From positions 124,001 through 188,000 of the forward strand of contig FMBT01000290.1 in assembly GCA_900095095.1 (NCBI GenBank): a stretch of DNA of 64,000 nucleotides, in the 5' to 3' direction. The notes under the pieces are model-generated. The model made no database searches, had not been told where the DNA came from, and was given only the letters and a program-made list of their open reading frames with translations. The DNA comes from Fragilariopsis cylindrus CCMP1102 (taxonomy: Eukaryota > Bacillariophyta > Bacillariophyceae > Bacillariales > Bacillariaceae). Below are positions 1 through 64,000 of the stretch, in pieces (the first letter of the stretch is position 1; each line of letters begins with the position of its first letter). The position numbers and the translations under genes were made by a program.

Positions 1-289
1 GGATAAAAGCAACGACGACGTCGACGATGGCGATAATAATAATACAAATCGTCGTTCTTTACGCGAATTGGGATATTCCGATGATGAGATTAAACGTAGT
101 ACGAGAAAATCGGATACAAGCAATAATAGAGAACAGATAAAAGTTCGTATTGATCTTATTGATAACATCGATCCTGTTACCCTTTCGGCAATTGGTTTTG
201 GTTTAATTGCACTCAACTTTTTTGTATTTGCCAATATGGGTGATGGTGGTATCGGAGGAATTGTTGCTTATATAATAAACGTATTTTAG
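1..289 (+). CDS. C-terminal end of an unidentified protein (5' truncated)
   Basis: An open frame enters from the left edge of the window in the frame starting at base 2 and stops with TAG at 287-289. It gives about 95 residues. The visible part is a polar, Asp/Asn/Arg-rich linker followed by a hydrophobic stretch of about 24 residues (LSAIGFGLIALNFFVFANMG) and then a Gly-rich, Ile/Val-rich tail. This fits one C-terminal membrane helix. No ATG lies in the visible frame, so the start is outside the window. I do not recognise the family. The tail shape (short helix, MGDGGIGG, second short hydrophobic end) would suit a small membrane or plastid-membrane protein, but that is only a guess. Confidence 0.6.
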   Translation, partial: DKSNDDVDDGDNNNTNRRSLRELGYSDDEIKRSTRKSDTSNNREQIKVRIDLIDNIDPVTLSAIGFGLIALNFFVFANMGDGGIGGIVAYIINVF

Positions 290-315
290 CGGATCAAATG
301 GAATCAAATCGGATC

Positions 316-357
316 GAATCAAATCAAATCAAATCAAATCAAATCAAATCAAATCAA
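316..357. repeat. AATCA pentanucleotide microsatellite
   Basis: Seven or more near-perfect tandem copies of the pentamer aatca/caaat lie directly downstream of the first gene's stop codon, with degenerate copies starting at about 299. Simple 3'-UTR or intergenic repeat; no coding content. Confidence 0.85.
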
Positions 358-547
358 TTGAACTCCTGAAAATATTTCATAATCATTATAATTAGTTCGG
401 TAATCTTATGCTATCTATCTATTGATAAGTCTAAACCTTTTTTTGTGCCAAGACTAAAATGAAAGTTGTATAGGAAAACCTATGTTTAGTTTGTTACTTC
501 AGTAAATAATAACATATGTATATACTACAGTTAGTTATTGATTTTAT

Positions 548-2209
548 CTACAATTTGAGTATCTCAACACCACCCATGTATGGTCGAAGTACATCTGGAA
601 CCACAACACTTCCATCAGGTAGTTGATAATTTTCCAATATAGCAACCAAAGTCCTACCTACTGCCAATCCACTTCCATTGATTGTATGACAGAGTTCTGG
701 TTTAGGTTTCTTTGGTTTTTTCTTCTTCTTGCCATCTTTTTGATCACTATCTGTTACAGCAGGTGGTTCCGGTCGAAATCGTAATGCCATTCGACGTGCT
801 TGGAAGTCACCCGTATTGCTACAGGATGAAATTTCACGATATTCTGCTGCACCGGGTAACCAGACCTCTAGATCGTAACAATGCCGTGCCGAGAAACCGA
901 TATCTCCAGAACATAATCGAACTTTTCGATATGGTAATTCCAATTTCTGTAAACAAGCTTCAGCGTGAGACGTTAAAAGTTCATGTTCTTCTTCTGACTT
1001 GTCAGCAGTAGTAATCTTAACTAGTTCGACCTTCTGGAATTGATGAGTCCGAATTAGTCCCTTCGTATCACGACCAGAACTACCAGCTTCAGCTCGAAAG
1101 CATGGCGTACATGCTACGTATGAAATGGGTAAATCTTTTTCTTCAAGTATACTATCAGCGTGTAGGTTCGTCAATGGGACTTCGGCCGTAGGAATTAAGA
1201 AGGCATCCTCACCGTTACAGGTATGCGATTCTGGAGTAATAGCAAACAAATCGTCTTGAAATTTAGGTAATTGTGACGTACCCTCTAAAGCCGATCGACC
1301 TACCAAAAATGGAACACTAACCTCGGTATAACCATGTTCGGTCGTATGCAAATCAAGAAAGAACATGGACAATGCCCGCTCTAATCTTGCAATAGGTCCA
1401 CTAAGAGCAACGAAGCGCGCCCCACTCATCTTCACGGCTGCCTCCAATTGGTACCCGTTCAGTCCCGTTGCAACATCATCATGCCATTTTGGTTCAAATT
1501 CGTCCGTCCAGTCTAATTTTTTAGGCAGAGCATCGATGTCACCCCATTCTGAAACTACCACGTTTTGTGTTTCATCGTCACCATCGGGGACCTTATCATC
1601 TAACAAGTTGGGAATACCAGCCAACAAATCATCCATAATTTTTTGAATCGAATCCAATTCTTCGTCTGCCTCTTGAGCTTCTTCGACGGCCGTATTACTC
1701 AATTGTTTTTGTCGTTCAATTTCGGTTGCCGTATCCTCTTCGTTATCCTCACCAGAGGTGTCGTCGTCGTCTTTGTTCTTACTACTTTGTTTACGCATTA
1801 GTTGTCCTACTATGGCACTCGCCTCCTTACGCTGATTTAAAAAACTATCCCGTTTTTGAATAAGTAAAACGCGTTGCGATTGGAGAGATGCTATTGTTTG
1901 AGCAGCCTCCAGAGCTTCGGTAGAGGCTCGTCGAGATTTCAAATGCGAGAGGACCATATCGGTTTCCGAGACAATGGTTTTAACATCGAGACTAAGATTT
2001 TGTCGTGAAATTCTATCTGTAGATGACGTAACAGAACTTTCTGTAGCTGTAGCATCGGTGGCAGACAACGTCGTGGCCATTCTAATGGCTGCCTTCGACG
2101 ATGATGTTGCCATCGTCCTCGTTCTTCCAGAAAAAGTCCATGCTGCCGTTTGACGCGACAGTGCCGCCAACATGGCTACGCTGGTCCAGTGTTTGTTCGA
2201 AAAATACAT
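548..2209 (-). CDS. Seryl-tRNA synthetase, probably organellar
   Basis: This 553-residue class II aminoacyl-tRNA synthetase charges tRNA-Ser with serine. Residues about 75-200 form the long helical, coiled-coil N-terminal arm that grips the tRNA, with an Asp/Glu-rich stretch in the arm tip. The catalytic core follows: GTSQLPKFQDDLFAI, motif 2 around FRAEAGSSGRDTKGLIRTHQ, and motif 3 ending in NGSGLAVGRTLVAILENYQ. The N-terminus (first about 60 residues) is Ser/Thr/Arg-rich and almost free of acidic residues, as in a mitochondrial or plastid transit peptide, so an organellar isoform is likely. A Lys-rich insertion (KKKKKPKKPKP, near residue 490) splits the usual link between the CSNTGDFQARR and HTINGSGLA parts of the active site. 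ATG 2207-2209 is the first in-frame Met. A second Met 12 codons in (MLAALSRQ) is an alternative start that would also give a good transit peptide. Confidence 0.93.
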   Translation of the reverse strand: MYFSNKHWTSVAMLAALSRQTAAWTFSGRTRTMATSSSKAAIRMATTLSATDATATESSVTSSTDRISRQNLSLDVKTIVSETDMVLSHLKSRRASTEALEAAQTIASLQSQRVLLIQKRDSFLNQRKEASAIVGQLMRKQSSKNKDDDDTSGEDNEEDTATEIERQKQLSNTAVEEAQEADEELDSIQKIMDDLLAGIPNLLDDKVPDGDDETQNVVVSEWGDIDALPKKLDWTDEFEPKWHDDVATGLNGYQLEAAVKMSGARFVALSGPIARLERALSMFFLDLHTTEHGYTEVSVPFLVGRSALEGTSQLPKFQDDLFAITPESHTCNGEDAFLIPTAEVPLTNLHADSILEEKDLPISYVACTPCFRAEAGSSGRDTKGLIRTHQFQKVELVKITTADKSEEEHELLTSHAEACLQKLELPYRKVRLCSGDIGFSARHCYDLEVWLPGAAEYREISSCSNTGDFQARRMALRFRPEPPAVTDSDQKDGKKKKKPKKPKPELCHTINGSGLAVGRTLVAILENYQLPDGSVVVPDVLRPYMGGVEILKL

Positions 2210-3442
2210 AAATAATGTATATATACAATTAATAATCTTCCTACCTGTTTTAACGATGGTGCCGGTATGGAGGATATGTAATGCTCTATTGTACTGTGTA
2301 TTGTAACAAACAAATAATACAGTGATGGATGATGTACCAGTACTGAGTACTGTATACTAAAACTAATACGAAAAGAATTTAATGGCAAAACGTTGTATTT
2401 TGACGTCAGTGCGTACGAAGAACAGACAGGCTCTTTTTTACATTAATTTTTCAAAATCAATTTTAATCCTCATCCTACCCAGTTCAGAAACTGTTTGTTT
2501 AGAGTGATAATAATTGAGAATGAGTTTGTGTTTCTCACTATTATAGGTAGCCTACTGAATTCTTTGGTTAAATACTGTAGTGTACATAGAAGATCCACCA
2601 GGGCAGGCAGCAGATGTATCGTATAGCATGCACACTTTTCTTTCGTCCCCTCCCCTCCCTCTCTCTCTCTCTCCCTCCCTCCCTCAACCATCATGATGTT
2701 AAATTGTGTGGAGCATCAACCAATTATTGTAACATGCATATATATTAGAATTGTGTAAAATAAGCTTCCTACTTCTTTTGCAACATTTTTATGAGGATAT
2801 ACATGCTTATTGGATTTATGAATGGAGACAAATACATTAGAGTGAGAGATATACTGTAGGTTTGTGGTATATGGTACTGTCTAGATATCTGTGTTAGTAT
2901 CAATTAAATTTGTCATGTAATGCATCATGTCAACACCATCACTAACACACACAAAATTGCTCTGTTGTATTCACCTGGCGGATGATGCTGAAGAAATAAT
3001 GTTTTTTGAGAGGGTGCGGTGGTGTCAGCTTTAAAGACGAAATATTTTTATAAACACGAAAAATAACACGATAGACGTACGTGCGAAGAAATTTGTGTAC
3101 CCTTCAGATCTTTTTAGTTCGGCGATAATCGAAGATGATGCATCAAATGAAAAAGCAAAAAGCACATTCTTTTTCCTTATTGTTTTTGTTTTCGCTTGTG
3201 CTATTGAAGTGTACGCATATATCGGATAGGAAAAGATCTAACAACAAGGCTGTGGTTTCCATTCAACTATCACACCAATAGTGACAAAACCTTGTAGTCA
3301 AACAAACTATTTGATGGTGCCGGTGCAGTGTTGGATCATTCAGAACTTCGAAAACGATCATCTTGGAAGGACTCCGCCGTCACAAAACGAAACACACGAT
3401 TTGACAATACTTATATAAGGATCAAACAACCAATCAATCAGA
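2210..3442. other. Divergent intergenic region, no gene seen
   Basis: This lies between the divergently transcribed seryl-tRNA synthetase and transporter genes. It contains a pure pyrimidine tract (TC-rich, about 2641-2685), several TACTGTA-type motifs (2331-2360, 2576, 2853) and a TATA-like ttatataa at 3411-3418 shortly before the transporter ATG. The small ORFs here have no coding character. It must hold both promoters, but no further elements can be defined. Confidence 0.6.
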
Positions 3443-5422
3443 ATGGCAACTCCAGTATCTATTGAATCTCCACCAAACGGCCATTTGAGGACAGGATCCG
3501 AACAAGAACGAGATATTCAAGCCAAGATTCAGCACATGATAAGTCTTCAAACAACACAATATCAGGAACAGCAAATTTCTAATAATGATATGGTTTCTGA
3601 CGGATACGTTGAAGGCGAAAATAATATCACAGACGACGAACAACACCTGGAAGATACCTATAATGACAGCATTATCGGAGGCTTGACTATGACAAAACAC
3701 CAAAGAACTTCGACTAATAGTAACTTACTATCTCTTGGAGGAGAAGGAGACCAAATTAGTAATAACGACGAAGACATTCGTCTTCTTCATCCTTCGAGTA
3801 ATGATGTCAGTATGAATATTCCATCGTCCATACATCATCATCCTGATGTAGGGAAAGGAACTATTGTTTTTTCCGGTTCCCTCCAGGGATCGAAGTACGC
3901 TACTGGTAGTGGTGGAAGCAGTAATATAGACGATAGTACTTTACCAAATAAGAAAGACTTCCAACAGCAGCAGCAGCAACAGCAACAAAATATCCATCGA
4001 CATCATCAACAACAAGATATGTCTCCACCACAACCGCTACAGCAATATGATTCACATGCTCCAACGACAGCAGCAGCAGCAGCAGGACTGCTACCTCAAC
4101 AAATTTACGCTGGATACGGGAGTGTTGTCCAAGAACAACAAAACCACGAATACCATTACGGTAATCCTGATTATAATATCGACAATGATGGATATTACGA
4201 CGATGACATAGATGGAAATCGACGATATCAGCGACGAGATGAAAGTAGTAATTGCTTTGTTAAAATGTGCTCCTGTCTTTATCGACCGATTGTCAATTTG
4301 TTAAGTCAAGAGAATTTGCACCGGTCCTTTTGTTATGGTGCAATCGATGGACTACTAACAGGAACTGGAATCGCATCTGGATTTTGGGGACTTGGTCTCC
4401 TATCGGTTCGAACTCGAATCGAAATTCGGATTGCAATCGTTGCTTTTACCGTTGCGGCATGTGTAGCAGATGCATTGTGTATGGCGATGGGTCACATTTG
4501 GACGACATATATTGTTACATCGAATCATGCACGGGAACGTTCTCACGAACGATACCTATTGGAACAGGACAAGGCCGATTCTAAGGGCAAATTAGTTGAT
4601 ATGTTATTAGCCCGTGGTATGCTCAAAATCGATGCGATGAGTTTAGCCGACACGCTCGAAGGCTATCCTGACTTATTCATTAGTGCATTAGTTGGAGATT
4701 CACTCCTATCGTCTGGAATTCAAGATGCATTATTAGATGAAGATCAAGCCGATGATGGATACAACCAACAGCAACAACAACAACAAACACATCGATTCTT
4801 TCCCTGTCAAAGCGTGGGTGCTACTATGGAAAGCCCGAATGCCGATGATTATTCCACATCCGGAGATGCTAATAATGCACGTGGTTTTTTTGGTAGTTTA
4901 GGTTCGTGGAAGTTTTCGATGCATTACGATTCTGAACGGGACAATGATTCTGAAGGTGGTCATGTCCGAGTCGTATTCCGTGAAAGTCAAAAGGAGGGAA
5001 TTTTCATGATGATAGGATTCGCAAGTTTTGCTGTTATACCAAGTCTATTATGGTTATTTTTGCCGATGTGGTTCGATACTACTGCACCACTTCTGTCACA
5101 AAACGAACCTCACTTCTCTAACCTATCATCATCGTCGTCGTCGTCGTCATCATCGTCAGATATTGACGATGGCGAATCGGTATCGGTACCGAGTTTGATT
5201 ATTCTCATTTTGAGTGGTATCGTTTGGTGTTTAGGTGTATGGAAATCCTATTTTGTGTTTTCTAATTGGATCGTCTTTGGAATCGAAACTATTGCAGTAT
5301 TGATTGTGTGCATAACGTCTGCCTATGGTGTCGCTGCTCTTTTTGTACATAGTCTTGGTTTGGATGCCGCCTTCAACGATACTGAATGGGGTCATCTCCC
5401 AGCAACCATGACCCCTAGCTAG
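3443..5422 (+). CDS. VIT/CCC1-like membrane transporter with long low-complexity N-terminus
   Basis: A 659-residue protein. The first about 280 residues are polar and disordered (Gln/His runs, Ala run, Asp-rich). A membrane core follows with five predicted helices: about 296-318 (GAIDGLLTGTGIASGFWGLG), 330-356 (ending DALCMAMG), 519-543, 585-605 and 611-637. The DGLLTG motif in helix 1, the ADALCMAMG-type end of helix 2, and the amphipathic segment after it (RERSHERYLLEQ ... LLARGMLKIDAMSLADTL) match the order seen in the vacuolar iron transporter family (VIT1/Ccc1), which moves Fe2+ or Mn2+ into vacuoles. A second low-complexity insert (about 435-515) with a Gln run separates helices 2 and 3. 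Family membership is inferred from motif layout; the substrate is not proven. ATG 3443 opens the frame. A 25-residue Ser run (about 555-568) precedes helix 4. Confidence 0.72.
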   Translation: MATPVSIESPPNGHLRTGSEQERDIQAKIQHMISLQTTQYQEQQISNNDMVSDGYVEGENNITDDEQHLEDTYNDSIIGGLTMTKHQRTSTNSNLLSLGGEGDQISNNDEDIRLLHPSSNDVSMNIPSSIHHHPDVGKGTIVFSGSLQGSKYATGSGGSSNIDDSTLPNKKDFQQQQQQQQQNIHRHHQQQDMSPPQPLQQYDSHAPTTAAAAAGLLPQQIYAGYGSVVQEQQNHEYHYGNPDYNIDNDGYYDDDIDGNRRYQRRDESSNCFVKMCSCLYRPIVNLLSQENLHRSFCYGAIDGLLTGTGIASGFWGLGLLSVRTRIEIRIAIVAFTVAACVADALCMAMGHIWTTYIVTSNHARERSHERYLLEQDKADSKGKLVDMLLARGMLKIDAMSLADTLEGYPDLFISALVGDSLLSSGIQDALLDEDQADDGYNQQQQQQQTHRFFPCQSVGATMESPNADDYSTSGDANNARGFFGSLGSWKFSMHYDSERDNDSEGGHVRVVFRESQKEGIFMMIGFASFAVIPSLLWLFLPMWFDTTAPLLSQNEPHFSNLSSSSSSSSSSSDIDDGESVSVPSLIILILSGIVWCLGVWKSYFVFSNWIVFGIETIAVLIVCITSAYGVAALFVHSLGLDAAFNDTEWGHLPATMTPS

Positions 5423-5938
5423 TATTGTCGATCTATGATAATTTTCATTTTGCTTTGGGCGCTTAATACAAACTAGCAAATAAATATTGATCTATTCAAT
5501 AAATAATAGTTAAGAGTTGAATTCTTCAAAAGAAATAATGTCGACAAAGTCAGGTTTGATGACTATAATACACTCTTTTTCCTATTATATATTTTATGGG
5601 TAGTTATTAATCTCTATTATATAAATATGAATATATAGAGCACAACGGTGTGAAGACTCCTCTGTGAAGTTAAGAGTTAGTGATCATGGTATCTATCCTA
5701 TCGTACTGTATTACTTCCGTATCACGCTATGTCGCATTTCTCAAAACGATTAGCTTTTAGTTACCGTAGAATTTTATTTTTTGTACATATTTCAGAGAAG
5801 AGCTAGTACAGTTATGGTTGTCGCAAGCATTACTGTACTGTCGTATTCTAATTCATATGATTTATTCCTTCCTGTTCTTTTTCTTGTTGATATTGATGAT
5901 GAAAATGATAATGATAATGATGATGTTGCTATTCGTAT
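5423..5938. other. Convergent 3' intergenic region
   Basis: Shared downstream region between the transporter (+) and UBC12 (-). It is AT-rich, with TACTGTA-type motifs near 5705 and 5833 and AATAAA-like sites near 5477-5507 suited to polyadenylation. No gene is seen. Small ORFs at 5781-6053 are antisense to UBC12. Confidence 0.5.
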
Positions 5939-6891
5939 CTATTTTACCAATCGTTCAAAGGAAACTCCATCCAACGTCCCACCCCGAAGTGTGCGGTTCA
6001 CGAGTCGTTCAAAACTCTTAATATCCTTTCGGAAAAGATCTGCAGCCTCATGATTTAATGGATCGTCGGCGTTTGGTTCATAGAACAAATATATCAAACC
6101 ATAAATGACAGAATTTATATCCATAACGGGCCTCCAATCTTCACGTAGAATGTTCAAACAAACTTTTCCCTGTAGATCGATGTTGGGATGATAAATTTTT
6201 GTGGTGCAATCTACTTTTGGTGGTGAATGTGGATAATGAGGTGGAACAACAAAGACAAACTTATAGGTCGCACCCTTCCAATATCCTGAATCAGGCTTTA
6301 TAACCACATTGAAATTTGACAAGTCGTTTACTTTAGGAAAGGTAACAGTTGCAACCTTCCCACCATCAAGTTCCCCAATATCTTATTATAATAATGTACG
6401 GAGTAGTATATGTATACATGCACGATAAAATTCAAGGTGAGATATATAAGAGTGAATAAAATTGATAAAACAAATAATTCGATTATCGAAAAAAGGTGGA
6501 AATGGAAATCGAAAAAAACCGTAAATTGAAAATTGTTCACGACGGGTGGGTCGGTTTTATCACAAAAATTCAAGGAACAACATTGGGCGGGAACGACAGC
6601 GAAACAAAATTTATTGGTACCGTAGCAAGTTCAAAGTACATAAGGTAAGACGTCAAACTAAAAAAGGAAACGAAAATGAAACTAACCTTTTTGAATACGA
6701 ATCTCTCCGGGTGTTTTCTTTGTTCCTGTTTGTTCACCCTTCTTTGTTTTGTTTTTGATACCACCCACTCCGAATAAACTTAAACCTGGCGGTGCAGCAA
6801 CACCCGGAGTACCTCCAGTAGACGCTTCCGACTTGGCAGCTTCTTCTGCTGCCTTCTTCTCTGCCTCGCGTTTCTTTTTCAATGCCAACAT
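5939..6891 (-). CDS. UBC12: NEDD8-conjugating E2 enzyme UBC12 (two exons)
   Basis: Exon 1 is 6687-6891 and exon 2 is 5939-6381. The intron has a GTTAGT donor and a TAATAAG acceptor, and the joined frame gives 215 residues. E2 enzymes take the activated modifier from E1 and pass it to E3-bound substrate; UBC12 does so for NEDD8 on cullins. The Lys/Glu/Ala-rich N-terminal tail ends in the family signature RIQK followed across the junction by DIGEL. The core shows YPHSPPKV, IYHPNIDLQG, the catalytic Cys in KVCLNILREDWRPV and the C-terminal FERLVK, all diagnostic of UBC12 over other E2s. The tail has a Gly/Pro-rich insert (GGTPGVAAPPG) and does not start with the MIKLF peptide of animal UBC12, which docks on the NEDD8 E1. 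Confidence 0.93.
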
Positions 6892-7615
6892 TATGTGATG
6901 TATCTATATTGAATATGTGAAGGGATGTCTTTTAGGTTGTGTTGTTTTCTTGTCGTAACTCTGTAATACCGTAGGAGACCAAGGGAGGCCACTTTGACAA
7001 TCAATGAATATATATTAAATTTATTGGGATTGATTCCGACCGCAAGCAAGTTTCTGTACTGTTATTGTGTACTGTATGTACTGTACTGAGTAGTATCGCT
7101 GTGTTTTCATTTTTCATGATCATGTCCCACGCGGAAATTCTGGTGCTTGATATACTGATACTTTGGGGGTAGTCCTACTAGTACTTCTATTAGGGGTCGT
7201 CCTAATAGAAAGAGGATACAATATTCCCCTTTTTTAAACAGGAGAAAGCCGTTACAGTATTTATCACGTTAAATTCTTCGTTACAGTATTCGACGGAGTA
7301 GGCTATTCGCTGTCAACAAAAAGTTTAGATAGTGGAAATTTTTGTGATAATTTTATCCTTATCGAATTTTGGAACCAAAAATAACTTGAAATTTTGTGTC
7401 CTTGAAATCATGACGTACAGCAACGGAGATGATACGAATGGTATCAAGATCAATTCTACATAACCCAAGGGCAAACAAGCGAACACGTATCACTCCTCCT
7501 CCTTTTCTTCATCTTCGACTGACTTGTGGTGATCATCGTAATTGTATTTCTTTCCCTTTCATTGATCTCACAATTATTTAGCAAATTACAACGAAACAAC
7601 GAACGAACAACAAAA
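6892..7615. other. Divergent promoter region, no gene seen
   Basis: This lies between the UBC12 start (-) and the 7616 gene (+). It contains clustered TACTGTA-type motifs (7057-7098, with three copies in about 40 bases, then 7253 and 7281) and a direct repeat of a cctaatag/tactattagg-like element near 7175-7210. The 7526 GTG in frame with the next gene is not needed as a start because a good ATG exists at 7616. Confidence 0.45.
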
Positions 7616-8740
7616 ATGGAAAGTGTTTGCAGCTTGAGAAGTTTGGTTTCTTCCGACGAGATAAGCTTAGACCATACTATCGATGGTGTTGGTGATAAGC
7701 TTCGGAATGATGATTATGATTATCATCCAGAAGGGATTCCATCGACGATCCGTCATCGGTCGTTGAGTACATGTACAACAAGTCAGTATGATCGTCGTCA
7801 TCATACTCATCATCATCGTGATCATCGTGATCATCGTCATCGTCGTGTTTCAAGTCAGCGAAGTATCAGTACAGAAATGGCCATCATTGCAAGTTCGTCA
7901 CCTGAAATAAAGGCTCTCACTTTGCCAATAACAACAACATTTGAGTTACCAGAAGAAATTAATTGTTCTGGGCAATCATCATCATCGCCATCGTCATCAT
8001 CGTCGTCGGCATCTCCATCATCCAATGAATATCACCGTCATACTACTACTGCCCACTACCGCCAACATCGTCATCAGAGGTCCATCAGAACCTGCTCGCT
8101 ATTTCCAGAAGACTTCGACTGTGATAGCTTCTCCGTTTCAGCAAAAACCAAAAACAAATTATCTCCCACTATATCACCAGCCGTATTGCCCATTGATGTC
8201 GACGGAGTCAACAACAAGGAGGAGTATCGAGATCAAGACAATAATCATTCTACTAAGAATCGTTGCGAGCGCGAGCGTGAGCATGATGATGACCAGCGTG
8301 ATAGTACCTTAACGAAGTTATCGAACGATAACAACGAGATCGATGAATTGACACTCTACCTTGAACGACAGAATATTTGTTCATCAGATAGCATTCACTC
8401 ACCAACGTCGTTATTACACAAAGAGACTTCTCAACTTTCTTCTCCCACAACAATTATCCCCGATGTTGCCGTACATCCTTTCAAGAGAGGGTCTTCTCAA
8501 CAACGTCCAAGACCATCATTTCTAGAGCAACGATCTAGTCTTCATCGACGTATTTCCTTCGATAGCTTACCTGAAATATCTGAGATACTTGATCAACCTA
8601 ATTCACTTCCACATGACAATGAGGGTTATTCCTATCATTATCTTTCTTCAGGAACAACAACCACTATCTATCATGACAACTCGTTTACGCCAAACGAAAG
8701 TAGTAATGACACAAAGTTGATGACGACAATCTACTACTGA
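7616..8740 (+). CDS. Hypothetical Ser/His-rich low-complexity protein
   Basis: An open frame of 374 residues from ATG 7616 (AAAATGG context) to TGA 8738-8740. It starts MESVCSLRSLVSS and has no membrane segment or signal peptide. The composition is strongly biased: a His/Arg/Asp stretch (about residues 60-80), a Ser/Pro run (about 125-142), acidic segments, and many Ser-Leu-Arg clusters that look like kinase sites (for example HRRISFDSLPEISEIL near residue 315). The latter is the most ordered-looking part and resembles a short amphipathic binding motif. I do not recognise a family. The frame is probably genuine because of its length in this AT-rich DNA, but a purely repeat-driven ORF cannot be excluded. 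Confidence 0.55.
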   Translation: MESVCSLRSLVSSDEISLDHTIDGVGDKLRNDDYDYHPEGIPSTIRHRSLSTCTTSQYDRRHHTHHHRDHRDHRHRRVSSQRSISTEMAIIASSSPEIKALTLPITTTFELPEEINCSGQSSSSPSSSSSSASPSSNEYHRHTTTAHYRQHRHQRSIRTCSLFPEDFDCDSFSVSAKTKNKLSPTISPAVLPIDVDGVNNKEEYRDQDNNHSTKNRCEREREHDDDQRDSTLTKLSNDNNEIDELTLYLERQNICSSDSIHSPTSLLHKETSQLSSPTTIIPDVAVHPFKRGSSQQRPRPSFLEQRSSLHRRISFDSLPEISEILDQPNSLPHDNEGYSYHYLSSGTTTTIYHDNSFTPNESSNDTKLMTTIYY

Positions 8741-9150
8741 GAAGAAAAGTCGTCAAGGAGGCACATCATTTACTGTACAACTATTTATTCATGTATTATA
8801 CAAACCAGGACAGGAATGTCCCCCTCTACTATACGTCACCGATATGAATGACCATTTCATTGTTGTACTATTATCTAGGTTTATTTCTGGAGGAATTCGT
8901 CATCATCTGGTCACGTACTAAGAATAAGAACGTATTAAACAAGGTTGTTACCAGCCATCTGGCCCTACAACCCACGAGCTTCTTACATCAGTGATTCACG
9001 AAATGATGACTTATGATTGATAATATACTACCTTCTGTACTTGTATGTAAGCTAGATAATTATACTAGCCTATATATTTTATACTACAGTATATCATATC
9101 CTATCATATCGTAGTCCTAGTATTTAACGCATTTATTCTTTATTGTTTAT
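8741..9150. other. Convergent 3' intergenic region
   Basis: 410 bases between the stops of the 7616 gene (+) and the nuclease gene (-). Contains tactgtac (8772), actacagtat (9084) and a run of cctatcatat-like repeats (about 9095-9115). Nothing else seen. Confidence 0.45.
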
Positions 9151-10740
9151 TTATTTTGAAGGTTTTTCCCATACTGTACCGGGAACAAACCGATCTCTAC
9201 ATACATGACAAAAACAAAATGATCGATCGCAACCAATAAATGCGTTTGGATCTTGTGTTTGTACTAATGAAGAAATATCCATCCAAATTTGAGACAAATC
9301 ACGATGTACTTCATTAAGTTCTGCATCACGAATGTCCTGTGTTTCACCTAGATCCATTTCCCATGGTTTAGCTCGACCATTGACAGAATTAAGATAATGC
9401 AATTTTAGATACCGTAATTCCATTTCATTATTCTTGGCAGAAGTACCAGCAGCAGCATTCTTTTCTCGTAGTAATAATGCATATATTTTAAGCTGATAAA
9501 AATTCTTTTGGAATATATGTTGATTCATGGAGGGAGAATATTTAAGATTAGGAGCTTTTCCTGACTTATAATCAATGATTTTTAATGCCACCTGTCTTGA
9601 TGATTCTCTAACCATATCAATCCGATCAATAATTCCACGTACTTTAAAACTACTTTCTTCGGCGGTTTGTTGTTGTTGTTGTTGTTGTTGCAATGAATCA
9701 TTATTATTTGTATTTGCATTTGCATTTGCATTTGCTGCTGTTACTCCAACAGTCGGATCGATTGATAAATTAGCACTCACCCAAACTTCACGTTTATGTG
9801 GATTTGGTCGTTGGATCGTCCGTGGATCTTCACTACGATAATAATTATCTAATAGTTGTAATGCTGATTGACCCCATTCTATTTCAGCCTCAATATCACG
9901 TTCACGTTCAATGTTACTGCTACTACTACTACCATCATTTTCGTTACTATTATTATTATTATTATTATTTATGATATCATCACCTTCTTGATTTTCTTCA
10001 TTTTCACGTTCAAATAAGAATCTATATTCATCCTCAAGACGATTTTCTGCCCATTCAACACGTAACATGTTATGTAAATTTTCTATCGTTCTTTCCTTTG
10101 GTTCTAAATCGAATATGTGTTCTAATGCACTATGACACATTGAACCTTTAGCAAGTACATGATTTGTTGGTTGTTTAATTTTGTATAGATATTGAAATAA
10201 AAATGATTGTGGACATTCCTTAAATGCCATAGCAGAAGATGGTGATAAATGTTTTGGATGCGGTATAGGTCCAAAATCATCAGGATGTAGTAATGTATTC
10301 TCGCTCTCCTGTTCTTGGTTTTGTTCTTGCTGCTGCTGCTGTTGTTGTGCCGTTTTGTCGTTGTCAGTAGAACTTTCAGTATCAGAACGACGAGACGACG
10401 TCATTCCCAGACGAGTCGACAACGACGTCGATGACGAAGATGAGTAGTAGTGCATCATTCTACTCGATGCGACCGCGAAACTGCCGCTGCTGCTGCCGCC
10501 GCCACCACAACCACAACCAATCCCGATTCTATTTGTTTTCTTCCTCATGATATTGTTAATAATTATATTCTTTTGTTGTTGGTGTTGCGGTTGTCTGAGA
10601 GAGAATGCGGACGTCACAACAACATGTGGACGTATTGATATAATATTTGCTATTATCATGATAACAACAACTACGGACCAACAATTCTTCTTCTTATATG
10701 ATTTTATGTGGTAGATGGAGTAATGGTAACAATTCTTCAT
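9151..10740 (-). CDS. Plastid-type RecB-like PD-(D/E)XK nuclease
   Basis: A 529-residue single-exon protein. Residues 1-46 are a signal peptide (hydrophobic VVVVIMIIANIISI) ending in VVVTSAFSL. The SAF junction is the diatom plastid-import signature, so plastid targeting is inferred. After a Ser/Gln/Asn-rich linker comes a nuclease fold of the RecB/AddB/Cas4 type (PDDEXK_1): HLSPSSAMAFKECPQSFLFQYLYK (first motif with a Cys; about 163-186), GIIDRID (about 367-373, metal-binding Asp), KIIDYKSGK (about 388-396, the D-X-K core) and FYQLKIYALLL (about 413, QxxxY motif). The C-terminus has four Cys in about 11 residues (GCDRSFCFCHVCRDRF), which together with the Cys in FKECPQ could bind a 4Fe-4S cluster as in AddB and Cas4. 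No helicase domain is present. Likely role: DNA end processing, perhaps in plastid DNA. Start ATG 10738-10740. Confidence 0.82.
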   Translation of the reverse strand: MKNCYHYSIYHIKSYKKKNCWSVVVVIMIIANIISIRPHVVVTSAFSLRQPQHQQQKNIIINNIMRKKTNRIGIGCGCGGGGSSSGSFAVASSRMMHYYSSSSSTSLSTRLGMTSSRRSDTESSTDNDKTAQQQQQQQEQNQEQESENTLLHPDDFGPIPHPKHLSPSSAMAFKECPQSFLFQYLYKIKQPTNHVLAKGSMCHSALEHIFDLEPKERTIENLHNMLRVEWAENRLEDEYRFLFERENEENQEGDDIINNNNNNNSNENDGSSSSSNIERERDIEAEIEWGQSALQLLDNYYRSEDPRTIQRPNPHKREVWVSANLSIDPTVGVTAANANANANTNNNDSLQQQQQQQQTAEESSFKVRGIIDRIDMVRESSRQVALKIIDYKSGKAPNLKYSPSMNQHIFQKNFYQLKIYALLLREKNAAAGTSAKNNEMELRYLKLHYLNSVNGRAKPWEMDLGETQDIRDAELNEVHRDLSQIWMDISSLVQTQDPNAFIGCDRSFCFCHVCRDRFVPGTVWEKPSK

Positions 10741-11533
10741 ATTTGGGCATCACAGAGCAAGCAATTGTTTTGTATTTTGAGTACAGTGTATCTCGCTGCA
10801 TTTGTAGAATATCAATCGATCTATCGTCATTGGCTGCTCATTGCAACAATCATATTTTATATTACCGTACCGGTATGGATTTTCGAATGGTTCAGCAGAA
10901 GTTTCAATTCTTCCCGAAAAAAAATTAAGATCCTCACGGAGTCCTCATTAAAGTTTTGGTCCAGTCATGCTTACTGTATGGAAAAACGAAACGTAAAAAC
11001 AAAAACGCGCAGGCACGCAATTTACTTACACGATTCATGATGTAAATAGAAAGATTTAGGGCTTATGATTTGATTGAACACAACAAATTTTGATTAGTGC
11101 GTGATTGCGAACGGAAAAGAGGGAATAGATTTTTTGTTTTCAAAAAATGTTCCACATCCGACATCTATTCTAATTGTTTGATACAAACATGTAGGACTGC
11201 TTCTTCTTTGGCTCTATTATTGGCAATTACGACGACTACCAATAGAAGTAAAATTGTAAAAAATTGGTTCACCATCTACAATCTAAAAATATCGTATTGT
11301 AGCAGCAAAAGCTTTTGATCATCGTATCCTTCATCAATACGACTACGTGTAGCGTCAAGCGAAGAATCGTATCGAATCAAATCAAATCTAGAATCATCAG
11401 CGAAGTTTTTGAGTTTGAGTAACACCTGTAACGGGGAAGGCGAAAGCAAGGCGCAACGGTACAGTACAGCATTGCATTATTGTAATAACATAAAGAAAAC
11501 AGTAAAGTACAATCAACAATATAATCATCAATC
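10741..11533. other. Divergent intergenic region, no gene seen
   Basis: Between the nuclease gene (-) and the coiled-coil gene (+). ORFs here (such as 10708-11040) have no recognisable domain. Contains tactgtatgg (10972), a short aatcaaatcaaatc repeat (about 11376) and ggtacagtacag (11458) near the start of the next gene. Assumed to carry both promoters. Confidence 0.45.
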
Positions 11534-13918
11534 ATGAGACGAGGATCGCGGAAGAAACAACAACAGCAACAACAACAACAACAAGATTCGTCATCGTCCA
11601 GCAGAGGAGGTGTAGGAGGAGGAGAAGAATTGAAACAACGGCCTATTGCCGATGTACCCACAAAGAGACAACAACCACCTCCAGAAGTATTACAACAGCA
11701 AAGGAAAAAACATCAAGATGAAGTTTCTAGTTTAACAACGAAGAATTATCGTCTAGCAAAAGAATTGGTACGTATTTATATAAAATTAGTTCTCCTTTTA
11801 AAGTTTTCTCCGAGATATTAGACGCATGATTTTGCAACGCCAAAATAAGATTAGTTTGTACTAATCTTCTTCCTTTTCTTAAATTCTTTCGATCATCTTA
11901 GGCCGATCTTCGTCTACGTCATCGCGATGAATGCAAGAATAATACAAGACTCACAATGGAAAATGTAAGTCCTCAAAATCTCAAAACAACAACAAAGATA
12001 GCGACGTACCGTAATGACTTTTTTAAAAGCTGAAAGAAGTTCCTGAAGAAAAAGAAGATATCATGATTTATCTCTACAGACTCAACTCACATTGTATTAA
12101 ATGATTCTTTTTGAACTACACGTTTGCTTTTCCTTTCCTCTTATTTCGGTTGTTCAATAGATGAACCTTGCGTCGAGATGTCGTGAGGCAATTAGTCATG
12201 TTGCCATGCTCAAGAAAGAATTGGCTATGCAACAGAAAACAACGGCACAAGCTTTGGCATCTCAGAGACAACAAACTCAAAGAATGGCTGATAATTTAAC
12301 CACTAGTTTTATAAGCAATTCAAGTTCTCCTGATACCCACGGTAGTAATAGTAGTAGTAGTAGTAAACTACGAAACAAGAGTCATCGTGTTAGTGACGAA
12401 AATGATGATGGTGATGATGACAACTTATTGAGGTTAGTATCCAATACACCCTCACCTGATCGAACCAGTCTTCGTGTTCGCACGAATATTGATGTAGATG
12501 AATCGCATTCTTCGAAGTTGGTGACAACTACAACAAATACTACTACTGCTGCTGCTGCGTTGTCAACGAGAGCATCAAGTCCAACGGAAGAATTCCGAGA
12601 TTCGCCTGCAACATCCACTACAGCCAGTCCGAAGGCTGTGTTCTCTAACTTAGATGAGGAAGATATAGTAGTCGATGTTATTTCTCCATTAAAAAATGAG
12701 TCCAATCCAGTAGAGAGTAACAGAGACTACAATGAAAAAGTCGACGAAGCAGGAACTGGAACGGGAATGAGTTTCTTTCCTTTTTCTGCGTCTCCCAAGA
12801 CGTTTACTAAATCTCACTCGAATCGTGGCAGCAATTCTTACGACGAAGAATTCCCATCAGATGTGATCGACCAAGCAGAAAATAATGGCAGCGCTGTTGG
12901 TGGTCACGGGAAAGACTCGCGACACAATCGAAAGATGAATCTTATGAACAGTATCGATGCCTTCGAAAAGTCTTTCTCCACAGATTTTCCCGACTCGTTC
13001 ACTCCAAAAGAAGGTACAAATAATGCTTCAGGAGAAGGTTCAGAACAGCGAAAGATTTACAATCCATTCTTTGCAACTCCAGAAAAACGACCGAACGAGA
13101 ATCATGATTCGAACTTACCGGACGTCAATGATGATGGTAGTCCTGAAGGACGTCTAAAGACAGGGGGAGATCCGTACGTATATAATACACCAACTGAGGA
13201 GAAAAAAGAAGATGAACCATTCGGTAAAGAATACGATACACCTCCCAAAATTAATATCGAGAATAAACGTCCGAGTGGCATTACTAACAAGAACAATGAT
13301 AATAATAATAATAATAATAATAATAGCAAGGAAGAGCCGGGAAGGCCAGAAAAACTCATTCCCACTACAGCACGTGCACGATATGAGAGAGCACTAGGAC
13401 CACGTGAAAGCATTGTCAACTCTACTACCCAAAATGAGGTCGAGCCATCGCATAATTCATCACAGTCCCGTGATATGATTACAGGACCTGAAAGTAACAG
13501 TCCATCTGCTCTATTTCGAAGGATACAGCAAAAGAGAAGAATGAGTGGTAAGAAAAAAACATCGGTTGAAGAACCAGTTTCTGGGAGTAGTAGTGAGATG
13601 ATGGAATTACCACCAGCCGAATCACCATCCTCAAAACAAAAATCTATTACATCTATTGTAGATGCATTCGAACAAAATGACACCAATATGAATGCGGATC
13701 TCATGAATGGTAGTGGTGGTGGTGGTGATGGTAATAGTATGAAAAAAGAACAAAATTCAAAATCATCCTCTCGCTTTCACCCTATCAAAAGTATGCGTAG
13801 CCGTAGTGTGAAGAAACCTATCTCATATGCGGAACCAGCATTGAATACAAAATTACGACGGGGGGATACCTATTTCCCCAAGGCGAATGGTCAACCTCCT
13901 CAAGTCGTTTCTCCTTAA
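11534..13918 (+). CDS. Unknown coiled-coil protein with disordered C-terminus (three exons)
   Basis: The exons are 11534-11767, 11902-11964 and 12161-13918. The donors are GTACGT and GTAAGT, the acceptors TTAG and ATAG, and all junctions are in phase 0. They give 684 residues. Residues about 55-145 form a predicted coiled coil spanning all three exons: QRKKHQDEVSSLTTKNYRLAKEL, then ADLRLRHRDECKNNTRLTMEN, then MNLASRCREAISHVAMLKKEL. The rest is disordered and rich in Ser, Asn, Asp and Pro. Three recurring short motifs look like binding sites: MNSIDAFEKSFSTDFPDSFTP (about 260), IYNPFFATPEK (about 305) and SIVDAFEQ (about 505). The repeated (I/V)DAFE element may be functional. No enzyme domain is visible. 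It could be a cytoskeletal or centrosome-like scaffold, but this is not supported beyond the coiled coil. The tiny middle exon (63 bases) keeps the heptads continuous, which supports the gene model. Confidence 0.75.
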
Positions 13919-14407
13919 CCCACCAATATAAAACAATAACATTTGGTTACATGCATGCACGTATCCATATCATGCATACTCAGTCTATCTTATGATGGGA
14001 GAAACTTATCAATTGATCGCTTAACAACATTATTTACAATCTTCGATAATTTGTAATTGCTTTTTCTGTCAATTGCTATGAGTACACTGTATTTTCTTTC
14101 CATTTCTGTTGCATTGACATAACGATTAAAACGATAACTTAAGAATCACATTATGTTTTCTTAGAAACAGTATAATAATATTCTTGTACAAGTAGTAAGA
14201 CATTTCATACATTAGTACCTCTTTTATCCTCGCATTATTATAAACTTGATCGATAACGAATTAGAGCCTCTTGAGGTATTTATGACTGGTACGTAGAAAA
14301 GTCACGAATAAAATTTCAATATTTATAGTAATTCTAAAAAGAAATGATTAATCATCACATTGTATTAATTACTTTTGTTTATGTAGAACTAATGTACTGT
14401 ACTGTAT
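13919..14407. other. Convergent 3' intergenic region
   Basis: 489 AT-rich bases between two convergent genes, with gtacactgtat (14088) and gtactgtactgtatc (14394-14408) overlapping the end of the minus-strand gene. No gene seen. Confidence 0.45.
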
Positions 14408-15796
14408 CTACTCTAGACCATCAGCGGCAATCTTCATAATCGGGACAGTCGATCCTGGCGGAGTATCTGCGTCACCCCAATCTACACCTTCACCTTTTTC
14501 CCACGATTCTTGAAAAACTTTTAAAATTTCAGATTTAGCATCCTCAACAGAAATAACGGGGATACGAAAACCGATACGATACTCATCGGTCATTAATTTG
14601 TTCCGTCTCGTTCCCTGTTGTCGTGTAACACGTACGTCCATCCCCAACCGATCAACATTCGTAACACGGATATATTCTAACTTATCAACTCCTAACAAAT
14701 GTGTTGCCATACCTTCTAAATCTTCTGTAAATTCGCGATTTAATTTCTTTACAATAATAGCTGCGTCCTTTGACAAAATGTCTGGTGCAGCATTCTTGTA
14801 ATCACCAATATCGACCCATTTAGCTATAACACCAAAACCACCAACGAAGTAAATCTTTTCGGGAACTAATCGATAAAAGGAAAATATAGGTGAATCCATA
14901 ACCTGATCGGCATATACATGCGTTATGGAATATCTCATCCGGAGTATATCCATATCAGGTGAATCATCAGGAATTTTTTCTACTTTGCACGTAAAGGAAC
15001 AACGGGATACATCCTGACTTTGTTCAGATGTATCACTAGCAAGTTGAGTAAATAATGTAACAAGGTTAGAAGCGCCGTTACTACCATCTTCATTGTTTAG
15101 TGCATTTTGTTCGATATTGATCGTATGCATCGACATGTCATTCATCAACAAAACAGGATTACCACCATCATCAAGGACGTAATCAACGTAGGAACCAAAT
15201 GGTGCACCTTGAATCCCCTCATGGCCTGATACAGTACAAAGTGTACCTGATGTACAAACACTAGCAACGGTCCTAGCCTTTTCATTTACATTTAATCGTA
15301 ATTCCCACATATATTCCGATTGTGCTTGATCTGTTGAAGAAGCCTCCCCGTTTACCGCAACAACAGTCGCACAACGGATCTGATTATTGTTGTTGTTTCT
15401 TCCTACTTATGGATCATCATGGGGTCATATTGTATTCAAATTGAAGAAGATGATGATGAGATGACATGACATGACGTGACGTGATTTTAGGTGACAAGAA
15501 AAATACAAAAGAAGGAGAAAAGAAGTTGAGAAGACATAATCGACCGCATTTTTATGATATAATAAGATGATAGTTTGAGTAGTAAACAAGAGATTGGTGA
15601 AGAAGAAGAAAGAAATCTTACCGATGGAGGATTTCAGAGGAAGACATGGTGCTGTTACCGTAGCAAAAGAATGCACTTGTCGTACATGGAATAACATTCC
15701 GCATATTACTAGAATTATTGTCGTAAAAATAATATTATCCCTCGATCCTCGTCGTAGACGGCAGTTATATTTAATGGTATTATTATTATGAAGCAT
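14408..15796 (-). CDS. Plastid-type FMN split-barrel protein with DUF2470-like C-terminus (two exons)
   Basis: Exon 1 is 15622-15796 and exon 2 is 14408-15402 (donor GTAAGA, acceptor GTAG, split Gly codon), giving 389 residues. Exon 1 is almost wholly a presequence: a hydrophobic IIFTTIILVICGMLF then VRQVHSFATV, where the Phe at the cleavage site fits plastid import. Exon 2 has a PPOX/HugZ-type split barrel (ARTVASVCTSGTLCTVSGHEG ... APFGSYVDYVLDDGGNPVLLMNDMSMHTINI), then a C-terminal domain like DUF2470 (KKLNREFTEDLEG ... NVDRLGMDVRV ... YRIGFRIPVISVEDAKSEILKVF). In plants this arrangement is found in the glutamyl-tRNA-reductase-binding protein, which tunes the first step of chlorophyll and haem synthesis, and in haem-oxygenase-like proteins. 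The usual HMN-x-DH of DUF2470 is replaced here by LNREF, so haem binding is doubtful. Assignment to tetrapyrrole control is inference. Confidence 0.8.
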
Positions 15797-18700
15797 GGTG
15801 TTGTTGTTATTGTTATTTTTGCTGTTGTTGTGTGTTGTTCTTGTACTTCCTTCGCGTATCTATCTCGTCGACTTTTGAATAAATGTTGATTGTGTATCTT
15901 TCTCTCTACTCTATCGGCATCAAACAAACTATTTGTTGTTCTCTTTTTTCTCTTCTGCTTCCTAATCTCTCTCTCTCTCTAACAAACACAGGACGTAAAA
16001 CTTTGCTCGTCTTCGACCCCTTAATGCAATGTATTACTTGTTAATTTATTTATATGCGGAGATGAAATAGCTGTTACCTATTAGCACCCAATTGGAAGAT
16101 TGGTGAGAAGATTATGATGAAAGAGATGAGAAGAACAGAATGCACAAAATGCAAAAATCTCTTCACGTAAAAATGTTGGCCAACACTTCAACTTTGAGAA
16201 AGCGTCTTCGATCGCTCACAAGATTACAAGTGTATCTCTCAGTATATAAAGATTTTGGGGAGGGGCAGTGCTTGGTAGTGATATGATAGAGGGGAAATAT
16301 AGGATACGAATATTGTGCAACAAGCAACAAGCAACAAGTAAGCCTAAAAGTATAATAGAGAAGTCCTATGCGTACATGTACTCTTTGTATTATACTTTAG
16401 AATCTTTCAAACAGTAGTAAATTCTCAAGCAGTTATTCGGTGGAGTGAGCTGAGTGCACAATTATCTAGTACTGAACCATAACTACACTGACTGTATAGG
16501 ATGCTGGGGTGGAATGGAACGATGGTGCTGTAGAGTGTTTGAAGTGTCATAGAGTTCATCAACTGATGATAAGTTCCACCTACTGGAGTTTCAGATGGAT
16601 GTTTGGTTGCAGTGCAACAGGTGTCTAACACACAGATTAGATATACCCTTCTGTGTACTTTGCTCTGTCAATCCATGTTGCATCAATGAAAGAGGTGCAT
16701 GGTTTTTGTTTGTTTCTTGGCAAAAAATCACCACACCCCAGTGACCTTCATTTTTTTTTTTTAAATTCAGGAAGGTTACTGATATGGTGGGCCTAATAAC
16801 TGTGTACAGACATAATTTAGTGCGTGGATATTTGGAACAAAAAGTACACATCAAATGTTAGTTTCGGTTGAGACTTCGTGCAGACCTGGGCAGCGGTCTC
16901 AGTTCTAACTGGAATGAAACTGGTCAAGGCTTGAAATGGAACTTGACAGAGAACTTGGTGAAAGACTGATGGAAGACTGGGCTGAGAAGTGGGATGGAAC
17001 TTGGTGTTCCATTCGGATCAATACAAGGAATTGAGCTAAGTACAGCACTCGACAAAAGACTTGGTTTGAAACTTGGAATGGGACTTTTTGATACCTATAG
17101 TATGATAATTACTGCGTGATTATAACCGAAAAAATCCAGATAATATCATTAAAACCTCCTTGGTTTGGTGTAAGTGACATTTGACATTTGCTGTACCAGA
17201 TGTGGTGCACGCATAGGCTTCAGTAGTAACGTTAACTACAGTGAAGTGTGATTCGTGTCTGCTGTTGTTGTTGTTGTTGTTGTTGTTGCTGCCGTTGTCG
17301 TTGTTGTTGTTTAATCTTGGTTGCATTGTTTCAATGCCCTTCCTCACATGTATAGCTTTTTTCTTTGGATGTAGTGCTTTTTCTGGTAGAATTAATGACT
17401 GTAATGGATTCCTGGATCTCTGGAGATATTTTTTGTTTGGACTGGAATCGTCCGTTTGATTGATATTCTATGTTGTTGTTATTGCCATTGTTGCGGTTTA
17501 TTGTTGCACTTAATTCACTTCTCTTTTGGATTTGCACATGGGATTTCTTCCAATTGTTTGCTAACTGAACTGCTGGCATGTCCTCCCCGTTGCTGTTCCT
17601 GTTCCTGTGCATGTTGTTTTGTTTTATTTCCTGACTTAAGATTTTATTCTCACTGTTCGTTTTCTTGTGTTATTTGTTGCATTATTATTCTGCTATTATT
17701 ATTCTATTCTATCGGACTGTGGTTTGATTACCAAGAATTGTAATCCAAAATGCCATCTATTTGGCACAAGGCCGTATCTTCTTTCCATTCATTTGTTGGA
17801 GTATCGGGTGGAAGGATTCTTGTTCTGTCCGTACGACCCTGCATCGAACCGACCTAGTTCCTGCAGCCAACCAAGCATGACTAAATCCTGTATCCTACAC
17901 TGATTATCCATATCTTTTCTGTTGATCCTTTCCTGCATCGTGTAGCTAGCTATTGAGTAGAATTAATTAATCCAGAAAATAATTGTAAAAAACCTCAGGA
18001 TTTCATTTGACGATTATTTACCTATAGAAGATTCGGCACGTGCCCAAAATTTACTTAGGTGTTGAATGCGTGCTTCAATGCGCATGACAAAGACTTACTA
18101 CAATATTAGAGTACTGTAGTACTTCTATTACAGGTCGTTCTATGTTTGCTTGTACCTTGTCTGTTGTTGTGGGTGATTGAGTGCATGAATTTTCCATTCT
18201 CTATATCAAGCATGTGTGTTTGTGTGTTGTGTCATTATTGTATATACATATTATAATATACCTACCTACCTACTTTATTCAATATAATCTCTACAAGAAG
18301 CATAACAATGGTCTAATCAATTTCATTGAAAACAATAAGCATGTCAAACTATTTACTTGATATGCTATATGCAAAGGGTACCCTCATCTATGCTGTGTTT
18401 CTTCTCCTCCTCGCATCAGATAGCTACTTCAGATGAACGTTACAGTGTACTTCAGTAGTGTGATTTGTACAATTTTTTGTACATACGGTAACTTCGTAGA
18501 TCAATTTTCAAATTTCTTCGCGTTGAGCCTACAGCAAGACTAAAGAATATTTATTGCTGCGTGGATCACTAGTGATTGAGTTGTTGGAGGCATGCGGTCA
18601 TTATATTTTTTATTTGACAAATCCTATTATTTTTTAAAATCATTCTCATAACATACAAACTTAATAACCCACTTGGCCCCATACTTCGAAGTAGCTTACA

Positions 18701-18879
18701 CAACTGAACCATCAATACTGTACCAATAATATTAAACATCCGAACCTGGTGGTTAAGAAAACGAGAGAAGAGCAAAACCGGCGTCTCGTACTTATAAAGA
18801 GAGTGAGAGAGATTTTGTAATCGTTTTTTTTTTTCGACGATTCATTCATTTCTAATAAAAACAGTACACACACGTCCCA
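15797..18879. other. Gene-poor 3.1-kb region
   Basis: No gene can be supported here on either strand. Contents: a CT run (15961-15980), a (TTG)n tract (about 17259-17310), degenerate decamer-like repeats (about 16870-17090, listed separately), a TATA-like gtatataaag at 16242-16251, and tagtactgtagtac at 18111-18124. On the minus strand, two adjoining frames (17331-17612 and 17120-17347) encode Asn/Ser-rich polypeptides that could be two pieces of one gene broken by a shift or intron, but they match no family I know. The unusual length compared with other gaps here suggests decayed mobile DNA or an unrecognised noncoding gene. Confidence 0.4.
16870..17090. repeat. Degenerate GGAACTTGG-type tandem repeats
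   Basis: At least eight imperfect copies of a (g)gaacttggtgaaagac-like unit follow one another: tggaacttgacagag, gaacttggtgaaagac, ggaagactgggctg, ggaacttggtgttcc, aaagacttggtttg, gaaacttggaatggg. Spacing is irregular, so it looks like an old, decayed minisatellite. Confidence 0.5.
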
Positions 18880-21800
18880 ATGTCGTTCGGCGATGCTCTG
18901 GGTGGCGATTTGTTTGCTGGATTATCCTTGTCGAATAGCTCTTTGACGACTCCTTCACCTGAAAAAAAAGTTCCCATTGCTACCACGAACAGTAGCAGTA
19001 GCAGAAATAGTAATAATGATGATGCGACAACAACTACGGTACCACCTGGGGATCCCTCTTTGATGACGGGGACGACAGCAACTCCCACCAAAACTCCATC
19101 AGAGCACCAAGTACATTCTCCGGTCACCAAACAACAATGTCAACCACAGAATCCGGTGATGGTGGCGGCTGGAGGTGTTATACCACCATCGGCGGCAATA
19201 TCATCGCCCACAGAACAGCAGCGACGAGCTGTCCGAAGCGCTCCCGTTACAGATAAATTGTTAAATATACTCGGAGATGGTGGTGCTACCGGCAGCGAGG
19301 CTACTATTGGTATTAGTACTGCTGCTAGTGACATTAGTAGTAGCAATAGTAGCAATCATAATAGTTCTACTAGTATTGGTAAAGCTTCTGTCAACTCGAA
19401 TGGACTTTCGCCGTCGCCTGTACCGGTTGCAGCATCGATTATTCCCGTTCCTCCTACTACAGCTCCGGTGGCGGGACAAGGATTGTCACCAAAATTTACA
19501 CCTGCCGCCAAAAATTCTGCAGCTAATACAAAAAAGCGAATCTCAAAGGTAGCTCTCGGAACTCAAAAGTCGGAAAAAGGATTAATTGCAACGACAGCAG
19601 CAACAATAACAACAACCATGACGGCTAATACTGATAAAAGTGCGGTGTCTGCTGTCTCCGAGCAGGACGTTAAAATTGAAAAAATATCAGCAGCAGCAGC
19701 AGCATCAGATACAAATAATGGAGGTGCAACCGAGTTGACGAATAAAACTTCTACTCGTAATGAGCAGAATAGTAAAAGTAAAAGCAATAGTACATCACAA
19801 AAGCAAGTCGATAATTCTTCTTCTTCAACAACAACAACGCCAGAAATACCACCTCGTCGTCGAAAATCGGAACGACCTCCACCCTTAGACGATGAGAACA
19901 ACAACGATGATGTTCTGAACAAACGTAGTTCACTGCGTGGTGTAGGTATTGTTAAGAACGATACACCAATTCCGAATAGTGATATCGCTTTAAAAATATT
20001 TCGCAAATTTGCTCAAAAGACGGAATTCCATGTTCCTGAATCACACGGAGGTACACAAGCATTGTCCTTGTGGACACGATACGTATCTGGTACACCAACC
20101 GAATACAATACCCGGTTTGATGCATATCGAGAATTCATGAAAGCAATTGCTGTAGAGGATGCCGCCGATAAAAAAGACAACACTGAAACTTCAACGACGA
20201 TGACGACGATGACCATCAATAATGGAACGGATGCCGTTGTTGATTCCGTCCTGGGAGAATCGGGAGATACTATGGCAAAGGCACGAGAGGCTATGGCTAG
20301 ATTTTGTCATCTCATGAGTGTTTGGGGTCATGCTAGTTCTCATATGGCAGAAAAATTAGAAAAGAAAGGATCCGCATACAAAATATTCTGCGGTATGGTC
20401 AGTATTGGATACGACACAGCAACCTCATTGGTGACACATGGATGTTTGGATGGTGTAATGATCGGAATCGGTCCTAATCGCGATGAGTATCACAAGGCAG
20501 CAGATGTATTGGCCGAATCTGTCTTTTCTGGAGACTTGTCACAATCCTCGAACGAATTGGCCGCCATGAAATTGTTGTTGTCGACGGGCTGTCGTGTCAC
20601 GCAAGGTCCAGACGGAGAAGCAATGTTACGAGGGAGTCATTTGCTACAAACCATCCGTGTTTTGTATCATGCATTCTTATCTACGTCCACGGAGGCCAAC
20701 AAAACCACAGCACGGGCATCCTTACAGCAGTTGGTAACGTCCGTATTTATTAGAATGATTGTATCCTCGTCATCAATAGCAGAAAGGAATCATGGTATGG
20801 ATGACGGTATTGATAATAACAGGGAGATCGACAATAATCAAGACGGTGCGACCACACCTACAAATGCGACAGACCCTGAAGGCGGTCCCGTATTTCCATC
20901 AGAGAATCATCGTGATGCTTTTTTGGTTTTGAGATCGTTATGCAAGTTAAGTATGCGAGTTCAACCCTCGGGGGAACGGCACTCGCACGTCGGCTTGCAG
21001 ACGAGTGGAAGCAACGCCATGTGGGATTCCTCCAAGGACCCGACGGGTAGATCGCCAATGAAATCAACGAAAGCTGGACAAGACATATATGGAGGAGAAC
21101 AAAACAAAGAAGGTTTGCAGCATATATACACACATGCTATACATCCAGCCTTAGAGTCTAAAATTCTTGCGTTGGACTTGCTTTTATACCTCTTGAAACG
21201 AACAGATATGAGCGGGTCCTTCTTGCAAGGTTGTGGACCGCAGTTCCATTATGCTATTCGCAATTATCTATGTGTTTCTTTACTAAAGAACTGCACTTCA
21301 GACGATACACGAGTTGTGAACTTGTCTCTTCGTGTCTTTGTTCCCATTTTCCAACATTTTCGATCCATTCTTAAAACGGAGATCGAGGCATTTGTAACGA
21401 ATGTTTTTTTTGTTATTTTGGATTCCAAAAACTCTCCAATTGAACACAAAAGTCTTGTTGTCACTTTATTTGATGAAATATGTTCGGATCCTACTACCTT
21501 AGCAGAGATCTTTTTAAATTATGACTGCGATTTAAGTGCCGTCGATCTATTTCATCGGATCATCAACACACTTTCCAAGGTAGCCCGAACTACAGATTCC
21601 ATCAATCCTGATTCTAATAGTACTATGAGTCTGATATCTGGATCAGGTGGTGCACGTATGGAACGAATTCGTACTGAACACCGTGAACTTCGTTTGAATG
21701 CTATGAGAGCTCTCCGACAGGTCCTTGCTAGCTTAAATGCTAGTATTGTCGAACCCATGCAGATCTGTACTTCATCAGAAGAAAAAGGAAACAATAAACA

Positions 21801-24800
21801 CGACATTGAACGAACTGAAACCCTTTCCAAGCCGCTTAAGATAAATGAGAATGGACACAACGATGGAGATGGCAAAAAATCTCTAGTACAAATTTACGAT
21901 TCGAAGAAGAAACGTCGCGAAGAAGACTCAGAAATTGTACTCCGATTCAATCAAAAGCCGAAGGCTGGGATCTCATATGCTGTGAAATGTGGGCACATTG
22001 ATGGCTCAGACCCCACCGATGTAGCACGTTTTCTATTGAAAAATAAGGATAGATTCGAAAAAGCTCAGATCGGTGAATATCTAGGAAGGGAACCTGAATA
22101 TGAAAAGGGATTTATACTTAAGGTCCTTCACGAGTATGTGAATCTCATGGACTTTGACGGTCTCGCATTTGATACTGCAATTCGATACTACTTAAGTGGC
22201 TTCCGACTACCAGGAGAGGCGCAAAAGATCGATCGAATTCTGGAAAAGTTTGCCGAGCGTTATTCGGAACAAAATCCTGACGCATTCCCTAGCGCTGATG
22301 TGGCGTTCATTCTTTCCTTTTCAATTATTATGCTGAATACTGATCTTCATAACCCGTCCATCAAAGAGGAGAGAAAAATGACAAAAGAAGGATTTATTCG
22401 TAACAACAGGGGAATCAGTGATGGTCAAGATCTGCCCGAAGAAATGTTGTTAGATATATTTGATCGGATAAAAGAAAATCAAATTAGTCTCAAAGAAGAC
22501 GACGATGCACGCGAACGTGTTAACGATGGTACATCCTCAAAGGCAAATAATGCTTTAAGTCCGGCTGTATTTTTCACGAATCATTACGATGAGATGCAAA
22601 AGACGAAGGAATCCAATTTCGTAAAGGAACGTGACCAGATTGTTAGAACGACCGAGTCATTGTTGAAAAGAAGACGACACGCGACCCTGGATTCCGGTAA
22701 ATCAGGACAGAGAAAGAGTCGATCTAGTAGTAATGCAAATAAATCCTCGCATTTGCGTTATGTGCGAACTGAAGATAGTGGATTGCGTGATGAGTATGTT
22801 GCACCTATGTTTGAGGTGACTTGGGGTCCAGCTCTTGCAGCCTTCTCTACTGCTATGGAATCGGCAAATGGAACTATTGGATCACTTCTTGCTATTGCAA
22901 CGGACGAGGAATTGGAGGCGGCAGCAATCAACGCTGCGGAAACCATTGAAGTCTGTTTAACTGGATTTCGGTTTGCAATTTGCACAGCTGGTCTTGTTGG
23001 GAATGATGTCGCTAGAGATTCTTATATGTTTGCTTTGTCGCGATTCTCACAATTGGGGACTGGGGTTTTGTTAGAACCTCGACATGTTCGATGCATTCAA
23101 ACAATGCTCGTTCTAGCCAGATCCGACGGTGAGCTTCTCGGTAGCAGTTGGGAGCACATATTCCGAGCTTTAAGCGAAATCAATCGTTTTCACCAGCTCT
23201 TCCAATTGATGGCTAGGAATGATAGAGCTATTGCAGCTGCGGCAGAACGACGAAAGTCTCGTCTGATTGCAATAGAGAAGAGACGCGAGGAAAAGGAACG
23301 CAGGCGTGTCGAAAAAGAAAAGAGCGACACCATTGATGACGAATCGGTAGATAGTGACGACTTTTCTAGTGACACTGATTCATACGATGGATCTTCGTTA
23401 TTCAACGATTCTGACGATTTTAACTTCAATGACGAAATGGACACAAAAGAAATTGACGAGGCCAATGCCCGTACCGTTTATCAGGCAGTCGCAGAAGATA
23501 TTGTCGAAGCAACATACGAACGCTCTTCTTCAATGTCGACCGAAGCCGTTAAAGAATTTATCCTACAACTCTGTAGGGTTTCAAGAATGGAAATTTCTCA
23601 TTATGGTGGATTCGTCGCAAGCGATTCTAATGAAGTCAACTTAACCTCAGTTCAGTATCGAAAGAGACACGAACTATTAGGTCAGACTACAACGAACGAA
23701 AAGGAAGGATTCCACCATCAACAAACGAACATTTATAACCTTCAAAAACTCGTTGAGGTTACGCACTATAATATGGACTCTAGGCCACGTATGGTCTTTG
23801 CTGATATATGGACGACAGTATCTGCTCATTTGACGAGCACGGCCTTGCACTCTAATCCTGCTGTCGCGATGTACGCAGTCGATGCCTTCCGTCAGCTCTA
23901 TACGCAATATCTCCAACGAGAAGAGCTTGGCGTCTTTGAATTTCAACGGCGGTTCCTGAAGCCCCTTGACACCGTCATGGCACGTAGTGAAATATCAACC
24001 ACCAAGGAACTCCTTCTGAGGTGCGTGGAAAGAATTATCCTGATGTTCGGATCGCCACGGGAAGGTAAAAGGGGTGGTATGCTACGTAGTGGTTGGCGGC
24101 CAGTATTAAAGGTACTTGGTCTAGCTGGTCGAGACTCTGATGAAGAAATTGCAAAATTGGGATGCGGAATGTTAAACGCTCAAATACAGGAATGCCTTGA
24201 TCAATGTACCGAAGATGGAGAGTTTGAGGCAGGTCAAGGTAACTTGCTTGTTGAACGTTTCGTCGATCTCGTGGATGCTGTTCTTATATACGTTGGGGGT
24301 CCACACGAAGAGATGAGTCTAAAATCGATTGACGACCTTATGAAGTTGTGTGATTTCCTAGCAGATGAGTCTACCGCTTCACCCCTACTGAAGAAACGAC
24401 GGAGTGTCGCATCATGCAATGGCGAAGATTCGGCAGATGTCAACGAAGTGGCTGCCAATGAAGAGCTAGAGCTATGGTGGCCAATATTGCTCGGGTTATC
24501 ACGGTCTATCGGAGATTCAAGGAAAAAGGTTCGGAGAAAAAGTTTGGAATCACTGATGAAGATTGTATCTAGTCATTTCTTCCCATCAGATGAAAGACAA
24601 GAATCATTGGATGATGAAGCTAAATCAAAATACATTCAGACGCTGCAGCTTGTGTTCCGAGGAATCTTTAGCTCGGTATTAGAATTTGGCGATGGGGAGT
24701 CTACAGATGCAAAGACTCCATTGCTTCCGAGCGATTTCGAACGTTTCCTGGCAGTGAAAAAGCCCGGAGATCCACAAAAGTCCGATGAAGCGACTCAAGA

Positions 24801-25857
24801 ACCCTCTTGGATTGACACAACCTTTGATCCATTCATAGACGACTGCATCCATATCTGTCTTCGTTCCATGAAACTGTTCGGCGATGATACATTAATTGAG
24901 GAGATCTTAGCAATGCTCAACAGCTGTTTGATATCAGACTCTGGAGCTTTGGCGGTGAAAGGTCTTCGGAGACTCGAATTATTTGTTTCGAGTGACCTTC
25001 GAACAAGTTCTATAAAAGATGACACATGGGCTACCATCAGTCACATGCTTCGACGATGCCTTTGTGTACGTGGTTTGCCTAGGAGATCGCATTCCATTAA
25101 CCTGAATGGGAATTCCATCGCCGCTTCAAGTGCTTCTGAAAAGACGGTTACCGACGAGTCCAAATCAAAAGATAAAAACGACGACGAGGAAACTCCAAAT
25201 CTTGAACTTGAAGAGAAAGAAATGATACGTGAGTTTGTAGATGAAGACTCCATGTTTTTTGATCGGAGGTACATAGGAAGTAATACTATATCAGTTATCG
25301 GAAAGTTTCTTGAAGCTGAACATTTCACCAAGTCCCTGTCATTAAGATGGCGCATTTTTTTGGTGTCGGGTGTCGGTAGGGGGATCATAGATTGGGAAAT
25401 TGCTTATGGTATCTCAGCACGTAATTCTGGAAACATCGATAATCCCCGTAGGCCGGGCTCACCAAGCTACCTTGAAACAGCCTACTATGGACGCAAATGG
25501 ATGAATAGGTTTCTCTTACAGATGGCAACAATGAAAGAAATCGCAGGTACAGCAGCAGAAGGAAGCAAACAAGCTGCATTGCAAGAGGTAGTAAAGGAGC
25601 AGACGCAAGCTTTGGTGTCGGCATTCTTGGAAAAAGAGGCCGTGGTTGCTGGTGATGGCAAGAAACTGTCTTTGGATGTCAAATCATTTGATCGACTGAT
25701 GAATCTTGTTCAGGATATGTTGGCTGCTTACGCAAAGTTACCAGACGAGCGTCTCAGTCTCATGTCCTGGTTGAACCCTGTGCTAAGTTCGTGTATTCAT
25801 ACAGGCAATGAGGACATCCGTCTAAATATCCAAAAATTAGTCAAACGTCTTCACTAA
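18880..25857 (+). CDS. Large Sec7-domain ARF guanine-nucleotide exchange factor (BIG type)
   Basis: An uninterrupted frame of 2325 residues. It activates ARF GTPases by GDP/GTP exchange and so drives coat assembly on Golgi or endosome membranes. Residues 1-365 are disordered (Ser/Thr/Ala/Gln-rich). A helical DCB-like region follows (about 370-560). The HUS region carries the HUS box in NYDCDLSAVDLFHRI (about 880). The Sec7 domain spans about 1022-1212 (start near FNQKPKAGISYAVKCGHI). Its ARF-binding groove shows FRLPGEAQKIDRILEKFA, with the catalytic 'glutamic finger' near residue 1113, and ILSFSIIMLNTDLHNP (motif 2). Downstream HDS-like helical repeats run to the C-terminus, broken by an acidic/basic linker (about 1460-1530). 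This order, DCB-HUS-Sec7-HDS, is that of BIG/Sec7 and GBF1 proteins. Length exceeds the typical about 1800 residues because of the added N-terminus and linkers. ATG 18880 is the first in frame, after a short 5' region. Confidence 0.94.
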   Translation: MSFGDALGGDLFAGLSLSNSSLTTPSPEKKVPIATTNSSSSRNSNNDDATTTTVPPGDPSLMTGTTATPTKTPSEHQVHSPVTKQQCQPQNPVMVAAGGVIPPSAAISSPTEQQRRAVRSAPVTDKLLNILGDGGATGSEATIGISTAASDISSSNSSNHNSSTSIGKASVNSNGLSPSPVPVAASIIPVPPTTAPVAGQGLSPKFTPAAKNSAANTKKRISKVALGTQKSEKGLIATTAATITTTMTANTDKSAVSAVSEQDVKIEKISAAAAASDTNNGGATELTNKTSTRNEQNSKSKSNSTSQKQVDNSSSSTTTTPEIPPRRRKSERPPPLDDENNNDDVLNKRSSLRGVGIVKNDTPIPNSDIALKIFRKFAQKTEFHVPESHGGTQALSLWTRYVSGTPTEYNTRFDAYREFMKAIAVEDAADKKDNTETSTTMTTMTINNGTDAVVDSVLGESGDTMAKAREAMARFCHLMSVWGHASSHMAEKLEKKGSAYKIFCGMVSIGYDTATSLVTHGCLDGVMIGIGPNRDEYHKAADVLAESVFSGDLSQSSNELAAMKLLLSTGCRVTQGPDGEAMLRGSHLLQTIRVLYHAFLSTSTEANKTTARASLQQLVTSVFIRMIVSSSSIAERNHGMDDGIDNNREIDNNQDGATTPTNATDPEGGPVFPSENHRDAFLVLRSLCKLSMRVQPSGERHSHVGLQTSGSNAMWDSSKDPTGRSPMKSTKAGQDIYGGEQNKEGLQHIYTHAIHPALESKILALDLLLYLLKRTDMSGSFLQGCGPQFHYAIRNYLCVSLLKNCTSDDTRVVNLSLRVFVPIFQHFRSILKTEIEAFVTNVFFVILDSKNSPIEHKSLVVTLFDEICSDPTTLAEIFLNYDCDLSAVDLFHRIINTLSKVARTTDSINPDSNSTMSLISGSGGARMERIRTEHRELRLNAMRALRQVLASLNASIVEPMQICTSSEEKGNNKHDIERTETLSKPLKINENGHNDGDGKKSLVQIYDSKKKRREEDSEIVLRFNQKPKAGISYAVKCGHIDGSDPTDVARFLLKNKDRFEKAQIGEYLGREPEYEKGFILKVLHEYVNLMDFDGLAFDTAIRYYLSGFRLPGEAQKIDRILEKFAERYSEQNPDAFPSADVAFILSFSIIMLNTDLHNPSIKEERKMTKEGFIRNNRGISDGQDLPEEMLLDIFDRIKENQISLKEDDDARERVNDGTSSKANNALSPAVFFTNHYDEMQKTKESNFVKERDQIVRTTESLLKRRRHATLDSGKSGQRKSRSSSNANKSSHLRYVRTEDSGLRDEYVAPMFEVTWGPALAAFSTAMESANGTIGSLLAIATDEELEAAAINAAETIEVCLTGFRFAICTAGLVGNDVARDSYMFALSRFSQLGTGVLLEPRHVRCIQTMLVLARSDGELLGSSWEHIFRALSEINRFHQLFQLMARNDRAIAAAAERRKSRLIAIEKRREEKERRRVEKEKSDTIDDESVDSDDFSSDTDSYDGSSLFNDSDDFNFNDEMDTKEIDEANARTVYQAVAEDIVEATYERSSSMSTEAVKEFILQLCRVSRMEISHYGGFVASDSNEVNLTSVQYRKRHELLGQTTTNEKEGFHHQQTNIYNLQKLVEVTHYNMDSRPRMVFADIWTTVSAHLTSTALHSNPAVAMYAVDAFRQLYTQYLQREELGVFEFQRRFLKPLDTVMARSEISTTKELLLRCVERIILMFGSPREGKRGGMLRSGWRPVLKVLGLAGRDSDEEIAKLGCGMLNAQIQECLDQCTEDGEFEAGQGNLLVERFVDLVDAVLIYVGGPHEEMSLKSIDDLMKLCDFLADESTASPLLKKRRSVASCNGEDSADVNEVAANEELELWWPILLGLSRSIGDSRKKVRRKSLESLMKIVSSHFFPSDERQESLDDEAKSKYIQTLQLVFRGIFSSVLEFGDGESTDAKTPLLPSDFERFLAVKKPGDPQKSDEATQEPSWIDTTFDPFIDDCIHICLRSMKLFGDDTLIEEILAMLNSCLISDSGALAVKGLRRLELFVSSDLRTSSIKDDTWATISHMLRRCLCVRGLPRRSHSINLNGNSIAASSASEKTVTDESKSKDKNDDEETPNLELEEKEMIREFVDEDSMFFDRRYIGSNTISVIGKFLEAEHFTKSLSLRWRIFLVSGVGRGIIDWEIAYGISARNSGNIDNPRRPGSPSYLETAYYGRKWMNRFLLQMATMKEIAGTAAEGSKQAALQEVVKEQTQALVSAFLEKEAVVAGDGKKLSLDVKSFDRLMNLVQDMLAAYAKLPDERLSLMSWLNPVLSSCIHTGNEDIRLNIQKLVKRLH

Positions 25858-26450
25858 AGGTGGTAGTTTCACAATACAATAGGTAATATTGTACTCTTAA
25901 TAATTTATTTTTTAAAGACCAACTTGGTCATTTCTAGTCAAGTATATCCATAGAGATCTACTGTCCAACTAATAGCCGATTTGGGTAGTATACACGTCGG
26001 TAAAGGTTTGTTTTAGCTGGTCATCCCCTGATTGTTATTGTTTACGATTACTAGTATTATCTTATGCTGATTATGAGTTGATTGTATTATGTTGTTGAGA
26101 TTGTAAGACCAGAAAATAGTAGTCTCTTTGTTGCTCTTTTCCTCAATTGCTGTATCTGATCATTGTGATAAAAGCCAAAAATCGAAAATTATCAAGAAAT
26201 TTTGGAAATGGTCCGTGATCAAATCCAGTCCCAGTTACTTTTCCAAATGCAACATTTCTTCGGCCTGTCGTAACGTTAGTAGTAAAACAAGGCTATTTTA
26301 GCTATTTTATTGCATTACAACCTACTGTACCTAATGCCGATTGACCAAACCGTTCTTCACATTTAATACTACTAATAGAGAACTCCACTAACTTAGAAAC
26401 AAACGAAACGAAACAAAACGAAAAAAGACAAGACAAGACAAGACAAGACA
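25858..26450. other. Intergenic region with (AGACA)5 next to the following ATG
   Basis: 593 bases between two plus-strand genes; no gene seen. The last 25 bases before the RabGGTase start (26426-26450) are five perfect copies of agaca, preceded by an aaacgaaac/aaaacg-like run. The leader of that gene is therefore simple-sequence DNA without T. Confidence 0.6.
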
Positions 26451-28001
26451 ATGCATGGTAAGAAAAGATCCGAATACAAGGCTAGATTAAAAGATCCAAA
26501 GACTGCTGCCGTATTAGAAAAAAAGGCAGAACAATGGTATATTTTAATGAAAGAGTTACAAGATCGTCGTACTTGTAGTCGAAGACGGCAACAATGTCAA
26601 CGTCAACAACAAACGAAAGAATTACCAGAAACAACGAAAGAAGATAACGATGAAATTGATATTAATATTAATATTCATACTGCCACATCCACATCCACAT
26701 CCGACTCGTCCATCGCAACAGCGACGACAGCAACAACCTTGAAACTATTAGAGAAAGCTTTAATGGTAAATCCTGATCCAACCAATTTATGGAATCATCG
26801 ACGAGAAGTTATACTTGAACAGCAACGACAACAACAGCAACAACAACAACAACAGCAACAGCAGCAATCGTTGTCTTCTGGGGAAGAAATAAAAGGAAGT
26901 GATAAAGAGGATGATGATGATAATAATAATACAGATACAACTAAAGAACTAAAATCGTTATCATCATCGTTGTTGTTGTTATCTTTATTATTAGATCAAG
27001 AACGTGGATTAACACAGGCAGCATTACAACGTAATCCAAAAGCATACGGTGCATGGTATCATCGGAAATGGATGATACAATACATTAAACCTACTAAAGT
27101 TGTACTGGAGGAAGAATTACAATTAACAGCAACATTTTTGTTGGCCGATGAAAGGAATTTTCATTGTTGGAATTATCGTAGATTTATTATTGGTTGTGTA
27201 GCTGGATCGTGGAATGGACAATGGACGACGATAATTAAAAAACATGATAGGAATACAAGCACGAAAAAAATGACGACGACAACATTGATGGGACCACAGG
27301 TAGTAATAGTATCAAAAGAACAAGGGGAGGAGGAGGAAAAGGAGGAAGAGGAAAATCACGCCCAAACGCTTATTCCAAAAGAATTAATAAAATCTGAATT
27401 TGATTTTACTACATCAAAAATTCAACAGAATTTTTCAAATTTTTCTGCATTCCATTATCGTAGTCAACTTCTGGATCATTATTATTTGTCTACTAATGAT
27501 GATGATGATAATCATAATGATAACGAAGAGATGATGGATCAAACAATAGAAGAAGAATTTCAACTTATTGAGAATGGTATTTGTACGGAACCAGATGATC
27601 AAACATGTTGGTGGTATCATGCTATACTATTGGATAAACTTACAACAACAACATCAAAAACTACTGCTACTACTACTGTTGTTATTAATAGTATTAATAA
27701 TAATAATGTTCCTCTACTATCAGGATTGGTACGACAACGGTTAGAAGAACAAGCAGATTTATTCCATGAATTGTTAGAAGATTCACCAGAAAGTAAATGG
27801 GTAACATTGGGTTTATTCCGTGTCCTACAACTATTATCATCATCATCATCATCAGGAGAAGATGGAAAGATAAATGATGGTACTACTATCAATACTACTA
27901 GTAGTAGTAATGAGGAAAGAGAAAGTTTACTGCAACGTCTTATGAAAATTGATTCAGATAGATCACAACGCTATGAAGAATTGTTACGACAAATTAAATA
28001 A
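26451..28001 (+). CDS. Rab geranylgeranyltransferase alpha subunit
   Basis: A 516-residue protein of the prenyltransferase alpha family. With the beta subunit and REP it attaches geranylgeranyl groups to Rab C-termini, allowing Rabs to sit on membranes. The start MHGKKRSEYKARLKD is typical of the family. Five PPTA repeats with the W-x-H/Y-R core are visible: NPDPTNLWNHRREVIL (about 112), NPKAYGAWYHRKWMI (about 196), ERNFHCWNYRRFII (about 232), NFSAFHYRSQLL (about 330) and DDQTCWWYHAILL (about 382). The repeats are separated by species-specific low-complexity inserts, including a Gln run (about 124-140) and Glu- and Asp-rich loops. No Ig-like or leucine-rich-repeat domain follows, unlike the mammalian protein. 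A farnesyl/GGTase-I alpha subunit is the main alternative, but the MHG+KR start and repeat sequences favour RabGGTase. Confidence 0.9.
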   Translation: MHGKKRSEYKARLKDPKTAAVLEKKAEQWYILMKELQDRRTCSRRRQQCQRQQQTKELPETTKEDNDEIDININIHTATSTSTSDSSIATATTATTLKLLEKALMVNPDPTNLWNHRREVILEQQRQQQQQQQQQQQQQSLSSGEEIKGSDKEDDDDNNNTDTTKELKSLSSSLLLLSLLLDQERGLTQAALQRNPKAYGAWYHRKWMIQYIKPTKVVLEEELQLTATFLLADERNFHCWNYRRFIIGCVAGSWNGQWTTIIKKHDRNTSTKKMTTTTLMGPQVVIVSKEQGEEEEKEEEENHAQTLIPKELIKSEFDFTTSKIQQNFSNFSAFHYRSQLLDHYYLSTNDDDDNHNDNEEMMDQTIEEEFQLIENGICTEPDDQTCWWYHAILLDKLTTTTSKTTATTTVVINSINNNNVPLLSGLVRQRLEEQADLFHELLEDSPESKWVTLGLFRVLQLLSSSSSSGEDGKINDGTTINTTSSSNEERESLLQRLMKIDSDRSQRYEELLRQIK

Positions 28002-28289
28002 TTTTAAAGAGAGAGAAAAAGAATTGAATTGAATTGAATTAGATTAGATTAGTGGAAGAAAGAAACGGGCGTTATTTTGCTTTGCATAGCTCATAGCATA
28101 TTCCTTACTTATCATCAAAGTTGACAACTATAATAAAGAGCAAAACTAAATAATCAGACTTTTAATCCAATAATAAAAAACAAAAAAAAGTAGCCATGTT
28201 TCTTACTATATCTAAAAAAAAGATAACATTTTTTTTTAGAAGACTAATAGTCCTACTATCAATCATTTGCATATGGTCGCCAAAACTAC

Positions 28290-30129
28290 TTATGGTACAA
28301 AACACTGACGAATTCCACATTCATCTCCTTCTCCTCCTCCATCACCAATGCCTCCTTTGCTAGTCTTACTCCGTTTCCCATCCAATCGTGCAAATGTCAT
28401 CGTTGAACTATGATTTTGACTTCGTTTCTTAACTGCAGCTAATTGTCGACGTATTTCACGAAAATCATGACCGATTTTTTCTCTAGCACGATCGACATTG
28501 GCAACCGTCCACCAACCTCTACGATCACGGACTAGAATCCGACCACCTAATTTAGTCAGATCTTCTAATACCTGCCAGGATATACGTGTCTTACCCTGTG
28601 TGTCGGCAGCATTATCGTACTTCATGTAATACGATTCGATAATTTCACGATACTTAATATTACCTAGATTATTCCCAAAGGACGGTCCGGCATTACCAAT
28701 AAGTATATCCATGACTAACGGACAATCAATACCCTGAAATGGTGGTTGACCCATTTGTATGCATCCCTCTCTTTCTCTTTGTGTGGCAAGCCATCGTAAA
28801 TGATTTGTTGTTTTAATCCTTCCACTTGATGTTAATGGTAAATGATCACCGGGAATACCATATGCTATAAGACTATACTTGCTTTCGGTCAACGAGCCTT
28901 ATATTTTTTATTGTAAAATCAACAACAGCAGCAGCAGCAGCAACAACAACAACATTAGTAATAATAAGCTGAATTTAAACACAAACTTGAACGGTACAAT
29001 GATAACCATCACCAATATGCATACATTAACAAGTATCATATCATATTATATCATATCACGATGACGACGACGACAATACAATACAATACAATACAATCAT
29101 AACGTACCCATATGTTTTCTAACACGGACTCTCATAAAACTTGGAGCGAATAACATTATTGCAGCAGCACCAATTTGGTATACAAGTGTATCGGGGTAAC
29201 AAATATGAATTGCACTAATCCTTATTGGGAATGCACCAAGTAAGTTATTCATTGTACCTTTTAAGTTTTTTTCCTTTAGGAATGATGTTTCACCTGTAGC
29301 TATTTCACCTGCAGCTAATCCACCATAAAAGACCATAACACAACCATATTTTTGAGTCTGTTCGTCGGATGATAGTACTTGGAATAAGTACATGACTGCT
29401 CTCAACATCTGTGTTTTTTTTCCAATGTTATATGTAAACGTATATAAATTATTCAAGATATGTACAGTATAATAATAATAATAATAATATGTTCGAATGT
29501 GGTTAGAAAAAACTTTGTACTTGTATACACTGGAAAGAGACGGAAAACAGCAAAGGACGTGTCTTGTATGACAATGAAAACTCAGTATAACATTCAAAAT
29601 AGGTACGTACACTTGGAGTTGATTGGCTTTGATTTGATGATCCCATATTACCTATCCTTGTCATGATTCTTCGACCGGTACGATCACGACAGGGAAGTAA
29701 TTGATGGACGCCTTCCCGTACATGAGTTTGATCACTCTTTTCTAAATCATTATAATAAATTGGTCTCATAAGTGCCTTCATACCAAAAAAATTATAAAAG
29801 ACATCCAAATAATTTACAAATCGTTGTGCTGCCTTATCAATATCATATTCTTCAGCCCTCAAAAAAATTATTCGAAATTGATTATTCCGTAATACGTATC
29901 GACTATTCAATTTACATGCCTCGTCGTATGCTGATTTGTTGCCGATGCGTTTAATTGCATCATTCATTAGTGATAAACATTCTACTAATTTCGATGGTGT
30001 TGTTTCTTCCATCCTAAGATTACGTACACCATGTATATCATCATAAACAATTTCTCTTTGTCCTGCTGTCATGCGATTAAGGTCATTAGCAATAGTCCGA
30101 TCCGCATGTTTAGGATCGAAGTCTGACAT
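28290..30129 (-). CDS. CRAL-TRIO-like lipid-binding protein fused to a DUF6824 domain (three exons)
   Basis: The exons are 29611-30129, 29108-29408 and 28290-28897 (donors GTACGT in both introns, acceptors ACAG and TAAG). The phases fit, and the protein has 475 residues. Residues 1-260 resemble the Sec14/CRAL-TRIO family in its diatom form: MSDFDPKHADRTIANDLNRM, EYDIDKAAQRFVNYLDVFYNFFG, HQLLPCRDRTGRRIMTRIGN, and MLRAVMYLFQVLSSDEQTQKYGCVMVFYG; these proteins bind or move small lipids. VRKHMGSLTE leads into a TESKYSLIAYGIPGDHLPLTSSGRIKTTNHLRWL linker. Residues about 330-415 are a DUF6824 domain (DILIGNAGPSFGNNLGNIKYREIIESYY ... KLGGRILVRDRRGWWTVANVDRAREKIGHDFRE), a module common in diatoms, of unknown role and often in putative nuclear proteins. 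The second intron contains (ATACA)n at 29073-29097. Confidence 0.85.
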
Positions 30130-30306
30130 GATGATTCTATTTTTTGCTTGCCGTGGGTTGCTAATGCTGATACTGATGCTGATGCTGATGGTTTATGCTA
30201 GAACTAGAATGTATTTTGTGCCTTGTTCGGCCATTTCTTTTTTTTAATAATTTATGATGTCTCATTTGTTATACAGTAAGATTTTTGAATGTCGATGTCT
30301 CGTTAA

Positions 30307-30401
30307 TTGCTTGTGCACTTCTCGACTTCGCCACTATGATGATTGAAAAAAATTGCTCGTGCACTTCTCGACTTCGCCACTTTTATTGATGATTGAAAAA
30401 A
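30307..30401. repeat. Imperfect tandem duplication of about 47 bp
   Basis: Two adjoining copies (30307-30352 and 30353-30401) share tgtgcacttctcgacttcgccact and end in tgatgattgaaaaaa, with one base change and a 3-4-base insertion (ttta) in the second. It lies upstream of the CRAL-TRIO gene start and may be part of its promoter. Confidence 0.8.
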
Positions 30402-31239
30402 CGCAATGATGTGGACAAGAATTACTTAATGCGCTCATGCCGCATTAAAACATGACGCTTTTAGCGAACAACGCTCAGATTTGCTTCTTTTTTTCAGTTA
30501 ATGTTAATTTTTTTTTATTTAATAGAAAAACGAACCTGTTAATTAAAAAAATTAAAGTAGATTTTTGAATTACAAACGCTGTGTATGCATTAATAATACT
30601 ACTCATTACTATTGTTGGTACCGATACCGTATGATGGGAGTGTGATCTCAATCAGACAACTAACATAACAACATAACTGTTGGCTACCTCACCTTGATCA
30701 GAACTATAGCAAACAGGAGGATATCAAATATGGACCAGTTAGTCCTGGATAGTAGTAGCAGGTAGTTGTTAGGAGTAGTACTATAACTACTGTATAAATT
30801 AGTAGCATCAATAAAGCATAAAGTATAATCATCGTGACTTATCAACTTATCAACTTATAATCAAGATCCCTTACATGTTTCAAAACACAAAGAAGAAAGG
30901 GAAGTGTACAATACATCAAATACTACCAATTATCACTTTTAGATCATGCTGTGTCATCATGCATAGTAGAAAGATATTATTCGTAGCAACTACTAAATGT
31001 TGTCTGTGTAACATTTTACTATGAATATATGTATTATTTACACTGCTCGTCTCTTTGTGTCTGTCAGATAGCTGGGATGGGTCAAGTGCCTAACACATCA
31101 AATTGAAAAGATTTTAATTCTTTTAACAATTAAACATATTATGTACTGTAGCATACCCATTGTATGACAAAACAAAAACAGTAATAATGATGCAAAAGGA
31201 TAAAAAGGAATGTAAACTTAATTACAATGTGTAGTGTGA
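30402..31239. other. Intergenic region upstream of tRNA-Gly
   Basis: AT-rich and non-coding, with several TACTGTA-type motifs (30790, 31143). The run taaaaagg at 31201-31208 (ccttttta on the minus strand) is a suitable Pol III terminator for the tRNA-Gly gene that ends at 31240. No other gene seen. Confidence 0.45.
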
Positions 31240-31310
31240 TGCACTATCCCAGAATCGAACTGGGGGCCCAACGATGGCAACGTTGGATTTTACCACTAAA
31301 CCAATAGTGC
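31240..31310 (-). tRNA. tRNA-Gly (GCC)
   Basis: A full cloverleaf of 71 nt without CCA. The acceptor stem GCACTAT/ATAGTGC is paired over 7 bp, with discriminator A. The D arm is GTTT-AGTGGTA-AAAT; the anticodon stem CAACG/CGTTG holds loop TTGCCAT (anticodon GCC); the T arm is CCCAG-TTCGATT-CTGGG. There is no intron. A T5 terminator follows about 35 bases downstream on the minus strand. Both internal promoter boxes are intact, so it is expected to be functional. Confidence 0.96.
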
Positions 31311-31657
31311 TATTGACGTTTTCCGTTGCTACGACACCATAATTTTATGTTCATATACTTAAGATCATGAGTAAGTTCTTAATTGTCGTAAGTCATTAGT
31401 CATTATTACTCGGTGTAAACAATTTAATTTTTAATCTACTGTACATTAGTGTTGTGCGTGTTGTTTGCAGTTTTGTAACTGTATGCAGCATGCGTACAGT
31501 AAATCTGATAATTATGGTACCTTACACCCTACTTACTAGGCGGTAGTGAAGAACTTATCTCCTGCTCGATGGATCCTTAATTATTTTCCGTTCTCACCGC
31601 GCGAAGCAACACGCCTGATGCATATCCGCGAACAATAAAAAACATAATAATGTGATA

Positions 31658-31730
31658 CGGACGATACCGGGGTCGAACCGGTGGCCTTGCGATTAACAGT
31701 CGCACGCTCTGCCAACTGAGCTAATCATCC
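31658..31730 (-). tRNA. tRNA-Asn (GTT)
   Basis: A full cloverleaf of 73 nt. The acceptor GGATGAT/ATCGTCC has one U-G pair, with discriminator G. The D arm is GCTC-AGTTGGCA-GAGC; the anticodon stem TGCGA/TCGCA holds loop CTGTTAA (anticodon GTT); the T arm is ACCGG-TTCGACC-CCGGT. T6 follows on the minus strand about 15-20 bases beyond the 3' end. Bases 31691-31706 (positions 25-40 of the tRNA) are identical to the primer-binding site of the outer copia element at 38230-38245. Confidence 0.97.
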
Positions 31731-32478
31731 ATTTTTTTCATTTGGTACCGATTTCGGCATATTTTACGTTCAAGTACATAGTTCTTGTTCAAAATTATGA
31801 GCGACATGCTGTTAATAGTGTGTGATGATGCTATTACGTACGTTTATTTAAGGAAATAATGTTTTGATCATCGATTGATTTTTTTTGACACCTAACTTAT
31901 CTGTGGTGATTGAACTTGCATTTTTGCCTGTGTGGAACACAAGAAGATTTCTGACAATATTCGATGTATGTGTAGTAATATGCGAATACTGTAATGAATA
32001 CTGAATCATTACCGTATCTCTTTTAAAGAAATGAGTTAAATTCTCATACAGAGATCATAATAACATCCCTCTGCTAAGCAAGCTAGATAGAGAGTAGCAG
32101 TTGAAGGAGAGCGTATACGAATATACCGGTGTAGTAGGACCCAAAAAAAAGTAAGTCTTCTTTATATACACTGTAACTTGTTTACCCTTGTACAATAATG
32201 CACCGCGATGCGACGATATTTAGATAGCGTTATGTCGGCCGGAGTCAGAGGGACATCAAATAATCAAATTAATTGATTGATTGGTCGATTGATGTGATTT
32301 TCGATTACGTTTCATTATATGGTACATCATCTTGAATGACCATCTATATCGTTTTTTAATTCTATATTTTCTCACCACTTCAACCATCTATTCTATACTA
32401 TCTATCCTCTATCTATCTCTATCTGCTCAATAGTTTTAAAAGACAAATATCCATCAAATCTGATACAATTTATACACT
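31731..32478. other. Intergenic region upstream of the MBOAT gene
   Basis: 748 bases without a supportable gene. Contains atactgtaatg (31986), a pyrimidine/T-rich block with repeated tctatc units (32390-32422) and a TATA-like acaatttataca just before the ATG at 32479. Confidence 0.45.
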
Positions 32479-34003
32479 ATGAATCCTAGTGGTGGCGATC
32501 ATACTACTACAAGTACTGCTAACTTTGTTCTGCCACATCTTATGGAAACAGACAATCGACCACTTTTATTTACCTTTTTCATTCCCAGTAGTATTACTAC
32601 TATCATCGATTCTTTTTTTTATGATGGAACATCGGCAACAGTAACAACACCAAAAGAATATGGATTTTTTTTAATGTCGATTGGATATTGGATTGAATTA
32701 TTAATATTAATACTTATTACATTGATTGTTGCTGCATTCGTTGGATTAATACTATACTATACAATAATACAATCCAAACAAACGAATACGACGCATGCAT
32801 ATATTGTTGGTTGGGGTTTGATATTACCATTTTGGATATCATATCCAGTTATACTACTTTATTTCTTTGATATAAGAAATTGTTTATTCAAATTTTTAGT
32901 TGGTTGTATTGCACCAGTTGTATGTGTTTTTCGTACAACTGAATGTATATACGGATTCGTACCAATGTATTCAACAAGATCATTACAAGAATTTTTATTT
33001 TACTATGCAACGATCCCAATTGTTTCTCGAATAAAAAAGAAACCAAAACAACATGATGATGATAATGTTCAACAGCAAATTACTGGAGATCTTATTAAGT
33101 GTGCCGGATCAAAAAAGATCAATCATCTTATCAAATTTATTGGTTGGTTATTTTTAACAGGTGTATTACAATCCATTCTTTCACCGTATCCATATTTTGC
33201 TCCTTTCGGTGGTATTAACGGTAGCCACCGCGGGTATGACGGGCATGGGCACGACTGGTATGCTGTAGAACGATATTTTACCTGGCAATTATATGCAAAT
33301 AGCTCATTACAAGCATTATTATTCCAATTGTATTTAACAACATATGGAGAGGCTATGGCGCTTGTCTTTACAGTATTAACAGGATACGAAGCTGAACCTG
33401 TTATGGACAATCCATGTAAGTTTACGTTGTACGTGTGCATTTTTGTATATCAAACGGAATCGAATATATTCTGATATACTTATTATTGCTAATTCATTGT
33501 TTTATTCGATTTGATACTCTTGCTGAAAACAAAACAAAATAGTGTTGGAAAGTACATCACCTAGTGACTTCTGGGGAAGACGTTGGAATTTAATAGTCCA
33601 CACCGTTCTTAAGAATGGAGTTTATAAGCCTGTAAGGAAATACTTTGGAAGAACGACCGCTGTGCTAACAACGTTCCTAACAAGTGGGATATTTCACGAA
33701 TGGATACTTTATGTAGTATTTGGTAGTGGTAATAGTCAACAACAACAACTTTATCAACCAATCTACGGTACTTGTACTGTATTTTTCTTATGGCAAGCTG
33801 TATTGATCGGACTGGAACTAACAGTGGGAAAATCATATTCAGTTTGTCAGGTTTGCAAGATTCTTCCACGTCCCATTAAGACGTCCATCATAATTTTTTC
33901 TGGTGTAATGTTTGCACATTTCTTTTTAGATCCGTACATTCGAAGATCATTCTTTGACCATGGTGCAATTGGATTACCAATGATTGTTCCGTTAAGACGA
34001 TGA
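32479..34003 (+). CDS. MBOAT-family acyltransferase, wax-synthase-like (two exons)
   Basis: Exon 1 is 32479-33415 and exon 2 is 33543-34003 (GTAAGT donor, ATAG acceptor, split Leu codon), giving 465 residues. Multiple hydrophobic helices are visible: about 65-97, 109-132, 140-158, 213-235 and 268-300, plus three in exon 2. The junction rebuilds the signature NPLLESTSPSDFWGRRWN, which is the catalytic-region motif of MBOAT_2 wax synthases. It is followed by TFLTSGIFHEWILYVVFG, where the His in SGIFHE is the expected active-site histidine. Such enzymes transfer fatty acyl groups to alcohols or related acceptors at the ER, giving wax esters or other neutral lipids. The actual acceptor is unknown. 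A Lys/Gln/Asp-rich loop lies near residue 190. DGAT1 or sterol acyltransferase are alternatives within the same superfamily. Confidence 0.85.
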
Positions 34004-34253
34004 AAATTAAAATAGATAATCTGGGATAAAGCCACACTAAAAGAAACAAACAAACGCTAAGCTAAAGAAATAATAGAAAAATAATTATGTCAGTAACGTT
34101 ACTTCTATATATGTATATTTAATATTTCCTTCCTAAAAAATATGTATTCTTTCTATTTAATATTGGTACAGGTGATTACTCTAGGTATACCGTTCCCTTT
34201 CCCCACTTCGAATCGAGTATCTAGAAACAGCATGCGTTTCAATTTACTTTTTT

Positions 34254-35696
34254 TTACAGTTCGGTCTTTTGTCTACGTTTTTTCTTCTTTTCTCCCTTCG
34301 CGATATTAGTTTTTATTTTCTCCAACCATGCGGTGATCTTTTCTTTCTTCAGAGATCCGGTGTATCGGATCAGACCATATTCGTCGTTGTACTCTTCTTT
34401 ACTCAATTCAGAGCATGATAACGGAACGAATGCAACAAGGGTTGGGTATTTCTTCACTGCAAATGTTCGTGATAATTTGAGATTTTTTCCACGAGACTCT
34501 CCGAATACAAAGTCGTTTCGAAAGTAATATGATAAGCTATAGAACATCGACGATGTCTTGTATTTGTCTGTTACCAACAAAACGGCAGGCAACGATGAAC
34601 TATTTTTGATATTCGGATTCGGATTTGATGCCGAAGAAAACAATAAACGTTCTTCCAATTGTGGTAGGTTGTTGATATTGTTAATATATTCTTTTGGCAT
34701 ATTTTCCATGCAAAATGTATGGAATGCTTTCGACGAAGACCTTCGGTAGACGTACTCGTCGTATGTAATAAGTTCCCCATCAATAACTAAACTAAAACTA
34801 GGTAATTTAGCTGAATCGATACCTTTTTCGGCACAAAAAGTTTCCTCTCTTGTTGACATTTTACAATCGACAGAACCGACCTTGTATGGTAAGTTGGATT
34901 GTGCGGCAAGATTTTCATATTTTTCACTGACCTGTCGTGATTCTTTATTATCGTTAGCATAGAACATGATCAGCCACATATTTTTACTTTTCCTGCCAGG
35001 AAATTTTGGTTTTCCTAATTTAGTGACATGACTTTCCCCCTTCGGAAAGAGATCGGGTTTCTTCTGCTGTTGTTGTCCTCCCCCTCCTCCAGCCTTTTTA
35101 CCACCAAAGAATGAAAACGGATCGAAACCTCCACTTCCTCCGCCACCACCTCCAAATCCTTGTCTTCCACCTCCTCCTCCTCCTCCTCCTCCTCCTCCTC
35201 TAAAGTTAAAGGAGCTTTGGCCACCATGATAGCCTTGGGAGCGTTGACCACCGCCAAAGCCTTGACTACCACCACCACCACCTCCAAATCCACCTCCTCC
35301 GAATCCAGCCGATGCAGGATCTTGTCCCTTTTCGAAGGCAGCTAATCCATTTTTCCCATACTGGTCGTATACCTTCTTCTTTTTCTTATTGCTCAAAACT
35401 GCGTAGGCTTCGCTTACTTTCACAAAGATCTCCTCATTCTCTTCCGGATCATCTCCATCTTTGATTTTATCTGGATGATACCTCAGGGCGAGTTTCTTAT
35501 AACTTGATTTAATTTCCTTTTTCTTTGCTTTATTGCTTAGACCTAGAACGGTATAATAATTCTCTGCATTGACTTGTTTTTTAATACTATTGCTAGTAGG
35601 AGATTGACGAGCCCGAGCCGATACTAACGATGTTGGTAAGTTCTGGAGCAGCAGAAGAAAACTGATAAATGATATGAACGACGTTAGTCTCTTCAT
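34254..35696 (-). CDS. Secretory-pathway DnaJ protein with Gly-rich linker and thioredoxin-like domain
   Basis: 480 residues from ATG 35694-35696, chosen over an upstream in-frame GTG at 35705. A signal peptide (about 1-28, SFISFISFLLLLQNL ... LVSARA) is followed by a J domain (about 46-115: NYYTVLGLSNKAKKKEIKSSY, HPDK triad, VYDQYGKNGL). The HPD motif stimulates Hsp70 ATPase, here presumably ER BiP. Next is a very Gly/Phe-rich linker (about 125-210) with short FGGGG and GGGGGG runs, then a thioredoxin-like domain (about 235-345: NMWLIMFYANDNKESRQVSEKYENLA ... YKVGSVDCK). It has no CxxC at the expected site (ANDNKES), so it is not a redox enzyme. A second degenerate thioredoxin-like unit may follow (SLPAVLLVTDKYKTSSMFYSLSYYF). 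The tail is Lys/Arg-rich (KKKKRRQKTEL) with no clear KDEL. It resembles ER DnaJ/thioredoxin proteins such as the ERdj5 and DNAJC16 types. Confidence 0.87.
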   Translation of the reverse strand: MKRLTSFISFISFLLLLQNLPTSLVSARARQSPTSNSIKKQVNAENYYTVLGLSNKAKKKEIKSSYKKLALRYHPDKIKDGDDPEENEEIFVKVSEAYAVLSNKKKKKVYDQYGKNGLAAFEKGQDPASAGFGGGGFGGGGGGSQGFGGGQRSQGYHGGQSSFNFRGGGGGGGGGGGRQGFGGGGGGSGGFDPFSFFGGKKAGGGGGQQQQKKPDLFPKGESHVTKLGKPKFPGRKSKNMWLIMFYANDNKESRQVSEKYENLAAQSNLPYKVGSVDCKMSTREETFCAEKGIDSAKLPSFSLVIDGELITYDEYVYRRSSSKAFHTFCMENMPKEYINNINNLPQLEERLLFSSASNPNPNIKNSSSLPAVLLVTDKYKTSSMFYSLSYYFRNDFVFGESRGKNLKLSRTFAVKKYPTLVAFVPLSCSELSKEEYNDEYGLIRYTGSLKKEKITAWLEKIKTNIAKGEKKKKRRQKTEL

Positions 35697-36530
35697 ATCG
35701 CACACTTATGTTCTCTTATTATGATGCATGTACCGACGATTCGATTTAGCTGCTTGTGTCTGGCGAGTTTTGGTTTGAACCTTGGTGTCTCTTATTCATG
35801 ATGTTACTGTATATATGTTGATTCTTGAATTATTTTGAATTAATTGTTGTAATTTTAAAATTTGTTTCGTGTCGTGATATCCTATTCATCGGTCCTACAG
35901 TATTGCATTGATGGGGAGAGTTTGATATGCGCTGAAAAGTGACATGTGGCAGTTTTGTTAAAAAGTGAAGGCGGGTTGATAAATACTTCGTGAGGTGAAC
36001 TTTTGAAACTATCAAGAACGCACACAGCAACAATAGCTAAACAAATGGCCATCAAGCACAGAATATAACAGAACTATGATCTGACAAAAAACAAGAAGGC
36101 GAAAAAGAAGTTAAAATTCCAGGCTTCTGAAGTACCATGAGGAAGACTAAATAATGTAATGTACTAACAGTACAGGTCACAGAACATGATGTCTTTTTTT
36201 TTTGTGAACAAATGATTATTGTGCTGCAATATGTTGTAGTACTGGCAGTAGATGCAAAGAATTTTGTATCCCTAATATGATAAACATCCTGCTTTGGTTA
36301 TACTAACAGAAGCCGCAGCAGCTGCTAGGAAGGAACAAGTTACAACCAACAGCACAGCATTTGAGAAGCAAGCGCAGTGTGAAGAAGCAGAAGAACGCAA
36401 AGAATTGGGGATACTCAGTCACGGTGTTACGATTCAAGCTCATAAATAAAGTGGAGACACCTTCCTTAAGGCTGTGAGAAAAAGGTTTGCATACCACAAC
36501 CGGGTATCCCCAGTCACTCAAGAAAGATAA
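35697..36530. other. Intergenic region with possible decayed coding pieces
   Basis: Non-coding as far as can be seen. From 36309 to 36449 the plus strand is open and starts EAAAAARKEQVTTN, with an Ala/Glu-rich composition, ending at TAA 36447-36449; it has no start. This and the following fragment may be pieces of one decayed mobile element or gene. Confidence 0.3.
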
Positions 36531-36968
36531 TATGTCAAGTCCCAGACAGATGACATCCTCTGCATATTCCACGACCTTCCATTCTTCTTCTCACAAGCTG
36601 GACTCAAACTCATCTTTGGATACGTATCACCCATCCATAACGTAACTGGCGCTTTGTCTCTAATGGTAACAAATAACATTCTAGACAGATTAGAAGACTC
36701 AAACCGTACAACTCAGTACTACCTGGGACATTTTGCAAGGCGTTTGCTTAAACGAACATTACCTAACATTGAATCAAAATCCAAAGAATACTCCAAATTC
36801 ATGAAGATCTGCTTCAAGAATGGAGGCATAGCAATCAACAGTAGAAAAGACATTTCACCAGCACTGAAACCACCTAAAGCCACCTCACCAGAACGTCACT
36901 CTGACAAAGATGAGGATGAGAACAAGGACAAGACAGATCCTAACAAGAACAAACTCATTCTAGTATGA
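36531..36968 (+). pseudogene. Orphan coding-like fragment, possibly a decayed mobile-element gene
   Basis: An open frame of 146 codons begins right after an in-frame TAA (36528-36530) and ends with TGA 36966-36968. It has no ATG until codon 45 (36663). Its first part (DDILCIFHDLPFFFSQAGLK ... FGYVSPIHNV) looks like folded protein, and the tail is Lys/Asp/Pro-rich and ends LILV. I cannot assign a family. It sits just upstream of the outer copia insertion, is AT-poorer than the surrounding DNA and lacks its 5' end, so a fragment of a transposon gene is the most likely reading; a short intron-containing gene is possible. Confidence 0.3.
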
Positions 36969-37099
36969 GATGTCAGCCAAACTTCTTCACTCTGTTACCC
37001 AGTCATTTTGAGATGGCAGCCAAGCATATTCAAACAGACAATAATATATACAACAACAAAAAAGTAACCCCTTTAATGCAATGGGAACATGAAACTTCA

Positions 37100-37216
37100 A
37101 ACAGGATATTGAATTTATTCCCATCCTGTTCTATTTACAATCCAGTCATAAATTAAACAAAACACAAAACACAAAACAGGATATTGCTCAGATATATTAC
37201 AATTATTCATCCTGTT
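37100..37216. repeat. Two similar stem-loop sequences AACAGGAT...ATCCTGTT
   Basis: The first stem pairs 37100-37107 with 37123-37130, and the second pairs 37175-37182 with 37209-37216; both are perfect 8-bp inverted repeats. In both, the left arm continues as aacaggatattg, so they are also direct repeats of each other. Function is unknown; such paired hairpins can be the ends of small non-autonomous elements. Confidence 0.45.
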
Positions 37217-37420
37217 TTATCACAATAAAAAACAAAAAAGCCCAAACATAAGTTACATACTTCACATTTAATAGTTCTATCAGGGCAATATCATTCTACC
37301 AAAGTGTGTTAGAGCTCTCACTTAACGGAGGTGAGTTTAAAGGTGTAATAGTCTGCTATATATACATATCCACACAGAAATTAGCTAGATCAATAAATTT
37401 ATATATATATAATACATAAA

Positions 37421-37425
37421 CATAT
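37421..37425. repeat. Target-site duplication (left) of the outer copia element
   Basis: catat just before the TG of the left LTR is repeated at 53646-53650 just after the right LTR. The 5-bp length is right for Ty1/copia integration; the site is AT-repetitive, which slightly weakens the call. Confidence 0.75.
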
Positions 37426-38229
37426 TGTTAAATTATACATAGTACTCGATGTAGGAGTCATATGTCGTACATAAGCCCCGCGGAGTAGAAATACAAGCGC
37501 GATCAGATTAGTGAGGAGAAATGCACGTGTATGCATTATTGAGATAAAAGAGAACCGAAAGTTAGCTAAAAGCCAAACTCGCACTGTTTGAGTTGAAGTG
37601 ACCTTGTCGAAGCCGTTGTCGAAGCAATTGGAACCGAGCGCAAATAAGAGAAGTGCTTAGGTATATTTATACAAATCGGAACACGATTAGGAAGAGTGTC
37701 CGAATACATAGAACACGATTATGAAGAGTGTTATACATATGGAAGTCGAGCAGATGTCGATGTCCACCTTTGAACCGCTAATGCGATATATATGCATTGA
37801 GGCGAAGTGAGTTAGGAACAGAAAGTTGTATGCAGGGTTACTGGAAACCGCAATACTAAAATACGAAGAAAAGAGCAGAATTACCTCGATCACGAGAAAT
37901 AAACAATTGCTGTCTTTTATTGTTGAGAAATTGTAATAACCATAGACTAAATAAACAAGTGTGTTAATAACAACTTTTGCGTTTGAACATCATCGTTAGT
38001 ATCGTACGACGTTACTATAGATATATCTACAGAAAGTTACGCCATTCTTCTAGGGAAGTTTCGCTGACAAGAAGGGGTTAGATATCCTGGTAGAACAACC
38101 GTGAGTAGTCTTTCAATATAAGGGTCAAGAGTATCAACCCTTCCAGTTTTAATAGAATCTTACAAGACCGAAGAGTAAGACTATTATAATCCTGTTTCAC
38201 CAATCATCGATTGTCTGTGAAACGTACAA
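37426..38229 (+). repeat. 5' LTR of the outer copia element
   Basis: Starts TGTTAAATTATACATAG and ends CGTACAA. The right boundary is fixed by the primer site that begins at the next base and by the TSD after the 3' copy. It appears identical to 52842-53645. Contains a TATA-like gtatatttatac at 37661-37672. Confidence 0.93.
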
Positions 38230-38245
38230 GATTAACAGTCGCACG
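38230..38245 (+). promoter_or_regulatory. Primer-binding site complementary to the tRNA-Asn anticodon arm
   Basis: gattaacagtcgcacg begins directly after the LTR. It is identical over 16 bases to the complement of positions 25-40 of tRNA-Asn(GTT), encoded at 31658-31730. The primer's 3' end would be base 40 inside the anticodon stem, so only a cleaved 5' half-tRNA could prime. This is known for Drosophila copia, which uses a 39-nt initiator-Met tRNA fragment. Confidence 0.85.
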
Positions 38246-38420
38246 GTTTATCCTATAAACGTGCTGATCAACTTTCTTTTTAGTTCATCTGAACGACAAA
38301 AGGACCGGAGATCCAATTATATTTAATTGTAATTATTGAATTAACGATCTCGAAAGAAGTCTAAATTACAATAACCTCAAGTCTTAACAAATAAGAACTA
38401 GAGAAGCCATTCAACTGTGA

Positions 38421-40943
38421 ATGAGCCAGCAAGAAGAACAAGAGGATACTAACGAAACACTACCTACTGAAGGAAGTGATAACGATAGTAGATCCACTTA
38501 TTCCGAAGCAACAAGTGGAAACCAAGCGCCCGAAGCGTTAGGTGAAGGAACTCGTAGTCCCCCTTTTTGGGCAGACGACTTTCGGACTGAACTAACCTTT
38601 CTAGGTAATAACGTTCACACACCGAACCCGCGTAGGACTACCCGTCCAAGAGCTCCGATTAATAGATATACACCATCTGGTGATACTAATCAAGAGGAAG
38701 CCGATATAGAAAATAATCTTTTAAATATCCAGTTAGAAGTAAACACAGCTAGAGACGAAGAGGAAAGCACAGCAAGCGCTTCTAGCGGCTTACGCCCCGG
38801 CGATCCACTCTACGTCTCTCCGCCTAGACTACCTCTACCGGATAGTTCAAGTACAGATACATCTAGTGTTCCGGAAAGTCCCAGTCCACCTGAACCTATT
38901 GAAGAAGTCATTGATACGTCTTTTACGCTCGGAACATTTCCAACAGTACACGATCCTTACGTAAAAGGTTACGAAATTACTGCCAGAAATCCAGTTCCTA
39001 TCAACGTACCTCTACCTTCTCTTCCAGAGACTCCACCTTTACCTTCTCTTCCAGAGTTACCGTTAACAGAACGCCTTGATACATTGCTAACCGAGATCTG
39101 CAATTTCAGAGTCCGTAACTTAACAACTCGACGTGCATTTGCTACTAACATTACGCCTAGTAATACTAGCCCACCCAGGATGGCGACCACTCCTTTCGAT
39201 GCGGAACTCGAAGTCCTCTTGGTGAATATGTTGAAATGTACTACGCCAACAAATCCGATATACCTTGTGTTAGATCAGAACCACATCCACACATTTGAAC
39301 AATTTCGTTCTATTGAAATTGATGATTTGCCAACGTTTAAATACGAAAAGCCAACCACTGCAGGCACCGAAGAGTCTCTCCATACAACACCACTCAAGGA
39401 AGTACAAAACTGTGTACACTATTGTTGTTATCTAGAGACCGCTGCTGCCGTTGCTCTTGCTGGTGGAGTCATCGATTGTGACGATCCGTCTACATGGAAT
39501 TATGCGGGTATGTTAAACTGGAAACGTGCGATAACTGGTAAAGCTACATATCTTCGAACGTTAGTTATACCGGCAACGACTACAACAGGTGCTCCTGGCT
39601 CACCAACAATGATAGTTTCAGGCCCTATCTCTTTAAAAGATGATGAAGCCGCACTTATTAGTTGGAATCGAAAGCCTCGAGATCCTATAAAATACCCGAC
39701 CATCAACAACGATGCTTTCTATCAAGATTGGAAACTAAATTTTAAGAGACAAATTATCCAAGATACATTGGAAAGAGTATTGGATCCTAATTTCAATCCC
39801 GATCTTCGATCATCAACATGCTCAGTACGGAGTGGACCCGATGCAGAACTAGCAAGACTTCAAGTTAATTACTTCGCCCAAATCTTGTGTGTAGTTCTTA
39901 AGAACCCCGAAGGTCTAGGTCTTCTTATGGTCCATCCAGACGATCCGTTATATGTATGGAGAAATCACGAAGATCATCAGAACGACTCAGATGCAGCTCA
40001 GATAGCTACAACTACACTGATGAAGAAATTAATTGCATTGAAATTCAGCGATTTCAACACAAGACATGAATTTCTTACTTCATTTCAAGATACCTCCAGA
40101 CGGTACGATCAACTAGCTACTAATCACATGGATGATTCGGTAAAGATAACATTATTGCAAGCAGCAGTCATGGCCGATCCCGCGTTAATTAACTCCTGGC
40201 AATCATGTCAAGATAGTAAACGAGGAAACGCTTTGGCTGGATCATCTAGACCTGTTACGTATCATGAGTACATCACGTTTCTTATCAAATCAGCCAAGAA
40301 TCATGATCTATATACGCCATACAAGAAACCATCCCGTCAAGCTCATCAAGCTACATCAGAATCATTTTACAATGAAGAAATGAATGTAGACTATGGCGAC
40401 ACTGACGATGGAATTGACGAGTTCTTAGCTCATATGTCCGTATCCAACGAACCTATGACCGAACACGCTGAAAGTACAATGCAAGCCTATGCAGCATTCC
40501 AGAAGAATCGTCGTCCTCCTCGTGAGAGAGACCCTGACACTGAAATACCGAAACCAATCTTCGAAAAGTGTCCAAGAGATTTACGGATTGCATGGAGTAA
40601 GGCACCCAATGATATTAAGAAACAGATTCTTAAAATCAAAAACCATCCCACTAAGCAAGGTGCTAAGAAAAATAGTGAGTTAGGTGTCTACATTAGCGAT
40701 TTTGAAGGGTATGACTCCGACACATCCGGCCAATCAGAGCATACCTACGTATACGACGCTGATGATGCTGACGATACATCTGTCATAGAAGCAACTGATT
40801 TGACGGCAAATGCAGCAAGACGACGACAGCCCAATCAAGGTATACTCAAGAAGAAGGAATTACCAAGGAAGACTGAGCTGCCTTTAGCCGATCCACGTCG
40901 ATTCATGGCCAACAAAACCACTGTTGAATTATTAGCGCGATAG
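38421..40943 (+). CDS. gag: Gag-like part of the outer copia polyprotein, cut by the inner element
   Basis: ATG 38421 opens a frame of 840 residues. The native part ends at 40921. The last seven codons (VELLAR and stop) come from the inner element's left LTR. Residues 1-230 are acidic, Ser/Thr/Pro-rich and disordered, with a repeated LPSLPE motif (about 200-215). Residues about 265-650 are helical and gag-like (NYFAQILCVVLKNPEGLGLLMVHPDDPLYVW, LIALKFSDFNTRHEFLTSF). No CCHC zinc knuckle is visible, which sets it apart from the inner element; a basic tail (RRRQPNQGILKKKELPRK) may bind RNA instead. The reading frame resumes in the same phase after the inner element at 47573. Confidence 0.85.
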   Translation: MSQQEEQEDTNETLPTEGSDNDSRSTYSEATSGNQAPEALGEGTRSPPFWADDFRTELTFLGNNVHTPNPRRTTRPRAPINRYTPSGDTNQEEADIENNLLNIQLEVNTARDEEESTASASSGLRPGDPLYVSPPRLPLPDSSSTDTSSVPESPSPPEPIEEVIDTSFTLGTFPTVHDPYVKGYEITARNPVPINVPLPSLPETPPLPSLPELPLTERLDTLLTEICNFRVRNLTTRRAFATNITPSNTSPPRMATTPFDAELEVLLVNMLKCTTPTNPIYLVLDQNHIHTFEQFRSIEIDDLPTFKYEKPTTAGTEESLHTTPLKEVQNCVHYCCYLETAAAVALAGGVIDCDDPSTWNYAGMLNWKRAITGKATYLRTLVIPATTTTGAPGSPTMIVSGPISLKDDEAALISWNRKPRDPIKYPTINNDAFYQDWKLNFKRQIIQDTLERVLDPNFNPDLRSSTCSVRSGPDAELARLQVNYFAQILCVVLKNPEGLGLLMVHPDDPLYVWRNHEDHQNDSDAAQIATTTLMKKLIALKFSDFNTRHEFLTSFQDTSRRYDQLATNHMDDSVKITLLQAAVMADPALINSWQSCQDSKRGNALAGSSRPVTYHEYITFLIKSAKNHDLYTPYKKPSRQAHQATSESFYNEEMNVDYGDTDDGIDEFLAHMSVSNEPMTEHAESTMQAYAAFQKNRRPPRERDPDTEIPKPIFEKCPRDLRIAWSKAPNDIKKQILKIKNHPTKQGAKKNSELGVYISDFEGYDSDTSGQSEHTYVYDADDADDTSVIEATDLTANAARRRQPNQGILKKKELPRKTELPLADPRRFMANKTTVELLAR
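40917..40921. repeat. Target-site duplication (left) of the inner copia element
   Basis: accac before the inner left LTR is repeated at 47568-47572 after its right LTR, a perfect 5-bp duplication of outer-element coding sequence. Confidence 0.95.
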
Positions 40944-41234
40944 TCGACCACTTCGATTAACTATCCAACAACTGTGATACAACCGAGGTGCAGTTAAATA
41001 ACAGTTATGGGATATGATTCACACTTGGCTTGCTTGGCTGTAAGATCCAATACAAGACCTATCGTATCGCCCAATAATAGATGAAGATAGCTTTGAACAC
41101 AAGAAACACAAACACATGCGATTAGATCACAGGATGTAACAACATACTGCGCTCACTTTAATCTCTAACATCATTGTAACTCTAATACTAACTAGTTAAC
41201 AAACTACTGTATGTATTCGTATTTACTTCTAATA
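40922..41234 (+). repeat. 5' LTR of the inner copia element
   Basis: Starts TGTTGAATTATTAGCG and ends TTCTAATA (not the usual CA). Boundaries are fixed by the accac duplications and by comparison with the 3' copy. Confidence 0.93.
41156..41169 (+). promoter_or_regulatory. Candidate self-primer segment within the inner LTR
   Basis: ctttaatctctaac is the exact reverse complement (14/14) of 41235-41248, the first 14 bases after the LTR. If the transcript starts near 41156, its 5' end could fold back and prime minus-strand synthesis, as in the Tf1 retrotransposon of fission yeast. Present in both LTRs (right copy 47489-47502). Confidence 0.65.
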
Positions 41235-41248
41235 GTTAGAGATTAAAG
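41235..41248 (+). promoter_or_regulatory. Putative primer-binding site of the inner copia element
   Basis: gttagagattaaag starts flush with the LTR end, where a primer-binding site is expected. It pairs with LTR bases 41156-41169 and not with either standard tRNA in this window. The pairing stops exactly at the LTR border, since the next bases mismatch on both sides. Confidence 0.65.
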
Positions 41249-41267
41249 GAGCTACAACAACAAGTAC

Positions 41268-43133
41268 ATGATACCAACAACTCCTACCGGTTGGAACACT
41301 GTACCTAATCGTAATCGTAACAGGATCATCAGTCCAGACGACAACGATCAAGACAACAACAACAACAACAACAATCCATTTGGTCTATTGGAAGATTCCG
41401 ACTCCGAAGACGACGCATCGACATCCAGTGTCACCAGTGTTGTAGAACCAGCACAAGGCAACAGCGACGCAGCATATTTAGTAGATCCGGTTTCAACTTT
41501 AAACCGTATCGCAACTACGTCAAGCGTCCTAGATTCAGGCTCAACAGACCACATCGTAACGACGTATCGAACCGTTGATATCAGTAGACAGTACTTAGAA
41601 TTAGTACCTACTGTAGGAACCCAATTAGAATATACCGTATTACGTAACCAACCATATATCGATAATATATTAGAAAACTTCTACAATACAGTACCTGACG
41701 ATTCACTACCAGCTCTCTACACACCGCACGACGACGACGACGACACGGCATCAACTGTATCGATATCCAGCATTGGCAGTATGGGAAAGGATCTACCATC
41801 GATCGATGATCACCTAGGCCGGGAATACCAATCACCAGAAAGGAGCAACTTCAACTTTGCTGATGCTGTAGTATTCCGGGAGGCATTAGGTAACGCACTA
41901 GAAGGATGCCAACACACCGAAAGAGATGCAGGACATGCATATCTGGTGGATACCCTGAAGCGCAACTGCGAGAGATATGGAGATGATCTTGCCCGACTCC
42001 CACCACCGGCAAAGAAAGTGGCCTTACCCACCGGCGATGCCAGTGGAACATGGAGGAGGTATGAAGCGCTGAAGAAGATCTACGAGAAGGAGACCCATTG
42101 GAATGCTGAAGCTCTACAAGCAACAGTAAGGAGATTCCCCGAAACCATGAAAGAGCAAATGAATGATTATGGAACACTTCCATTGAACTATACCGTACGC
42201 CTAGCTCTCAACTTCATTGAAGGAAAGGTATCAGATCGTGTTAAGAAACAGAAAGCATATATCGATCTAATGGGATGCATCACTGCACGAGCGTACGTGC
42301 CATCACCTGAAGGACCGGTATCATACTTGAAGAAAATGGAACATGATAAACATTGTATCGATATCCTTTCAGGGAGTTCCAATGTTGAATTCGAATATTC
42401 ATGGGATACCCTCATCATCAACTGCCAGACCAAGATCCGTGGTAGTGGGAGCCACAACAACACGTATCTCCGATTGATTGAAGACAAGTGGGAAGCTGAT
42501 ATGCTACACAAACCAGTCATCGGTCGATGGAAACGGTTTAAGCAGCTATACATTAAGGAACTGCAGAAACTAACCGAAGATGGTATTGACAATAGTGCCA
42601 TGAGTGTTCAACAAGCCCTCATCGCCCGCGTCGACGCATTTGAATCAAAATACGAGACAGAAGTGCAAACCCTCAATAACAACCAACTACATTTGGAGAC
42701 TGCCTTCCAATCTTCAAGCGTCCCATCGGTCGTTGACACCGACGGTACCGGTACTGTATCAGGATCCATTTCGGGTACTGCCGCGTCCGGTATGCAGTTA
42801 GCTGCAATGTCCGATCTACTCCGTGAAGTGAAGGCTCTAAAAGCTGAAATCAATACCATGAAATCAACCAATACTGGTGGTGGAAAAGGAGGAAGGAAGG
42901 AAAAGGCAACTAAGGAATTGTACAACGTATGGCGCCAGTGGAAGTTCTGGTGCTACTCGTGTGGCTGTAACTTGAACCATGACAGCAAGGGTTGCCATTC
43001 ATTCAAGAAAAAGAAGGACCATAAAGATGAAGCGACCATGCAAAATCCTATGGGAGGTAATGAATCCAGGAACGAGTTCCATAACAAGTGGTGGAGCCCA
43101 GTAGATCATAAGCCGTACGACAATCCAGAATGA
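41268..43133 (+). CDS. gag: Gag protein of the inner copia element
   Basis: 621 residues from ATG 41268 to TGA 43131-43133. The N-terminus is Asn/Asp-rich and contains LDSGSTDHIV (about 88-97), a copy of an aspartic-protease-type motif unexpected in gag, and SDAAYLVDP (about 66-74), which recurs in RNase H of the same element. The central part (about 180-500) is helical and gag-like (WRRYEALKKIYEKETHW, LIEDKWEADMLHKPVIGRWKRF). The C-terminal nucleocapsid part has a zinc-knuckle-like CYSCGCNLNHDSKGC (about 564-578) followed by Lys-rich KKKKDHKDEATMQNPMGGN. The spacing of C and H is not the classical CX2CX4HX4C but suits the diatom variant. The stop is followed in the same frame by pol. Confidence 0.87.
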   Translation: MIPTTPTGWNTVPNRNRNRIISPDDNDQDNNNNNNNPFGLLEDSDSEDDASTSSVTSVVEPAQGNSDAAYLVDPVSTLNRIATTSSVLDSGSTDHIVTTYRTVDISRQYLELVPTVGTQLEYTVLRNQPYIDNILENFYNTVPDDSLPALYTPHDDDDDTASTVSISSIGSMGKDLPSIDDHLGREYQSPERSNFNFADAVVFREALGNALEGCQHTERDAGHAYLVDTLKRNCERYGDDLARLPPPAKKVALPTGDASGTWRRYEALKKIYEKETHWNAEALQATVRRFPETMKEQMNDYGTLPLNYTVRLALNFIEGKVSDRVKKQKAYIDLMGCITARAYVPSPEGPVSYLKKMEHDKHCIDILSGSSNVEFEYSWDTLIINCQTKIRGSGSHNNTYLRLIEDKWEADMLHKPVIGRWKRFKQLYIKELQKLTEDGIDNSAMSVQQALIARVDAFESKYETEVQTLNNNQLHLETAFQSSSVPSVVDTDGTGTVSGSISGTAASGMQLAAMSDLLREVKALKAEINTMKSTNTGGGKGGRKEKATKELYNVWRQWKFWCYSCGCNLNHDSKGCHSFKKKKDHKDEATMQNPMGGNESRNEFHNKWWSPVDHKPYDNPE

Positions 43134-43145
43134 GGACGTGGGAAG

Positions 43146-46100
43146 GTGATGGATATTGATAAATGTAGTGACTGTGTATTAACCATTAATAATAATAATA
43201 ATAATAATTATATGTTAAAAGCAACTACATATCTATCCCCTTCGAGTAATCTATATCAACAACCACGTACGCCTACCGTATATCGTAAACAACTTGTACC
43301 ATGCACTCCGAATGCCAACAGGAGATCACTCCGTGTATCGTTTCCATCCAATCTAATATGTGGACCAACACGAAAATCTGCAGCCTTAAAAGTTTGCAAC
43401 GTAATGATCGACAGGTACCCCGTAACAAGAGGCGCCATTGATTCTGGAGCAACAGACCATTTCTTACCAACAACGTACCGCGGAGACAACCATCAAGCGA
43501 CGTCCAATGGCATGAAAGTGAAGTGTGCAAATAACTCCATAATGACGTCCACATCTACAGACGTCCTGTCGCTCGCGAAGCTCCCACCACTAGCACGTAC
43601 CTGCCACAAGTTTGATGACGTATCAACGCCCCTCTTATCAGTGGGAAAGCTCTGTGACAACAACTTACACGTCCTATTTTCACAAAACCAAGTGACAGTC
43701 ACCGACAAGCCCCCAATCCTTACAGGTACAACCGTTATGGAAGGACGACGACAAAATGGACTCTATTTGGTGCCAATACACGACGGGGCGCATACACTTC
43801 CAAGGGTGGATGCACTTCCAAGGGTGGATGCACTTCCAAGGGTGAATCGAATCAATCCCATCGGAAACACCGCAGGGATTGCTACTGCAGCTAGCGCATA
43901 CGAAGTGCAAACAGTCGCCGCATTGACAAACTTCTTCCACATGACGTTAGGCTCACCTTCTATACCAGAATGGATCAACTGTATCAACAACAATTGGTTC
44001 AAGTCATGGCCGGGACTGAGCGCAGATAGAGTACGTAAGCACTGCACCAAGAAAGAACAAACTACACTTGGGAACCAGAAAATGATCAAGAAGAATGTCA
44101 GAACATCGAATATCATTGACCTATCAGTTAGAAAAGAACGTATTGAACTTAAGAAGAAATTACATGACATAGGTACCTTCTTAATTGATGGTAATGATAT
44201 GAAACAACTAATTGCAATGGATTTACCAGGACGATATCCTGTTACATCAGCAAGAGGCCACAAATACATCATGGTTATGTACGATTATGACACTAACTAC
44301 ATCAATGCAGTGCCTATAAGATCGAGGAAGTCAAGTGAACTCGTAGCAGCATTCAAGTTTTGTTATGATGAACTCAAGGAAAGAGGTTTCACAGCGCGTG
44401 TAATGCGATTAGATAATGAAATCTCGACAGAACTTATTGCAGCAATAGGGGAACTGAATTTAGACTACCAGATCGTATCGCCAGGAGACCATAGATTGAA
44501 CCATGCAGAACGTGCCATTCAAACCTTCAAGTCCAAGCTCATTGCTTTCAGAGAAGGCGCTGATCCGAGTTTTCCGAAGAACTGTTGGGACCTGTTTATT
44601 AAACAAACAGTATTAGCTATGAATCTAATGCGCCCATCAAGAATCAACCCATTAATATCAGCGTACACACTAGTACATGGCGAATTCGATTTCAATCGCA
44701 CTCCCATGGCCCCAGTTGGCTGTAAGGTCATAGTCCATGACAGAAGAGGTGAACGAGGTAGCTGGGACAACCATGGAAGCCATGGTTTCTATATCGAACG
44801 GGCGCCCCATCACTACAGGAACTACACTTGCTACATGAGGGACACCAAACAGAATCGTATATCCAATACGGTCGAGTTCTTTCCATCGCATTGTACCCTA
44901 CCCAAAGTTACACCTATCGACCGACTAACCTTGGTGTTACAGGACCTCCACGAAGTACTATCTCAACCTCCAAGTGATTTTCCTTTTATGAACCAAGGTA
45001 CGGACCTACACACGGCTATCACTGCAATTCAGAAAATCCTTTGCTTACAAGCAGATGACACCGCAACTACTGCACCAACAATCCCTGTGCCACTTCCAAG
45101 GGTGGAAGTAATAACCACTGACACCCAACGTGTAACAAGGTCCACCACAGCCACCAATAAAGTGTACGTCATTGGTACCATCATACGTCGAAAATTCACC
45201 AGTGGTTTCCACGAAGGTGAAATCACCAGATATGACCCAATTGAACAGTACTACAAAATAGTGTACCGCGATGGTGATACAGAAGAAATGTCATACAATG
45301 AAGTAAAACAATACCGGAAGAAGATTCAAAAGTATACCAGACCCATCAGGAAAGCATTACTACTACTCCCTATTCGGCACCGTCTACCAACCCCCGTCAT
45401 CAACAATATGCCTACAGCCAAAAGCCAACGTCCTAAAAAGGTACAACGTCTGAACCGATATAACCGAAATCCTACAGTGCAACAAAATCCAAATAGGTTT
45501 AGCAATGGATACAGTAAGGCAGTAGAACATCTACAACCAAACTTTGCGTTTGGAGCTTCGGGCGCCGTCTGGGACGACAGCCTCAATAAGATGGCGAAGT
45601 ATCGAGATCTAATCAATCACAAGGATCCTGTAATCAAAAATCGTTGGCTCCAATCAGGAGAAAACGAATTTGCCCGTTTATTCCAAGGTTATGGTGAAAC
45701 TGAAGGAGTAGATGTACTGGATTGGATCCGCAAAGAGGACGTACCCCGTAACAAACAAGTAACGTATCCAAGATATGTAGTTGCTGTTAGACCAGAAAAG
45801 TCAGAACCATACCGTACTAGAATCACAGCGGGAGGCGATAGGATTGACTACGAAGGCAACGTAACAACGCATACAGCTTCAATGGAAACAATCAAGATGC
45901 ATTGGAACTCAGTCGTTTCCACTCCAGGTGCCAAGTACTGCACCGCAGATATATCGAACATGTACTTATGCTCGCTATTGCCTGACGAAGAATATGTCAG
46001 ATTCAAACATGATATGATACCACCGAATATAATCAAGCACTACTTATTAGACAAGTTAGTAGTCAATGGATTTGTATATGCCAAAATCAAGAAGGCATGG

Positions 46101-47276
46101 TATGGTCTCAAGCAATCCGGTAAGATTGCACATGACGACTTGGTACAACACTTAGAAAAATACGGTTACGTAAAAGAAAAACGCACTGATGGCTTATTCA
46201 GCCACAAGGAACGCGACATCAACTTTACACTAGTAGTGGATGATTTTGGTATCAAGTACACCGACAAAGCAGATGTAGAACACCTAGTTACCGCACTACG
46301 AGAAAAATACCCATTAAAAGTTGATTGGAAAGCCGAACAATATATCGGGATTCACCTAAAATGGAACTATATTGACCGTGAAGTTATCTGCTCCATGGAT
46401 GGGTATGTAGAACAAGCACTGAAGGAATTCAACCACATCATCCCAAAACAACTACATTCAGGACCTTCCAAGATAGACCGACCTGATTATGGTGCCAAAG
46501 TTCAATATGTAAAAGAAGACTTGACAAATAAGTTAGATGAAGATCAAATCAAATTCATACAACGCGTCACAGGAAAATTCCTATTTTACGCAAGAGCTAT
46601 AGATGACACTATGCTACATGCAATTAATGACATCGCATCATCAACAGCAAATGGTACTGAAGCAACATTGGTAGCAACGACATATTTCCTAAATTATGCT
46701 GCAAGCAATCCAAATGGTCAAATCATATACAGAGCCAGCGACATGATACTCAGAATCGATTCAGATGCAGCATATTTAGTGCGCCCTGAAGCAAGAAGCA
46801 GAGCAGGTGGCTACCATTATCTAGGAAGCAAAGACGGTACATTATTCAATGGACCCATCCTTGTACTAGCAAAAATTATCAAAAATGTTATGGCATCAGC
46901 AGCGGAAGCAGAAGTGGCAGGTATCTACCTGAACGCCACAGAAGCTGTATCAGAACGAAATTGCCTCATTGAAATGGGACACCCACAACCGCCTACACCA
47001 ATCAAAACAGATAACACAACAGCACGTGGTATTATTACTGGTACTATCAAACAAAAAAGGTCAAAAGCCATTGACATGAGATTTTACTGGTTAAAAGACA
47101 GGTTTGAACAAAAGCAATTTGATTATGTGTGGGGACCAGGTATTGAGAACCTAGCCGATTATCCGACTAAACATCACTCTGGAAAACACCATAGTACTGT
47201 TAGACCCATCTACCTATATATAAAAAATAAAAGTCCAAAAACTATCCAAGGGTGTGTTGAATTATTAGCGCGATAG
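43146..47276 (+). CDS. pol: Pol polyprotein of the inner copia element
   Basis: About 1,375 residues, in the same frame as gag. The first ATG is 43149; the open frame runs back to the gag stop. The protease is at AIDSGATDHFLP (DSGA at about 43439-43450). The integrase has IAMDLPG (about 44217), MRLDNEIS (about 44406) and NHAERAIQTFK (about 44505) as D, D, E. A Tudor/chromo-like module follows (about 45163-45320: GTIIRRKFTSGFHEGEITRY ... YRDGDTEEMSYNEV). The reverse transcriptase (about 45660-46390) has CTADISNMYL and LVVDDFG (VDD at about 46236). RNase H (about 46755-47190) has SDAAYL, AEAEVAG, TDNTTA and ENLADYPTKH. Just before integrase, 18-bp repeats encode three LPRVDA units. The stop TAG (47274-47276) lies 22 bases inside the 3' LTR. 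How pol is expressed past the gag stop is not clear; readthrough or reinitiation are options. Confidence 0.9.
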   Translation: MMDIDKCSDCVLTINNNNNNNYMLKATTYLSPSSNLYQQPRTPTVYRKQLVPCTPNANRRSLRVSFPSNLICGPTRKSAALKVCNVMIDRYPVTRGAIDSGATDHFLPTTYRGDNHQATSNGMKVKCANNSIMTSTSTDVLSLAKLPPLARTCHKFDDVSTPLLSVGKLCDNNLHVLFSQNQVTVTDKPPILTGTTVMEGRRQNGLYLVPIHDGAHTLPRVDALPRVDALPRVNRINPIGNTAGIATAASAYEVQTVAALTNFFHMTLGSPSIPEWINCINNNWFKSWPGLSADRVRKHCTKKEQTTLGNQKMIKKNVRTSNIIDLSVRKERIELKKKLHDIGTFLIDGNDMKQLIAMDLPGRYPVTSARGHKYIMVMYDYDTNYINAVPIRSRKSSELVAAFKFCYDELKERGFTARVMRLDNEISTELIAAIGELNLDYQIVSPGDHRLNHAERAIQTFKSKLIAFREGADPSFPKNCWDLFIKQTVLAMNLMRPSRINPLISAYTLVHGEFDFNRTPMAPVGCKVIVHDRRGERGSWDNHGSHGFYIERAPHHYRNYTCYMRDTKQNRISNTVEFFPSHCTLPKVTPIDRLTLVLQDLHEVLSQPPSDFPFMNQGTDLHTAITAIQKILCLQADDTATTAPTIPVPLPRVEVITTDTQRVTRSTTATNKVYVIGTIIRRKFTSGFHEGEITRYDPIEQYYKIVYRDGDTEEMSYNEVKQYRKKIQKYTRPIRKALLLLPIRHRLPTPVINNMPTAKSQRPKKVQRLNRYNRNPTVQQNPNRFSNGYSKAVEHLQPNFAFGASGAVWDDSLNKMAKYRDLINHKDPVIKNRWLQSGENEFARLFQGYGETEGVDVLDWIRKEDVPRNKQVTYPRYVVAVRPEKSEPYRTRITAGGDRIDYEGNVTTHTASMETIKMHWNSVVSTPGAKYCTADISNMYLCSLLPDEEYVRFKHDMIPPNIIKHYLLDKLVVNGFVYAKIKKAWYGLKQSGKIAHDDLVQHLEKYGYVKEKRTDGLFSHKERDINFTLVVDDFGIKYTDKADVEHLVTALREKYPLKVDWKAEQYIGIHLKWNYIDREVICSMDGYVEQALKEFNHIIPKQLHSGPSKIDRPDYGAKVQYVKEDLTNKLDEDQIKFIQRVTGKFLFYARAIDDTMLHAINDIASSTANGTEATLVATTYFLNYAASNPNGQIIYRASDMILRIDSDAAYLVRPEARSRAGGYHYLGSKDGTLFNGPILVLAKIIKNVMASAAEAEVAGIYLNATEAVSERNCLIEMGHPQPPTPIKTDNTTARGIITGTIKQKRSKAIDMRFYWLKDRFEQKQFDYVWGPGIENLADYPTKHHSGKHHSTVRPIYLYIKNKSPKTIQGCVELLAR
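43796..43850 (+). repeat. 18-bp triplicate acttccaagggtggatgc in inner pol
   Basis: Three tandem copies encode LPRVDA-LPRVDA-LPRVNR. The core ccaagggtg also occurs at 45095-45103 and as the purine-rich end (47246-47254) right before the 3' LTR. Confidence 0.85.
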
Positions 47277-47567
47277 TCGACCACTTCGATTAACTATCCA
47301 ACAACTGTGATACAACCGAGGTGCAGTTAAATAACAGTTATGGGATATGATTCACACTTGGCTTGCTTGGCTGTAAGATCCAATACAAGACCTATCGTAT
47401 CGCCCAATAATAGATGAAGATAGCTTTGAACACAAGAAACACAAACACATGCGATTAGATCACAGGATGTAACAACATACTGCGCTCACTTTAATCTCTA
47501 ACATCATTGTAACTCTAATACTAACTAGTTAACAAACTACTGTATGTATTCGTATTTACTTCTAATA
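47255..47567 (+). repeat. 3' LTR of the inner copia element
   Basis: Appears identical to 40922-41234. Contains the pol stop codon (47274-47276) and, near its end, an ATG at 47544 that is in frame with the remaining pol part of the outer element. Confidence 0.93.
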
Positions 47568-50500
47568 ACCACACCAGTAATAGGTAAAGATGGTAAAGTT
47601 GTTGGTCATATCGCATATACGGCAGCTATGGCTAAAATCAATCATCGTTTTGATCAAGTCGATTGTCATCTACCAAATACTCCCAAAGACAACTACGTCG
47701 TCTCCGTTAATGCAACGAAATTCTTTAATGAACCACTCGCATTAATGGATGGCGGAGCTAATGGTGGAATTGGAGGCAGAGATATGAGACTCATGTCTTA
47801 CAATGCTGACGGACGACGTGTCAATATAGGTATTGCAGGTGATCATCAAATGACTGGCAAGAGACTTGGAACATTTTGTTCTGTAATTGTTACAAACAGA
47901 GGCAAGATTCTAGCCATATTTCATCAATATGCTCATGTACCTGAACAAGAAAAATCGATTCACTCGAAATGTCAGTTCCAAGCGCATAATAATCTTGTTG
48001 GAGATACAGCGACAGCCTATGGCGGACCACAACGTATTCAAACTGCAGACGGATATCAGTTACCATTATCTATACGCTCTGGATTACCGTACATTCGCCA
48101 AACATATCCTACCAATGATGAGATTAAAGAACTTACACATGTACAGTTTACTTCACCTGCCGAATGGAATCCTACTCTGAATGACGATAGCCGTACACCT
48201 GAAGAAATGCTCAAGCAATTTCCTCCTATGCCACGGTCCGCTATCAACGAATTCTACGATCAAGAAGGTAATATTAATTACGACTATCTTTCTAAACAAG
48301 AACATAGACCAATACGTGCAACAGTTCAAACCGTTGAAATTGAACATAACGATGATGACAGTGTTGGTTCTATGCCTGGTTTACAAGATCGAGCTCAAGA
48401 AGAAGATTCCTCAAGTGATGATGAACCTGTAGTTGATAAATTCAAGCAACCAACTACAATTGTATGGAATGATCCAATCGATGACTCCAATGGGGAGAAA
48501 ATTGAATGTTCTCGACTTAGAAAAAGTAGGCTCAGACGCCGTACCCGAATCAAAGAAAAACGACTCAAAGCTAAAGCGTCTAAACAAGAACTGATTGATA
48601 AGAAACCATCTGCTACTACAGCTAATGATTTACCAATCCCAATTATTGATAATATGGTCAATGATAACGAATCCCCTACAATGGTAGACGGCATCGAGTT
48701 CTTTTCAACGGATCCTCATCCACTTCAACCTAATATCATCGACGACGTTATTGAAGAAATGAAGATGGACGATCTACTGTTCTACGATTCACTAGATTCA
48801 CCCAATGACTCCACAGTTTTCGTAGATACAAAATCAGACACCTCGTATCTTGATGACTTATCTACCTTCAGACCGACTGAACACGAATACTGGGAAGACT
48901 TTTTAATGGATGAATCTACTCAGCGTCTGATCTATCAAGGAACACTCGATTATTATGAACAATATGACATTAATGCTACCGACATTGCTAATGTAATGAA
49001 TCCTCTTACACCAAGATATTCTGTACCTACGGTCATCGATTATGAATCCAAAAGGAAGTACTTTGCACATCTACCTGCTTCGATTGTTAAAGCTACCTTC
49101 AAGCATACAACTCAGAATATGAAACTACCCCCAGCCTCATATCTGCACAAGATGTTCAAATCACCTAATCCTTCTGCGAATCTCAAACGCCGTGATGAAG
49201 ACGATGCCACCGACATGATCTATTCAGATACTCCTGCATGCAACGGTGGTGAGAAATGTGCACATATCTTCGTGGGACGAAAATCGAAACTCACCGATGC
49301 ATACAAAGTAAAACATCAGAATGCTGAAGACTTTCTACTTTGCTTCCAAGATCGTGTTCGTCAAAGAGGATGTCCCACTGGACTAGTAGCAGATAACGCT
49401 CCTATGTATCGAGGATGGAAAAACGCAGTGTACCTTCGAGACATTTGTATTTCATTATGGCAATGCGAATCCAAATATCAGCACCAAAACTATGCTGAAA
49501 ATCGATGGCAAACTGTCAAACGGTACACGAACCGAGTAATGGACCGCAGCGGATGTCCTCCCTACGTTTGGTTTCTAGCATTATCTTATGTTATATTCTG
49601 TCTCAACAATTGTGTTGATCCAAACATCGGAGAGGGAAACAAGAGTCCACTACAAATCGCAACATTTCAAATGACTGATATTAGCCCTCTGCTATACTTC
49701 TATTTTTGGGAACCTGTTTATTATCTCGTTGATGAATCAGAACAGCATTTCCCAAGTAAGTCCAAAGAAATGAGAGGTCGATGGGTAGGAATCTCCGAAC
49801 ATATCGGTAACAAGATGACCTACAAAATCATTTCCGATACAACTGGAAACGAAATTTGTCGCTCGGCCATACGTACTGCACGAGACAATACGATGAAGAA
49901 CCTACGCGAAGATCCTGTCACGGTAGACAAAGATCTATTCAATGTTGAAGATATCCTTTCTCCGGCAGAAGATATTGCTAACAATAAGTTAAAAGAAGTA
50001 ACCTCGGGAAATACTTTTAACGATTTTGATGCATCAGCAATATCCAAGGATATCGAAATTCAACTCCAGGCAGAATTAGATGCAAGATTTAACGACTCGA
50101 ATGAACAGCAGACTGGTCATTTTAAAACGGCGTCGCCAAAACGTGCACCTCCTACTGGACCACAACGTCATGTAAAACAGAAGCGTTTAAGCTCCTTAAA
50201 TCCTATGGATAAAACTAAGGATAAAGGTTTACGACGTAGTTCACGACATAAACCCCTTCAAAACTTGAACGTTAAAGGAGTTACCACACTATTGACCCAA
50301 GTCAATAATACTGATATCAACCATCCCACCAACCCACAGCCGTCTACCGCAACTCGTCAACAGGTCCTCAAACAACGTGACACATCTATCAAGGAACAGC
50401 TAGATTCATTTGTCTATCTTCGAGAAAATGGGGAGAATGAATATCTTTTGGGAAAAGAATTTGAGTTTCCTCTTAAAGACGAAAATGGCAACGCGATACT

Positions 50501-52847
50501 CGGAGACGACGGCAAACCGTTGGTAGCAATAGCGCCCCCACCAAGTGATCTAGTAGGAAGAGTTTTCCTAACCAAACCCGACGAGAGAGGTGAAGTTAAT
50601 AGAGCACGAGTTGTAGAACTTATCAAAGACTTTGAAGGCAAAGTTGAAAAGGATATGAATCTAATCAAGTTCAAGCTAAACTATGATCACAGTTCCCAAG
50701 AAGACATCATGTCGTACAACGAAATTCTGGATTACATCGAAAGAGAACAGAACAATGAAGACGGACATCATTGGAAATTTCGTACTATCTTAGGACACGT
50801 ACATACTCCTGTGGGACACAAGGATAGAATGGGGAGTGACTACAACGTCAGAACAGCTTGGGAAACGGGAGCAATTTCGGTTGAACCATTGGACTTCCTT
50901 GCTAAGGACATTCCTGTTGATCTTGCTATCTATGCCAAGAAATTTGACCTACTCGAATTGGAAGGATGGAAACGCTTTAAAAGAATTGCTAACCGAGATA
51001 AGCATATTCGACGACTTGTGAAACAAGCCAAGCTACGATCCTTCCGTGTTACTCCTAAGTACAAGTATGGATTCTCTATACCGCGTAACTACAAGGAAGC
51101 CCTTGAGTTTGACGAAAGGAACGGTAATCATAAATGGCAAGAAGCAAATGTATTGGAACATGCACAATTAACGGATTATGCAGTATTCAAGAACAAGGGA
51201 GAATTCCATGATGCAAAGATACCAGAAGGTTATCGCAAGATCAAAGTTCATACTATCTTTGATGTGAAACACGATGGCAGGCATAAAGCTCGAGTTGTAG
51301 CTAATGGTAACCTAACGGATACTCCACTCGAATCTGTTTACTCAGGTGTTGTTTCATTACGCGGATTACGTACATGCATATTCTTAGGAGAACTTAACGG
51401 CATGACCCCATGGGCTACTGATATTGGAAATGCTTATCTTGAAGCAAAGACCACCGAAAAGGTATGCATCAAAGCAGGGCCAGAATTTGGGGAGCTACAA
51501 GGAAACCTTCTTATCATCGATAAGGCTCTTTACGGATTAAGACTTAGCGGAAAAGCATTCAACATTTTGCTATCTGACTGTCTACGCGACCTAGGATTCT
51601 ACCCATCCAAAGCAGAATCAAGTATTTTCATGAGAAAATGTCCTACAAGAGACGTGTACGAATATGTGGCCACATATGTTGATGACCTATGCATTGTTAT
51701 GGAGAATCCTAGGGAGTTCCTAAACCAGCTGTCGTCAGCACCGTACAACTTCAAACTGAAAGGTTCAGGAGAAGTTAACTTCCACTTAAGTTGTGGATTT
51801 GAGAGAGACTCTGATGGAGTATTATGTATGGACCCAAGCCGGTACATAGACAAGATGGAAGATGCCTACAAGCAATATTTCAAGGAATTGCCTAACCAGA
51901 AGCACAGATCACCACTAGTGAAGGGAGACCATCCAGAACTTGATGTAACCAAGTTTCTTGACCAAGACGGTATTGAAATATATCAATCATTAATAGGAGC
52001 TATGCAATGGGCAATCTCTATTGGACGATGGGATATACAATCCGCAGTAATGAGCTTATCAAGCTTTAGAGCGCAACCACGAAAGGGACATCTTGAAAGA
52101 ATCAAGCGTATCTACGGATTCTTATGCAAGTTCAGGCATTTCAAACTACGGTTTCGAGTTGATGAACCAGACTATTCTGGTATTCCACCAATGCCACCCT
52201 ACGATTGGAGCCATTCTGTATATGGAAACCCAACTGAAGACATCCCTAAAGATGCACCAGCTCCACTGGGAAAACGAATCGTTTTGACCCATTACTTCGA
52301 TGCAAATCTAATGCATGACGTACTATCAGGAAAAGCAGTTACAGGTGTAGTTCACTTCTACAACAAGACTCCCGTTGATTGGTATTCCAAGAAACAATCT
52401 ACCACGGAAACCGCAACGTACGGATCTGAATTCCTGGCATGTCGAACCTGTTTCGAACAGATCATTGATCACCGACAGTATCTACGATACCTTGGAGTAC
52501 CAGTAGGAGATGAGGACTACGCATGGGGAGACAATGACGCGATGATCAATAGTGCAACCATACCGGACGCAAAGTTACATAAACGACATAACATTCTGTC
52601 ATTTCACTTTGTTAGAAGCTTAATTGCAAGTGGTTTCATTAATCTGCAACATATTAAATCGGAAAGTAATATTGCAGATATACTTACGAAACATTGGGGT
52701 TATCAAAGTACGTACGAATTGATCCGTCCAATCTTTCATTTTGGAGGTAACACGGCCGCGTTATATTTTGATGATACATTAGAAGTCGATCGTCACATTA
52801 CTGAATCAGAGTTAGCAGAAATCGTTACGACCAATGGGGAGTGTTAA
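47544..52847 (+). CDS. pol: Pol part of the outer copia polyprotein, downstream of the inner insertion
   Basis: The native sequence resumes at 47568. The preceding codons to ATG 47544 are inner LTR. The protease region has LALMDGGANGGIGGRD (about 47738-47780), where DGG replaces the usual D-S/T-G. Integrase: IYSDT (about 49220), LVADNAPM (about 49384) and QNYAENRWQ (about 49488) give D, D, E. A chromo/Tudor-like stretch lies at about 50545-50740 (GRVFLTKPDERGEVNRARVVELI). The reverse transcriptase (about 51240-51830) has ATDIGNAYLEA, KALYGLRLSGKAF and YVDDL (51675-51689). RNase H (about 52290-52720) has YFDANLMHD, TETATYGSEFLA, WGDNDAMI and SNIADILTKHWG. The frame ends at TAA 52845-52847, formed by the first bases of the 3' LTR. 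All enzyme motifs look intact; only the link to gag is broken by the inner element. Confidence 0.9.
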   Translation: MYSYLLLITTPVIGKDGKVVGHIAYTAAMAKINHRFDQVDCHLPNTPKDNYVVSVNATKFFNEPLALMDGGANGGIGGRDMRLMSYNADGRRVNIGIAGDHQMTGKRLGTFCSVIVTNRGKILAIFHQYAHVPEQEKSIHSKCQFQAHNNLVGDTATAYGGPQRIQTADGYQLPLSIRSGLPYIRQTYPTNDEIKELTHVQFTSPAEWNPTLNDDSRTPEEMLKQFPPMPRSAINEFYDQEGNINYDYLSKQEHRPIRATVQTVEIEHNDDDSVGSMPGLQDRAQEEDSSSDDEPVVDKFKQPTTIVWNDPIDDSNGEKIECSRLRKSRLRRRTRIKEKRLKAKASKQELIDKKPSATTANDLPIPIIDNMVNDNESPTMVDGIEFFSTDPHPLQPNIIDDVIEEMKMDDLLFYDSLDSPNDSTVFVDTKSDTSYLDDLSTFRPTEHEYWEDFLMDESTQRLIYQGTLDYYEQYDINATDIANVMNPLTPRYSVPTVIDYESKRKYFAHLPASIVKATFKHTTQNMKLPPASYLHKMFKSPNPSANLKRRDEDDATDMIYSDTPACNGGEKCAHIFVGRKSKLTDAYKVKHQNAEDFLLCFQDRVRQRGCPTGLVADNAPMYRGWKNAVYLRDICISLWQCESKYQHQNYAENRWQTVKRYTNRVMDRSGCPPYVWFLALSYVIFCLNNCVDPNIGEGNKSPLQIATFQMTDISPLLYFYFWEPVYYLVDESEQHFPSKSKEMRGRWVGISEHIGNKMTYKIISDTTGNEICRSAIRTARDNTMKNLREDPVTVDKDLFNVEDILSPAEDIANNKLKEVTSGNTFNDFDASAISKDIEIQLQAELDARFNDSNEQQTGHFKTASPKRAPPTGPQRHVKQKRLSSLNPMDKTKDKGLRRSSRHKPLQNLNVKGVTTLLTQVNNTDINHPTNPQPSTATRQQVLKQRDTSIKEQLDSFVYLRENGENEYLLGKEFEFPLKDENGNAILGDDGKPLVAIAPPPSDLVGRVFLTKPDERGEVNRARVVELIKDFEGKVEKDMNLIKFKLNYDHSSQEDIMSYNEILDYIEREQNNEDGHHWKFRTILGHVHTPVGHKDRMGSDYNVRTAWETGAISVEPLDFLAKDIPVDLAIYAKKFDLLELEGWKRFKRIANRDKHIRRLVKQAKLRSFRVTPKYKYGFSIPRNYKEALEFDERNGNHKWQEANVLEHAQLTDYAVFKNKGEFHDAKIPEGYRKIKVHTIFDVKHDGRHKARVVANGNLTDTPLESVYSGVVSLRGLRTCIFLGELNGMTPWATDIGNAYLEAKTTEKVCIKAGPEFGELQGNLLIIDKALYGLRLSGKAFNILLSDCLRDLGFYPSKAESSIFMRKCPTRDVYEYVATYVDDLCIVMENPREFLNQLSSAPYNFKLKGSGEVNFHLSCGFERDSDGVLCMDPSRYIDKMEDAYKQYFKELPNQKHRSPLVKGDHPELDVTKFLDQDGIEIYQSLIGAMQWAISIGRWDIQSAVMSLSSFRAQPRKGHLERIKRIYGFLCKFRHFKLRFRVDEPDYSGIPPMPPYDWSHSVYGNPTEDIPKDAPAPLGKRIVLTHYFDANLMHDVLSGKAVTGVVHFYNKTPVDWYSKKQSTTETATYGSEFLACRTCFEQIIDHRQYLRYLGVPVGDEDYAWGDNDAMINSATIPDAKLHKRHNILSFHFVRSLIASGFINLQHIKSESNIADILTKHWGYQSTYELIRPIFHFGGNTAALYFDDTLEVDRHITESELAEIVTTNGEC
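47568..47572. repeat. Target-site duplication (right) of the inner copia element
   Basis: accac, matching 40917-40921; it is also the point where the outer gag-pol frame resumes. Confidence 0.95.
52833..52841 (+). promoter_or_regulatory. Polypurine tract of the outer copia element
   Basis: aatggggag directly precedes the TG of the 3' LTR at the position where plus-strand DNA priming occurs in LTR elements. It is one base short of pure purine. Confidence 0.65.
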
Positions 52848-53645
52848 ATTATACATAGTACTCGATGTAGGAGTCATATGTCGTACATAAGCCCCGCGGA
52901 GTAGAAATACAAGCGCGATCAGATTAGTGAGGAGAAATGCACGTGTATGCATTATTGAGATAAAAGAGAACCGAAAGTTAGCTAAAAGCCAAACTCGCAC
53001 TGTTTGAGTTGAAGTGACCTTGTCGAAGCCGTTGTCGAAGCAATTGGAACCGAGCGCAAATAAGAGAAGTGCTTAGGTATATTTATACAAATCGGAACAC
53101 GATTAGGAAGAGTGTCCGAATACATAGAACACGATTATGAAGAGTGTTATACATATGGAAGTCGAGCAGATGTCGATGTCCACCTTTGAACCGCTAATGC
53201 GATATATATGCATTGAGGCGAAGTGAGTTAGGAACAGAAAGTTGTATGCAGGGTTACTGGAAACCGCAATACTAAAATACGAAGAAAAGAGCAGAATTAC
53301 CTCGATCACGAGAAATAAACAATTGCTGTCTTTTATTGTTGAGAAATTGTAATAACCATAGACTAAATAAACAAGTGTGTTAATAACAACTTTTGCGTTT
53401 GAACATCATCGTTAGTATCGTACGACGTTACTATAGATATATCTACAGAAAGTTACGCCATTCTTCTAGGGAAGTTTCGCTGACAAGAAGGGGTTAGATA
53501 TCCTGGTAGAACAACCGTGAGTAGTCTTTCAATATAAGGGTCAAGAGTATCAACCCTTCCAGTTTTAATAGAATCTTACAAGACCGAAGAGTAAGACTAT
53601 TATAATCCTGTTTCACCAATCATCGATTGTCTGTGAAACGTACAA
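52842..53645 (+). repeat. 3' LTR of the outer copia element
   Basis: Second copy of 37426-38229 with no differences seen. Its first five bases complete the pol stop codon. Followed by the catat target duplication and an AT microsatellite. Confidence 0.93.
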
Positions 53646-54200
53646 CATATATATATATATATCACAGAGTACATCAATGAGTTAGAGGTCAATGTATCCC
53701 TAACATGGTAACCCTCCTCTTTGCTACTAGTAACACCAAAACTGACCACATCATATAATAACAAGAAACAACAATATATTGTTACAGATTAATTTATATG
53801 TTTTAGAAAATGAAAGTTGATTTTAAACACCCAACATGGATAACATCCCATTGTGTATAATTACGGATCTTATAAAGCAATCAGCATATAATTAGGGATT
53901 TTACAAAGCAATCAACACAGGTCAATTTGGTGAAAACCACCTCATTCATTGTACTAATTTTTTAATAATTAAATTTTTAAGAATAAAAAAAAACTACCCC
54001 ACACACACTACCGTACTATGCACATGGAAACCAACCAATTTTCATCCAGTGATATAATATGCGGAGTCATACTAAAAGCAGGGTTGTTGTGAAAAAGTAT
54101 CATGAGAACAGTAACTTTAAAAGTCAAAAATTTAAAATATAAATAAATAATTGATCCTAACTTACTTGGCCAAAAAATTGTTCGCAAAACAAAAAGATTT
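53646..54200. other. Intergenic region between the outer copia element and the permuted tRNA
   Basis: Starts with the TSD catat and an (AT)n run (to about 53661). Contains an imperfect 31-bp tandem duplication (about 53859-53920) sharing aaagcaatca and an A-rich segment. No gene seen. The T5 run that would end the permuted tRNA transcript lies at 54191-54195 (minus strand). Confidence 0.5.
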
Positions 54201-54286
54201 TCGTAGTCAGACGCCTTACCGTTGGGCCAACAGGACAGTAGCAGTATGCAAATCCCGCCTGGGAATCGAACCCAGAATCTTCTGAT
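54201..54286 (-). tRNA. Circularly permuted tRNA-Arg (ACG) gene
   Basis: On the minus strand the 3' half of a tRNA comes first (54286 down to 54251) and the 5' half second (54236 down to 54201), with 14 bases (tgcatactgctact) between. Put in tRNA order the halves give: acceptor GTCCTGT paired with GCGGGAT (7/7, three of them G-U); D arm GCC/GGC with AACGGTAA loop; anticodon stem TCTGA/TCAGA (5/5) with loop CTACGAA, anticodon ACG (plus-strand bases 54202-54204); variable loop AGATT; T arm CTGGG-TTCGATT-CCCAG (5/5). The total is 72 nt without CCA, very like eukaryotic tRNA-Arg(ACG). The break is between positions 37 and 38, the usual tRNA intron site. A T5 Pol III terminator (ctttttg) follows the 5' half within 10 bases. 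The leader has a second A-box-like stretch (cgctcaatcgcc, about 54305-54316). Bases TGTA in the leader can pair with TACG of the anticodon loop as in a splicing bulge-helix-bulge. Confidence 0.78.
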
Positions 54287-54552
54287 TTATACAGATATAT
54301 TCTGGCGATTGAGCGAATTTTACCTATATAAACTATAGTTTATAGTTTATGTAAATCTGGTTTGACGCATAAGATTTTGAAGATACAAATAGTTTATTTA
54401 TTTGACGATGACCTTCTATCGGCAGTAATAATACTGTAACAACAAGATCTAAAAGAGTAGCAACAAATACAGGAATAACAATAACATCGTTGTCGACACC
54501 GGCAACACAGCAAATAGCCACAACAACAACTTCATCGATTGCTGCTATTGTT
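54287..54552. promoter_or_regulatory. Leader/promoter region shared by the permuted tRNA (-) and the VHL/PUB gene (+)
   Basis: Contains a palindrome-like ataaactatagtttat (54328-54343) and a TATA-like tttatatagg on the minus strand about 40 bases before the permuted tRNA's first half. The frame of the downstream gene is open back to a TGA at 54409-54411 but has no ATG before 54553. Confidence 0.35.
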
Positions 54553-56240
54553 ATGGTGGGTTCTTATCTTCGATATTTACTTTGGAATCTATGGGATGTA
54601 TGGTTCAGTCGTATTGTGGTAACAATTTTGATCGTGATTTTGTGGGATACTTTTATACAACCGAGAAAGGAGAAAAAGAAGGAACATCATGAGGTAGCAA
54701 CACAAGAAGTATTACCTGGTCGTAGAACGGAAAATCCAAATTCGAATTCGAAACTCTTAGATAGTATAGATCGCAGCAAAGATACAACCGATGACAACAA
54801 CGACGACGAATTAATAATAACAACAACAAGAAGGAATAGAAACGACTGCAATGTACCTGCAACAACGGAAAAATTGGGATTAATGGAGATCAATCATCAC
54901 GAGAATTACGACAAGAACGAAGAGAAGAGCAGCAACAGAAATAGCACCACAAGTAACGATCCAAGTAATAGTCATGATAATGATGATGACGACGACGAAG
55001 TTGCGGTCGGCATAACGACAACTACAACAGATAAAGATCACGTTGATGACTCAACTGCCAAAATACGATCATCGCCGTCGCGCAAATCATCAGTACTAGG
55101 CACTGCTACTACTACTACTACTACTACTACTACTATTACTACTACAAGAATCAAATCAAATGCAAACAATCATCCTGGATTAAATGGATTTAGTCATTGG
55201 TATGAAGTTGAAACATCATTGTATAGAATATATACATTAACACGCAATGATGGTATTGATGTTGTACCACCATACGTACCACATTCGTATCGTGGGAATG
55301 TATCAATTTTTCTACATATAACAAATGAAACTAATCATACAATTAATGTATATTGGGTTGATTATAAAGGTAAACATATACAGAAAGGACAAATATTATC
55401 AAATCAAATTTGGACACAAACAACATGGATCGATCATCGTAAGTAACAAACATATATACAAATGATGTGGAAATTTATAATTCCCATTTCTTTTATCCAA
55501 TGAAAACTCACACACGCACACACGCACACTCCTTAGCCTGGGTATTTGAAAATGCTCTAGATTCTACACCATATCTATATTATGTTCCATATCGAGTTAT
55601 TCCGACTATTCCTACAGCACCAACGGTTGGTGATAATGAAATGGCACTACATAAATTTAAATTAATCCCTCCTTCATCATTAACACAATGGGGTGATGAC
55701 CCTGATCCTTTTTATATAGGTATCCAAGATGATATTATGCCATTTCCTGCTATGAAATATTTAAATCAACCATTGCATGGTATTAATTGGACATTGACAC
55801 ATATGATTCGGAATAATATTATTACTCCATATTCATCGTCATCATATAGTATTGATTTATTACAAACATATCTAACTAATATAATGAATCATCCTGATAA
55901 GATAAAATATCGACAAATACGAATCTCTAATCCTAAGTTTAAAAATGTTATTTGGGATACACCAATGAAAGGATTATTATTAGCAATCGGATTTGTTGAT
56001 GTTGGTCCATTTGCGGAATTAGGATGTCATGATGAACCTTTACCATCAGAATGGATTCAAGATATTGCTCTCTTGAGTTACCTATTAAATGAATGGAAAA
56101 GTAACAACCTCATTACTACTACTAATACTACTAGTACTATCAATAATGGTGACGGTCAACAACAAGAACAACGCCAACCACCGGGAGCTACCGATGGCTT
56201 TGGACGCGCAGGTTTTGGACGAGCCGGGGCGATAAATTAA
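54553..56240 (+). CDS. Membrane-anchored VHL-beta-like and PUB domain protein (two exons)
   Basis: Exon 1 is 54553-55438 and exon 2 is 55537-56240 (GTAAGT donor, TTAG acceptor, split Pro codon), giving 529 residues. Residues about 2-35 form an N-terminal membrane anchor (YLRYLLWNLWDVWFSRIVVTILIVILW). A long disordered Asn/Asp/Thr/Ser-rich linker follows, with a Thr run near 190. The VHL beta-like domain begins around residue 255: VSIFLHITNETNHTINVYWVDYKGKHIQKGQILSNQIWTQTTW, and the intron junction completes it with IDHPWVFEN. The PUB domain (about 430-480) shows LLQTYLTNIMNHPDKIKYRQIRISNPKFKNVIWDTPMKGLLLAIGF. PUB domains bind the p97/VCP tail, and VHL-beta domains bind peptide degrons, so a role in membrane-protein quality control is a reasonable inference. 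No upstream ATG is in frame, so an additional 5' exon remains possible. Confidence 0.8.
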
Positions 56241-56588
56241 GTAGAAAAACATCATCTATATAACTATGGTAATGTATAATAATTAAGGAGAAGTTTCTGT
56301 TTACAAGTTACTTTATCTTATTCGTAAAAATATTTGCCTGACTAAGTGGGTTTTATGACTCGTGGTTAATGACTGTACTATTATACTTCGTACCAACATA
56401 CATTTCAGACCACATTCGCTTCGTCTCGACAAAGTTCATTTCAATATTAGTACTTTGTGTGATAATCAAATTATTATCCTAGCTACAATTGTGTGTAAAT
56501 TAGCAGTGACGAACCTCTAATCGTAAGAATTCTTATCAATTTTAGACACAATCTTATTTCTACAAAAATGGCACACCCCGTGCGGATC
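56241..56588. other. Convergent 3' intergenic region
   Basis: 348 AT-rich bases between the VHL/PUB gene (+) and the deacetylase (-). No gene seen. Confidence 0.5.
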
Positions 56589-59500
56589 TTATGCAGCAAA
56601 TCCCTCCTTCTTCATCTGTGCATAAAGCTGCCGATAATCAACTTGATTTCTTTTCCTTTTGCGTGCTGAAGGATTATCTTCTGTGTCTTCAACTTCGTCA
56701 CCGTCGCCGTGCAACGCTCGTCGTGACTCTGCTTCAAGCATTTGCATCTTTTCTATCTTTTGTTGACGCTTTCGTTCTTTCTCATCGATCAAATGCCTTT
56801 CATACTGAGATTCCCATTCCCCATCCCGAAGGTCGTACAATTCACGAGATCGACCTCCATCTTCAAGAGCACGAACGTGTGATGCGACCGATCGAGCAAA
56901 GGGGCTCACAATACCGCCATGAATCTTGTAACCACCCTCTAAAACGCTAACAATCCGTCCGTTACAACATGTGTTGGCGACCTTAATAAGTTGTTCTGTC
57001 ACCCATTCGTAGTCATCCTCGACCATACCGACGTATCCGAAATTCATGCTGTCTTTCTTGTGTGCATCAAATCCAGCGCTGATGAAGATTATATCAGGAT
57101 CAAACTCTCTTAGAGTCGGCAAAATTCGTTTACGATAGGTATCACGAACTTCCAATCGTTGCATTCCAGGCACTGCGTCGCGGGTCGGTAGACTCAGACC
57201 GCAATTTAAAATTTTACAACAGTTCCCACGGGCATCGTCACCCATTCGACTCCATGTTTGACTCAGAAGAAAATCGGTCAAATTTGGCGTTTCGACTACG
57301 GTAGGATTACTGATTGAATCTGAAACTCCTGATTTGCCCGATGCTGGATAAAACCATCCACCAGAGGGAGTATTGGCAAATTCTAAAGCTCGTGGCCCAT
57401 ATCCATGTGTAGATGCAAAGAAGACATTATTAATATCTGTTTCATCCAACCATGGTCTATACCGTTGGGTTGCGATTTCCCCTACAGCGAAGGGTGTTCG
57501 AATCACGGCTTTTTCGACAGTAGGTACTAATTGCCGAATGATCTCTTCAGTACCGTTCCCGTGATGTACATCAAAATCGACAATAGCAATTTTTTGAATC
57601 CCTTCATTACGATACATCGATCTTGCATACGCGGCTCCGATTGCAACGTTATTCAAGAAGCAGAATCCATGTGATCCACCGTCAGGATCATTATCGCAAC
57701 GGACAATCCCCCTAGGCCCTGCATGATGTCCTGGGGGCCGTACAACACAGAATGCATTCCGGTTATCACCAGCTATGACTTTGTCCACTGCCTCGCAGAC
57801 GCTACCACAAGCCCGAAGGGCTGATTCAAAACTCCAACGAGACATAGTCGTGTCGGCATCAAGATTGGCAACCGCCGATGGATGATCCGGAATTGATGAA
57901 CACATCTGACTTATTGTTTCAACATAGCTGTATTCATGGCACTGAAAGAGAGAGATAAAGAGATTTGGAAATAGGAATATCATGTAGAAAAGAACAGATG
58001 GTTAGGTATATTAAATCAGAGAAGCGTTTCTAACGAAATACGAAATACTCTCTCTCTTTATCTCAATCGTACCTTCAATACGTCCACGAGGGCAGCTCGT
58101 CTGCCTTCATTTTCAAATTTACATCTGCTAAACTCCCCAGTTCTAAGAATCCCGGTTTCTTTATCAACTAGAACGTGAAGTCTACGAACATTCTCAGGTG
58201 GTGGTTCGTCTGTAGAATCACGACGAATAGGTGGGCATGTCCGATGTAACATACATAACTCGTGTGTGATAAGCAACGTATTATTGTCTGGATCAACGAT
58301 CAGATCTCGAGGAGGGGGGATCACCCCCGAAGAAGGAGGTCCTCCCAACGTAGATGTTAAATCATTAGGAATTAGCATCCCCCGCTTATGAGCATGTTGT
58401 CCAGGTGTAAACCCTCGACGGTCTGCAATATCTGGACTTGCTCCCGCACCGAGCAGTAACCGAGCTACATTCCAATTACCTCTGGCACATGCGACGTGTA
58501 ACGGAGTCTGTCCAACAGAATTTTGTGCGTTGAGTTCAATACCATCGGTTTTGACGAGAATCTCTGTAACCGACTTACCTGAAAGAGGTGCTTCTTTTGT
58601 CGTCGAAGTAGGTAAAATTTGTGCACTTGTTTCAGCTTGCTTTCCTGGAAAACCAGGGATACGATGCATCGCGTTGACTACAGATCCATCCGGGTGGTGT
58701 AAATGAGCCACACGCGTACGGCCAGCAGCAGCTGCAGCTGTCCTATTTGCACTGAGAACCGTATCGAATTTAGCAGCTGCATGTAATGCCCGTCCTTGAG
58801 TACGATCGGCTCTTGCATTGAGTGTTGATAATCCGCCCTCCGTTGACAAAATAAGATCTGCAATATTTGGTAAATTGTACATACATGCTAGAAAGAGCGG
58901 TGTATGCTGAGCATCATCTTTTGCAGTAAAATCTGCCTCATTTTCATGGAATATTTTGACACATTCATATGCAAATTCTGCATGTTGAGGTATTGCTCCC
59001 AAACTAATTGCGACATGGAGTGGCGGACTCCCGTCGCACTTTCTGATTAACGAAGCACCAGCTTCGATCAATAGTTTCACATGTTCTAGCTTTTGACAAT
59101 GAACGGCAACATGAATAGGTGTGTTTTCGTCTTCATCGCGTTCATTCAAATTGTGTGGACAGTAATATCTTTGTTTCTTCTTCGCTTTGTTTTTTTTCTG
59201 ACGGGGGGATCCATCTGGGCTACGATGTGTTTTCTCAACATCTTCTTCATCATCAACATCATCATCATCTTCTTCTTCGGTTGCATGCGTCTTGTCATCG
59301 ACGTCCATGCTGTCATTTGATGTTCCGTTTGAAGGTAGTCCTCCAACGATGACATCATCGTCGGCGTTATTCTTCTCGACGTCGTCGTGATCATCATGCT
59401 TGGTTTTTTCCGCCGTTAAAGGAGACGAAGAGGACATTTTCCCTTCAGGGCTTTCTTCTTCTATTAATTCTTTCTGATTCTTCGATGATCCTTGTGGAGG

Positions 59501-60121
59501 AGACTCATCAGTAGTTCTATTACTTTCTGGTGACGTGCGATCTACCATTGTAAGAGGTATGGGCTGTGGTGAATGACCAATAGCAGCGGCATGCGCAGCT
59601 GCGGCAGAATCATTTTCATCCGACGATGATGAACTTGCGGATGCTTCATCGTGATCGTCGTGGACAGCAGAATCGTCGTCTTCATTTTCTTTACTTTCGT
59701 CATAGGGTTGTTCGTCGTTGTCAGAATCATCATCATCGTCATCCTCCAGAACAAAGATCAATTTCTGTTCCGGGGATAGATAGATAGAAGAAAGAAAAGA
59801 GGAAAAAGATGAAGAAAAAATGAGGAAAACATCATAAAAAACGATGTAATTGTGCGCATGTCGCGTGCGCTAAACTCGATTTTTATGGGCAACAACAAAA
59901 ACAACATCAACAGATAGCCGACAATGGTTGTGCCGAAAAACATACCGCAAATTAGGAGACGACAATTAAAAAAAAGACATACGTACTCTTAAGATCTCCG
60001 CATCTTCAAACTCTACACAATCATGTACAGGATAACGAGCAGGCATTGATTCAGCTACTGGTTGGTTCAATTCGTAATCATCGTCATCGTCGTCGGAGCT
60101 ACCCATGACATCATTCACCAT
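56589..60121 (-). CDS. Ankyrin-repeat histone deacetylase, class II-like (three exons)
   Basis: The exons are 59987-60121, 58073-59764 and 56589-57941 (donors GTACGT and GTACGA, acceptors ACAG and TCAG, all phase 0), giving 1,059 residues. The N-terminus is very acidic (Asp/Glu/Ser runs to about residue 240). Ankyrin-type repeats run from about 255 to 505 (ENTPIHVAVHCQKLEHVKLLIEAGAS, SPPLHVAISLG, HTPLFLACMYNLPNIADLIL, GQTPLHVACARGNWNVARLLLGAGA). The deacetylase domain spans about 540-990. It begins ITHELCMLHRTC and carries the active-site pair in RPPGHHAGP (about 682), the zinc ligands in IVDFDVHHGNGTEE (about 734) and ISAGFDAHKKD (about 899), and the transition-state Tyr in LEGGYK (about 944). 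It removes acetyl groups from Lys in histones or other proteins. Presence of Tyr, not His, suggests genuine activity. The C-terminus (about 1000-1059) is a Lys/Arg-rich coiled tail with a nuclear-localisation-like RKRKRN. Confidence 0.92.
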
Positions 60122-60826
60122 GGTCGAGGTTATTTGAAAAATCGGGTAAGATCGTTGGTGGTGGTTTAACAGAAAGTATTATGTAGAATTCACGTTAACG
60201 CGATGAAAACAAAGCTAATTTTTTCGCACGACCCTAATTAATCGTGTCGTACTAACATAGAATTGACCAATCAGAGGCCTAAGTTCAGTCGTCCACTGTT
60301 TTTTGTTCTTTCAGAAATTTGATTTTGTGAGACGTACGTAGATGGCATAAAAAATATCTTTTATTTTGCTTGGTGCTGTGTAACAATTTTTAATTTTTTG
60401 ATTGTGTGATGATGATGTTCTTTAAACTCGCATGAAAATTCTTGGGAAGCATGGACAGTAAGAGTACCTAGGATGACGTAGGCAATGGTACTGCACGCGC
60501 AGATTGCCACGCGGATGGTTCGTATGGGTCGAGATTTTGATACGCTGTGTGGGAGACGGTCAGACGTTTACCGTTATAAATTTGAAAAAAAATCCGTTAC
60601 ATTTATCAAAAAATAATAGCTATATTATAAGTTAGGTTTTCCGGTTACCACCACATACACAATTACAACGTTCTAATTATACACATCGTATCGTACTGCA
60701 ATACTCATTGACAACAATAACAATAACAATAACAATAACAATAACAACATCAACGACGGGTAACAGCGCTAATAATAGCAGCAGTACCGTAGCATAGAAT
60801 CAGAAGAAAAGAAGAAAAAAACGACA
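60122..60826. promoter_or_regulatory. Divergent promoter region of the deacetylase and kinesin genes
   Basis: 705 bases between two start codons. Contains an (aacaat)n microsatellite at about 60714-60747, probably in the kinesin 5' UTR, and an A-rich leader just before ATG 60827. No other gene is seen. Confidence 0.5.
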
Positions 60827-63800
60827 ATGACGTTGACTCCAACAAAAGAAAACGTACCCGAGGATGATGTAAGCAAAGAGGGTATCACGGGTAAGTACAC
60901 TACTAAAATCACACGATCGTTGCTTTCATCATAGAATGTATATGCACTCATTCATTTGTCATCGTACATCTCATTTTTCTTTGCCCGCTTCTCTCTTATA
61001 TTCGTCTACTTTTCGTTGCAGTTGCTATCCGTATGCGTCCATTAAACAATGCGGAAGGAAACAATGAAAGGACTTGGAAGGTTTTGCCGAAGTATGCATC
61101 CATTGCACAAACAACACGAGATGGAAAGCCTTTGAGTGAACGTATCACAGGTCGTACATTCTTTACGTTCGACAAGACTTTTGGGGAAGACACGAACAAC
61201 AAACAAGTGTACAACAGCGTTGCTAAAGGCATTGTGAACTCCGCCGTCGATGGATTGAATGGTACCATCTTTGCATATGGACAGACTTCTAGTGGGAAAA
61301 CGTACACGATGCAAGGGGCGGGTAACCTCGAACAGGGAATGGGCGGTGAAGGTGGTGTTGTTCATATGGCAGCCAATGATATTTTTAGTCAAATTGTACA
61401 AAAACAAGAACGTATATTTCTCGTACGGGTGAGCTTTTTAGAAATTTATAACGAAGAAGTTCGAGACTTATTAGGTGACCCCAATCAAACCTTGAAGATT
61501 AGAGAAGATCCTCGGCGAGGAGTATATGTTGAATCGAATGAAGAAGTCGTGACGGATTTTGATGGCTTGTTAAAGATTTTAGTTCGTGGTGATAAGAGTC
61601 GTACATTTGCTTCCACTGCAATGAACGAGCGATCCTCCCGTAGTCATACCATCCTACGAATTACAATTGAAAGTCGAGAAAAGGATGCCGATGAGGGTAT
61701 GGATATTGAAAATCGAGAACCATCTAGCGACGGGGCAGTTAGAATCTCGACACTCAATCTTGTTGATCTAGCTGGTTCCGAAAGTGTTCGTCATACCGGC
61801 GCCACCGGTGAGCGTCAGAAAGAGGGAGGACTAATCAATCAAAGGTATGTTAAAGATAAGATATAGAAACGAAGAATAAATTGATCCTGCCGCTACTTTG
61901 GGGATAGTATTCCATTGAATTGAATACACATAACTAAACCAATGTTTTTTCTCCTTTGTTATAGTCTTTTGACTTTATCACGTGTGATTGTGGCACTTGG
62001 GGCTCCCAATCAGACGCACATCAACTTTCGTGATTCAAAGCTGACTCGAATTTTGCAACCATCACTTTCGGGAAATGCTCGCATGGCTGTGATTTGCTGT
62101 GCGACTCCATCAGAACTATATCTTGAAGAAACTAGGTCCACTCTTCAATTCGCTTCACGTGCCAAACTTGTCAAAACGAATGCACAGGTTAATGAAGTCC
62201 TAGACGAAAGATCGATGATCCGGCGGTTACAAAAGCAGCTTGCTGAAGCGAAACGCAACCAAACAGGGCCTGGGCAGGAGCAAGTTCGGGATTTGGAGGC
62301 GCAAGTTGCAACAGCTGGAACGCAGGCAGTGAAGGCTAAGGAAAAACTTGATCGTTTGAAAGCGTCAATCCTTAATACGGGTTATATATTTGACCAGGAC
62401 GCTTTTTACGATGTTGATCCAGTTTCCAAAGGTATCTCCGAAGCATCGAAGAAACGGAGGAAATCTGATGGTCCTCTTCTCATCGGTCATCCATCTCCAT
62501 CAAAAGAGCTTAAATCAATAATAGATTCACCTAAGACTGCACCTCGAAAAAAACGAAGCAAAGTCTTGCAGCAACCGACGCTTGATACTAAACAAGAACT
62601 CAAACTTGTGCAAGAGGCATTAGCCACTCGGAATAATTTTGTTCATGATCTTAATCTGACTCTCAATAAATATTCGGATCAAATCAAGGAAAAGAATTCT
62701 GATGCTGAAAGAATGTTGGCTGATAATTTCGTCCTCAACGAAGAAAAACAGCAAGCGCACGCTGAGATGAACAGCTTGCAAGAAATGGTCGCGTCCTTAA
62801 AACAAACACTGGACTCGTCAATCAAGGAAAACGAGCTGGTATTAGTTGAAAAGGACTCAGTAGTAATGGCATCGTTTGAGAAGCTTCAACAAACATTGGG
62901 AGAACAGGACGATCTCAGGAAGCGGGTAGCAGAGGGGGAGGTTGTACGGGAAGAAAACGAAACTCTTACAACTCGACTTGCCGAGATCGAATTAGAAAGA
63001 GCAACCCTACAAGAGCGTATTTCTTCCCTTGAAGACAATTCGCAGAAAGAATTGGATGACTTCGCAGTATATACTGAGGATCTTCAATCGAAGATCACCC
63101 AGGCTACGGAAGACAATACTGAAGTAAGAAAGGAGAAAGAAGAAATCGCATTAGCACTTCAAGATGTGAATAACCGTCTAACAGATACTTCAGATAAGCT
63201 CCAACAGCAACTCGACATGGCCGAAGAAAGTGAATCACAACTTCTTGGGAAGGAAAAGGAATCCAAAGTCCTTGAGTTAAGGATTGTTGAGGCTACGGAA
63301 AGGAATACTGAAGTATGCAAGGAGAAAGAAGAAATCGAATTAGCTCTACAAGATGCGAATGACCGCCTGGCAGATACTTCAAATAAGCTCCAACAGCAAC
63401 TCGCCACGACCGAAGTAAATCAATCACAACTCCTTGGGAAGGAAGAACAATTCGAAATTCTAGAGTTGAGGATTGTTGAGGCTACGGAAAAGAATACCGA
63501 AGTATGCAAGGAGAAAGAAGAAATCACATTAGCTCTACAAGATGCGAATACACGACTAGTAGATACGTCAAATCAACTCGAATCAAAGCAGTCACAAATA
63601 CTTGAAAACGAGGAAGAAATCAGTGATCTTACTGAACGGCAAACGGTACTTGAATCTGAGAACAACGAGTTTCAGGGGGAAATCTCTCGTATGACCAAGG
63701 TGAAGGTGTCGATGGACGCCATGCTCTTGTTTTTACAAGAACAAGTCACGACCGTCAAAGTAGCGAAAAAGTCTACTGAAAAAGCAAATGGTACCTTGGA

Positions 63801-64000
63801 AGAAAAGCTTAGTGAAGTCGAAGAGGAGTTGAACAATCTCCGTGAAAATAATGCAGCAGTGGTTCTTGATAAAGAGTCTTCGATGCAATCGTTAGAAAGC
63901 CGCCTTGCTGAGACAGAGGCTCAACTTGAATGCGAGACAGCACTGAAGGAAGCGCTAGAGCAGAAAATTTCTGAGGTGCAACAAACCGTTGAAGATTGCG
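60827..64000 (+). CDS. Kinesin, N-terminal motor of CENP-E/kinesin-7 type (3' end outside the window)
   Basis: The exons are 60827-60890, 61022-61844 and 61965 to beyond 64000 (donors GTAAGT and GTATGT; acceptors GCAG and ATAG). The phases fit and no stop is met to the window end, so at least 974 residues are visible. The N-terminal motor (about 20-365) has VAIRMRPLN, the P-loop AYGQTSSGKTYTM, switch I MNERSSRSHT, switch II NLVDLAGSE, and INQSLLTLSRVI across the second junction. It hydrolyses ATP to move on microtubules. GQTSSGKT and the DGLLKIL and VYVESNEEVV parts resemble kinesin-7/CENP-E, a mitotic kinesin at kinetochores. After a neck (LVKTNAQVNEVLDERSMIRRLQKQL) and a Lys/Arg-rich patch with KKRRKS and RKKRSK comes a long coiled coil, with a 63-residue tandem repeat (see 63103). 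Subfamily assignment is tentative. Confidence 0.9.
63103..63585 (+). repeat. 189-bp (63-residue) tandem repeat in the kinesin coiled coil
   Basis: Copies start at 63103, 63292 and 63481 with exact 189-base spacing, the third partial. Each encodes ATE(D/R/K)NTEV followed by (R/C)KEKEEI-LALQDVN/ALQDAN and L-DTS-KLQQQL. Copies 2 and 3 are the most alike. 63 residues are nine heptads, so the repeat keeps the coiled-coil register. Confidence 0.88.

Follow-up and report, generated by a model that had tools for sequence, protein, structure and literature searches.

A tRNA-Arg(ACG) gene with swapped halves in the diatom Fragilariopsis cylindrus

The genome of Fragilariopsis cylindrus CCMP1102 was considered here as an assembly of 67.9 Mb in 818 contigs. 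The sequence under study, henceforth the window, is a stretch of 64,000 nucleotides from one of these contigs (C91:124001-188000), which we infer from its gene content to be nuclear. A seryl-tRNA synthetase is encoded in the window. Among the matches listed for it, 84% identity over 77% of the query was found with a protein labelled Psemu1, which we take to be from Pseudo-nitzschia multiseries, 75% over 90% with Nitzschia inconspicua, 73% over 84% with Seminavis robusta, and 99% with a metagenome protein. These matches point to a pennate diatom that belongs to the Bacillariaceae or stands close to them, in keeping with the diatom origin proposed by a first-pass annotation made from the letters of the sequence. 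On the minus strand, from position 54286 to position 54201, the two halves of a tRNA-Arg(ACG) gene stand in swapped order, the 3' half upstream and the 5' half downstream, on the same strand and with 14 bases between them. Positions within the tRNA follow the usual tRNA numbering throughout. The features of the locus are as follows, in the order of the minus strand.

54344-54339, minus strand: second TATAWA motif, starting at -58 (sequence)
54325..54330, minus strand: TATA-like motif TATAWA, with its start at -44 relative to the 3' half (sequence)
54306..54316, minus strand: weak A-box-like leader sequence, differing from TRGYNNARNNG at one position
54290..54293, minus strand: leader bases -7 to -4, which could pair with U33-G36 (three Watson-Crick pairs and one G-U) as a relaxed splice-site helix (sequence)
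54252..54286, minus strand: 3' half of tRNA-Arg(ACG), positions 38-72 (identity to the ordinary genes over 38/38 bases, and permuted covariance models)
54251, minus strand: U73 (read from the sequence)
54237..54250, minus strand: intervening segment of 14 bases between U73 and G1 (sequence), without a T4 run, which means little, since such a run is also missing from 92% of random 15-base stretches
54201..54236, minus strand: 5' half of tRNA-Arg(ACG), positions 1-37 (identity to the ordinary genes over 37/38 bases)
54218, minus strand: U for C at tRNA position 20, in the D loop (sole difference from the ordinary genes)
54191..54195, minus strand: T5 run, a possible Pol III terminator, five bases past position 37 (sequence)

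Rejoined in tRNA order, the halves make a complete tRNA. All seven acceptor pairs can form, three of them as wobble pairs (G1-U72, U5-G68 and U7-G66); read from the sequence, the anticodon and T stems have five pairs out of five each and the D stem three out of four, the unpaired 13-22 of the latter being common to the permuted copy and to both ordinary genes of the same anticodon. The conserved positions U8, G18G19, 15-48, U33 and U54U55C56 are present. The joined sequence folds into a cloverleaf at -21.3 kcal/mol, the ordinary tRNA-Arg(ACG) at -22.0. The coordinates, the order of the halves, the 14-base linker, the acceptor stem with its three G-U pairs, the complete anticodon and T stems and the T5 run had all been described in the first-pass annotation, and all are present. 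It had also stated that the halves meet exactly at 37/38: the junction is indeed there, but its exactness does not hold, for in each half the match to the ordinary gene extends across the AA at 37/38. This shared dinucleotide leaves a two-base ambiguity, so that breaks at 36/37, 37/38 and 38/39 are indistinguishable. Neither ARAGORN nor Rfam calls a tRNA at the locus, a silence expected for such a gene because its halves are swapped.

Detection of the locus was obtained with a covariance model of permuted tRNAs, built from 15 tRNAs of this genome with their halves swapped, and with a second model of 14 rows from which tRNA-Arg(ACG) was left out. The first model gave 73.3 bits (E 2e-19) at 54286-54201, the next place in the window scoring 25.3 bits; the second still gave 65.4 bits (E 7e-18), with a runner-up in the window at 24.9 bits. 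The covariance search proposed at the outset thus recovers the locus even when its own kind is withheld from the model, and the match is far beyond chance. That the swapped arrangement is real we hold to be practically certain. The scan covered the 64-kb window and 25 loci out of 84, most of these 25 in the neighbourhood of ordinary tRNA genes or LTR copies, where the 15-row model reached at best 33.4 bits. In the search of the genome for tRNA families, 63 of 2708 candidates were scored. An own-genome search with tRNA-Ser(TGA) returned four full-length matches and a fifth, partial one that covers 1-66 of 81; the halves are swapped in none of the five. The pattern of the two exact halves separated by a gap of 5-34 had no match in viral contigs and none in prokaryote genomes, as expected. 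Membership of a repeat family was considered and rejected: the 2.6 kb around the locus match only themselves, together with the halves in two ordinary genes. The decayed copies that would have marked the arrangement as a repeat fragment were accordingly not found, and the permuted locus is single-copy in the genome.

Two ordinary, intronless tRNA-Arg(ACG) genes were found in the genome (C763:4654-4725 and C205:169717-169788). The 72-base query matches each of them at 100% identity and has no other match but the two swapped halves in the window. This answers the question, raised from the sequence at first, of whether a normal gene exists. Expression of such a gene, together with a lack of reads across the join, had been named as an outcome that would speak against a permuted gene; its first element, the existence of the normal gene, is established. 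The consequence is that the permuted copy is dispensable. It agrees with the ordinary genes at 71 of 72 positions (38/38 bases matched by the 3' half and 37/38 by the 5' half), the one change being C to U at position 20. The three acceptor G-U pairs, G1-U72 included, had been taken as a possible sign of decay; both ordinary genes carry them, so that they are the normal state of this tRNA and that suspicion falls. Within this one genome, the 71/72 identity agrees with selection and with youth alike. The two ordinary loci have 3.8 kb in common at 98% identity and are thus either alleles or recent duplicates; they diverge over a short stretch immediately upstream of the tRNA, and some of the downstream pieces are rearranged. 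The flanks of the permuted locus show no likeness to those of the ordinary genes beyond short chance matches, only the halves being in common, and the 14-base linker has no similarity to the leader or the trailer of the ordinary genes (1630 and 1469 of 2000 shuffles as good).

Some putative signals for transcription are present. A T5 run within 12 bases occurs by chance at a rate of 1.7% over the window and of 4.9% in the local flank, while 51 of 52 ordinary tRNA genes with distinct upstream sequences show a T4 run no further than about 25 bases from the gene end. TATAWA is found in 4.2% of random 60-base stretches and upstream of 13 of the 52 distinct ordinary tRNA genes, being absent in 39, so that most ordinary tRNA genes probably depend on the A and B boxes inside them. 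Transcription driven by a TATA element does not seem to be usual for tRNA genes in this genome, although this is uncertain. In the permuted gene the A and B boxes stand in inverted order. The additional A-box-like sequence of the leader, pointed out in the first reading, does exist and lies at a distance from the B box that is within one base of the spacing in ordinary genes, but it is weak: with one mismatch allowed, an A box occurs in 29% of random 60-base stretches, a figure that falls to about 2% for three fixed registers, a restriction noticed post hoc.

Processing would require a cut in the anticodon loop. The break at 37/38 is at the place of the canonical tRNA intron and, with the ambiguity noted above, a simple count puts about 3 of the 72 possible breaks there. 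Four or more consecutive pairs on the diagonal between leader and loop, as with bases -7 to -4, are met in 1.7% of random places. A splice-site helix is expected to include the pair 32:-3. In the permuted gene 32:-3 is C-U, which does not pair, and the hBH helix is imperfect. Left to fold freely, the precursor is unremarkable (z -0.91, 36 of 200 shuffles as good) and the splice-site helix is not chosen; enforcing the cloverleaf costs 0.7, 5.9, 0.7 and 2.2 kcal/mol above the best fold for four leader lengths. The same genome carries a tRNA-Ser(GCT) gene (positions 170-275 of C62:187300-187700) with a 22-base intron at 37/38, in which bases -3 to -6 can pair, by eye, with 32-35, and the splice site looks canonical. 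A domain of the tRNA intron endonuclease (PF01974) was found on another contig, C665, with 35 bits for a cut-off of 27, over positions 9-49 of 85 and in one exon. Together, this domain and the intron-bearing tRNA-Ser(GCT) suggest that this diatom makes the cut required. A search of the genome for the RtcB ligase found none, while 9 of 14 control genomes were positive. The Pfam profiles of Trl1-type ligases (PF09511 and PF08302) had no match in the genome, but none either in any of the 14 controls, hence a search that is uninformative; Trl1-type ligases do occur in diatoms, according to what PMC4090602 says of them. The intron-bearing tRNA-Ser of this diatom implies a ligase of some kind.

Permuted tRNA genes form a known kind, tabulated in a 2014 review from one red alga, four prasinophytes, one nucleomorph and one archaeon (PMC3978253). 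By our own count in Table 1 of that review, the break lies at 37/38 in 26 of 34 genes; it gives linkers of 1-74 bases, a range that includes the 14 bases seen here. Later additions are Auxenochlorella (PMC12636532) and the nucleomorph of Amorphochlora amoebiformis (PMC4494063). The closest likeness is with the type II genes of prasinophytes and of the Bigelowiella natans nucleomorph (Maruyama et al. 2010, in PMC3978253), where the 3' half also comes first, the break is at 37/38, linkers are short as well (5-64) and some leaders are AT-rich, a further trait counted as shared with the diatom gene. These genes belong to another lineage; the table of that review includes Arg(TCT) of O. tauri, but no tRNA-Arg(ACG). 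The diatom differs from this type in that its permuted gene, read as DNA, coexists with two ordinary genes for that anticodon, neither with an intron, and has an imperfect hBH helix. In Cyanidioschyzon merolae (Soma et al. 2007, in PMC3978253) the order of the halves is the same, six of 11 junctions are at 37/38, and most genes have a TATA-like element less than 50 bases upstream and a T run downstream, as in the diatom gene. By contrast, the permuted tRNAs of C. merolae are reported there to be made and charged, whereas the diatom copy has been read only as DNA, and 39 of the 52 ordinary diatom tRNA genes have no upstream TATAWA. The Auxenochlorella genes, found after the tRNAscan-SE set proved incomplete (PMC12636532), and those of A. 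amoebiformis (PMC4494063) are nuclear or nucleomorph genes, as here, and of green-algal lineage, unlike the diatom; they were compared by description only. No report of a permuted tRNA gene in diatoms or other stramenopiles was recognised in the full-text literature, which leaves subscription papers mostly outside its coverage, and within those bounds the earlier statement that none was known in diatoms stands; in PMC13353863 and PMC4929541 permuted tRNAs are named in the references and not in the text. The diatom gene joins a known kind, the type II permuted tRNA genes, in a lineage for which no example was found in the literature searched.

What, then, is this locus? A recently formed type II permuted tRNA-Arg(ACG) gene with its junction at 37/38, in a diatom nucleus and open to processing, is the reading that we favour, to the extent of giving it an even chance. 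Pol III would transcribe the leader, the 3' half, the 14 bases and the 5' half, and would stop at the T5 run. The precursor would fold with both of its ends leaving the anticodon loop; the tRNA splicing endonuclease would trim these ends at 37/38 and a ligase would join them into a circle, from which RNase P and tRNase Z would take out the 14 bases before addition of CCA. It must be stressed that the points in favour were weighed after the sequence had been seen.

A serious competitor, to which we grant somewhat under an even chance, is a recent rearrangement without function: a copy, circular or tandem, of the tRNA gene or of the tRNA would have been inserted, opened in the anticodon loop by accident or on account of the frequent cutting of tRNAs at that place, and be too young to have decayed. 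The existence of two ordinary genes, the single copy of the permuted locus and its inverted promoter boxes all agree with such an accident; the single difference in 72 positions is explained by youth alone, and flanks without trace of those of the ordinary genes are what an insertion leaves. Against it, the 37/38 break, the T5 run and the four-pair helix would each arise by chance at about 2-5% (judged post hoc), and the linker is unlike the trailer and leader of the ordinary genes, so that a plain tandem or cDNA copy is not what is seen. That two separate tRNA fragments landed side by side is very improbable: the linker has no known source, as this would allow, but the halves make up one tRNA between them, with an overlap of two bases, on the same strand and 14 bases apart, and the outer half that each fragment would have lacked is not convincing in either flank. 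An assembly artefact is hardly credible, as the locus lies inside a contig of 1.24 Mb, the swap takes place within 86 bases, the linker and flanks were found by the searches nowhere else in the genome and the permuted copy carries a base change of its own.

The processable permuted gene raises the question of its birth. In the standard model, as set out in one review, a tandem pair of intron-bearing genes loses its outer halves (Soma 2014, PMC3978253). Decayed outer halves, as traces of a tandem duplication, were sought in leader and trailer and none stood out. In local alignments, dinucleotide shuffles did as well in 262 of 1000 cases for the leader with the 5' half and in 944 of 1000 for the trailer with the 3' half. 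For the reverse pairings, 29 of 1000 shuffles were as good for the leader with the 3' half, yet 277 of 1990 genomic windows equalled it, and 128 of 1000 for the trailer with the 5' half. Ungapped and in the expected register, the leader has 13 identities in 36 (P 0.07) and the trailer 6 in 36; with shifts of 0-4 allowed, P becomes 0.14 and 0.04, respectively. The same places score higher with halves of other tRNAs (Phe, Lys and Asn in the leader; Phe, Lys and Arg(CCT) in the trailer), and outer-half relics were rejected because of this. More tentatively, and below either of the two main readings, we suggest a working permuted diatom tRNA gene observed soon after birth, with an intronless tRNA-Arg(ACG) gene as its possible parent in place of a tandem pair with introns. 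An event at the DNA level and reverse transcription of a circular tRNA cannot be told apart here. The possible parents are still present, nearly identical and intronless, and U20 is a marker that would separate the product of the permuted gene from the parental tRNA-Arg(ACG) at one base. Since the parents persist, the birth of permuted genes and their immediate usability could be tested through that one base in tRNA sequencing.

The neighbourhood deserves a few words of its own. A copia-type LTR element (about 37884-53648) ends some 0.55 kb from the permuted gene. Its LTRs are near-identical, differing at one of 349 compared positions, and enclose about 15 kb with several long frames, perhaps nested elements; with 40 of 195 candidates scored, the LTR is matched at 39 or more other places in the genome, one of them being the element's own 5' LTR. 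On the inner border of that 5' LTR (38230-38245, plus strand), the 16 bases GATTAACAGTCGCACG are fully complementary to tRNA-Asn(GTT) over about positions 25-40, in the anticodon arm (13 bases matched by script, three by eye). GATTAACAGTCGCACG resembles a primer site for a 5' half-tRNA. There is precedent in the copia element of Drosophila, primed by a half tRNA-iMet; nothing on point for diatom copia was found in the literature searched. The primer of the element probably comes from a tRNA of the Asn kind, and a link between the permuted gene and the adjoining copia was considered and set aside, as the primer site fits tRNA-Asn and not tRNA-Arg. Two ordinary tRNA genes, Gly(GCC) at 31240-31310 and Asn(GTT) at 31658-31730 (minus strand), lie about 0.35 kb apart in the window. 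A frame with a PUB domain (PF09409, 49 bits) occupies 55443-56240 on the plus strand, opposite to that of the permuted gene. Elsewhere in the assembly, the first 10 kb of a 17.7 kb contig (C419:1-10000) hold five tRNA genes (Glu, His, two Met and Val), and this contig is probably a piece of an organelle genome.
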